This document shows, one piece after another, positions 1-38,021 of a stretch of 38,021 nt of DNA. The notes below the pieces were generated by a model. It was not told the origin of the DNA. It saw only the letters and a list, made by a program, of their open reading frames with translations, and searched no databases. This DNA comes from Acidobacteriota bacterium (GTDB lineage Bacteria; Acidobacteriota; Terriglobia; Acidiferrales; UBA7541). The stretch spans positions 1 through 38,021 of the forward strand of contig QHYE01000088.1 in the NCBI GenBank assembly GCA_003224055.1, read 5' to 3'. Position numbers and translations under genes: made by a program. Position 1 is the stretch's first letter, and the number at the start of each line of letters is the position of its first letter.

Positions 1-7
1 CTTGCAA

Positions 8-892
8 ATGTCCGACTACAAACACCCCGAAGTTCTCGTTTCCACCGATTGGGTCGCGCAGAATCTGAATTCGCCCAATCTCCGCCTCGTCGAAGTCGAC
101 GTGGACACCACCGCCTACGATCAGGGCCACATCCCCGGCGCGGTCGGCTGGAACTGGCAGACACAGCTCCAGGACAACATCCGCCGCGATCTGATCGACA
201 AGTCCACGCTTGAGAAGCTTCTCGGCGCTTCCGGCATTTCCAATGACACCACCATTCTTCTTTACGGCGACAACAACAATTGGTTCGCCGCCTACGCCTT
301 CTGGCAACTGAAATATTACGGCCACAAGGACGTCCGGCTCATCAATGGCGGCCGCAAGAAATGGCTCGAAGAGAAGCGCCCGCTGACCAAGGGTCCCGTC
401 AACGTGGCGCTGGCCACTTATCGCGTCTCCGGCCTCAATGAATCCCTTCGTGCCTACAAAGATGATGTCCTCTCCGTTGTGGAAGGCCGCAAGCCCGGCC
501 AGCTCGTGGATGTTCGTTCCGTCGACGAGTTCACCGGAAAGATCATTGCTCCTCCGGGAATGACCGAAACCGCCCAGCGCCCTGGACACATTCCCAAAGC
601 CGCGAATATCCCGTGGGCGCAGGCTTCCAACGATGACGGCACTTTCAAGTCGCTCGAGGATCTTCAGAAGCTCTATCAGTCCAAGGGCATCTCCGGCGCC
701 GATGAAGTCATCGCGTATTGCCGGATCGGGGAACGCAGTTCGCATACCTGGTTTGTTCTGAAGTATTTGCTCGGCTACAACAACGTGCGCAATTATGACG
801 GCTCGTGGACCGAATGGGGCAACCTCATTGGCGCTCCCATCGTCAACGAAACCCGTGCCGGCCAGCAGGAGCAGGCCGCCTCCGCCCGCTAA
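8..892 (+). CDS. Thiosulfate sulfurtransferase (two-domain rhodanese)
   Basis: Tandem-rhodanese enzyme of 294 residues that would move sulfane sulfur from thiosulfate to a thiophilic acceptor, probably in the cytoplasm since no signal peptide is seen. The N-terminal domain (about residues 10-125) is catalytically silent: the position of the active-site loop reads YGDNNNW, without Cys. The C-terminal domain carries the active loop CRIGERS with Cys238. The loop plus the following SSHTWFVL resembles actinobacterial CysA/SseA-type sulfurtransferases. The ATG at position 8 is used because it begins the usual MSDYxHPEVLVST start; a TTG two codons upstream is in frame, and the ribosome binding site lies outside the window. 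The gene stands alone, followed by a GTAG hairpin and a tRNA gene. Family assignment is firm; the in vivo sulfur donor is not known. Confidence 0.9.
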   Translation: MSDYKHPEVLVSTDWVAQNLNSPNLRLVEVDVDTTAYDQGHIPGAVGWNWQTQLQDNIRRDLIDKSTLEKLLGASGISNDTTILLYGDNNNWFAAYAFWQLKYYGHKDVRLINGGRKKWLEEKRPLTKGPVNVALATYRVSGLNESLRAYKDDVLSVVEGRKPGQLVDVRSVDEFTGKIIAPPGMTETAQRPGHIPKAANIPWAQASNDDGTFKSLEDLQKLYQSKGISGADEVIAYCRIGERSSHTWFVLKYLLGYNNVRNYDGSWTEWGNLIGAPIVNETRAGQQEQAASAR

Positions 893-902
893 CCTCGTTT
901 TT

Positions 903-925
903 GTAGTGGCCGGTCTTTAGACCCG
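903..925 (+). repeat. GTAG-headed short hairpin (REP-like), copy 1
   Basis: Eleven bases after the rhodanese stop codon, GTAG (903-906) is followed by the palindrome GGTCT-TT-AGACC (912-923). A tetranucleotide GTAG at the foot of a hairpin is the hallmark of REP elements associated with RAYT transposases. Two further intergenic hairpins in this window share the GTAG head. The stem is short, so this copy is the weakest of the three. No RAYT gene is present here. Confidence 0.35.
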
Positions 926-1034
926 TCATCTCAGCCGAGCAGCGGCATAAGTTTGCACGTGCAGCACACAGAGCAGGGAACTGGATGGGGAGGCCCACTG
1001 TCTCCAGGCTTCACCTTTCCAGCTCTCATTCGGT

Positions 1035-1108
1035 GGCGCGGTCGCCAAGTGGTAAGGCAAAGGTCTGCAAAACCTTTATCGGCGGTTCGATTCCGCCTCG
1101 CGCCTCCA
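1035..1108 (+). tRNA. tRNA-Cys (anticodon GCA)
   Basis: The full cloverleaf can be folded by eye. Acceptor stem GGCGCGG (1035-1041) pairs with TCGCGCC (1098-1104), with one G-T pair. D stem GCC/GGC is at 1044-1046 and 1056-1058. Anticodon stem AAGGT/ACCTT is at 1060-1064 and 1072-1076, with loop CTGCAAA and anticodon GCA at 1067-1069. The T arm GGCGG-TTCGATT-CCGCC is at 1081-1097. Discriminator base T1105 is the identity base typical of tRNA-Cys, and CCA (1106-1108) is encoded. Only 51 bases separate it from the carbonic anhydrase start. Confidence 0.95.
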
Positions 1109-1159
1109 AAATTTTCTCGCAAGATCGCGGTACAACTCAAACACAAAGGGGGAAATGTC

Positions 1160-1741
1160 ATGAGCAAGATTCTTTCGGAAGTGCTCGAAGCCAATCAAAA
1201 GTACAGCGCCGGCTTCGGTGAAAAAGGCAAACTCGCTCTCCCGCCGGCGCGCCGCTTCGCCATTCTCACCTGCATGGACGCGCGCCTCGATCCCGCCAAG
1301 TACGCCGGCCTCGCCGAAGGCGATGCCCACGTTATCCGCAACGCCGGCGGCCGGGCCAGCGACGATGCCATTCGCTCTCTGGTCATCAGTTATAAACTTC
1401 TCGGCACCCGCGAATTTTTCGTCATTCACCATACGGATTGCGGCATGGAATTCTTCACCAGCGATGTCATGCGCGGCTTGCTGGCTTCCAGCTTGGAAAC
1501 AGCGGAGTTGACCGCCCAGGGGTTCAAGGATGTCGGCAAGGGACCGGGATCCCGTGCCGGTGAATTCATCGAGTGGCTCACCATCAAGAATCAGAAGCAG
1601 GCTGTCCTCGACGATGTTGCGCGCATTCGCAACCATCCTCTCGTGCCCAAATCCATTCCCGTCTACGGTTTCCTCTACGACGTGCGTTCCGGAAAACTCA
1701 TCGAGGTCGAAGGCGCCAAATCCGCAGGAGCCGCCGGATAA
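1160..1741 (+). CDS. Beta-class carbonic anhydrase
   Basis: Zinc enzyme of 193 residues that interconverts CO2 and bicarbonate in the cytoplasm. The beta-class zinc site is visible: Cys38-Met-Asp40-Ala-Arg42 (CxDxR, including the Asp-Arg dyad) and His91-Thr-Asp-Cys94 (HxxC). The compact size and the HHTDCGM segment fit the short branch of the family that includes mycobacterial Rv1284. The reading frame is open upstream through the tRNA gene, so the start matters: ATG1160 is preceded by an AAAGGGGGA Shine-Dalgarno and begins just ahead of conserved sequence. It is monocistronic as far as can be seen. Whether it serves bicarbonate supply or pH balance cannot be told from context. Confidence 0.92.
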
Positions 1742-1927
1742 CAACGAGCAACCAACCGATAGCGTCTAACGCACGGCCTCGGGCAAATCAAGTCCGCCCC
1801 ATGGATCACTTGCGTATGCGCCGTTTTATTTCCCCAGTAGGCAATCTGTTGAACTCATTTTTTGTAACCAACCGCTTTACTTCCGGCATCAAACTGGTTC
1901 ACGGTAGGGCTGTAAGGAGGCATAATC

Positions 1928-2824
1928 ATGAATTCCAAGCAAGTGGTTCTCATTACCGGCTCCAGCACCGGCTTCGGCAGGCTGTTCGCCGAAACCATGG
2001 CTCGTAAGGGGCACACTGTCTTTGCGACGATGCGTGATCCGGGAGGCCGCAATGCCAAGAACGCCTCCGAGATTCGCGCGCTTGCGGAGAAGGAGTCACT
2101 GCCCATTCATGTCCTTGAAATGGATGTAACCAACGATATCTCGGTTGAGCGCGCGGTGGATGCCGCCGTGGCCAAAGCCGGCCGCATCGACGTCGCCATC
2201 AACAACGCAGGCTACTATCTTTCCGGACTGGAGGAAGCTGTCACCACCGAACAAGCGCAGCGCCTGATGGACACGAATTTTCTTGGCCCGGTGCGCGTAA
2301 ATCGCGCCGTGCTTCCGCACATGCGGCGCCAACGCGGCGGCGTACTTATACACGTCAGCAGCGGCGCTGGCCGCGTGGTTCTTCCTTCTGCTGGTTTCTA
2401 TTGCGCCAGCAAATTTGCACTCGAGGCGCTGGCCGAGGCGTACAGCTACGAACTTGCCGCGCAAGGAATTGAATCCGTGATTCTCGAACCCGGTCAATAT
2501 GAGACTCCTGTTTTCGGCAATACAGTGACGGCTGCCGATGAGGCTCGTACCAATACGTATGGCGCTGTCAAGGAGATCCCGGCGAAGATCAACGCGGCAC
2601 TTTCCTCAACGGCCGGCAATGCTCAGGAAGTCGCGGAGGCCGTTCTACGGATTGTCGAGACTCCCGCGGGAGAGAAGCAGCTGAGGTATTTCGTCGGCCC
2701 CCAAGACTTCGGTCTCAACGAGATCAACGCCCTCTCAAAGCGAGTGCAAACCAGCATGCTAGAAGCTTTCGGCCTCACTGCCGACACTAAATTCCTCAAA
2801 GGTAAAGCAGTCGGCGCCGTCTAG
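1928..2824 (+). CDS. Classical short-chain dehydrogenase/reductase
   Basis: NAD(P)-dependent oxidoreductase of 298 residues, longer than the usual 250-280. The Rossmann glycine motif TGSSTGFG is at residues 10-17, NNAG at 92-95, and the catalytic set is Ser144/145, Tyr158 and Lys162 (YCASK). The GSSTGFGR variant and the extended C-terminus resemble SDRs acting on ketones, sterols or retinoids, but the substrate is unknown. Arg36 after the second strand hints at NADP preference (inference). Translation starts at an ATG nine bases after a strong AAGGAGG. There is no operon partner: the gene lies between 186- and 266-base intergenic stretches in which no further gene is seen. Confidence 0.88.
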   Translation: MNSKQVVLITGSSTGFGRLFAETMARKGHTVFATMRDPGGRNAKNASEIRALAEKESLPIHVLEMDVTNDISVERAVDAAVAKAGRIDVAINNAGYYLSGLEEAVTTEQAQRLMDTNFLGPVRVNRAVLPHMRRQRGGVLIHVSSGAGRVVLPSAGFYCASKFALEALAEAYSYELAAQGIESVILEPGQYETPVFGNTVTAADEARTNTYGAVKEIPAKINAALSSTAGNAQEVAEAVLRIVETPAGEKQLRYFVGPQDFGLNEINALSKRVQTSMLEAFGLTADTKFLKGKAVGAV

Positions 2825-3090
2825 CTCTCCCTTGCACGAACACCTTTTCGAAGGATCCGTGAACAAAAGATTTGCGTTCGAATGGCGCAGCACGATCACA
2901 CTCTGGTAAGCCCATTTTCGGACCGCATGTCGTAGCCACCGACGGTGCGAGCCCCACATAGCCAGCCACTACCGCCGTCCATCCGGCTCATCCCCCAGGC
3001 TCGCCGGCGCTCGCCACTCGCGCCTGTGCTTGCTGAGGTATGATCGAGGAACCCATCCGACCTCCGTCAGCCGGCAAGGAGGAGCACGCC

Positions 3091-4344
3091 ATGTCTGCTC
3101 AGAACAAGTCCTCTCGAATCGACGAGTGGATGCTGCAAAAGGTCTATCGAGCGGCGGGGCAGCCCGCAGTCCGGCTCGGGCTTCGAAACGGCGTGGAGGT
3201 TTCGCCAAAAGGCGCGCTGCCTGCGGCCAACATCGTCATACAGGACCGGAAAACTCTCTTCCGTCTGCTACTCGATCCGGAAGCTGAGTTCGGCGATGCC
3301 TACAGCAAGGGGCGAATCACGCTCGACGGAGATCTCGTTTCCTCGCTCGAAATCGTGTATCGCTCCATGACGGAAGTCGCGCATCCCAGCTGGTACGTCA
3401 ACCTCGTCTCAAAGTGCATGGAATATGTTCAGCGCAACTCCTTGCGCGGCTCGCGTCGAAATATTCAGCAACACTACGATCTGAATACCGATTTTTACCA
3501 GCTCTGGCTCGACCCGCAACTCGTCTATACCTGCGCTTACTATCCGTCTCCCGGTGCAACGCTGGAGCAGGCGCAAGTCGCGAAGTTGGACTACGTTTGC
3601 CGCAAGGTGCAACTCCAGCCCGGGGAGCGTGTCGTGGAAGCGGGCTGCGGCTGGGGCGCTTTGGCCATTCACATGGCCAAAAACTTTGGAGTGACCGTCC
3701 GGGCATTCAATATTTCACGCGAGCAAATCCTGGTCGCCCGCCGGCGGGCAAACGAACTGGGACTCAGCCACCGGGTGGAATTCATCGAAGACGATTATCG
3801 GAACATCGCCGGCGAGTGTGATGCGTTTGTCTCGGTAGGAATGTTGGAGCACGTTGGACGGCAACACTACCGGGACCTGGGGAGTATCATCCACCGCTCG
3901 CTCGCCAAAAACGGCCGCGGGCTCCTCCACTTTATAGGGCACAATCATCCGCTTCCCTTCAGCACTTGGACCAGAAAACACATTTTTCCCGGTGCCTACG
4001 CACCCACGCTGGGTGAAGTCATGCAAGTCTTTGAACCTTGGGATTTGTCCGTCCTGGATGTCGAGAACTTGCGGCTCCACTATGCAAAGACACTGGAGCA
4101 CTGGTTGGCGCGATTCGAGAAGCGCGAGCAGCAGATATCCGAAATGTTCAGCCCGGAATTCATGAGAGCCTGGCGGCTCTACCTCGCCGAATCTGTCGCC
4201 GGATTTCGTGTTGGCACGCTTCAACTGTTTCAAATCGTTTTTGCGCGAACGGACTGCCGGCGAATTCCATGGACGCGCGCGCACCTGTATACAAAGGAAC
4301 GGCACGAAGAGCAGGAGACCACATGGATGCATGCGACGTCCTGA
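3091..4344 (+). CDS. Cyclopropane-fatty-acyl-phospholipid synthase family methyltransferase
   Basis: SAM-dependent methyltransferase of 417 residues acting on unsaturated acyl chains of membrane phospholipids. The N-terminal third (about 20-90) matches the lipid-binding domain of CFA synthases. The SAM motif VVEAGCGWG is at residues 181-189. The bicarbonate/active-site residues known from E. coli Cfa all have counterparts: Cys148 in YTCAYY, Glu253 in GMLEHVG, His280 in LHFIGH and Tyr331 in LHYAKT. The ATG at 3091 is chosen over an upstream in-frame start (3040) because AAGGAGGA sits seven bases ahead of it. The last 22 bases overlap the flavoprotein gene at 4323, implying translational coupling. 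Product could be a cyclopropane, methylene or methyl-branched chain. Confidence 0.9.
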   Translation: MSAQNKSSRIDEWMLQKVYRAAGQPAVRLGLRNGVEVSPKGALPAANIVIQDRKTLFRLLLDPEAEFGDAYSKGRITLDGDLVSSLEIVYRSMTEVAHPSWYVNLVSKCMEYVQRNSLRGSRRNIQQHYDLNTDFYQLWLDPQLVYTCAYYPSPGATLEQAQVAKLDYVCRKVQLQPGERVVEAGCGWGALAIHMAKNFGVTVRAFNISREQILVARRRANELGLSHRVEFIEDDYRNIAGECDAFVSVGMLEHVGRQHYRDLGSIIHRSLAKNGRGLLHFIGHNHPLPFSTWTRKHIFPGAYAPTLGEVMQVFEPWDLSVLDVENLRLHYAKTLEHWLARFEKREQQISEMFSPEFMRAWRLYLAESVAGFRVGTLQLFQIVFARTDCRRIPWTRAHLYTKERHEEQETTWMHATS

Positions 4345-5447
4345 TCGTCGGAGCCGGTCCTGCCGGAACTTCCTGCGCCTGGAAACTGCGCGATTCGGGC
4401 CTGAGTGTCGTGATCCTGGACCGCCAGACCTTTCCCCGGGACAAGGTGTGCGGTGGATGGATTACCCCGCCCGTCGTCGAAGAACTCGAAATGGATCTCC
4501 AGGAATATTCACGCGGCCATGTTCTACAGAGCATCCACGGTTTTCGCACCAGCCGCATGGGCAGCCGCGAAGTGGAAACCGATTATGGCCGGCCCATCAG
4601 CTATGGAATTCGCCGCTGCGAGTTCGATGATTTCCTGCTAAAGCGCTGCGGTGCGCGCATTCACCAGGGCGTTCCTCTTGCCAGCCTGGAGCCATCGGGC
4701 GATCGCTGGATTGTCAACAGCCAGTTCAACGCCCGGCTGATGATCGGCGCCGGGGGCCATTTTTGTCCGGTTGCCCGGTTGCGGGGGGCCAACGCTCGCC
4801 AGGAAGTCAGCGTCGCCGCGCAAGAAATGGAATTCGAGATGTCAGAAACCCAGCGCGAACAATGCTCCATCCGGCCGGAGATTCCGGAGCTTTATTTTTG
4901 TGCTGACATGAAGGGTTACGGTTGGTGCGTTCGCAAAAAGAGCTTTCTCAACATCGGCTTGGGGCGGCTCGATCCCCATGCCCTTCCCAATCACCTTGCC
5001 GCCTTCGGCGCCTTTCTGAAGAAAACGCGAAAGGTCGCTTTTGATCTGCCTGCGAAGATGGCGGGCCATTCGTATCTTCTGTACGGACGTGCCAAACGAA
5101 ACGTGGCTGGAGATGGTGTCCTGCTGATCGGCGATGCCGCCGGTTTGGCGTATTCTCAGAGCGGCGAAGGCATACGGCCGGCGATTGAGTCGGGACTCCT
5201 TGCGGCCAAAGCCATCCTGGCCGCGGGCGGAGCCATTGGTCCGTCACTTTCGGAAACATATCGCTGCCTGCTCGCGCAGCGCTTCGGAAAAGTGCAGGAA
5301 GAATGGGCTTTCGACATGGGCCGTCATCTTCCAACGCGGCTGGTGAGTTCCCTCGCCCGAATTCTCTTGGCAAGCCCGTGGTTCTCTCGCCGCGTCATCC
5401 TCGATCGCTGGTTTCTCCATTCCGATGAACCCGCCCTGGTTTGCTGA
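4323..5447 (+). CDS. Geranylgeranyl-reductase-family FAD-dependent oxidoreductase
   Basis: Flavoprotein of 374 residues in the group-A monooxygenase/GGR superfamily, whose bacterial members reduce isoprenoid or lipid double bonds or hydroxylate small aromatics. The FAD dinucleotide motif VGAGPAG starts at residue 9, with the acidic end of the second strand at Asp31. A DKVCGGW motif, typical of geranylgeranyl reductases, follows near residue 40. The second FAD motif LIGDAAGL has Asp271. The start ATG4323 lies inside the end of the methyltransferase gene and has an AGGAGA a few bases ahead, so the two are almost certainly co-translated. The pairing suggests it reduces or oxidises the lipid made by the upstream enzyme. 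This is inference; a hydroxylase role is the alternative. Confidence 0.82.
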   Translation: MDACDVLIVGAGPAGTSCAWKLRDSGLSVVILDRQTFPRDKVCGGWITPPVVEELEMDLQEYSRGHVLQSIHGFRTSRMGSREVETDYGRPISYGIRRCEFDDFLLKRCGARIHQGVPLASLEPSGDRWIVNSQFNARLMIGAGGHFCPVARLRGANARQEVSVAAQEMEFEMSETQREQCSIRPEIPELYFCADMKGYGWCVRKKSFLNIGLGRLDPHALPNHLAAFGAFLKKTRKVAFDLPAKMAGHSYLLYGRAKRNVAGDGVLLIGDAAGLAYSQSGEGIRPAIESGLLAAKAILAAGGAIGPSLSETYRCLLAQRFGKVQEEWAFDMGRHLPTRLVSSLARILLASPWFSRRVILDRWFLHSDEPALVC

Positions 5448-5508
5448 ACAAAACATGGTTGCCGGCTCTGTTCGAAAGGCAATTGCGGTCGCTGGTCCAA
5501 TAGCTTGT

Positions 5509-7380
5509 TTACATAAGCGGATGCGAGTCAGGGGGAAAAGAAGGACTACGCCAGGCATTCTGAGGGCTTTTTGTCCTGATGGCGATGATGTCCACCGTTT
5601 TTACATCCGCCTCTTGCAAGCTTACCTTCTCTCCTCTCTCTTCGAACGGTTTGAGGAAGTCTGGATCTTCCCAGGCGCCATCTTCCACCTCTTCCCAACT
5701 GAAGAGCTTGTAGTCACCCGGCGCAATTCCGCGAAGATCAAAATGCCCGAATTGATCTGTCGTTGCCTGTTTGTAGAGGCGCAACTGCCCGCGGTGAGCT
5801 TCGTCCGGCACCAGCACGACCCGCAATCCCGCGGCGGGAACTCTATCAGCGTCGGTGATCGTTCCTTGCACGCGTGCACCTTGGGGGCTGATGGTCACTT
5901 CGAGTGAAGCTTGCGTGCCGCGAATGAGAGTGAATCCATCATCGAGCCCGTCCCTCGTTCCATAGCGAACTGCCTTGAGATAGCAGTCTTTCGATTGCCC
6001 GATAACCCTCAAGCGGTAGGTTCCCTCGGACACGTCTCTTAATACGAAAAGGTCGCCGCTCGTTATCCTTGCTGGGCTTACAGAGGACATGACCGAATCG
6101 ACTGCGGATGCATACACAGTCAACTCATCTCGTTCCAGACTGGGCTTGCCGTCCCAGGTCACGTGGCCGGAGACCGCGACGCCAGGTGCAATCGTCAGAT
6201 TTATACCTTCCACATCTGCATTCCCGACTTCAACGCTCTGCCGTGCCTGATATCTTTTGCCCTCATCAAACCAGAACGCGGAAAGCACGTAAGAGCCTGG
6301 CAGCACATTGGTGATTTCAAAGGAGCCGTCGGGCTTCTCGACGTGAACCTGTTGGTCGGGGAAGCTCCAGGCCAGGCCGGTATTGCGAGGCTGCAATACA
6401 ATGTTGACCCCGGCGCCGGAACGCTTGGCCGAAACCATATTGTAGACGCGGCCGCGGATCCTAAATACCGTGACAGGCCGCAGGAGAATTTCAACAGAAG
6501 TGATCTCGTCGCCGGCTTTGACGGTAATGGTAGAAGCTCTGGCCGGATCAGGGCTTCCAGGGTAATACGTTGGTGCGTAGCCGCGTTCAGAATCGTCGCT
6601 GAGGCCCGTTTGGATTTGTTGTTGTCCGACGATTTGGACACCGGGTTTGTATTTCGCACTCACGAAATATCGGCCCGGTTGCAATCCGAAGAGGCGGTAC
6701 TCGCCGAGATCGTTCGTGGGAACCATTAGCTCTGGCGACAGCTTTCGCTTTCCCTCCCTATAGACTTCTCGCAACGCACTTACCTGCGCCCAAGGGAGCG
6801 GCTCACTGTCCTCGTTCAGGATTCTTCCAGCGATGACACTCCAAGGAATCAAGCGGAAAAGAAGGTCTTTCAGATTCTGGCCCGTGGAGAGTCTGAGGTC
6901 GGACCCCGGGTCGCTTGGCGTTTTCTGCCCATATTCCTGCGTGACAAAACCGTTGCGAATAACTTTCAAGCGATAGCGACCTGGATCGATCCCCTTGATT
7001 TGGAAGCGCCCGCCCGCGTCCGTCGCGACGGAAACTGTGTGGGTTCGATCCTCCAAGATTTGCAGCTCCACTGTTGCGGATCTCAGCGGCTCGCTTCCGG
7101 CAAGTTTCACGACCATCCCGGAGAGGCTGCACAGTTGCTGCTGTGGTCGGCTGGGCGAGCTGCTTCGCTTCGGCGACTGCGCCGCTGTCGGCAAGGCGAG
7201 CAAGAACGCCAGGAAGCTAGATACTGGAGTCTCATTCAAGGCCACCAACAGGGTGAGCCTAGCACTCACACCATTTGAGTGGCAAACCTGCTGTCCGCCA
7301 GCTTTTCTAGTGTCGGACGCGGCCAACCGGATCAGCTTTTTCGTTTGGTCGAGATTTCCAAAGCCATTCCGTTTTGCCAC
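5509..7380 (-). CDS. Secreted protein with five carboxypeptidase-regulatory-like (Ig-type beta-sandwich) repeats
   Basis: Protein of up to 623 residues. A hydrophobic stretch ending FLAFLLALPTAAQ near residue 68 looks like a signal peptide. It is followed by about five repeats of the CarboxypepD_reg type, starting near residues 88, 185, 310, 405 and 505. Each has the signature of a polar turn followed by GxF/YxxxxxxPGxYxL (for example DAGGRFQIKGIDPGRYRL and DLGEYRLFGLQPGRYFV). Such proteins are abundant in acidobacteria and bacteroidetes, where the domain is often fused to TonB-dependent receptors; here no barrel follows, so it is a free-standing repeat protein. The start is uncertain: GTG7380 is the longest choice, while GTG7269 would place the signal peptide at the N-terminus. 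It is convergent with the flavoprotein gene. A binding or scaffold role is a guess. Confidence 0.75.
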   Translation of the reverse strand: MAKRNGFGNLDQTKKLIRLAASDTRKAGGQQVCHSNGVSARLTLLVALNETPVSSFLAFLLALPTAAQSPKRSSSPSRPQQQLCSLSGMVVKLAGSEPLRSATVELQILEDRTHTVSVATDAGGRFQIKGIDPGRYRLKVIRNGFVTQEYGQKTPSDPGSDLRLSTGQNLKDLLFRLIPWSVIAGRILNEDSEPLPWAQVSALREVYREGKRKLSPELMVPTNDLGEYRLFGLQPGRYFVSAKYKPGVQIVGQQQIQTGLSDDSERGYAPTYYPGSPDPARASTITVKAGDEITSVEILLRPVTVFRIRGRVYNMVSAKRSGAGVNIVLQPRNTGLAWSFPDQQVHVEKPDGSFEITNVLPGSYVLSAFWFDEGKRYQARQSVEVGNADVEGINLTIAPGVAVSGHVTWDGKPSLERDELTVYASAVDSVMSSVSPARITSGDLFVLRDVSEGTYRLRVIGQSKDCYLKAVRYGTRDGLDDGFTLIRGTQASLEVTISPQGARVQGTITDADRVPAAGLRVVLVPDEAHRGQLRLYKQATTDQFGHFDLRGIAPGDYKLFSWEEVEDGAWEDPDFLKPFEERGEKVSLQEADVKTVDIIAIRTKSPQNAWRSPSFPPDSHPLM

Positions 7381-7425
7381 GTCGGCGCGTGAAAGAGATT
7401 CATCGAATGAAACGTAATAAGCAGC

Positions 7426-8133
7426 ATGAAGCCTGGTATTCGTGTCCGTCGCGCCATATGGGGTTTAGTCATTTTCCTGGCCTTTATTGGATCCGCCGTC
7501 GCAGTACGGAGGATGGTACATCTGGTCCCTATCATAGTCGGAGGCTATCATCCGCCCGGCGTCACATCCAATCCTGTGGCTGCACAGTTCGGCGCCCTGG
7601 ATGATTTGTTTGCGCGCTATCCGATCCTGACCCTTGTTCATATCGTGCCTGGCTTGCTTTTCATGGTCCTGGGTCCATTGCAATTCAGTCCAACCATTCG
7701 GGCCCGCCATCTCCGGTGGCATCGCTGGAGTGGTCGCGTTTTTGTCGTTTGCGGTGTTGTGATTGGCATTTCGGCGCTGGTGATGAGCTTTGGCATGCCG
7801 GCTATTGGGGGCCTCAATCAGGCGGCGGCGACGACCTTGTTCGCCTCGTTCTTTCTATTCGCGTTGTGCAAGGCGTTTTGGCATATCCGGCGGCGCGAAA
7901 TCCCGCTGCACCGCGAGTGGATGATTCGCGCCTTTTCCATCGGAATCGCCGTGGCTACTATCCGCCCCATCATTGGCACGTTCTTTGCCACCAGCCGCTT
8001 TTCAGGCCTGACGCCCCATGAATTTTTCGGCATCGCATTCTGGATCGGCTTTGTCCTGCATCTCATCGCGGCAGAAGCTTGGATTCACGCGGCGTCGCCC
8101 CAGCAGAAAACGGTTGGCGCTCGAATAACTTAA
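7426..8133 (+). CDS. DUF2306 family integral membrane protein
   Basis: Protein of 235 residues with about six hydrophobic segments (roughly 10-30, 65-85, 100-120, 130-150, 165-185, 205-225). Family-like features are HIVPGLLFMVLGPLQF, a conserved HRWSGR loop and LHREWMIRAF. DUF2306 proteins have no settled biochemical role; the conserved His and Arg residues near the membrane face suggest cofactor or heme contact, but that is speculation. The start ATG7426 lacks a strong Shine-Dalgarno. It is divergent from the secreted repeat protein, with only 45 bases between them, so the two may share a promoter region. It is followed by about 270 bases without a gene and then by the IS element. Confidence 0.78.
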   Translation: MKPGIRVRRAIWGLVIFLAFIGSAVAVRRMVHLVPIIVGGYHPPGVTSNPVAAQFGALDDLFARYPILTLVHIVPGLLFMVLGPLQFSPTIRARHLRWHRWSGRVFVVCGVVIGISALVMSFGMPAIGGLNQAAATTLFASFFLFALCKAFWHIRRREIPLHREWMIRAFSIGIAVATIRPIIGTFFATSRFSGLTPHEFFGIAFWIGFVLHLIAAEAWIHAASPQQKTVGARIT

Positions 8134-8366
8134 GAATCTTCTTCGCATTTGCAGGCTTCATATCTGATTATTGCATTATGAAAGGGCGCGTTTTCCGAAA
8201 CGGACACACTACTCATTTTTCCCTTGATCTCTTTTAGCATTATGGTACAACTCCACCTGGATAACACTGCGCAACCCGCCTTTCACTCGTCTTTTCCAAT
8301 TCTGAGGATTCATTTCCACCGCTGAGTCGCGCCCAGGGGCGTGGTGCTCGTAAACCACCTGGAATC

Positions 8367-8386
8367 ATAGACTTTCAAAAGTCTAT
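8367..8386. repeat. Perfect 9-bp inverted repeat next to the IS insertion site
   Basis: ATAGACTTT and AAAGTCTAT flank a two-base CA spacer. The palindrome lies 12 bases before the target-site duplication of the IS1595 element. It could be a terminator stem for the DUF2306 gene, though no T-run follows, or an operator. It may also be incidental. Confidence 0.4.
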
Positions 8387-8398
8387 CAAAACAAACAA

Positions 8399-8406
8399 CT
8401 TCAACT
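8399..8406. repeat. Target-site duplication, left copy
   Basis: CTTCAACT lies immediately outside the left terminal inverted repeat and is repeated exactly at 10413-10420 immediately outside the right one. Eight bases is the duplication length characteristic of the IS1595 family. Its intact state argues for recent insertion. Confidence 0.9.
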
Positions 8407-8430
8407 CGGGATTGTATACTTGACACCACT
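8407..8430. repeat. IS1595 left terminal inverted repeat
   Basis: Twenty-four bases that are the exact reverse complement of 10389-10412. The outermost bases are CGGGATTGTA and the innermost GACACCACT. Confidence 0.95.
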
Positions 8431-8458
8431 AGTGTATCTTGTCCTTGCCGTGACAGGG

Positions 8459-9310
8459 CTAGTCTGCGTAATTGTGATTGGGGCACATCTCAAAAGTCTT
8501 AGAGGTTGCAGAGTATCTAGCGCAGAACTGAGTCGTATGTTTTCTATCGAAAATATCAAAATATGTGTACTCCCCGTAGACGAACAGAAATTGTTTTCGC
8601 CGATTGATTTGCTCAAGGCCGCTAGGGGTGAGAGAGAGGTTAAATCCTTTGACGGTTACACTGCCATCTGCGGTGGAATCCACCCCTGGCCACAACGTTC
8701 CGATAGAAGCTGTATAAGCATAAGCAGGTGGTACGGGGAATTGAGACAATCTTTCCGTAGAAGCGGGGACCAAAACGGAATACCCTCCGAATTTATTGGC
8801 TGGTGTTTTGCCGCTGTTAACAAGATAGACTTTGGCGATTACTTGCTTTCCCGCTTCCAGCGGTTCTGGATGGATGCCTTTGAGGGCTACCCAAGCGCGT
8901 TGATCGGTGCGCGAAGCTTCGATGCTTGCATCCAACGCAGTTTTGGCTTGTGCGACACTGTTCTCCATGGCAGTGGCGAGGCGTTCATCGGCAGCGATAA
9001 TTTTGTCAGTTTGCTTGCCAGCATCGTGCATTTCCCACCAAGTCATACCAGCCCACAGCGCGATTACAGCGGTGAGCAAGACAATAAGATAGTCAGCCAG
9101 ATTGGCTTCATCCGCTTTCCTTTTCAGCCATTCCCAAGCCTTCATCATTTTAGAGGGTGGAGTTCCCTGATTTTCAGCTTTCTTTTCTATCTCTGTGGCT
9201 TTTTTATTCTCGGTCCCATTGCTTATTGGTTGAGACGCAATCCCAGCCATGCCATTCTGGCTTTTCTCTTCGGTCTTTGTCTGGTTATTAGCGGATTCTT
9301 TCTCAGTCAT
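8459..9310 (-). CDS. IS1595 passenger gene: hypothetical membrane-anchored protein
   Basis: Protein of 283 residues, not recognised by name. Residues 1-55 are charged and low in complexity. A single hydrophobic segment (about 72-92, ADYLIVLLTAVIALWAGMTWW) is followed by a helical, Ala-rich stretch (95-125) and a C-terminal beta-rich domain (130-280) with motifs RAWVALKG, LVNSGKTPA and YGEYTYFDIF. One transmembrane anchor followed by an Ig-like outer domain with the NSGKTPA turn is a layout seen in many hypothetical proteins on mobile elements. The gene begins 16 bases behind the transposase stop with only a weak GAAAG ahead of it, so it depends on the transposase transcript. A plus-strand frame overlapping it (8420-9394) is rejected as antisense. 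Function unknown. Confidence 0.75.
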   Translation of the reverse strand: MTEKESANNQTKTEEKSQNGMAGIASQPISNGTENKKATEIEKKAENQGTPPSKMMKAWEWLKRKADEANLADYLIVLLTAVIALWAGMTWWEMHDAGKQTDKIIAADERLATAMENSVAQAKTALDASIEASRTDQRAWVALKGIHPEPLEAGKQVIAKVYLVNSGKTPANKFGGYSVLVPASTERLSQFPVPPAYAYTASIGTLWPGVDSTADGSVTVKGFNLSLTPSGLEQINRRKQFLFVYGEYTYFDIFDRKHTTQFCARYSATSKTFEMCPNHNYAD

Positions 9311-9326
9311 TATGGTCTTTCTAGAA

Positions 9327-10229
9327 TTACGCTGCGTCCTGTACCTTTGCCGTCAAATTCTTGTATTCGAGGTTCGGAGAACCGATTAGTTTGAGCATCG
9401 TATCGCGGAATAGGAAGTCGTTTTTACGGTTATTGAAGCGGAAGCACATCTCGTCAAGGTAAGCTGGGAGATGCTTCGCAGAGACTTTATGCCACGTGCC
9501 CACAATGCCGCGCTTGAGAAGAGAGAAAGCGGATTCCACGGTATTTGTGTGCACATCTCCGTGCGCATCCTCGCGCGTGTGATTGATGGTCTTGTGCAAG
9601 CCCTTCTGCATCTTGTCGAGCGCGTAGGGATAGATAGCCGATTCGTCGGTCATAATCACTTCGACTTCTCCGCCGATATTGGCGTTGATAATCTCTCGCA
9701 CGGTCACGGACTTTGCATCCTTGGCGCGGATCAACCGCAAATCTCCGTTGCGTTGCCGGATGCCGATAACAACCGAAACCTCGCCCTTTGCACGCCAGCG
9801 GCGCTTCTTGCCAGCAACGTAGGTTTCATCTATCTCAACCGTGCCCCCGAGTTTTGGTGGGGCAACTTCCAGCATGGCCGCGCGAATGCGATGGCAGAGA
9901 TACCACGCGGTTTTATAGCTCACGTTGAGCATCCGCTTCATTTGGTTGGCCGACATGCCCTTGCGGGACTCGGTAAGCAGATAAGTTGCAAGGAACCACT
10001 TCCAGAGCGGGAGGTGCGTATCGTGGAAGATGCTGTCCACGGTCACGCTAAACTGGTACTCGCATGAAGAACAAAGCAATTGGTCGCGCTTCACGATGCG
10101 GTAAACCTTCTCTGATTTGCAGCGCGGGCACTCTATGCCATTCGGCCAGCGGAGTTTCTCGATATAGGCGCGGCACTTGTTTTCATCCGCGAAGTCTTTT
10201 ATCAGTTCGACCAGGTTCATTTCATCCAT
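9327..10229 (-). CDS. IS1595-family (ISXO2-like) transposase
   Basis: DDE-type transposase of 300 residues that cuts and pastes the surrounding element. A zinc ribbon is formed by Cys34, Cys37, Cys53 and Cys56. A helix-turn-helix-like region follows (about 90-118, GMSANQMKRMLNVSYKTAW). Catalytic acidic residues appear to be Asp134 in VEIDETYV and Asp195 in MTDES; Asn229 and Glu232 in HTNTVES follow the DDN(K/E) pattern of the family. The ATG at 10229 has AAGGTGAT two bases ahead. No frameshift or internal stop is present, so it should be active. It is transcribed together with the passenger gene downstream. Confidence 0.95.
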   Translation of the reverse strand: MDEMNLVELIKDFADENKCRAYIEKLRWPNGIECPRCKSEKVYRIVKRDQLLCSSCEYQFSVTVDSIFHDTHLPLWKWFLATYLLTESRKGMSANQMKRMLNVSYKTAWYLCHRIRAAMLEVAPPKLGGTVEIDETYVAGKKRRWRAKGEVSVVIGIRQRNGDLRLIRAKDAKSVTVREIINANIGGEVEVIMTDESAIYPYALDKMQKGLHKTINHTREDAHGDVHTNTVESAFSLLKRGIVGTWHKVSAKHLPAYLDEMCFRFNNRKNDFLFRDTMLKLIGSPNLEYKNLTAKVQDAA

Positions 10230-10239
10230 AGATCACCTT

Positions 10240-10377
10240 ATGCCAAAGAAAAAGAAGCACCCGAAAGACATGACAACCGAAGAGGCTATGCGGCACCTGT
10301 TCAAGCCCAAAGGCCATAGCATCATCAAGAAGCACGTCGCTAAGTTTGTGAAGGACTCAAGCACAAGGAAAGGGTAA
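10240..10377 (+). CDS. Small basic ORF divergent from the transposase (45 residues)
   Basis: Encodes a Lys/His-rich peptide starting MPKKKKHPKDMTTEEAM. It lies wholly inside the IS element, between the transposase start and the right terminal repeat, reading outward. Its ATG is only ten bases from the transposase ATG on the other strand, and no Shine-Dalgarno is visible for it. Small proteins with a KHPKDMTTEEA-like segment are, to my recollection, often found beside IS1595 transposases, which supports coding. Function unknown; a regulator of transposition is possible. A longer in-frame version from 10177 would overlap the transposase and is less likely. Confidence 0.5.
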   Translation: MPKKKKHPKDMTTEEAMRHLFKPKGHSIIKKHVAKFVKDSSTRKG

Positions 10378-10399
10378 CAGGAATACGAAGTGGTGTCAA
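10371..10399 (-). promoter_or_regulatory. Possible transposase promoter formed partly by the right inverted repeat
   Basis: Read on the minus strand, TTGACA (10394-10399, inside the terminal repeat) is followed after 17 bases by TACCCT (10371-10376). Transcription would run toward the transposase start at 10229. The -35 is perfect and the -10 weak. The left end repeats the TTGACA but lacks a spaced -10. Confidence 0.35.
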
Positions 10400-10412
10400 G
10401 TATACAATCCCG
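10389..10412. repeat. IS1595 right terminal inverted repeat
   Basis: Exact 24-base reverse complement of 8407-8430, ending CAATCCCG and directly followed by the second target-duplication copy. Confidence 0.95.
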
Positions 10413-10420
10413 CTTCAACT
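10413..10420. repeat. Target-site duplication, right copy
   Basis: CTTCAACT, identical to 8399-8406 and immediately adjacent to the right terminal repeat. Confidence 0.9.
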
Positions 10421-10494
10421 CTATTAGAATCATATTCTTATGAAAAACAGGGGGGGAGGGGGTAGTTGTTGTTAACCAGAAATCCCGACGATTT

Positions 10495-11235
10495 CTATGC
10501 GCTGGCCAGTTCCTTCAGAAGTGTCTTGCCTTTGCGGAACCACGGCCGCTCGCGTCGCTGCATGTAGCGCGGCAAGGTGCGCTTCTTCGCCTGCAGCTTC
10601 TGCGCCCACTCGCGTGCCTCGTCGGGCCGGTTCACGGTCTTCAGAAAACTCGCGTAATTGTAGAGCGTCTCCGGCGTCGTCGAAATCTGCGTCACTTCCG
10701 CAAAGAGCGGATCGGCGCGCTCCAATTGTCCCGTTCGCGCATACGCATCCGCCAGCAACCCCGCCGCCCGGTAGTAATCGAATTTCCGGTCAGCGGTGAC
10801 CACGCGCTCCAAATCCGGAATGGCGCCGTCCAGGTCGTTCAGTCCCAGCGAACACAGTGCCCGCGAATAGAACGTATAAATCGAATCGCCTCGCGCCGCG
10901 ATCGCCTTCGTAAACGCCTCTTGCGCCTTCTCAAATTGTCCCTGGTCTTTATAGAGTTCGCCCAGCTCTTCGTAATTGGCCGGCGACGGATTGTCGAGGA
11001 TATCCGTTTCGACTTTTTGGATGCGCGACCGCCGGCCAAATCCCTGAAACACGCCGCGAAGAAGTCCCAGATCGGGGATCACCTCTGCGACGATATAAAC
11101 GGCCCCGCCCAGCCAGCCTCCGAAGAAAATGACATAAAACCAGTAATTCTCCGGACGCCTTCGCACAAAATGCACGATCGCGAAGATCTGCACCAGAAAT
11201 CCCCAGGGATAGAAAAGATGGCTGAGCCCAAACAT
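10495..11235 (-). CDS. Membrane-anchored TPR protein
   Basis: Protein of 246 residues. Two hydrophobic segments at the N-terminus (about 8-25 and 33-52) anchor it in the membrane. Residues 85-225 form about four TPR-like helical pairs (for example YEELGELYKDQGQFEKAQEAFTKAI and YRAAGLLADAYARTGQLERADPLFAEV). TPR arrays mediate protein-protein contacts; no catalytic motif is present. The N-terminal two-segment hairpin with VHFVRRRPENYWFYVIFFGGW resembles phospholipase D N-terminal-like or envelope-stress proteins that place TPR domains at the inner membrane. No clear Shine-Dalgarno is seen. It is divergent from the DUF4126 gene. Confidence 0.75.
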   Translation of the reverse strand: MFGLSHLFYPWGFLVQIFAIVHFVRRRPENYWFYVIFFGGWLGGAVYIVAEVIPDLGLLRGVFQGFGRRSRIQKVETDILDNPSPANYEELGELYKDQGQFEKAQEAFTKAIAARGDSIYTFYSRALCSLGLNDLDGAIPDLERVVTADRKFDYYRAAGLLADAYARTGQLERADPLFAEVTQISTTPETLYNYASFLKTVNRPDEAREWAQKLQAKKRTLPRYMQRRERPWFRKGKTLLKELASA

Positions 11236-11356
11236 GGATGACCGTCCGGCAACTAGAATCGCTTGCTCTCACAATCACGTCAAACGGAACGTCCGCTCTG
11301 TGTCAGCAGGAGTTACTGTCCGTGCCGGTGCATCTTGGCTGCTATGATGGACACGG

Positions 11357-11944
11357 ATGAATCCTATCGAAACGCTCGGCCTCGCCCTCGGCGCCGGATT
11401 TTCCTCCGGCTTGAATCTTTACGCAACTGTGGCCACGCTCGCTCTTCTCCAGCGTTACGGCGTAATCCATTTACCGTCTTCGCTCCAGGTTCTCTCCCAT
11501 CCCTGGCTGCTCGGAATCGCCATCGCTCTTTATCTGGTTGAATTTCTCGCGGACAAGATACCGTACTTCGACACCATCTGGGACGCGATTCACACCTTCA
11601 TTCGCCCGCCCGCTGCCGCACTTCTGACTTACGCTGCCGCAGGCGCCGCTCCCCCTGAATGGCGGTGGGGCGCGGCCCTTCTCGCCGGAGGAGTGGCACT
11701 CACATCCCACGGCACAAAAGCCAGCGCTCGCGCCGCGGTGAACACCAGCCCGGAGCCATTCAGTAATTGGATTTTGAGTTTTGGAGAAGACGTCCTGGCC
11801 GTGTGGCTCACGTGGATGGCGACGGCCCATCCGCTCGCAACAACAATGATCGTCGTTGGCCTCGTCGCGATTTCTGCATTCCTGCTGTACTATCTGTTTC
11901 GCTTCGCCCGCCGCGCCTTACGGCAACTCTTCTCCTCAGGCTAG
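11357..11944 (+). CDS. DUF4126 family membrane protein
   Basis: Protein of 195 residues with about five hydrophobic segments (roughly 5-30, 45-65, 80-95, 105-125, 160-185). The opening GLALGAGFSSGLNLYATV, the central LVEFLADKIPYFDTIWDAIHTFIRPP and the motif TSHGTKASARAAVNTSPEP are characteristic of this family, which has no known function. The conserved polar motif between membrane segments suggests transport or small-molecule binding, but nothing in the surroundings tells which. There is no strong ribosome binding site ahead of the ATG. Confidence 0.8.
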   Translation: MNPIETLGLALGAGFSSGLNLYATVATLALLQRYGVIHLPSSLQVLSHPWLLGIAIALYLVEFLADKIPYFDTIWDAIHTFIRPPAAALLTYAAAGAAPPEWRWGAALLAGGVALTSHGTKASARAAVNTSPEPFSNWILSFGEDVLAVWLTWMATAHPLATTMIVVGLVAISAFLLYYLFRFARRALRQLFSSG

Positions 11945-12093
11945 AGCGCCGGCAACATTTCGACTCCGCGAACGGGCAGGAGCAGGTGTGGGCTCGCCTG
12001 TTCCACACCAAGGTCGCTTGACTTCTTTCCTCTACGGAAGTAAAAAATGAACTCCCCGCTGTGCTCTGGCCGTCAGAGTCAAGGAGACCGCTC

Positions 12094-13593
12094 ATGAATC
12101 GCCTTCTCAAGATTGTGTTCTTTGCAGTCTTTTGCCTGGTTTCATCCCGCCAAGTTTTCGCCCAGAACAAAACAACGCACAACCCAACCTGGTGGGCAAA
12201 ATACCAGTATCTCTCGCAAAACGCTGCTTCACCCGGCGGCGGCCCGGGTTCATCTCTCACGGTTGGCAGTAATGTCGACGTCTCCAATGAGTGCGGCCCT
12301 CAGAGCGAAACCTACATCACGCTGAATCCTGCATCCTCCAAATCGCTCGCGGCTGGGTCCAACGAAATTTTTCGAGATCCTATGCGTGGTTATTTCTCCA
12401 CCGACAGCGGCTCCACCTGGGGTGCTGTTGACGTGCCGCTTCCTCCACCGCTCCAGGGCACCAATGACACCCGCTTCGGCTCGGATCCCTCCCTGGTCTT
12501 CGATTCGCGCGGGAATCTGTTTTATAGCTACATCGTTGTGTATTTCGGCGCGGGCAATGGCGTCGACGGCTCGCAAATGGCGGTGGCGCGCTCGACCGAC
12601 GGTGGCAAGAGCTACCCGCAGCTCACCCTGTTTGGATTTCAGAGCGGCTCGAACCACTTCAATGACAAGCCGATGATTACCGCCGACTCCAATCCGGCGA
12701 GTCCTTTCCGCGACCGTGTCTACGTGGCTTGGGATGCCGCCAGTGGAGGAAACGCGATCGACGGGGGCATCCGTCTCGCGCGCTCCTCCGACGCTGGAGC
12801 GACTTTTTCAGTCGCGCGCGTTGACAATCCCTCTGGCCCGAGCCAGGGCATCGGCGCCGTCCCGTTTGTTGGCCCGAATGGCGAAGTTTATGTGGCCTGG
12901 AACGATTACAAAAATAATCTGATCGCCTTCAATAGCTCGTTTGACGGCGGCGTCACGTGGGACGCGCAGCGCACGATTTCGCAAAAGACAGCTGCTTTTG
13001 ATGTCGGTATTCCGGCGGAGTTGTTTCGCCGCGCGCTCGTTTACCCGGCATGCGACGCCGATCGGTCGGCCGGTGCTCACCGCGGGCGCCTCTACTGCTC
13101 TTGGATGGATCTCACCCCCGCCGGCGTCACCGACATTTTGAGTTCCTTTTCCGATGATCGCGGACTCACCTGGACAGTTCCCCTTCCTGTGACCGATCAA
13201 CTCCCGCAGCTCGTGGACCGCTTCAATCAGTGGCTTGCCGTCGATCCGGTCACGGGCGACGTCAACCTCTCCTTCTACGACACCCGCAACGACCCGACGA
13301 GCTCCCGCTTCATGACCGACACTTTTTTTACTCAGTCGGTTGATGGCGGCGTGACGTTCCGCTCTCCCAATGTGCGCGTAAGCTCCGTCAGCTCCAACGA
13401 GCACGATTGCAATGGCGTTTTCCCGTGTTTGGCGATCGACTATTTCAATCAACAGGGGGATTACGAAGGTCTGGCCTCTCGCGGAGGCATATCCCATCCG
13501 ATTTGGACGGACAGCCGCCGGCAGCTTGAATCATCCTCCGGGTACAAGACGAATCTTTTGATGGAAGAAGTATTCACTACGACAGTGAAGTGA
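12094..13593 (+). CDS. Secreted sialidase-like beta-propeller with Asp-box repeats
   Basis: Protein of 499 residues with a signal peptide (LLKIVFFAVFCLVSSRQVFAQ). At least six Asp-box/BNR repeats (S/TxDxGxTW) are visible: STDSGSTWG, STDGGKSYP, SSDAGATFS, SFDGGVTWD, SDDRGLTWT and SVDGGVTFR. The fold is therefore a propeller like exo-alpha-sialidases. The arginine triad of true sialidases cannot be assigned by eye, so enzymatic activity is open; many such proteins are sugar-binding or of unknown function. ATG12094 is chosen because AAGGAGA stands six bases ahead; an upstream in-frame TG start at 12061 lacks one. It is convergent with the S9 peptidase gene. Confidence 0.8.
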   Translation: MNRLLKIVFFAVFCLVSSRQVFAQNKTTHNPTWWAKYQYLSQNAASPGGGPGSSLTVGSNVDVSNECGPQSETYITLNPASSKSLAAGSNEIFRDPMRGYFSTDSGSTWGAVDVPLPPPLQGTNDTRFGSDPSLVFDSRGNLFYSYIVVYFGAGNGVDGSQMAVARSTDGGKSYPQLTLFGFQSGSNHFNDKPMITADSNPASPFRDRVYVAWDAASGGNAIDGGIRLARSSDAGATFSVARVDNPSGPSQGIGAVPFVGPNGEVYVAWNDYKNNLIAFNSSFDGGVTWDAQRTISQKTAAFDVGIPAELFRRALVYPACDADRSAGAHRGRLYCSWMDLTPAGVTDILSSFSDDRGLTWTVPLPVTDQLPQLVDRFNQWLAVDPVTGDVNLSFYDTRNDPTSSRFMTDTFFTQSVDGGVTFRSPNVRVSSVSSNEHDCNGVFPCLAIDYFNQQGDYEGLASRGGISHPIWTDSRRQLESSSGYKTNLLMEEVFTTTVK

Positions 13594-13610
13594 GAATGCA
13601 AATCGTTGGC

Positions 13611-13637
13611 GGAGAGACGGCTCGATTGCCGCTCTCC
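13611..13637. terminator. Hairpin between convergent genes, possible bidirectional terminator
   Basis: GGAGAG-A-CGGC pairs with GCCG-CTCTCC around a six-base loop, ten base pairs with one bulged A. It lies between the stop codons of two converging genes. It lacks a T-tract on either strand, so termination efficiency is uncertain. Confidence 0.45.
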
Positions 13638-13650
13638 CCTGGCTAACGGC

Positions 13651-15708
13651 TTACTTCACGTACAGCGCCAGCCAATCCAAAAATGTCTTGTACCAGAACT
13701 GGCTGTTCTGCGGCTTCAGCACCCAGTGTCCCTCATCTGGAAAGACCACGAGTTTGGAAGGCACGCCCTGCCGCTGCAGCGCGCTGAAAAATTCCAGGGA
13801 TTGCGTGTACGGCACGCGGTAGTCTCTTTCTCCCGCGATCACCAGCGTCGGCGTCTTGTACTTTCCGAGCTCTCCCGCGAATGTCACCGGCGCCCACTTG
13901 CGGTAACTTTCCGGATTCGTCCACGGGGTGCCCTGCATGTCGTGCTCTTCAAACCACAGTTCTTCTGTCGCGTACATCGAAACCTTGTCGTACACGCTCG
14001 CGTGGCTGATGATCGCTTTGAACCGCCCATTGTGCGTCGCAATCCAATCGGCCATGTAACCGCCGTAAGAACCACCCGCCGCAGCCATCCGCGTCCCATC
14101 AACGAAGGAATATTTTTTGAGCGTGTAGTCCACGCCATTCATCACGTCCACGTACGCTTTGCCGCCCCAATCATTCGTAATCTCGTCCGTGAATTTCTGC
14201 CCGTACCCCGTCGAGCCGCGCCGGTTGATCATCAGCGTCACGTAACCCGCCGCGGAAAAAACTTGCGGGTTCCACCGGTAGCTCCACGCGTTCGACGACA
14301 TCGTCTGCGGCCCGCCGTGCAATACCACCAGGAGGGGGTACTTCTTCGTCGCGTCGAATTTCGGCGGCCGTATCAGCATCGCCTGGACTTTCGTTCCTTC
14401 GGCGCCTTCGAACCAGAATGTTTCGGGTGGATTCATTTCCAGCGCGGCGAGGATTGAATCGTTTTGATGTGAAAGCTGGCGCACGTTCGATCCGTCGCTC
14501 GCGGACGCGAAAACTTCCGCGGGCATCGTCAGGCTGGTGCGCTCGAACGCCAACGTTTTCCCATCGGCGCTAAAGGAAATCGCCGTATTAAAAGTGTCCG
14601 CGATGATTTTCTTTGGCTCCGCGCCGGCGCGCGCGACCATTGCGTACACGGGTTTTTGCGTTTCGTTTTCGGCGGTGAAAAAAATCGTTTTGCTGTCTGC
14701 CGACGACGCAAGTTCCTCGGCACTGCGGTCAAAGCCTTCGGTGAGATTTTCCCTTTTTCCGCTTTGCCGGTCGTAGAGCATCACGCGCCAGCGATCGGCT
14801 TCGTACCCGGGAGTAAGTTGCGCGTGATACGCGATGAATTTTCCATCCGGTGAATAAACTGGACTTCCGTCGAAGCCCTGCTGCGTGGTGATGCGCTTCG
14901 CTTCGCCTCCCGCCACGGGAACGATAAATAAATCAGCGTTCGTGCTGATTGCTTCCATCCTGTCAGTGACGGCGGTGTAGCAGAGCTCCTTCGAGTCCGG
15001 CGAGAAATTAATATCTCCGGGCCCGCCCCGCTCGTCGGGTGGAATGTCGTAGTCCGCTCCGAGGGTGAGGTCGCGTGGCGCGGCGCTTCCGTCGGCTGGA
15101 ATCACAAAGAGATGGCCGCGTTTGCCTTCATTCCAGTGCGTCCAGTGCCGGTACAAAAGACGCTCAGCTACGTGCGCCTTCACTTTGTTCTTTTCTTTTT
15201 CCGCGTCGCGTTTGCTGTTGCAATCATCGTCTTTACAATCCGGATAAACAGAGGAAGTGAACGCGAGTGCCTTGCCGTCCGGCGACCACTTCACTATGTC
15301 GGCGCCTGTTGAAAGCTTCGTCAGCGGATGCGCTTCGCCGCCTTCCATCGAGAGCAAATACACCTGCGAATTGCCGCTGCGGGAAGAGAGAAACGCCAGC
15401 GTCTTGCCATCCGGCGACCACACCGGCGAGGAATCATGCCCGCTCCGCGTCAATTGCATCTCCGCGCCGCCCGCCGTTGACACGATCCAAATATTGCTCG
15501 CGCCGCGGTTCGCGTCCATGTCCGGCGTGGTCACCGTGTAGGCAATCCATTTTCCATCGCGCGAAATTTCCGGTTCGGTCACGCGGTGCATGCCGATCAT
15601 GTCCGTGAAAGTGATGGGATGTTTCGAACTGTCTTGTGCGAAACCGGAAATGTTGGCGGCTACTAGTAACGCGAATACGAAACTACAACGTAGAATGACG
15701 CGATTCAT
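13651..15708 (-). CDS. S9 family prolyl oligopeptidase / acylaminoacyl-peptidase
   Basis: Secreted or periplasmic serine peptidase of 685 residues that trims oligopeptides. A signal peptide (residues 1-25, ending ANISGFAQ) is followed by a WD40-like PD40 beta-propeller (about 40-420) with repeated SPDGKxLAFxS units. The alpha/beta-hydrolase domain lies at about 430-685. The catalytic triad is Ser547 (GGSYGGY), Asp629 (GERDYRVP) and His661 (DEGHWVL). Length and order match the dipeptidyl-peptidase/acylaminoacyl-peptidase branch. No clear partner genes; the neighbouring APC permease on the same strand could take up the amino acids released (inference). Confidence 0.92.
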   Translation of the reverse strand: MNRVILRCSFVFALLVAANISGFAQDSSKHPITFTDMIGMHRVTEPEISRDGKWIAYTVTTPDMDANRGASNIWIVSTAGGAEMQLTRSGHDSSPVWSPDGKTLAFLSSRSGNSQVYLLSMEGGEAHPLTKLSTGADIVKWSPDGKALAFTSSVYPDCKDDDCNSKRDAEKEKNKVKAHVAERLLYRHWTHWNEGKRGHLFVIPADGSAAPRDLTLGADYDIPPDERGGPGDINFSPDSKELCYTAVTDRMEAISTNADLFIVPVAGGEAKRITTQQGFDGSPVYSPDGKFIAYHAQLTPGYEADRWRVMLYDRQSGKRENLTEGFDRSAEELASSADSKTIFFTAENETQKPVYAMVARAGAEPKKIIADTFNTAISFSADGKTLAFERTSLTMPAEVFASASDGSNVRQLSHQNDSILAALEMNPPETFWFEGAEGTKVQAMLIRPPKFDATKKYPLLVVLHGGPQTMSSNAWSYRWNPQVFSAAGYVTLMINRRGSTGYGQKFTDEITNDWGGKAYVDVMNGVDYTLKKYSFVDGTRMAAAGGSYGGYMADWIATHNGRFKAIISHASVYDKVSMYATEELWFEEHDMQGTPWTNPESYRKWAPVTFAGELGKYKTPTLVIAGERDYRVPYTQSLEFFSALQRQGVPSKLVVFPDEGHWVLKPQNSQFWYKTFLDWLALYVK

Positions 15709-15841
15709 CTAGCTCTCTCCTCGCACACAACTGCAGTTCAAATTGGCTGAACAGAACCGCGCATATTGTATCGTTTCTGAATCGAATCCAATAGGACCGA
15801 GCAGCCGGGCGATCTCCGTTTCGTGTCGTGGCGCGCCGGGG

Positions 15842-17254
15842 TCAGTTATTCGATTCGGATCGGTTGGGCTGCTTCCGAGCCCACAGCCAATTCACAAACG
15901 CGAGAACCGCGGTAATGGAAATTACGAGAAACTCTCCCCAGTGCATCCGCGTCACCAGGACGCCGGTGAAGAGCAGCGCAAGCGCGGCGATGAAGACGCC
16001 GCCGGGCAGGCGGAACGCATCCGCGTGCGGTTGTTTTCTTCGCAGCGCGGGAAGCGCCGCGGCTACCGAGCCATAAACGAAAAGGCGCGCGACGCTGGAC
16101 AAGAGAGCGTTCCATTTGAAATTGCCGGCGATCGAAAAGAGCAGAAGGACGGCGGCAAAAATCACGATGGAGAGATGCGGTGTTCGAAAGCGCAGGTGAA
16201 TCTTGCCAAAAAAGCCGGGAAAATCTCCTCCCGCGCCCATGGCATAGGTGATTCGCGGCGTATGCAACATGTTGCCGCTGAGATAGCCGTACGCTGATAC
16301 GAGTGTTCCTGCCGCGACGATTTGTACGCCCAACGCGGGCAAGAATCTTCGAGCGGAATCCACCGCCGGAGCGCTGGAAGCGGCAACATTGGCAATGGTG
16401 TGAATCACGAGATACTGCACAGCGATGAACAAAACCGTCGTCGCGGCAATGGCGGCGAAGAGCGCGAAGGGAATATCTTTGCGCGCGTCGCGCGTTTCTC
16501 CGGTGGCGATGAGCGCCGCCTCGAATCCGCCGTAGGAGTAAATCATCAGAAGCACGGCTCCGAACCAGTCCGCCGACGTCGGAGTCGTGGCAGCGGGCGT
16601 GACTCGAATCTCAGGATGGAGCGCCAGCGCGACTAGTCCGGCGATGACAAAAAAGCCGAGCAACGCCACCTTCGTGACAGTGAAGAAATTGCTGAGACGG
16701 TTTCCGCCGGTCACCCCGCGATAATTCACGATCGCAAGAAATCCAATAAGAACCGTCAGCACGCTTGCCCTGACAAGCGGAGCCCTGACGCTGGGAAAAA
16801 ATTCCCTCAGATAGATGATGAACAAGTTTGCGACCGCAGAGGCGGCAGCAATCCGGCTCAGCCACGTCAGCCAGCCGTTCTGAATGGCAAGAAATCGTCC
16901 GAACGCCACTCTCGCGTAAAGATACGGCCCGCCGGCCTCCCGGAATTGCGACGCGACTTCCGCCATGCACGCCGCGATGATCGAGATCCCCGCAAACGCC
17001 ACCAGGAATCCGAGCGGACTCCATTTTCCGAGGCGCGCCGCAATCAGCGCGGGCAAACCAAAAATGCTCGCGCCGATCATGGTATTGACCATCAGCGCGG
17101 CAAGGCTCCAGCGACCGATGGTGCGAACGAGCCCTTTTGCGGATTCGGTCAAGTGCGCTTCCGCGGGTACAGGGATTTGCCGAAAAGTTTTCGCATCATT
17201 GTCAAAGGAAGTGGCGCCAGCGTAGCACAACTCGCTAGCCCTCTGAGAATTCAT
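15842..17254 (-). CDS. APC-superfamily amino acid permease
   Basis: Inner-membrane transporter of 470 residues with about 12 hydrophobic segments starting near residue 48. The first segment carries the family glycine motif in NTMIGASIFGLPALIA, followed by a charged loop and GISIIAACMAEVASQF. YSYGGFEAALIATGE in the sixth segment fits the substrate and gating region of the family. Substrate is an amino acid or amine, coupling to protons or exchange, not resolvable here. The N-terminal 40 residues are soluble; a later start is possible because the Shine-Dalgarno is weak. It is divergent from the thioredoxin gene. Confidence 0.88.
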   Translation of the reverse strand: MNSQRASELCYAGATSFDNDAKTFRQIPVPAEAHLTESAKGLVRTIGRWSLAALMVNTMIGASIFGLPALIAARLGKWSPLGFLVAFAGISIIAACMAEVASQFREAGGPYLYARVAFGRFLAIQNGWLTWLSRIAAASAVANLFIIYLREFFPSVRAPLVRASVLTVLIGFLAIVNYRGVTGGNRLSNFFTVTKVALLGFFVIAGLVALALHPEIRVTPAATTPTSADWFGAVLLMIYSYGGFEAALIATGETRDARKDIPFALFAAIAATTVLFIAVQYLVIHTIANVAASSAPAVDSARRFLPALGVQIVAAGTLVSAYGYLSGNMLHTPRITYAMGAGGDFPGFFGKIHLRFRTPHLSIVIFAAVLLLFSIAGNFKWNALLSSVARLFVYGSVAAALPALRRKQPHADAFRLPGGVFIAALALLFTGVLVTRMHWGEFLVISITAVLAFVNWLWARKQPNRSESNN

Positions 17255-17319
17255 GAACCCATTGATGTACTCCCGAGCATCCTATGTTCAGCATCAATTC
17301 AGTATTGACGGCGTCTTGT

Positions 17320-17763
17320 ATGCCAGTTATCCGTGCCTACAGCACTTGTGGACAGAAGAACCGCGTTCCAGCCAAATATCTGGCCAATACAGGTCGTTGC
17401 GGAGCTTGTAAATCACCCTTGCCGCCCATCGCTGAACCGCTCGCGGTCGACGATGCGTTATTCGATGAAGTCGTTCAAAATGCGCCCGTTCCGATACTCG
17501 TGGACTTCTGGGCGGAGTGGTGTGCGCCGTGTCGCGCTGCTGCTCCTGAAGTCGCACGAACCGCCGCTGACATGGCGGGCAAGGCTATAGTGCTGAAAGT
17601 CGATACGGAAAAGTATCCGCAATTTGCTGCGCGCTTCCAAGTTCGTGGCATTCCCAACTTTGCCGTCTTCTTTGGTGGCCGCCCGGTGATGCAGCAGGCC
17701 GGCTTAGTCAGCCACGAGCAAATGGAGCAGTGGCTCAGGTCCGCCGCTCCTGTTTCGGCCTGA
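17320..17763 (+). CDS. trxC: Thioredoxin 2 (TrxC-like) with an altered zinc ribbon
   Basis: Thiol-disulfide oxidoreductase of 147 residues. The N-terminal zinc ribbon reads Tyr7-Ser-Thr-Cys10 ... Cys27-Gly-Ala-Cys30: the first zinc ligand expected in CxxC is Tyr (codon TAC, one transition from TGC). The thioredoxin domain (about 40-145) has the active site WCAPC with Cys68 and Cys71, and the cis-Pro loop IPNFAVF. The usual TrxC active site is WCGPC. The chosen start gives the family's normal N-terminus; an ATG at 17284 would add 12 residues, and neither has a good Shine-Dalgarno. The gene is followed 48 bases later by an aminotransferase. Confidence 0.85.
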   Translation: MPVIRAYSTCGQKNRVPAKYLANTGRCGACKSPLPPIAEPLAVDDALFDEVVQNAPVPILVDFWAEWCAPCRAAAPEVARTAADMAGKAIVLKVDTEKYPQFAARFQVRGIPNFAVFFGGRPVMQQAGLVSHEQMEQWLRSAAPVSA

Positions 17764-17811
17764 GGAACGGCTTGTGAGCCGACTCTGCTACAATTCCTCC
17801 CCGGGCAATTC

Positions 17812-19149
17812 ATGGCGACGAACCGCGGGCTCTTTTCCCGCAATTTCAAAAAGACTTTTCCCATTGCTGTTCGCGGCGAAGGCTGCTGGATCATCGACGA
17901 AAGTGGCCGTCGATTCCTGGACGCTTCGGGCCAGGCTGCCGTCGTCAGCATCGGCCATGGCGTGCAGGAAATCGGGCTCGCCATGGCCGAGCAATCCTCG
18001 CAGATTGCCTTTGCGCACACCTCACAATTTCATACGGCTCAGGCTGAAAAACTTGCGGAGCGGCTTCTCGCCATTGCTCCTCCAAATTTCCGCAAGGGCG
18101 GCCGGGTGTACTTCACTTCCGGTGGCTCGGAGGCGACAGAGACAGCGATTAAACTGGTTTGCCAATATCACCTCGAGTCCGGCCAGAAGAATCGTTATCG
18201 CGTCCTTTCGCGACGCCAGAGCTATCACGGCAGCACACTTGGCGCGATGTCCGTCAGCGGCAATGTCGCTCGCCGGGCGCCCTACGAGCCCCTCATCCCC
18301 GATTGGGGCCACATCGCGCCGTGCTTCTGCTATCACTGCCCGTTCGAAAAAACGTTTCCGCAGTGCGAACTCGCTTGCGCCGACGACTTGCAAACTCATT
18401 TGGATGGAGGCAAAAAAGAGGATGCCGCCGCTTTTATTCTCGAACCCGTTGTTGGCGCGACGCTCGGTGCTGCCGTGCCGCCGGATGGTTACGTTTCACG
18501 TATCGCCGAAATCTGCCGCAAAAACGGGATACTTCTCATCGCCGACGAAATCATGACCGGCATGGGCCGCACCGGAAAGCCTTTTGCCGTTCAGCACTGG
18601 GGTATCGAGCCAGACCTGATTCTGGTGGGGAAGGGAGTCGCGAGCGGTTACGCGCCGCTCGGCGCGGTGCTGGTTTCCGCGCGCGTTGTCGAAGCGTTCG
18701 AACGCGGCTCGGGTGCGTTCATGCACGGCTTCACATACCAGGCGCATCCGGTTTGCACTGCCGCCGGAAACGCCGTCCTGGATTATCTCGAGTCGCAAAA
18801 ACTTTTTGATCGTGTCGCTCCCGCAGGAAAAAATCTCCGTGACGCTCTTTCTTCACTTTTGTCGCATCCCCACGTCGGTGATGTGCGAGGCCTCGGCCTG
18901 CTTCTCGGCGTGGAGTTCGTCAAAGACAAATCCACGCGCGAGCCATTTCCCAAGTCCGAAAATATCGCGGAGAAAATTCGCCAGGCCTGTCTCGACGAAC
19001 ATGTTCTGACTTATCCGACACAAGGCTGTGTGGATGGCCTGCGCGGCGATCACATCCTGCTCGCGCCGCCGTTCACGATTTCGCCGGAAGAATCCGCGCT
19101 GATTCCTCGCGCGCTGCATTCGGCTTTGGCAAGAGTTTTTCCGGCTTGA
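17812..19149 (+). CDS. Class III PLP-dependent aminotransferase
   Basis: Fold-type I aminotransferase of 445 residues of the omega-aminotransferase/AGAT-II group. It carries SGGSEATETAIKL (phosphate-binding turn), the Asp of LIADEIMTGMGRTG that contacts the pyridine nitrogen, and the Schiff-base Lys274 in LVGKGVASGYAPL. The substrate is probably an omega-amino acid or amine with pyruvate or 2-oxoglutarate as acceptor; it cannot be fixed from sequence. A cluster of Cys (CFCYHCPFEKTFPQCELAC, near 180) in the middle of the chain is unusual and conserved only in some relatives. It starts at ATG17812 without an obvious Shine-Dalgarno. Confidence 0.88.
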   Translation: MATNRGLFSRNFKKTFPIAVRGEGCWIIDESGRRFLDASGQAAVVSIGHGVQEIGLAMAEQSSQIAFAHTSQFHTAQAEKLAERLLAIAPPNFRKGGRVYFTSGGSEATETAIKLVCQYHLESGQKNRYRVLSRRQSYHGSTLGAMSVSGNVARRAPYEPLIPDWGHIAPCFCYHCPFEKTFPQCELACADDLQTHLDGGKKEDAAAFILEPVVGATLGAAVPPDGYVSRIAEICRKNGILLIADEIMTGMGRTGKPFAVQHWGIEPDLILVGKGVASGYAPLGAVLVSARVVEAFERGSGAFMHGFTYQAHPVCTAAGNAVLDYLESQKLFDRVAPAGKNLRDALSSLLSHPHVGDVRGLGLLLGVEFVKDKSTREPFPKSENIAEKIRQACLDEHVLTYPTQGCVDGLRGDHILLAPPFTISPEESALIPRALHSALARVFPA

Positions 19150-19206
19150 TACCGGATTGAAGTGTTTGTATTGCAGCCGGCTCGTTCTTATTTCTTTGGA
19201 GAGAAA

Positions 19207-20400
19207 ATGCGCCCTCGTCCCAGCAAGGTATTGCCCGCTTTGGCCGCCTGTCTTTCGCTGACGTTTGCCCTTCACGCTCAAGAGAAACCTTCTGCAAAAC
19301 CGCGTGCGCGTGATCTCGGCGTCCCTTTTGACGGCACGCCCGGCCCGCTCAATGCCATCACCGATGTTTCCGGCGTCATCGTCGGCCACACTACGCTGAT
19401 TTCCGGAGAGGGAAAACTGCAGGTCGGCAAGGGCCCTGTGCGCACTGGCGTCACCGCCGTTCTTCCTCGCGGAAAAGACTCCATGAACAATCCCGTTTTT
19501 GCCGGCTGGTGGTCGTTGAACGGCAACGGCGAAATGACCGGCACAACCTGGGTGGAAGAATCTGGGTTTCTCGAAGGCCCGGTGATGATCACCAACACGC
19601 ACAGTGTCGGCGTGGTTCGCGACGCTGTGATTCAGTGGCGCGTGGCGCATGGGCAGCCCGATCCCACTGGCTACTGGTGGTCGCTCCCCATCGTCGCGGA
19701 AACCTGGGATGGCTGGCTCAACGACATCAACGGCTTTCACGTCAAACCGGAGCATGCCCTTCGCGCCATCGACTCTGCACACGGCGGCGCTGTGGAAGAA
19801 GGGGCGGTCGGCGGCGGGACGGGAATGGTTTGCAATGGCTTCAAAGGAGGCATCGGCACCTCTTCCCGCAAGTTAGGCGAAAAAGAGGGCGGCTACACGG
19901 TTGGAGTTTTGGTGCAATGCAATTACGGTTCGAAAAATAATCTACGCATTGCCGGTATTCCCGTCGGCCGGGAAATTCCCGCGGACGATCCGTACGCCGG
20001 CACCGCATTTTTCAACGACGACCACGGCTCGATCATCGTCGTGGTTGCCACGGACGCCCCGCTCGTCGCGCATCAGCTCAAGCGACTTGCACGGCGCGTT
20101 TCTCTCGGACTCGGCCGCGCCGGCAGCATTTCTGGCAACGGCTCCGGCGACATTTTTATCGCGTTCTCCACTGCCAATTCCGGCGCTGCCGCCGCCGACC
20201 ATGTGGTCGACCTGAAAATGTTGCCCAACGACAAGCTCGATCCCGTTTTTGGCGCCACTGTGCAAGCCACTGAAGAAGCAATCATCAATGCCATGGTCGC
20301 CGCCGAAACCATGACCGGCATTGAAAATCATCGCGTCCGCGCGCTCCCCCACGACCAGCTCCGCGCCGTCCTAAAGAAATACAACCGCCTGACCCAATGA
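19207..20400 (+). CDS. P1/DmpA family self-processing aminopeptidase (S58)
   Basis: Ntn-hydrolase-like peptidase of 397 residues with an N-terminal signal peptide (LPALAACLSLTFALHAQ), so probably periplasmic. Family members remove N-terminal D- or beta-amino acids after autocleavage into two chains. The cleavage site and nucleophile fit HG-Ser275 in HGSIIVVVATDAPL. Other family segments are DVSGVIVGHTT, VGGGTGMVCNGFKGGIGTSSR and GRAGSISGNGSGDIFIAFST. The ATG at 19207 follows GGAGAG and begins the signal peptide; a start at 19162 would lengthen it without reason. It lies 57 bases after the aminotransferase on the same strand and may be cotranscribed. Confidence 0.9.
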   Translation: MRPRPSKVLPALAACLSLTFALHAQEKPSAKPRARDLGVPFDGTPGPLNAITDVSGVIVGHTTLISGEGKLQVGKGPVRTGVTAVLPRGKDSMNNPVFAGWWSLNGNGEMTGTTWVEESGFLEGPVMITNTHSVGVVRDAVIQWRVAHGQPDPTGYWWSLPIVAETWDGWLNDINGFHVKPEHALRAIDSAHGGAVEEGAVGGGTGMVCNGFKGGIGTSSRKLGEKEGGYTVGVLVQCNYGSKNNLRIAGIPVGREIPADDPYAGTAFFNDDHGSIIVVVATDAPLVAHQLKRLARRVSLGLGRAGSISGNGSGDIFIAFSTANSGAAAADHVVDLKMLPNDKLDPVFGATVQATEEAIINAMVAAETMTGIENHRVRALPHDQLRAVLKKYNRLTQ

Positions 20401-20495
20401 GGTCAGCGGCAAAGGAAGCGACGTCGCGGCCAGGAAATGTTCGGACCCGGTTCGTAAGATGCGAATGACATAATGGGTTTCGGAAACCGGTACTG

Positions 20496-21239
20496 ATGGT
20501 ACGCCTCAAAACCGTCAAGCTATTGCGCGAAAGCGTCGTTCGCTGGGATGAATACCCTTTCAATATTCCACCGATCGCATCGCTCGACGCTCTTGAGATT
20601 ACGAGCCGCATCTGCTTCTTCGTGGGCGAAAACGGAACTGGCAAATCAACCCTCATGGAGGCAATCGCTGCGCATTATGGTTTCGGCCGAGAAGGCGGCA
20701 GTCGGAATTTCTCGTTTGAAACAACTCCCAGTCTGCGCTCCATTGATTCACTGGTCCGCGCATTACGAGTCGGGTTCACGAATAGAACGGGATCGGGCTT
20801 TTATTTACGAGCGGAGAGCTTTTTCAACGTAGCTAGTTATGTTGATTCCGTGGGTGGGATCGACAGCTATGGGGGAAAGAGCCTGCATGATCAGTCGCAC
20901 GGAGAGTCGTTCATTTCACTCCTGCAACATCGGTTCACTCGTTCGGGATTCTATGTAATGGATGAACCAGAAGCTGCGTTATCTCCCCAGCGGCAACTGA
21001 GCTTTCTCGTTCTGCTGCACGATTTGCTGACCAACAACGACAACATTCAATTTCTTATCGCCACCCACTCACCCATATTACTTGCGTACCCCGATGCACA
21101 GATTCTTTCATTCGACGGCGGTCATGTTCGCGAGATAGGCTACCGCGAAAGTCAGCCCTTTCAGCTGGTGAGCCGATTTGTCGCAGCTCCCGAACGCTAC
21201 ATCAACGCACTATTTTCGGACAAATCCGATTCGGAATAG
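20496..21239 (+). CDS. Small AAA ATPase (ABC/RecF-like, AAA_21 type)
   Basis: Cytoplasmic ATPase of 247 residues. Walker A is GENGTGKST with Lys50; Walker B is YVMDEPEAALSP with Asp156 and Glu157; the H-loop is IATHSP. No coiled coil longer than a few turns separates the two halves, so this is a compact single-domain ATPase and not an SMC. Related stand-alone proteins appear in several defence and repair settings, often with a nuclease partner, but none is encoded next to it. The gene starts at ATG20496 with no strong Shine-Dalgarno and is convergent with the GcvT-like gene, 19 bases apart. Confidence 0.82.
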   Translation: MVRLKTVKLLRESVVRWDEYPFNIPPIASLDALEITSRICFFVGENGTGKSTLMEAIAAHYGFGREGGSRNFSFETTPSLRSIDSLVRALRVGFTNRTGSGFYLRAESFFNVASYVDSVGGIDSYGGKSLHDQSHGESFISLLQHRFTRSGFYVMDEPEAALSPQRQLSFLVLLHDLLTNNDNIQFLIATHSPILLAYPDAQILSFDGGHVREIGYRESQPFQLVSRFVAAPERYINALFSDKSDSE

Positions 21240-21258
21240 ATGATGGGTCAGCCAGCTA

Positions 21259-22458
21259 TTAAATTACCGGCACGGCCATCTTTCTCGCGGGATTGAAAAA
21301 GGGAAGCGGCACGACTTTTGCGGAAACCGTTTGGCGTACGGCTTCGACGGTCATTTCCATGCTGAGCTTTGACCCGACCGCTGAACTCTCCCGGCCTACG
21401 CATGCCAGCGCGATCATTTTTTTCAGGGTTGGCGACCACGTTGTTGATGTCGCCTTGCCCACTTGCCGGCCGTTGCGATACACCGGCACGGCCACGCGAG
21501 ACGCCATGCTCGGCACCTGCGGCGCCATTTTCAATTTGTCGTAGAGCGCTTCCACTTCGTTCCAATTAATTTCCAGCCCCACCAACGCGCGCTCCGCGCC
21601 TTTTTTCGCTTCCAGCGCGAGCGCCTCGCGCCCCACAAAAGTTTCTTTCTTCAAGTCCACCAGCTTCCCCAATCCAATTTCCGCCGGAGAATACTTCTGC
21701 GATTCGATCAGCGCTTTCTTGCTGGAAATGTAATCGACTTCGATCAGAATCAGCCCCGCTTCGATTCGCGCGATGTCCAGCGCGATCATCCCCGCCGGAT
21801 GAATATCGAATGCCTTGCCTTTCGCGGCCAGCGCATCCCACACTTTGATCGCTTCGCGCCACGGCATCCAAACCTCAAAACCTAGGTCGCCCGTATACCC
21901 CGTGCGCGAAATGTCTACCGGCACGCCAGCGATTTTTCCGCGTGTCACGCGAAAATATTTCAGGTTCTCGATTTTCGCGTCCGTCACTTCGTGCAGCAGG
22001 CGCCCTGAGGTCGGCCCTTGCAAAGCTAACGCGGCGACTTGCTCCGATATATCTTCGATGCTTACGTCCAGGCCCAGTGCATTCTGCCGGAACCACCGCA
22101 AGCTCGGATCCGCCGCCGTCCATCGGTAATCATTTTCGCCAAGCCGGGTGATCGTCCCGTCGTCGATCACTTTGCCTTCGGGGTCGCACCAGCAGCAGTA
22201 GATCACCTGATCCACTACAACCTTATTGATATCCCGGGAAATCACGCGGTTCACGAACTTCGTGGCATCCCGCCCCATCACGCGGTATTTGAACAGCGGA
22301 GAAATATCGATCAGCGCCGCCGAATTCCGGATGGCGTTGTACTCGTGCTCGTGGTGCATCTCGTACACGCTGTCTGTGTACTGGCCGGACCATTCGCGGT
22401 AATTCAGGCTCTCGCAGAGCGCCAGCGTCCTCTCGTGAAACGCAGTTCCGACCGGCAC
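21259..22458 (-). CDS. GcvT-family aminomethyltransferase-like protein
   Basis: Folate-binding aminomethyl/methyl-transfer protein of 399 residues related to the T-protein of the glycine cleavage system and to dimethylglycine/sarcosine/DMSP demethylases. Visible family segments are IDISPLFKYRVMGRDATKF, ISRTGYTGDLGFEVW and the C-terminal VGKATSTTWSPTLKKMIAL. The start is GTG22458 because GGAGGAGG lies just upstream; an in-frame ATG at 22518 would add 20 residues with no ribosome site. gcvH and gcvP are not adjacent, so it may be a demethylase of a methylated amine and not part of the glycine cleavage complex (inference). Confidence 0.85.
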   Translation of the reverse strand: MPVGTAFHERTLALCESLNYREWSGQYTDSVYEMHHEHEYNAIRNSAALIDISPLFKYRVMGRDATKFVNRVISRDINKVVVDQVIYCCWCDPEGKVIDDGTITRLGENDYRWTAADPSLRWFRQNALGLDVSIEDISEQVAALALQGPTSGRLLHEVTDAKIENLKYFRVTRGKIAGVPVDISRTGYTGDLGFEVWMPWREAIKVWDALAAKGKAFDIHPAGMIALDIARIEAGLILIEVDYISSKKALIESQKYSPAEIGLGKLVDLKKETFVGREALALEAKKGAERALVGLEINWNEVEALYDKLKMAPQVPSMASRVAVPVYRNGRQVGKATSTTWSPTLKKMIALACVGRESSAVGSKLSMEMTVEAVRQTVSAKVVPLPFFNPARKMAVPVI

Positions 22459-22781
22459 GGATCCTCCTCCATTGCCGAAGCGAGACGGAATTATAGCTGT
22501 CGAAGGTGCCGGCGACAAACGAGTTGGTGAATTTTGAGCGCGCTTCAGTTTTGCTCCTACCGATTACTCGAGCCCAGCTTCGAGAAGAATCGCTAATTAC
22601 TCTTACTTTACATAATAGTATCTATAAAAATAATTATTTTCGTGCTTGACAAATATTTACCATATATCTATAGCTAGCTCTAGCCATAAGGCAGGGGCTC
22701 CCCAGTCTTCTGGAATACCGAGAACATGAGGAGGGAAGCCACCCCGCGCTTTCGAGTGCCTCCTCCCAGCGGGCGCTTCTC
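22459..22781. other. Gene-free AT-rich stretch
   Basis: Between the GcvT-like gene and the next plausible ORF. The middle (22600-22680) is far more AT-rich than the surrounding sequence and contains a good TTGACA promoter element. Otherwise no RNA or protein gene is seen. Confidence 0.5.
22646..22674 (+). promoter_or_regulatory. Sigma-70-type promoter candidate in an AT-rich stretch
   Basis: TTGACA at 22646-22651 is followed by a 17-base spacer and TATAGC at 22669-22674; TCTATA at 22667-22672 with a 15-base spacer is the alternative. It would drive the unrecognised ORF starting near 22782. The surrounding run of A and T marks a change of composition from the flanking genes. Confidence 0.45.
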
Positions 22782-23264
22782 GTGTCAATCAACTCCTTGC
22801 TTCGGCGGGCGATCCAAAATCCTAGCTCAGGCTCAATCGATTGGGACGTCTACTCCCGAATCGCCTGCAGGCCTGCGAAAAACTTCAATTTATGTCCACA
22901 TTATCTTGCGAAGGGCAGGACAGAGCCAATTGACCGTCTGGCTGAACGGTCGCCGATGATCTCTCGATCCGATGGCAGGTTTTTTCACATCGTCCTGGGA
23001 GATAGGCCAATCGAATATCCCGCCGAAAGGGAAGCAGGTCCCTCTAATATCATGTCGGTTGGATTCTGGTATGTCTACGATACAACTGGAGGCGAGACCG
23101 AAACTGTTGTCGCTATACTCCGAAGGCCACCCCAAGAGCAAGTAAAGCTGTATCGCCATATCGAGATGCTACCAGACATACTTGCCTTCGAGCTCGAGAG
23201 GCGCAGGCGGCTACCTTCCCTTTACGAGTTTGATAGAGGCCAATTTAAGGAGGTCCTCCACTGA
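22782..23264 (+). CDS. Unrecognised ORF (160 codons)
   Basis: I do not recognise this protein. The C-terminal two thirds look protein-like: MISRSDGRFFHIVLGDRPIE, VGFWYVYDTTGGETETVVAIL and a charged helical end LAFELERRRRLPSLYEFDRG. Codon use is richer in A/T-ending codons than in neighbours. The long form starts at GTG22782; ATG22956 would give 102 residues and is equally defensible, as no Shine-Dalgarno is clear for either. It lies downstream of the AT-rich promoter-like region. Spontaneous open frame is the alternative. Confidence 0.4.
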   Translation: MSINSLLRRAIQNPSSGSIDWDVYSRIACRPAKNFNLCPHYLAKGRTEPIDRLAERSPMISRSDGRFFHIVLGDRPIEYPAEREAGPSNIMSVGFWYVYDTTGGETETVVAILRRPPQEQVKLYRHIEMLPDILAFELERRRRLPSLYEFDRGQFKEVLH

Positions 23265-23381
23265 CCACCCGATAGTGCCAGGCAATTCTCGCTCGTTCCA
23301 CACGTTCTCTTGTCCGGGGTCTAGAGAGCGTTGGTCGCTTGAGAAAAAGGCGGCACATGGGAATTATGAAAGTAGGCAACG

Positions 23382-23795
23382 ATGGCGCCCAGACTAGAGC
23401 GGACGAACATTACACCCTTTCTGCCATTTGACTCTGAGAATTCAGGTTCCGCGGACGGGGACGCTTCCAGTAGGAAAAAGGAATCGGTGAAGATGCGACC
23501 GCCGCCTTACTTGCCTCCATGCCCTGAGAGCTCGGAGGACACAGATCCTCTATGCCTATACAAGGCCTGTCAGGGAGTCTTAACTGAGATCTATTGCGAT
23601 ATTAAGATATTCGCCGCCCACTATGCAGTCCCAGAAGATGCATTGATAGTGACGGTTACGGATTGGGTAGTCTCCAGGCAGATGGGAGTCGAGCCCTTAC
23701 CTGCAGATTTTTTCGTACCCGAAAGAGATAGCGCCAGTCATGATCACCAGCTTGCCGTCTCGACCCATAGTGAAAAGCGATTCGGCCGACCCTGA
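23382..23795 (+). CDS. Unrecognised ORF (137 codons)
   Basis: No family recognised. The central part DPLCLYKACQGVLTEIYCDIKI followed by FAAHYAVPEDALIVTVTDWVV has amphipathic helical character and paired Cys residues. The N-terminus (about 20-55) is Ser/Pro/Glu-rich and probably disordered. ATG23382 has only a weak GTAGG-like Shine-Dalgarno. It is separated from the preceding ORF by 117 bases on the same strand and shares its AT-shifted codon use. Function unknown. Confidence 0.4.
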   Translation: MAPRLERTNITPFLPFDSENSGSADGDASSRKKESVKMRPPPYLPPCPESSEDTDPLCLYKACQGVLTEIYCDIKIFAAHYAVPEDALIVTVTDWVVSRQMGVEPLPADFFVPERDSASHDHQLAVSTHSEKRFGRP

Positions 23796-23851
23796 CCGTT
23801 CTGGGCGGGCATCTTAATCACACCTACCTTGGGGCAGCCCCAGCGGCACCG

Positions 23852-23986
23852 TTATAGTGCGACCACATGCATGTCTGCCAGTTTTTTCGCGCGGCGCGCA
23901 AATCTGCGATCGAACGTCAGAAACCGACTTGTACCAGCGCTGCTCGCGAGATGCAGCGGGTCCGCGACATCGATTCCCAGAGAGGG
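23852..23986 (-). pseudogene. VapC toxin remnant (PIN-domain C-terminus only)
   Basis: The last 44 codons of a VapC-type PIN ribonuclease survive, ending at TAA. The fragment contains GIDVADPLHLASS, with the third conserved acidic residue of the PIN active site, and FLTFDRRFARRAKKL, with the fourth Asp in TFD, then VVAL at the C-terminus. An in-frame TGA (23987-23989) stands directly upstream and no PIN sequence continues before it in any frame, so the N-terminal two thirds are missing. It lies on the same strand as the VapB-like gene at 25815-26054, downstream of it, with the protease locus between. Confidence 0.7.
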
Positions 23987-24162
23987 TCACCGCTCATGAG
24001 TTCGTATCGGCACCATTTTCCCGCAATGGGTCCCTTATCTGTTTCGTTTTGGTTGGGCCGCCGTTTCAAACCTCACTAAATCCTTTGTGCTAAGTACTCA
24101 CTCCGTGGAGAAGCACGTGCAAAACATTAGAACCGACTCGTTCAGAGTCTGTGTGATTTCTT

Positions 24163-25779
24163 GTGATTTTGCCCAAAGTCATTCCGATCTTGATTGTATG
24201 TTCGTGCCTGTCCGCCACGGCACCCGCCCAGGAAGTCTCCCCGAGTCCCCCGACAATCCCGCCTTCTTCCGCGGTGGAACACACTCAGGATTTCAGCGAG
24301 ATCGTCGTTCGTATTACCTCGGTGAGGCTTACTGCCTCGGCTAAACTTAGTATCAAGGGGAAGCTTGGCCCTAAGCTTGGCCAAGATGTTTACTTCGGTA
24401 CGGGCTTTTGCCTGGATGCCGCGTGTCGTTTCATCGCAACCAACTATCACGTAGCTGCGACCGCGCGGCCTCATAAGATCAAACGAGAAAAGATCATCCA
24501 ACGATATTTTGCCACGGGTCCCCACGATAAAGGTGCTACTGCGAACGTTGTCCAGAACGACGTGCTTGCATTTGCCATAAAACGGGACCTTGCCATCTTC
24601 GAATTACAGCGCCCGCTGCCCCATCACCATGGTCTTACTTTCAGTCTCGACGAACTACAGGTTGGCCAGGAAGTAGACATCTACGGTTACCCCATGGGAA
24701 TGATCAATCCTATTCGCAAACTGACCCGATTTCCCGCCACATTCAAAGGCCCGACGACATCTGGCCTCCTAGCCTTTGACTACCAGTTGTCCGCCGGTAA
24801 ACCAATTACTATAGGGGGTGCAAGCGGCGGCATCGTCGTTGATAGGAAAAGTGAAAAGATTGTAGGTATTCTGAGCGGGAGCGGGTTCAATGAAACGATG
24901 GCGCTGGCTGTGCCGGTTCAAACCCTGGCCGACTTCGTGAGCAAAGTACAGCCCTTCCTAGCGCAGAGGGTATTCCCCACCACCAAGGATGTCTCACCAG
25001 TCTCGGCAGACCTTTATCCAAAATTCGTACCACGCCGTACCGATGGGCTGCAGCACCGACCCGAGGAACCCTATGAAGTCAGCGTGCTACGAAAAAAAGC
25101 GCAACTTCTGGCAGATAGCATGCGCAATTTTATAGCTGTGCAGAGTTTTGCCTGGGGCTCGGGCGATAAGGAGCCTTCTGCTCAGGCAGAGTATGAAGTC
25201 CGGATTATCGACGGCGTTCAGCGATTCCGCAGGTATCCCGACGGCGAGAGGGAGTTGGAGGAGATACCGAACCCTCGTGTGAATGGCTGGGTGAATCCGG
25301 CTGACGAATGGTCGAAAGTGCCTAACATGGTTGGAACGGAATTCCGATTAAAAGTTCATCAAGCCGCCGACTTAGTTGTGAACGAGCAACGGATGAAGGT
25401 CTTTCAGTATTACGCCAGCGCCGAGGATAACTTGTGTCCTTTCGCACCCGTCGAAGATTTTGGCTTCTTCACAATCAACAAAACTGTCGCCGTCGCATGT
25501 TACGGGGAAGTTTGGACGGACGAGGATGCGAACATAATCCGAATATCGGAGCATTTAGAGCTTTCTGACAAATTGAAAGCCTATCGAGGATGGGAGGACT
25601 GTCAGGTCGTCCTTACCTACGGTTGGCTCAACCGAGAGAATGACCCTCCTCGGCTCGTTCCTCTGACCATTTTTGCAGTGGCTCGCTACAAGAAGCACGT
25701 CCATTGGTGTCGCGGCCAGTTTAGGGACTATCAGATATTCAGCACCCGGGCCAGGATCATTGCAAGTAGTCAGCCCTAG
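24163..25779 (+). CDS. Secreted trypsin-like serine protease with unknown C-terminal domain
   Basis: Protein of 538 residues exported by a signal peptide (PKVIPILIVCSCLSATAPAQ). A chymotrypsin-fold domain (about 40-270) has a credible triad: His96 in TNYHVAA, Asp142 in KRDLAIFEL and Ser221 in GGASGGIVV. The nucleophile motif is GASGG in place of the usual GNSGG. The C-terminal 270 residues (motifs FAWGSGDKEPSAQAEYEV, FGFFTINKTVAVACYGEVW and WCRGQFRDYQIFSTRARI) match nothing I recognise; Cys pairs suggest an extracytoplasmic fold. The start is GTG24163, directly ahead of the signal peptide. Composition is more AT-rich than the neighbours, and the gene lies between the two halves of a broken vapBC locus, pointing to acquisition by insertion. 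Confidence 0.8.
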   Translation: MILPKVIPILIVCSCLSATAPAQEVSPSPPTIPPSSAVEHTQDFSEIVVRITSVRLTASAKLSIKGKLGPKLGQDVYFGTGFCLDAACRFIATNYHVAATARPHKIKREKIIQRYFATGPHDKGATANVVQNDVLAFAIKRDLAIFELQRPLPHHHGLTFSLDELQVGQEVDIYGYPMGMINPIRKLTRFPATFKGPTTSGLLAFDYQLSAGKPITIGGASGGIVVDRKSEKIVGILSGSGFNETMALAVPVQTLADFVSKVQPFLAQRVFPTTKDVSPVSADLYPKFVPRRTDGLQHRPEEPYEVSVLRKKAQLLADSMRNFIAVQSFAWGSGDKEPSAQAEYEVRIIDGVQRFRRYPDGERELEEIPNPRVNGWVNPADEWSKVPNMVGTEFRLKVHQAADLVVNEQRMKVFQYYASAEDNLCPFAPVEDFGFFTINKTVAVACYGEVWTDEDANIIRISEHLELSDKLKAYRGWEDCQVVLTYGWLNRENDPPRLVPLTIFAVARYKKHVHWCRGQFRDYQIFSTRARIIASSQP

Positions 25780-25814
25780 ATTTTCTACACAGTTTCGGAG
25801 AGCCTGTGACAGGA

Positions 25815-26054
25815 TCATTTCCGATACCGGCAGCGTGCCATCGCCGCCAGAGTTTTGGGCTTTCCCCTATAATTCAGGCACCCGAACACCCGCTCGATGG
25901 TGGTTACGGGAAAGGGCGATAACGTTTTCAAGAAAACCCCTCCGTCCACGGCCTCCACGGCCAATTCTGTTCCGCTCTCCCATTTTTGTGAGTCCCGCAG
26001 CGACTTCGGCAGTACTACCTGTCCCTTCGACGATATTCTGACCGTTTTCGTCAT
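25815..26054 (-). CDS. AbrB/MazE/SpoVT-domain protein, VapB-type antitoxin without a toxin
   Basis: Protein of 79 residues. The swapped-hairpin DNA-binding domain is at residues 1-45 (VRISSKGQVVLPKSLRD, then WESGTELAVEAVDGG). The linker GCLNYRGKPKTLAAM is the start of the toxin-binding tail in VapB proteins of this type. After this Met the sequence diverges into ARCRYRK and stops, shorter than the usual 85-95 residues, so the toxin-wrapping end is damaged. ATG26054 follows AAGGAGGGA. The expected vapC should start within a few bases of the stop, but the opposite-strand protease gene ends there; a VapC remnant occurs 1.8 kb further along the same strand. Confidence 0.75.
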   Translation of the reverse strand: MTKTVRISSKGQVVLPKSLRDSQKWESGTELAVEAVDGGVFLKTLSPFPVTTIERVFGCLNYRGKPKTLAAMARCRYRK

Positions 26055-26273
26055 TCTCCCTCCTTCCATACTGTATGCGTTATGCTGCCAGTGCTGTTGT
26101 GAAATCCCTCTCAATTTTGCCATTGGGTCAGCCCACTTGTGTCTGCGTCCGCGTCTCAGTAAAATGGCGAGTCCTTCGATTAATCTAGCTCCATCCTATC
26201 TATGCTGCACAGCGCCGCGCGGTCGAATTGAAAATCATCCGCCGCTAGCTCGCCAGCATCGGAGTCATACCGA

Positions 26274-27926
26274 ATGGGTCAGCATTACGACGTTATCGTC
26301 ATCGGCGGCGGTCACAATGGGCTGGTCAACGCCGCGTACCTCGCCAAGGCAGGGAAGAAGGTCGTGGTTCTCGAACGCCGCCACGTTCTCGGCGGCGCGG
26401 CGGTCACTGAGGAGATCTTCCCCGGCTTTCTTTTTTCGGAATGCTCGTACGTCGTCTCGCTGCTTCGTCCGGAAATTATCCGCGAACTTGATCTTCCGCG
26501 CCACGGTCTCGAAATTCTTCCTCTCGACGGAACTTTTTCACCGATGCCCAGCGGTGACTACCTCTGGCGCGTGAATGATCACGCGAAATCCATCCGCGAC
26601 ATCCGCCGCCACTCCCGCCTCGACGCCGAAGCCTACGACGAATTCTCGAAGATGATGACGCCCATGTGCCGCTTTGTGAAGCCCATGCTCTCCATGGTTC
26701 CGCCCGACCCCACGACGCTCAATCCCAAAGACCTCAAGCAGCTTCATTTCCTGTTACAGCGCTTCCGTGAACTCTCTTCGGACGAGCGCTACACGCTCGT
26801 CCAGCTTATGACCATGAGCTCCGCGGATTTTCTCGACCAGTGGTTCGAAACGGACGTCCTCAAAGCCACCATGTCCGCCTCTGGCATCATCGGCACCTTC
26901 CTCGGTATTCGCTCGCCCGGCACCGCCTACGTTCTCCTCCATCACTACATGGGCGAAATCGACGGCGCATTCCGTTCCTGGGGCTTCAGCCGCGGCGGCA
27001 CCGGTGCTATTTCGAACGCGATTGCGGATGCGGCGCGCGAAGCCGGCGTCGAGATTCGCACCAAAGCGCCAGTCGGAAAAATTCTCGTGAAGCATGGCCG
27101 TGCCACAGGCGTCGTCCTGCAATCCGGCGAAGAACTCTTTGCCAATGTCGTCTCCTCCAGCGTGGACCCGCATCTCACCTTCGAAAAATTTCTCGAACCC
27201 AGCGAGCTTCCCGCCGATTTCCTCGAAGGCGTCCGCCGCTACAAATTCCGCGGCTCTTCCGGCAAAGTCAATCTCGCCCTCGACGCGCTTCCCAATTTCA
27301 AATGTTTCCCCGGCCCCGACGCGCATCTTCGCGGCGCCATCTCCATTTCTCCCAGCATGGAATACATGGAGCGCGCCTACGACGACGCCAAGTACGGCCA
27401 CTTCTCCCGCAAGCCGTACATTGACATGGTCATCCCCAGTCTCACGGATCCCAGCGTCGCGCCTCCCGGCAAACATGTGCTCTCGTGCTTCGTGCAATAC
27501 GCGCCTTACAAACTCGCCGAAGGCAACTGGGACGATCAGAAAGAAGCCTTCGGCGACAACGTCATCAACACCATCGCCGAATACGCGCCCAACATCAAAG
27601 ACATCATCATCGGCCGCCAGGTCCTCACGCCGCTCGATCTCGAGCGCGAATTCGGCCTCACGCAAGGCAACATTTTCCAGGGCGAGCTTTCTCTCGAACA
27701 GCTTTTCTTCCTTCGCCCCGTCGCCGGCTGGGCCTACTACCGCACGCCCATTCACAACCTTTATATGTGCGGTTCCGCCACGCATCCCGGCGGCGGCATC
27801 ATGGGCGCCAACGGCCGCATCGCCAGCCAGGTCATCTTGAAAGAGTGGTCGCACGCTTTGCGTGCGCACCGAACAAAGTCCGGTTCTTCGGACTCCGCTG
27901 CTGCCGCGCCGAAAGCGGCCAACTGA
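26274..27926 (+). CDS. PYROXD2/CrtI-like FAD-dependent oxidoreductase, copy 1
   Basis: Flavin amine oxidase/phytoene-desaturase-superfamily protein of 550 residues. The FAD motif IGGGHNG is at residues 10-16, with the ribose-binding Glu34 in VLERR. It has RHVLGGAAVTEEIFPGF, a mid-domain GGTGAISNAIADAAREAGVEI, and the C-terminal FAD loop YMCGSATHPGGGIMGANGR. The domain order is that of eukaryotic PYROXD2 and its bacterial homologs, whose substrates are undefined. The C-terminal 25 residues are a Ser/Ala tail. A second family member starts two bases after the stop, so the two form an operon. A carotenoid role is possible but no carotenoid gene is near. Confidence 0.88.
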   Translation: MGQHYDVIVIGGGHNGLVNAAYLAKAGKKVVVLERRHVLGGAAVTEEIFPGFLFSECSYVVSLLRPEIIRELDLPRHGLEILPLDGTFSPMPSGDYLWRVNDHAKSIRDIRRHSRLDAEAYDEFSKMMTPMCRFVKPMLSMVPPDPTTLNPKDLKQLHFLLQRFRELSSDERYTLVQLMTMSSADFLDQWFETDVLKATMSASGIIGTFLGIRSPGTAYVLLHHYMGEIDGAFRSWGFSRGGTGAISNAIADAAREAGVEIRTKAPVGKILVKHGRATGVVLQSGEELFANVVSSSVDPHLTFEKFLEPSELPADFLEGVRRYKFRGSSGKVNLALDALPNFKCFPGPDAHLRGAISISPSMEYMERAYDDAKYGHFSRKPYIDMVIPSLTDPSVAPPGKHVLSCFVQYAPYKLAEGNWDDQKEAFGDNVINTIAEYAPNIKDIIIGRQVLTPLDLEREFGLTQGNIFQGELSLEQLFFLRPVAGWAYYRTPIHNLYMCGSATHPGGGIMGANGRIASQVILKEWSHALRAHRTKSGSSDSAAAAPKAAN

Positions 27927-27928
27927 CC

Positions 27929-29518
27929 ATGCCCCTCGGACAGCGCGTAGTTCTCATCGGAGGTGGACACAACGCTCTCATCGCCGCTTTTTATCTCGCC
28001 AAGGGCGGATTCAAGCCGCTCGTTCTTGAGCGCCGGGAAATGGTCGGCGGCGGCGCCGTCACCGAGGAATTTTATCCCGGCTTCCACTCTTCCACGCTCG
28101 CGCACACTCTCGGCCCATTACGCGCTGACATCGCGAAAGACTTACTGCTCGAAAGGTTTGACTATGAAGTGATTCAACCCGATCCCCGCGTCTTCGCGCC
28201 CGCGCCGGATGGCCAAGCGCTCTTCTTCTACAACGACGCAGACAAGACCGCCGCTAGTATCGCCGGCCTCTCGGCGAAAGACGCCGCGAAATACACGCAA
28301 TTCGCCGTGTCGCTCGCGGATACCGCCGCCTTCTTCACGCAGCTCTCTTCCATTACGCCGCCGGCGATCGATCATCCCACGCCCGAAGATCTCTGGAATC
28401 TTTTGAAAACCGGCCGCGGCGTCCGCAGCCTTGGAAAAACCGGCATCTTCGATCTGCTCCGCTGGGGCCCCATGGCCGTCGCGGACTTCGTGGCCGAATT
28501 TTTCGAAACCGAACTCCTTCGCGCTGCCATCGCCGCGCGCGGCATTTTTGGCACGGCGCTCGGGCCCTGGTCTGCGGGATCGACCGCCGTCCTTCTTCTG
28601 CGCGCTGCTGCCGACTCGCATCCCGTCGGCTCCGCTGCATTTCCGCGTGGCGGACTCGGTTCCTTCACGCGCGCCCTTGCCGAATCCGCCAAACAGGCGG
28701 GCGCAGAAATTCGCACCGACGCCGAAGTCCAGCAGATTCGAATCAAAGACGGCGCTGTCACCGGCGTCGTTCTATCCAACGGCGAAGAAATCGCCGTCGA
28801 AGCCGTCGTCTCCGGCGCCGATCCCAAGCGCACGTTTTTCAATTTAGTCGACGCTTCCCAGCTCGACCCGACCTTCGCGAATCGCATGAAAAATTTCCGC
28901 GCCAATGGCACCGTCGCCAAAGTCAATCTCGCCCTCGGCGGGCTGCCCAGTTTTACCGCTCTCGATTCGAACGAGACTCCGCTCAAAGCGCTCTCCGGCC
29001 GCATCCATATCGGCCCGGAAATTGATTATCTCGAACGCGCCTTCGACGCTTCCAAGTATGGCGATTTCTCGAAAACTCCCTGGCTCGACGTGACGATTCC
29101 CACCATCCTTGACCCTTCTCTCGCTCCGGACGGCAAGCATGTCCTCTCCGCCTACGCCCAGTTCGCTCCCTACAAATTAAGGGAAGGGAACTGGGACGCG
29201 CGACGCCACGACCTGGGCCACACCGTCGTCGAAACGCTCGCTGCTTACGCCCCGAATCTTCCCGGCCTGGTCGAAGGCATTCAGGTCATCACGCCCAAGG
29301 ATCTGGAAACCTGCTACGGCTTCACCGGCGGCCACATTTTCCACGGCGAACTCGCTCTCGATCAGCTCTTCACCATGCGTCCCGTTCTCGATTGGGCGCG
29401 CTACAAAACTCCGATCCGCGGCCTTTTTCTCTGCGGCTCCGGCACGCATCCCGGCAACGGCCTCACAGGCGCTTCCGGCGCCAACGCCGCCCGCGAAATC
29501 ATCCACGCCCTCCGATGA
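27929..29518 (+). CDS. PYROXD2/CrtI-like FAD-dependent oxidoreductase, copy 2
   Basis: Protein of 529 residues of the same family, diverged from the upstream copy. FAD motif IGGGHNA is at residues 10-16 (the last Gly is Ala), followed by VLERREMVGGGAVTEEFYPGF, with the C-terminal loop FLCGSGTHPGNGLTGASGANAAR. Start ATG27929 lies two bases past the previous stop, so translation is coupled; a longer in-frame opening reaching back into copy 1 is antisignal and not used. Both copies keep the cofactor-binding loops, suggesting a heteromeric pair or two successive oxidation steps. Substrate unknown. Confidence 0.87.
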   Translation: MPLGQRVVLIGGGHNALIAAFYLAKGGFKPLVLERREMVGGGAVTEEFYPGFHSSTLAHTLGPLRADIAKDLLLERFDYEVIQPDPRVFAPAPDGQALFFYNDADKTAASIAGLSAKDAAKYTQFAVSLADTAAFFTQLSSITPPAIDHPTPEDLWNLLKTGRGVRSLGKTGIFDLLRWGPMAVADFVAEFFETELLRAAIAARGIFGTALGPWSAGSTAVLLLRAAADSHPVGSAAFPRGGLGSFTRALAESAKQAGAEIRTDAEVQQIRIKDGAVTGVVLSNGEEIAVEAVVSGADPKRTFFNLVDASQLDPTFANRMKNFRANGTVAKVNLALGGLPSFTALDSNETPLKALSGRIHIGPEIDYLERAFDASKYGDFSKTPWLDVTIPTILDPSLAPDGKHVLSAYAQFAPYKLREGNWDARRHDLGHTVVETLAAYAPNLPGLVEGIQVITPKDLETCYGFTGGHIFHGELALDQLFTMRPVLDWARYKTPIRGLFLCGSGTHPGNGLTGASGANAAREIIHALR

Positions 29519-29535
29519 TTCCTTCCTTATCTTCT

Positions 29536-29567
29536 GTAGGGGCGCCCGCCGCGGCGGGCTGCGCCCT
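29536..29567 (+). repeat. GTAG-headed GC-rich hairpin (REP-like), copy 2
   Basis: GTAG (29536-29539) is followed by a long hairpin: GGGCGC-CCGCC pairs with GGCGG and GCGCCC around a two-base GC loop, with a three-base GCT bulge. It sits 17 bases after the flavoprotein stop and just ahead of the aminotransferase. It has the head-plus-palindrome architecture of RAYT-mobilised REP elements. Confidence 0.5.
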
Positions 29568-29588
29568 CTTAAGCAGAGGTGCGTGACA

Positions 29589-30941
29589 ATGCCTACCATT
29601 GACCGCACCAAACTCAAGGCTCTCCAAAAACGCGAAGAATCCCACTTCCTCGCTGACCATCCCAAATCCGCCGCTCTCTACCAACGCGCGCAATCCTCCC
29701 TCCTCGGAGGTGTCCCCATGAACTGGATGAAAAAATGGGCCGGCGCTTTTCCGATTTTTGTGAAATCGGCCAACGGCGCGCACTTTATCGACGTGGACGG
29801 CCGCGACTACATTGACCTCTGCCTCGGCGACACCGCCGCGATGACCGGCCACTCGCCTGCCATCGTCGCCGAAGCCGTCGCCCGCCGTGCCAGAGAAGGC
29901 ATCACCTTCATGCTTCCCACCGAAGACGCCCTCTGGGTCGGCGAAGATCTCCAGCGCCGCTTCGGTTTGCTCTACTGGCAATTCACGCTCACCGCCACCG
30001 ACGCCAACCGCTTCTCCATTCGAATCGCCCGCGAAATCACCCGGCGCTCGAAAATTCTCGTTTTTCACTATTGCTACCACGGCACCGTGGACGAATCCTT
30101 CGCCACGGTCGAAAACGGCGCAGTCGCCCCGCGCCGCGGCAACATCGGCCCGCCCGTCAATCCCGCTGAAACCACGCGCGTCGTCGAATTCAACGATCTC
30201 AACGCCCTCGAAGACGCCCTCAAGCATCGCGACGTCGCCTGCATTCTAGCCGAGCCCGCCATGACCAACGTCGGCATCATCCTCCCCGACGACGGTTACT
30301 GGCGCGCAGCACGCGAACTCGCGCGCCGTCACGGCGCGCTCCTCATCGCCGACGAAACGCACACCATCTGTGTCGGCCCCGGCGGTTGCACCGCCGCATG
30401 GAAACTCGATCCCGACATGCTCGTTTTTGGCAAAGCCATCGGCAGCGGCATTCCTGGCGCCACCTACGGTTGCAGCGAAGAAGTCGCCCAGCGCATCTCC
30501 GCCCGCATCCATCTCGAAGACTGTGATGTCGGCGGCATCGGCGGCACGCTCGCCGGCAACGCGCTCTCGCTCGCCGCCATGCGGACCACGCTCGAACACG
30601 TGCTTACTCCCGCCGCATTTGAACGCATGATCCCGCTCGCCCGGCGCTTCAACGACGGCGTCGCCGCAGAAATCCGCGTGCACCATCTTCCCTGGAACGT
30701 GATCCAGCTTGGCGCCCGTGCCGAATACACCTTCGCCGCAAAACCTCCGCGCAACGGCGGCGAATCCGCCGCGGCTGCCGATTTCGAACTCGAACGCTTC
30801 CTCCACCTCTACGCCCTCAACCGCGGCGTCCTCCTCACGCCGTTCCACAACATGGCCCTCATGTCCCCCGCCACCACTGAAGCCGACATCGACGCCCACA
30901 GCAATCTCTTCGCCGCCGCCACCCGCGAACTGACCTCCTAG
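29589..30941 (+). CDS. Class III aminotransferase of the glutamate-1-semialdehyde aminomutase type
   Basis: PLP enzyme of 450 residues. The cofactor site shows HYCYHGTVDES, LIADETHTICVGPGG and Schiff-base Lys282 in VFGKAIGSGIPGA. The opening SLLGGVPMNWMKKWAG and the FIDVDGRDYIDLCLGDTAAMTGH segment are those of HemL-like aminotransferases that act on diverse amino acids; the histidine and heme biosynthesis context for a true HemL is absent. ATG29589 is used; GTG29583 is nearby in frame. The gene is the third of a same-strand run with two PYROXD2-like flavoproteins, consistent with catabolism of an amine or amino acid (inference). Confidence 0.87.
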   Translation: MPTIDRTKLKALQKREESHFLADHPKSAALYQRAQSSLLGGVPMNWMKKWAGAFPIFVKSANGAHFIDVDGRDYIDLCLGDTAAMTGHSPAIVAEAVARRAREGITFMLPTEDALWVGEDLQRRFGLLYWQFTLTATDANRFSIRIAREITRRSKILVFHYCYHGTVDESFATVENGAVAPRRGNIGPPVNPAETTRVVEFNDLNALEDALKHRDVACILAEPAMTNVGIILPDDGYWRAARELARRHGALLIADETHTICVGPGGCTAAWKLDPDMLVFGKAIGSGIPGATYGCSEEVAQRISARIHLEDCDVGGIGGTLAGNALSLAAMRTTLEHVLTPAAFERMIPLARRFNDGVAAEIRVHHLPWNVIQLGARAEYTFAAKPPRNGGESAAAADFELERFLHLYALNRGVLLTPFHNMALMSPATTEADIDAHSNLFAAATRELTS

Positions 30942-30965
30942 TAGGACAGACATTCCTGTCTGTCC
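30941..30965 (+). repeat. GTAG-headed perfect hairpin (REP-like), copy 3
   Basis: Begins at the last base of the aminotransferase stop codon. GGACAGACA pairs perfectly with TGTCTGTCC around TTCC (30944-30965), and GTAG (30941-30944) overlaps its first base. It may also act as a transcription attenuator, but no T-run follows. Confidence 0.55.
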
Positions 30966-31020
30966 GCTCTCTCGCATGTCTCATGTAGAATGGTGGGCCT
31001 GAACCGCAAGGATGAAATTT

Positions 31021-31407
31021 ATGTCTTCCTTCTATCTCTTGAAAACCGAAGCCTCCGCATACTCGTTCGCCGATCTTCAGCGCGACAAAGTCACTGTTTG
31101 GGACGGCGTCTCGAATCCCGTCGCCGTGAAGAATCTTCGAGGGATGAAGCCCGGCGACAAACTGGTCATCTACGAAACCGGCGACCGCAAGAGTGCCGTC
31201 GGCACTGCGTCCGTCGTCTCGGTGGATGCCTCCGATCCCAAGAATCCTGCCGTCGAGATCAAGGCCGGAAAGCCGCTCCCCAAACCCATCACATTGGGCG
31301 AAATCAAATCTAAAAAGCTCTTCGCGGATTCTCCACTCGTCAGGATTGGCCGCCTCTCCGTCGTTCCCCTAACCGAAGCCCAATACAAATTTCTAGCAGG
31401 CGACTGA
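31021..31407 (+). CDS. EVE-domain protein
   Basis: Single-domain protein of 128 residues in the PUA-like EVE family (thymocyte nuclear protein 1 type), which binds modified bases in nucleic acids. The SxFYLLKTEASAYSF opening, VWDGVSNPVAVKNLRGMKPGDKLVIYETGDRK and the terminal SVVPLTEAQYKFL are typical. ATG31021 gives AAGGA an 11-base spacing; ATG31012 would place it nearly on top of the start codon, so the later start is preferred. A stand-alone EVE gene gives no hint of which modified base it reads. No methylase or restriction gene is in the window. Confidence 0.85.
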   Translation: MSSFYLLKTEASAYSFADLQRDKVTVWDGVSNPVAVKNLRGMKPGDKLVIYETGDRKSAVGTASVVSVDASDPKNPAVEIKAGKPLPKPITLGEIKSKKLFADSPLVRIGRLSVVPLTEAQYKFLAGD

Positions 31408-31465
31408 TTTCCCAAATGCGCGTATGATGCGGGGACGAAATTCCTAAGTCGCGAGGTTGCATTCC

Positions 31466-32530
31466 ATGAAACGCTCTATCTTTTTTCTCGCTCTGTTTGT
31501 CGCCATTCCCGCTTTAGCCCAGCAGCCGGCCGAAATCCGCTACCAAGCCGACCCCAATTTTCTGAAGCTCCCGCCCGACACCCACCTCGGTGAAGCCGTC
31601 GGCGTCGCCGTCAATTCCAAAGGCCACATCTTCGTCTTCTCGCGCGGCAACAGCACCGGCCCCGCTTACGGCGCCAGCGCCGCGCAACTCCTCCAATTTC
31701 TTCCCGACGGCAGATTTGTACGCGAAATCGGCCACAATCTCTACGCCTGGTCCTTCGCGCATTCCGTCCGCATCGACAAGGACGACAACATCTGGGTCGC
31801 CGACAAAGGCTCCGACATGGTCGTCAAGTTCAATCCCGAAGGCCGCGTCGTCATGGTTTTCGGCCGCAAGCAGGAAGCTTCCGACGAAGGCACCGAGCCG
31901 CTGAAGCATCCGAAGCCTCCGCTCCCGCCCGTTGACGGCATGTTCCGCCAGGTCACCGATATGGCGTGGGACTCCGCCGGCAACACGTACATCAGCGACG
32001 GCTACGTCAACTCCCGCATCGCCAAAGCCGACAAGAATGGCGTCTGGCTCAAGTCCTGGGGCGAACCCGGCGACAAACCCGGCCAGTTCAACATCCCGCA
32101 CAGCATCGCCGTCGATGCACAGAACAATGTCTACGTCGCCGATCGCAGCAATCGCCGCATCCAGGTCTTCGACGCCGAAGGAAAATTCCTCCGCCAGATC
32201 ACCATCGATGTTCCCGCTCCCGCGGACGCGCGCGCCGCCATCGGCGCCAAGCCCACCGCAAACACCGGCACTATGGCCCCCGGGGTCCCGTGGACTCTGT
32301 GCATCACGCCCGGCCCGAATCAAGTCCTCTACACTTCCGACGCCTACCCCGGTCGCATCTACAAACTCTCCCTCGACGGAAAAGTTCTCGGCATGCTGGG
32401 CAAAGCCGGCAAGCAGCCCGGCGAGTTCGGCTGGATCCATTCCATCGCCTGCCCCTCGGAAAACGAACTCTACGTCGCCGAAATCCTCAACTGGCGGGTA
32501 CAGAAACTGGTCCTCGAACCCACTCACTAA
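31466..32530 (+). CDS. Secreted NHL-repeat six-bladed beta-propeller
   Basis: Protein of 354 residues with a signal peptide (KRSIFFLALFVAIPALAQ). NHL-type blades repeat through the chain: HSVRIDKDDNIWVADKGSD, FNIPHSIAVDAQNNVYVADRSNRR and FGWIHSIACPSENELYVAEILNWR. The architecture resembles the lyase domain of peptidyl-amidating enzymes and other NHL binding proteins; catalytic His/Zn residues cannot be assigned, so a binding role is as likely. ATG31466 is chosen because it begins the signal peptide. There is no catalytic neighbour. Confidence 0.82.
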   Translation: MKRSIFFLALFVAIPALAQQPAEIRYQADPNFLKLPPDTHLGEAVGVAVNSKGHIFVFSRGNSTGPAYGASAAQLLQFLPDGRFVREIGHNLYAWSFAHSVRIDKDDNIWVADKGSDMVVKFNPEGRVVMVFGRKQEASDEGTEPLKHPKPPLPPVDGMFRQVTDMAWDSAGNTYISDGYVNSRIAKADKNGVWLKSWGEPGDKPGQFNIPHSIAVDAQNNVYVADRSNRRIQVFDAEGKFLRQITIDVPAPADARAAIGAKPTANTGTMAPGVPWTLCITPGPNQVLYTSDAYPGRIYKLSLDGKVLGMLGKAGKQPGEFGWIHSIACPSENELYVAEILNWRVQKLVLEPTH

Positions 32531-32556
32531 GAAACCTAGTTGGGGTACAGGCAGCC

Positions 32557-32585
32557 TTGACACCCTCTTTTCTTGGGTGTAGCGT
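32557..32585 (+). promoter_or_regulatory. Promoter candidate for the secreted two-domain protein
   Basis: TTGACA (32557-32562), 17-base spacer, TAGCGT (32580-32585), 46 bases ahead of the start codon at 32632. The spacer contains a six-base palindrome ACACCC/GGGTGT (32560-32565 and 32575-32580), which could equally be a stem for termination of the preceding NHL gene. Confidence 0.45.
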
Positions 32586-32631
32586 CCGCTTCATTACCCT
32601 CCCCAAAGTCTCTTAAGCAAAGGAGGCAATC

Positions 32632-33528
32632 ATGTTCAAGAGAGCCATATGGGCCTTAGCGGTCGCCGTGTGTCTGACGGCGCCCGTGGCGGTCCATGCG
32701 CAGGGAGATTATCTCGACGTCTACATAGTGAAAGTGAAGCCGGAAAAAATCGCGGACTTCCAGGTCCTTGCAAGAAAGTGGGTGGACGCGAATCGCCGGT
32801 TCGACGGTGACCGCTGGCTCGCCACGCAAACCTTGTTTGGCGAAGGCGGCGTGTATGTATTCACAAGTCTGCGCCAGGATTACGCGGACATCGAAAAAAA
32901 CAGCGAGACAGGGATGCTGGCTGCCAACAAGGCTTTCGGCAAGGAAGCCACCTTAAAGATGCTGCATGATTGGGAGAGCTGTCTGGTCTGGTCCCGCTCG
33001 GAGTTGCGGCGTCGGCGTCCGGACCTGAGCCGCAAGCCCCCCACGGATATGGACTCCTACGCGAAACTCATCGGCGAATCCAGGGTGCTGCGCACCACTG
33101 CGGTGCACGTGCGCCCCGGGCACATCGCGGACTTCGAAGCGCTGATGAAGGAAATGAAAGAGGCCGGTGAAAAAGCCGCGAACACCCAGCCTGTGCTTGT
33201 TTCCCAGGTGGTTGAAGGGAGCAAAGGCACAACTTTCTATGTGACTTCCTTGCGCGGTTCGCTCGGTGGCTTCGATAAGAACCCCACGATCCGCGAAATT
33301 CTCGGCGAAGATCGCTTCAAGAAATATCTCCAGATAAGCGCGGAGACGGTGGAAGGCAGCGAGTCGGCGCTCTACCGCTTCTCGCCCGAACTCAGCAACC
33401 CAACGGAAGAGATCGTCAAGGTGGCGGCCGATTTCTGGCACCCGAAGGCAGTCATGTCTGCTGCTTCAAAGCCCAAAGCCGCAACCGCCAAGCCAGCCGA
33501 GCTGAAACCAGCTTCGGAAAAACCGTAG
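32632..33528 (+). CDS. Secreted protein with two ABM-like dimeric alpha/beta-barrel repeats
   Basis: Protein of 298 residues with a signal peptide (RAIWALAVAVCLTAPVAVHA). Two similar halves are visible: DYLDVYIVKVKPEKIADFQVL near residue 27 and LRTTAVHVRPGHIADFEALM near 153, each followed by a helix of alternating charged residues. This V/xVxPGxxADFxxL pattern is like antibiotic-biosynthesis-monooxygenase (ferredoxin-like) domains. The C-terminus (about 275-298) is a Lys/Ala/Pro tail. It starts at an ATG behind a strong AAAGGAGGC. Function unknown; monooxygenase, heme-degrading or ligand-binding roles are open. Confidence 0.7.
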   Translation: MFKRAIWALAVAVCLTAPVAVHAQGDYLDVYIVKVKPEKIADFQVLARKWVDANRRFDGDRWLATQTLFGEGGVYVFTSLRQDYADIEKNSETGMLAANKAFGKEATLKMLHDWESCLVWSRSELRRRRPDLSRKPPTDMDSYAKLIGESRVLRTTAVHVRPGHIADFEALMKEMKEAGEKAANTQPVLVSQVVEGSKGTTFYVTSLRGSLGGFDKNPTIREILGEDRFKKYLQISAETVEGSESALYRFSPELSNPTEEIVKVAADFWHPKAVMSAASKPKAATAKPAELKPASEKP

Positions 33529-33731
33529 CAGTAGCTCGAAGGCTTACAACCTAGTTTCTGCGCGCCCGGGCGCAACTCCGACAGCACACGGTTTGCTGGT
33601 GTTACGGATGTGCTTGTGTTCGGGGGAACTTCTGCGCTTGCTGTGCCTCTCTTGCATCCGGGCGGTTTCTACGCCCGATGGCACTGGCGGGAAGTTCGCC
33701 TCTCCTCTTCGAGGCATGATATCTTTCCCGC

Positions 33732-34484
33732 ATGCGAATTCCAGTACACCATTTTGTTCGGCTGCTCGCGTCATTGGCTTTGGCGACCGTCGCGTTCGCC
33801 ACCAGCAGCGAGATTCCTCCTCACGGCACGGCAATCGCTTTGTTCGATGGGCGCGATCTCACCAACTTCGACATCCTATTGAAAGAGCACGGCTTGAATA
33901 ACGATCCCGATCATGTGTTTCGTGTCGAGAACGGAGTCATCCATGTCTCCGGCAAGGAGTTCGGCTACGTCATCACCAAACAGGAATTCGCCAACTATTA
34001 TCTGCGGGCGGAGTTCAAGTGGGGCGAGGGTACGTACGCCCCACGCGCGGGCCACGCGCGCGACAGCGGAATTCTCTACCACGTGCAAGGCCCGCAGAAA
34101 GTTTGGCCGACTTCCGTCGAGTTTCAGATCATCGAAGGCGGGACCGGAGACTTTTGGATGACGGATGGAGGAGCGTTGACCGGGCCGAACGGCGTCCGCG
34201 TGACCGGCCCTCCGGGTAGCGCCCTGAAAATCGACCGCATCGGCAAAGGCCCGTGGAATGATGTGGCCGGATACCGCGATCCCGTTGGCGAGCTTGAAAA
34301 ACCTCACGGCCAATGGAATCTGCTGGAATTGGTCGTACAAAGAGATCACGTCAAGCAATTCGTCAACGGAAAATTGGCCAACGAAGGCTCCGAAGCATTC
34401 CCGTCCAGCGGGAAAATCTTGTTCCAATCCGAGGGCGCTGAAGTGTTCTTCCGCAGCATTAAATTGTATCCCCTGAAGAAGTAA
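33732..34484 (+). CDS. Secreted DUF1080 (3-keto-disaccharide hydrolase-like) protein
   Basis: Protein of 250 residues with a hydrophobic N-terminus (VRLLASLALATVAFA) acting as signal peptide. The concanavalin-like jelly-roll shows the DUF1080 signature: ALFDGRDLTNFDILL at the start, EFKWG, RDSGILYHVQGP, VEFQIIEGGTGDFW, and QWNLLELVVQRDHVKQFVNGKLANEG, ending GKILFQSEGAEVFFRSIKLYPL. Homologs cleave 3-keto-glycosides after oxidation by a GFO/IDH dehydrogenase. No oxidoreductase partner is adjacent, so the substrate is unknown. There is no good Shine-Dalgarno; the ATG begins the signal peptide. Confidence 0.82.
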   Translation: MRIPVHHFVRLLASLALATVAFATSSEIPPHGTAIALFDGRDLTNFDILLKEHGLNNDPDHVFRVENGVIHVSGKEFGYVITKQEFANYYLRAEFKWGEGTYAPRAGHARDSGILYHVQGPQKVWPTSVEFQIIEGGTGDFWMTDGGALTGPNGVRVTGPPGSALKIDRIGKGPWNDVAGYRDPVGELEKPHGQWNLLELVVQRDHVKQFVNGKLANEGSEAFPSSGKILFQSEGAEVFFRSIKLYPLKK

Positions 34485-34599
34485 TTCGTTCACGCCGCAG
34501 TCCGTGCGCTCCGCAATGCATGCATCACCCCCGCGCGCATTGACGTGAACTTTTCCTCGGCCTAAGATGCACCTCAAATTCTGAACTAGGAGGTGCTTT

Positions 34600-35430
34600 A
34601 TGACGCTCAGGGGAAAATATGCGCTGGTGACCGGTAGCTCGCGGGGAATTGGCCGCGGTATCGCCGTGAAGCTGGCGGAATCCGGAGCAAAAGTTGCCGT
34701 TCACTATTATCAGAAGGAAGACCACGCCAAAGCCACTCTCGAAAAACTGCGGGCCTGCGGCTCGGATGGTTTTGTTTTGCAAGCGGACGTTTGCAAACCG
34801 GAAGAAATTCGCCGCATGTTTGCGCGCGTCAAATCGGAGTTCGGCGCTCTGGACATCTTTGTGAATAACGCCAGGCCGGAGGTTGCCACGTTTTACGAAG
34901 GGCCAATGACCATCGGGCTGGACATGTTCGACTTCGCCATCAATTCGCAAGCCAAGGCATTCCTGGTTGGCGTGCAGGAAGCCGTTCCGATGCTGCGCGA
35001 CGGCGGGCGCATCATCGCCCTGACCTATGCACCCGGCGGCCGCTTCGGCAGTTGGCAGCCGTGGGTGGCCATGGGTGCGGCCAAAGCGGCATTGGAAGTC
35101 TTGTGCCGTTACTTCGCCGTGGCACTGGCTTCGCGCCAAATCACCGTGAACGCCATCAGCCCCGGCTGGACCGAAGACAGCGTCTTGAATACTCTGCCGG
35201 AAGCGGTACAGACGATGATTCGGAACTGGCACCGCGGCGGATGGACTCCCATGGGTAAACTCGGAACTCCATCCGACATTGGGAATGCCGTTGCGCTGCT
35301 TTGCTCGGCGGAAGCGAACTGGATCACGGGACAAATCCTCGATGTGGATGGAGGGGCCTCGCTCATGGATGCGCACCTCCCGCTGGAAATCCAGCAAGTG
35401 CCCGCCGCAAGAGGCGCCCAGGCCGCCTAG
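34600..35430 (+). CDS. SDR-family protein lacking the catalytic Tyr
   Basis: Rossmann-fold protein of 276 residues. The NAD(P) motif TGSSRGIG is intact (residues 11-18), and the motif NNAR (89-92) replaces NNAG. The catalytic Ser region reads LTYAPGG (Thr142-Tyr143) and the YxxxK motif reads Met158-Gly-Ala-Ala-Lys162, so the Tyr is absent while the Lys is kept. Downstream LDVDGGASLMD is normal. The motif RYFAVALASRQITVNAISPGW links it to a divergent SDR subgroup. A strong AGGAGGT lies ahead of ATG34600. It may use another residue or act without catalysis. It is followed 119 bases later by a DinB gene. Confidence 0.8.
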   Translation: MTLRGKYALVTGSSRGIGRGIAVKLAESGAKVAVHYYQKEDHAKATLEKLRACGSDGFVLQADVCKPEEIRRMFARVKSEFGALDIFVNNARPEVATFYEGPMTIGLDMFDFAINSQAKAFLVGVQEAVPMLRDGGRIIALTYAPGGRFGSWQPWVAMGAAKAALEVLCRYFAVALASRQITVNAISPGWTEDSVLNTLPEAVQTMIRNWHRGGWTPMGKLGTPSDIGNAVALLCSAEANWITGQILDVDGGASLMDAHLPLEIQQVPAARGAQAA

Positions 35431-35549
35431 GGCAAACTCATGGATATGCTGACGAAGAAGAGGCAGCGCGTGACGAATGGTTGAATCACCGCATCGAAGT
35501 TGACAGCATGTCCCGGCAGGGCGGAAGAATTCCAGAACGAGGTGACCAA

Positions 35550-36086
35550 ATGACTTCTTACGGCGGAAAGGATTTGGCGAGCGCGTTTCGCATGGTACGC
35601 AAAAACACCATTCAGGTTGCGGAAGACATTCCCGAGTCGAAGTACAGCTTTGTGGCGGCGCCGGACGTGCGCCCCGTGGCGCGCATGTTGACGCACCTCG
35701 CGATCTCCACCCGGATCTGGGAAGAGATGCACAAAAAGCGGCTCACCACTCTAGCGGGCTTGGACTTTTTCGGCATGATGGACAAGTTCAACGCCGAGGA
35801 AGCCAAGCCCAGATCCAAGGCGGAGATTCTCGATCTGCTGCGAACCGAAGGGGAGCAGTTTGCCGCGTGGATGGAAACTCTGCCCCCGGAGTTCCTTGGG
35901 GAAATGGTGACCGAGCCCGACGGAAAAACCGCGAAGTCGCGATTCGAGAGGCTGCTCAGCGCGAAGGAGCACGAGATGCACCATCGCGCGCAACTGATGC
36001 TGATCGAGCGGCAACTCGGCATCGTGCCGCATCTGACGCGCCAGTTCAACGAGAGGGTCGCCCAAATGCGCGCAGCCCGCGCTTGA
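35550..36086 (+). CDS. DinB-family protein
   Basis: Four-helix-bundle protein of 178 residues of the DinB/YfiT/MST superfamily. The three His metal ligands expected for the fold are probably His49 (MLTHLAIS), His141 and His145 (KEHEMHHRAQL). Relatives act as thiol-dependent transferases or hydrolases (bacillithiol, mycothiol, glutathione), but none of these thiols can be inferred here. ATG35550 has AGGTGA five bases ahead; ATG35508 is an in-frame alternative with a weaker site. It is probably transcribed with the upstream SDR gene. Confidence 0.82.
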   Translation: MTSYGGKDLASAFRMVRKNTIQVAEDIPESKYSFVAAPDVRPVARMLTHLAISTRIWEEMHKKRLTTLAGLDFFGMMDKFNAEEAKPRSKAEILDLLRTEGEQFAAWMETLPPEFLGEMVTEPDGKTAKSRFERLLSAKEHEMHHRAQLMLIERQLGIVPHLTRQFNERVAQMRAARA

Positions 36087-36235
36087 GCGGCGCGGCTGAA
36101 AACGTGCTCCGGCCCGGCCGGACACAAATAGGCCCCGGCGTGAGCCACGGACTCACGCGACGTGGGGCGAAGCCGTCTTCACCGCCCGCGCAGTCCTATC
36201 CCAATCGCCGGCGATGAGTTCACGGCGGTGTGCCT

Positions 36236-36355
36236 CTAAGTCTTCATGATGTTTCGACCGGCTGCACGCTTTTTAATAGCGCCGCGTCCGCCAGATCTCT
36301 TAGCGGCCCGCTTTTTTGCTACCGTCATTCTGCCGCCTCTGCTTTTCTTCGCCAT
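36236..36355 (-). CDS. Small Lys/Arg-rich basic protein (39 residues)
   Basis: Encodes a peptide starting MAKKSRGGRMTVAKKRAAKR and ending RNIMKT, with about 15 Lys/Arg in 39 residues and no acidic residue. The coding case is good because AAGGAGGAG stands ahead of the ATG at an ideal distance. The composition resembles histone H1/HU-tail-like basic proteins or a nucleic-acid-binding peptide; no family name can be given. It is convergent with the DinB gene. Confidence 0.65.
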   Translation of the reverse strand: MAKKSRGGRMTVAKKRAAKRSGGRGAIKKRAAGRNIMKT

Positions 36356-37363
36356 TTTGAAATCTCCTCCTTCAAAAACTATTCCCACGCGGTATGTTAG
36401 AGCCGGTGGGGACGGATGACTGTTCACTTTGGGACAATCTCCGCGGGCCGCGGTCCATTCGCGCAAAAAACTGCGTAAATGTACACAAGAGAACAGGCAC
36501 ACGTCTTGACGAAATCTAAGATTCGGTTTGCAAGCTTAAGCGGTTAGTTCCGCCGTTCGCAATCCCAGCCCGCGTATACGGAAGCGCAGGGCCAGATGAA
36601 TTTGCTTTTTCGATCTTTGTACATTCTGTTTCCCCCTCGGCTGCCAAGACTTGGTCCCGAAGACGTGGCCGATACCGCGGAATATTACAATCGCCTGGCT
36701 CGGCACGATGAAGCGGCGATGGATCCCCCAAGCATGTGGATAGACCGTATTTCGGCGCGGCTGACGGTGCGTATACGGCCGTTCAAGATCGCGGCGAAGG
36801 TCTCTCAAACGATTCTTCGTTGCGTCGCCCCGCGTAGCAAGAGTCTTGCAGAGAGACTTGAGGGAACTGAGTGGAGGATGGTCTTGACGAGCGCCCCAGC
36901 TCGCCGGGTTTGCGCGTGGGTTCTTTCGACTGCTCTCTCTTTCTTTTCTCCCCGGAGTTTCACCTGGCCAGCGCCAAAGTGGCGTTTCCGTAACCGCGCC
37001 GCATCTGATCTTCAACCTCGCAGATTTCCGCATCGTCGCGTTCTTTTTGCACAGAAGAGTCGTTCGATTCTCCTTGACACCCACACTCTTGAGGGACACC
37101 ATCATGTCGAGGTTTCGCCGTTTTGAGGCGAGACTCCCTCTCCGTAGTCCAAGGGCAGTTTCTTTGACAGCTAAGCTCTGCATCGAGCGCCAAGAGGGCA
37201 GTACGTCCTCGGCTCGTTTTTCTCCGCTCACGCGCGGCTTAACCTTTTTGCCCGACCCACAGGACTGCAAGCACACGCCGTAGCGGTTCCAGACCACACC
37301 ACTCGAGCTCGACTCGCTTCCTGCGAGGACCGTTTTTGCTTTTCTCAAAAAGGAGAACCACCC
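36356..37363. other. About 1 kb without a convincing gene
   Basis: Several overlapping open frames occur on both strands (for example 36596-37126 plus, 36536-37348 minus, 36960-37193 minus), but none has a Shine-Dalgarno plus protein-like composition, and they exclude each other. I see no tRNA, hairpin terminator or repeat here. The final bases contain the strong AAAAGGAGAA that serves the next gene. It could be decayed coding sequence. Confidence 0.5.
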
Positions 37364-37807
37364 ATGTCAGAACACAACAAAGCTATCGTCCGTCGTCTGT
37401 TTGCAGAACTCTGGAACACGGGCAATCTCTCAGTGGCCGACGAGATTTTTTCCCCCAACTACGCTCACCATGACCCTTCGACGCCCGATTTTGGGCGCGG
37501 CCCCGAGAGTGAAAAGAAGAGAGCGACTCTCTACCGCACGGCCTTCCCCGATCTTCACTTGACGATCGAGGATGTCATTGCCGAAGGCGAAACCGTCATG
37601 ACCCGCTGGTCTTGCCGCGGTACTCACAAGGGCGAGCTCAACGGCGTTGCGCCAACCGGGAAGCAGTTCACCATCTCCGGCATGACCGTCGCTCGCGTTT
37701 CGAACGGCAAGATCGCCGAAGGCTACGTCAACTGGGACGCTCAGGGCCTGATGCAGCAGCTCGGCGTCGTCCCTCAGCTCGCCAAGTCTGTGGCCGCCGC
37801 AAGGTAG
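37364..37807 (+). CDS. SnoaL-like ester cyclase family protein
   Basis: Protein of 147 residues with the alpha+beta barrel of the SnoaL/NTF2-like superfamily: MSEHNKAIVRRLFAELWNTGNLSVADEIF opening, DLHLTIEDVIAEGETVMTRWSCRGTH in the middle and GKIAEGYVNWDAQGLMQQLGV at the end. Polyketide cyclases, epoxide hydrolases and isomerases share this fold; many environmental members have no known substrate. ATG37364 follows AAAAGGAGAA closely. A perfect intrinsic terminator begins 26 bases behind the stop. Confidence 0.85.
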   Translation: MSEHNKAIVRRLFAELWNTGNLSVADEIFSPNYAHHDPSTPDFGRGPESEKKRATLYRTAFPDLHLTIEDVIAEGETVMTRWSCRGTHKGELNGVAPTGKQFTISGMTVARVSNGKIAEGYVNWDAQGLMQQLGVVPQLAKSVAAAR

Positions 37808-37833
37808 CCGTCCTCACATTCCACAAAAAGCGG

Positions 37834-37866
37834 GAAGGCCCGATCCAACATCGGGCCTTCTTTTTT
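37834..37866 (+). terminator. Rho-independent terminator
   Basis: An 11-bp perfect stem GAAGGCCCGAT / ATCGGGCCTTC surrounds a CCAAC loop and is followed by six T (37861-37866). It ends the SnoaL-like transcript. The sequence behind the T-tract is the putative group II intron. Confidence 0.95.
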
Positions 37867-37867
37867 G

Positions 37868-38021
37868 GTGTGCCGAGCATGTTCGATCGCTTGGGGGTGA
37901 AAGTCCCCTACCCAACTTGATGGAGGTGAAGGGTTAGTGAAGCGCAAGGACGTCGTCGCGAGGCGAGGTCTGAAAGAAGCGTGGAGCAAACACGCGAGCC
38001 GATGGACAAGAACTGGATTGG
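37868..38021 (+). mobile_element. Probable 5' end of a group II intron (runs off the window)
   Basis: Starting at 37868, the sequence reads GTGTG, matching the group II intron 5' consensus GUGYG. It is followed by GGGGGTGAAAGTCCCC, and then by GTGAAGCGCAAGGACG, GGCGAGGTCTGAAAGAAGCG and GGAGCAAACACGCGAGCCG-type segments that I recognise from domain I of bacterial group II introns. Its position directly behind the T-tract of an intrinsic terminator is the favoured insertion site of class C introns. The maturase ORF and domains V-VI lie beyond the window, so this rests on the 5' end only. A different structured RNA is the alternative. Confidence 0.6.

Follow-up and report, generated by a model that had tools for sequence, protein, structure and literature searches.

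Two PYROXD2-like flavoproteins and a GcvT-like protein form a conserved acidobacterial trio with a putative role in folate-coupled N-demethylation

The two PYROXD2-like flavoprotein genes, FAD1 and FAD2, of the window (the whole 38,021-nucleotide stretch of Acidobacteriota DNA analysed here) have a constant third partner that encodes a GcvT-like tetrahydrofolate protein (Table 1), and together the three genes probably make up a module for folate-coupled oxidative N-demethylation, with a methylated amino acid or amine as its substrate. The identities of the genes, their linkage and co-occurrence, and the conservation of the folate-site residues are established here. In the initial annotation of this DNA, which centred on the flavoproteins and the aminotransferase that follows them (AT1), the GcvT-like gene was only a side remark, yet it is this gene that is the key to the locus.

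Table 1. Coordinates of the features discussed, as positions in the window
Feature	Position	Strand	Basis
S9 peptidase, Dpp5-like (529 bits, cut-off 900), genus-cluster neighbour	13651-15708	-	7/20 relatives' loci, at least 73% identity
APC-family amino acid permease, genus-cluster neighbour	15842-17254	-	7/20 relatives' loci, at least 46% identity
AT2, class III aminotransferase (PRK07483, 494.7 bits, cut-off 485), genus-cluster neighbour	17812-19149	+	10/20 relatives' loci
S58 (DmpA-type) aminopeptidase, genus-cluster neighbour	19192-20400	+	10/20 relatives' loci
GcvT-like tetrahydrofolate protein, divergent partner of FAD1	21259-22458	-	Profile matches, linkage
Segment of lower G+C between the GcvT-like gene and FAD1	22459-26273	.	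G+C, gap comparison
Trypsin-like ORF inside the segment	24163-25779		
MazE-like ORF inside the segment	25815-26123	-	
FAD1, PYROXD2/CrtO-type flavoprotein, 550 aa	26274-27926	+	ORF, Pfam/NCBIfam matches, GGGHNG and GGGIMGANGR
FAD2, diverged FAD1 paralog, 529 aa	27929-29518	+	ORF, GGGHNA and GNGLTGASGAN
AT1, class III aminotransferase (PF00202; PRK07046 'transaminase'), accessory	29589-30941	+	Pfam/NCBIfam

FAD1 and FAD2 had been described as adjacent paralogs with differing FAD loops, and this description holds: 2 bp lie between the FAD1 stop and the FAD2 ATG, and the proteins share 43% identity over 534 aligned positions (E 4e-148), a likeness well beyond chance. Both score above the cut-offs for Pfam Amino_oxidase and other FAD-binding families. 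An AlphaFold model of FAD1 (mean pLDDT 81.3, with values below 50 at residues 468-487 and 502-508) had carotenoid desaturases as its nearest solved folds, followed by nicotine oxidoreductase, putrescine oxidase and MAO. In a phylogenetic tree the FAD1-type and FAD2-type sequences formed two old clades (SH-aLRT 98 for the FAD2 clade). The co-occurrence check that had been proposed for the paralogs and the aminotransferase found that the paralogs are not independent, FAD2 lying directly after FAD1 in all 74 loci whose downstream sequence extends for 700 bp or more (among the best 80 of 527 matches). Judged from sequence comparison, this constant pairing of two old clades is compatible with a heteromer or with a two-step oxidation.

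The linkage of the GcvT-like gene was assessed in two samples. Among 199 genomes of the phylum, a FAD1-type match was found in 56 and a GcvT-like gene in 46; all of the latter also carried the FAD1 match, within 5 kb in 40 cases and apart in 6, and 10 of the 56 FAD1-type genomes had no GcvT-like gene at the threshold used. The hypergeometric probability of this co-occurrence is 1e-35 by genome and 1e-22 by genus, uncorrected for relatedness. The second sample, hereafter the named-contig loci, comprised the best 80 of 527 confirmed matches; it favours close relatives because the queries were FAD1 sequences from trio loci, and the 199-genome sample is the less biased of the two. Three of these loci (L078, L091 and L131) come from contigs also listed as G044, G059 and G058. 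Among these best 80 of 527 matches, the GcvT-like gene was divergent from FAD1 and at most 5 kb away in 66 of the 71 testable loci; the divergent neighbour was missing in the other five, four of which had no copy anywhere in the locus. More distant families showed co-directional GcvT-FAD1-FAD2 runs.

A plasmid search returned 38 records that match FAD1 at E <= 1e-60. The 13 regions examined comprised six with the trio, one with the flavoprotein and an annotated gcvT, and six in which a stand-alone relative occurred without GcvT, some of these in a sugar or cobalamin context; there was in addition one S. meliloti GcvT match. The record NZ_CP093529, which has both genes, lies outside the 13 examined regions.

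The GcvT-like gene starts with a GTG at 22458-22456 preceded by GGAGG, as read by eye. The nearest solved structure of its product is the C-terminal part of TMAO demethylase (E 1.7e-52), and matches to dimethylglycine (DMG) dehydrogenase/oxidase and sarcosine oxidase were also found. Alignment to a solved T-protein placed three residues, D120, E215 and R251, at what we take to be folate-site or catalytic positions of the GcvT fold. D120, which aligns with the GcvT DD motif, is Asp in 113 and Glu in 4 of 117 copies, and E215 and R251 are retained in 115 of 115 aligned copies (duplicates included in both counts). A role in glycine cleavage was rejected: the protein falls below the cut-offs of both glycine-cleavage GcvT models (226.1 against 300 bits, and 170.7 against 235.85), and a separate GcvT is encoded beside gcvH/gcvP-like genes elsewhere in the window's genome, so that the GcvT-like gene is not that genome's glycine-cleavage T protein.

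Known folate-coupled N-demethylases offer a comparison. In DMG dehydrogenase/oxidase and heterotetrameric sarcosine oxidase, a flavin oxidises an N-methyl group and a GcvT domain passes the one-carbon unit to tetrahydrofolate. That GcvT domain is matched by the window's protein, but the flavin domain of these enzymes is DAO-type and is fused or belongs to a different complex, whereas FAD1 and FAD2 are separate proteins of the Amino_oxidase/CrtO type whose full-length best match is not DAO. The Tdm protein of Methylocella silvestris is the closest solved relative of the GcvT-like protein and likewise uses a GcvT-like domain in folate-linked demethylation; there, however, the domain shares one polypeptide with an unrelated catalytic domain at the N-terminus, whereas here it is separate and paired with two PYROXD2-type flavoproteins. 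Common to all these enzymes is a redox partner that is fused or constantly linked to a GcvT-fold protein, a feature also found here.

What follows on the reaction and the order of its steps, on any complex, on the part played by AT1 and on the substrate is inferred. FAD1 and FAD2, probably acting as a heteromer or in sequence, would bring an N-methyl group, carried by an amino acid or a small amine, to the oxidation level of an imine, and the GcvT-like protein would move the one-carbon unit onto tetrahydrofolate to give 5,10-methylene-THF. PurU, encoded elsewhere in the genome, could regenerate THF with release of formate. A compound that starts out as a quaternary amine would lose its first methyl group to a Rieske oxygenase, and if the freed primary amine were in the omega position, a class III aminotransferase (here AT1) would deaminate it. 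Candidate substrates would include N6-methylated lysines, other omega-N-methyl amino acids or amines, and N-methylproline or stachydrine.

The company kept by the trio often includes betaine/carnitine-type Rieske oxygenases, PurU and amino-acid permeases. Among the best 80 of 527 matches, PurU was present in 24 loci (family check 401.5 bits, cut-off 285.95) and GbcA/CntA-like Rieske genes in 19, each being absent from most of these 80 loci; on another contig of the window's genome, PurU and a Rieske gene (62%) lie 50 bp apart. A bridging Glu followed by Cys-x-x-Cys (E-C-x-x-C) is the motif reported for group V, quaternary-ammonium Rieske enzymes (PMC10952381). It was recognised by eye in 18 of 43 Rieske matches, 15 of them at trio loci, and 14 other matches carried an Asp-type NYLDGG/NFLDGG motif; only roughly half the Rieske neighbours have the group V motif. 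In cultured Alphaproteobacteria, FAD1, FAD2 and GcvT formed a tight operon with overlapping or nearly touching genes in all six loci examined, and each of these six also had a Rieske gene, although only two of seven alphaproteobacterial Rieske proteins showed the group V motif. The related group V-type Rieske genes at many trio loci recall the catabolism of betaine, carnitine and stachydrine (GbcA, CntA, Stc2), with which the proposed module would share a logic of stepwise N-demethylation. In S. meliloti, StcD is reported to handle N-methylproline (PMC12239276). No PYROXD2-type pair in betaine, carnitine or stachydrine demethylation was found in the openly licensed papers searched.

AT1 is tied to the locus far more loosely than the GcvT-like gene. 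It scores 662 bits against the NF005453/PRK07046 'transaminase' model (cut-off 425) but below both cut-offs for GSA aminomutase models (227.7 against 398 bits, and 222.4 against 527.3 for HemL), so that its initial designation as 'GSA-type' is valid only at the level of the superfamily. The initial annotation also grouped it with both paralogs, and if the flavoproteins and AT1 were the functional unit, for amine oxidation and transamination, the GcvT-like gene would be incidental. This is improbable. AT1 does lie directly 3' of FAD2 in 18 of the 36 genomes of the window's genus (G000-G035), and unrelated class III aminotransferases, of subfamilies other than that of AT1, recur within 10 kb of the trio in all six alphaproteobacterial loci examined. 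However, AT1 was beside FAD2 in none of the 80 named-contig loci (best 80 of 527 matches) and is decayed to fragments in one relative (L045), class III aminotransferases also occur near two of seven plasmid loci that lack the full trio (L201 and L202), and the GcvT-like gene recurs far more consistently (46 of 56 genomes; 66 of 71 loci among the best 80 of 527 matches). AT1 was therefore rejected as a core member; it is accessory, and the GcvT-like gene is the core folate partner. Amine chemistry with transamination, which the initial annotation had envisaged, is nonetheless plausible in view of the six alphaproteobacterial loci. The 70-bp gap between FAD2 and AT1 holds no terminator-like site on the + strand, only a modest hairpin (z -1.82), and the promoter/terminator scan was uninformative (one promoter-like site against a shuffle mean of 1.0, and five terminator-like sites against 6.1). 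A repeat-like string in this gap was rejected as an element family, as its two window matches (at most two mismatches) were equalled in 12 of 100 shuffles.

Three other readings concern the chemistry of the trio itself. That FAD1 and FAD2 are carotenoid-type desaturases or ketolases is very improbable, even though CrtO beta-carotene ketolase is their best curated match, aligning over the full length, and carotenoid desaturases are the closest solved folds: the top NCBIfam scores of 322.1 bits (FAD1) and 278 bits (FAD2) are far under the CrtO cut-off of 1000, the genomic company is different, neither phytoene synthase nor any further gene for carotenoids having been recognised among the neighbours inspected, and the folate enzyme with which they are constantly paired has no role in carotenoid synthesis. 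Carotenoid chemistry was rejected on the scores and the gene neighbours. Removal of an aromatic O-methyl rather than an N-methyl group is likewise quite improbable. The folate-dependent O-demethylases LigM and DesA share the GcvT fold, the Asp-type motif occurs in about half of the Rieske neighbours, and PYROXD2-like paralogs at L063-L065 stand beside genes that by eye look like pobA/pcaB; but the GcvT-like protein scores only 84 and 92 bits against the LigM/DesA models and 286 against TMAO demethylase, among the trio's neighbours are amino acid permeases, peptidases, aminotransferases and PotF-like transport genes, and to our knowledge LigM and DesA need no flavoprotein. A more serious possibility, though still a rather doubtful one, is that FAD2 serves FAD1 structurally or in electron transfer instead of acting as a second catalyst. 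Across the same three distant genomes, FAD2 is 53-59% identical and FAD1 76-79%: FAD2 evolves much faster while the adjacency is kept. On the other hand, FAD2 retains the FAD-binding loops and many residues in common with FAD1.

N-demethylation by the trio could also bear on human PYROXD2. A provisional version of the human sequence is 42% identical to FAD1 and 34% to FAD2, which we treat as a lead only. In the tree this single-copy protein falls outside both bacterial clades, and we know of no GcvT-type partner for it. The provisional sequence agrees with a length of 581 residues and with Gly426 and Val498, the two residues given in a report of severe infantile disease in which the reaction of PYROXD2 is described as unclear (PMC8777681). 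A PYROXD2 missense variant is reported to account for 50% of the variance of N6-methyllysine, 48% of that of N6,N6-dimethyllysine and 21% of that of N-methylpipecolate, the N6-methyllysine signal being among the strongest published metabolite associations (PMC8109053). These associations agree with an N-demethylation role for the bacterial trio. The association locus also covers HPS1.

We tentatively propose, as a generalisation that may well not hold, that the PYROXD2 family consists of oxidases that demethylate N-methyl amines (amino acids), the bacterial FAD1/FAD2 heteromer with its dedicated GcvT-like protein being a split counterpart of dimethylglycine dehydrogenase for N6-methyl-, dimethyl- and related omega-N-methyl amino acids, and human PYROXD2 acting likewise on N6-methyl- and N6,N6-dimethyl-lysine. 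No earlier link of PYROXD2 to demethylation was found in the openly licensed literature, a scope outside which preprints and most subscription papers fall. If the proposal were true, demethylase activity on methyl-lysines would account for the mGWAS signals, an orphan human enzyme would gain a reaction class, and a split, PYROXD2-based design would join the known folate-coupled demethylases in a widespread soil phylum. The bacterial tie to a folate acceptor and a betaine-type Rieske enzyme makes PYROXD2 chemistry directly and cheaply testable.

The placement of the GcvT-like gene across a foreign-looking segment, as first annotated, was borne out, the gene lying 3.8 kb from FAD1. Across 66 loci among the best 80 of 527 matches, the corresponding gap runs from 21 to 3695 bp, the median being 315 bp, and the G+C content of the intervening segment is 52-54%, versus 57-64% over positions 26001-31000. 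From these two comparisons the segment is read as an insertion that separates the GcvT-like gene from its divergent partner FAD1.

The three genes that the initial annotation had proposed as a run, those of the PYROXD2/CrtO-type flavoproteins FAD1 and FAD2 and of the class III (GSA-type) aminotransferase AT1, were all present where it had placed them, on the forward strand. The partner that it mentioned only as an aside is P0004, a GcvT-like protein, which together with FAD1 and FAD2 makes up what is referred to hereafter as the trio.

Genes of the trio and the adjacent aminotransferase in the window
Feature	Position	Strand	Basis
P0004, GcvT-like	21259-22458	-	GcvT folate-binding domains (family profile search)
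FAD1	26274-27926	+	gene confirmed in sequence
FAD2	27929-29518	+	gene confirmed in sequence
AT1, class III aminotransferase	29589-30941	+	gene confirmed in sequence

Linkage of P0004 to FAD1 was seen across the phylum. Among 199 sampled genomes, a FAD1-type match (E <= 1e-100) was obtained in 56, a P0004-type match in 46 and both in 46, leaving 10 genomes with FAD1-type only. The two genes were at most 5 kb apart on one contig in 40 of the 46 genomes having both, the exceptions lying on different contigs (G083, G102, G124 and G133) or farther apart on the same one (6.3 kb in G086, 17.6 kb in G174). The hypergeometric probability of this co-occurrence, which ignores relatedness, was 1e-35 by genome and 1e-22 by genus. 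A scan of named genome contigs yielded 527 confirmed matches, and the best 80 were studied as loci, 79 titled as Acidobacteria(ota) groups and one labelled Deltaproteobacteria. In these best 80, FAD2 came next after FAD1 in all 74 loci with downstream room, and a divergent P0004 lay within 5 kb of FAD1 in 66 of the 71 with upstream room; one other locus (L092) has it at a different place, and in four it was not seen. Families farther away often have GcvT-FAD1-FAD2, in that order, on a single strand. One 2.4 Mb single-contig genome (G069; loci L174 and L175) has two tandem arrays that together comprise 13 FAD1-like genes, and two GcvT-like genes adjoin one of the arrays.

Within the window's genus (36 genomes, its own included), a FAD2 match was present at the locus in 34 genomes (none in G005 or G016), P0004 was found in 33 (not in G005, G016 or G028), and AT1 directly followed FAD2 in 18, contig ends cutting some. 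AT1 is present only as fragments in G032, and other contigs of G002 carry two more distant copies (65-66%). Of the 20 neighbourhoods fetched (17 from the genus, three from other families), 14 have P0004 on the same stretch, and it is transcribed away from FAD1 wherever both are visible. The window differs in having the two genes set apart by 3.8 kb of DNA with a lower G+C content; the trypsin-like ORF of this insert (24163-25779) has a 51% relative in another species of the genus (L048, 6568-8085), also between the GcvT-like gene and FAD1, on the opposite strand. Neighbours of the trio in the genus include an amino acid permease, S9 and S58 peptidases and a second class III aminotransferase (AT2), with an M28 peptidase in three relatives inspected. 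In L039, L045 and L047 AT2 and the S58 peptidase are separated by a large peptidase of M28 type (716-768 aa class; family by eye); unlike these, the window lacks it in the corresponding gap (19149-19192). The window also bears an IS1595-type transposase gene (PF12762) at 9327-10229.

FAD1 and FAD2 are 43% identical in a pairwise protein alignment, and both match amine-oxidase and FAD-binding families in the profile search; the nearest curated family is CrtO, with scores far under its cut-off. The FAD1 structure model (mean pLDDT 81.3) ranked carotenoid desaturases at the top, followed by nicotine oxidoreductase, putrescine oxidase and monoamine oxidases, Rab GDI structures being included, and these matches support the predicted fold, not the substrate. 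In a 95-sequence tree, made by a quick method and containing several long branches, FAD1-type copies from trio loci formed one clade (44 rows, SH-aLRT 99) and FAD2-type copies another (35 rows, SH-aLRT 98). FAD1 and FAD2 are two old lineages. FAD2 evolves faster: three distant genomes (L056-L058) retain less identity to the window in FAD2 (53-59%) than in FAD1 (76-79%). Adjacent co-inheritance at unequal rates fits either subunits or consecutive enzymes.

The nearest solved relative of P0004 is the C-terminal part of trimethylamine N-oxide (TMAO) demethylase, followed by T proteins, sarcosine oxidase and dimethylglycine dehydrogenase/oxidase. Assignment as the glycine-cleavage T protein was rejected, the scores being under that family's cut-offs; a separate GcvT is encoded on contig C83 of the same genome, beside genes reading as gcvH and gcvP. 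In the GcvT-like alignment (117-115 copies, some genomes being represented more than once), the DD motif has its second Asp in 113 copies and Glu in that place in 4. At the positions of T-protein folate-site residues, Glu and Arg are invariant (115/115). We take these residues to have the catalytic/folate-site roles known for T protein. pSymA of S. meliloti 1021 (L195) has a GcvT-like gene (38% to P0004) ~1 kb from a relative (45%) of the formyl-THF deformylase PurU, and no FAD1 match was found in the 21 kb stretch searched.

The trio also occurs in an independent lineage, on plasmids from cultured alphaproteobacteria (Rhizobium sp. SL42, Shinella zoogloeoides, Shinella sp. PSBB067, Ensifer adhaerens, Fuscovulum ytuae and Parasedimentitalea marina). 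In all six loci FAD1-FAD2-GcvT is a same-strand run; of the four that are annotated, three have overlaps at both junctions and one has genes that nearly touch. ABC-transporter genes are near the trio in all four, the Fuscovulum binding protein being PotF-like (316 v 636 bits); in Fuscovulum, the FAD1 start is overlapped by an aminotransferase gene. A Rieske oxygenase gene and a class III aminotransferase occur within 10 kb of the trio in 6/6 loci, though two other plasmid loci, L201 and L202, have such an aminotransferase where there is no trio, which tells against over-reading this count. Orthology of the plasmid aminotransferases to AT1 was rejected, two of those tested being PRK07036 and one being nearer GntE. 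On a Shinella sumterensis plasmid (L199), one PYROXD2-like protein is paired with an annotated gcvT, next to a carnitine-3-dehydrogenase-like and a BKACE-type gene. Of the stand-alone relatives, that of Roseovarius (L203) is near Rieske-type, aldehyde dehydrogenase and choline dehydrogenase genes, that in L201 has mixed neighbours, and no such neighbours were seen for L196, L200, L202 and L204, save the L202 aminotransferase.

Among the best 80 of the 527 confirmed matches, PurU (family membership confirmed by profile) was present in 24 loci. Rieske oxygenases, which fall into two types, were present in 19, and APC-type permeases, a generic family, were matched in 45. The Rieske neighbours scored highest as glycine betaine monooxygenase, yet under its cut-off, and their nearest solved structure is carnitine monooxygenase. 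Of the Rieske motifs listed, 18 are Glu-Cys-x-x-Cys and 14 are Asp-type; PMC10952381 describes the former as the signature next to the iron of CntA and Stc2. Contig C10 of the window's genome carries PurU and, facing it 50 bp away, a Rieske gene (62% to the one in L056).

The function with the best support is one in which FAD1/FAD2 would remove an N-methyl group oxidatively from a methylated amino acid or amine and the GcvT-like protein would hand the carbon to tetrahydrofolate. Optionally, a Rieske oxygenase would take the first methyl off a quaternary amine, and an aminotransferase may act on the freed amine. We infer the substrate, FAD1/FAD2 complex formation and the order of steps. The proposed mode of action resembles that of dimethylglycine dehydrogenase and TMAO demethylase, but the trio is not a member of either, because its flavin part comes from another family and its GcvT part is a separate protein.

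Human PYROXD2, judged by a provisional rather than an authoritative sequence, shares 42% identity with FAD1 and 34% with FAD2, and falls outside both clades in the 95-sequence tree. That provisional sequence has the expected length, and it has Gly426 and Val498, the residues that PMC8777681 reports. According to PMC8109053, the share of variance explained by a PYROXD2 missense variant is 50% for N6-methyllysine, 48% for N6,N6-dimethyllysine and 21% for N-methylpipecolate, and N6,N6,N6-trimethyllysine is likewise listed. Earlier NMR studies assigned trimethylamine and dimethylamine. These signals are associations only, at a locus that includes HPS1 too.

Other PYROXD2-like relatives in the genus (L063, L064 and L065) adjoin Rieske genes with the E-C-x-x-C motif, and the surroundings in L063 resemble aromatic catabolism. 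In L067, three tandem distant relatives (7678-13745; 28-30% to FAD1) are near xanthine-dehydrogenase-like genes, as read by eye.
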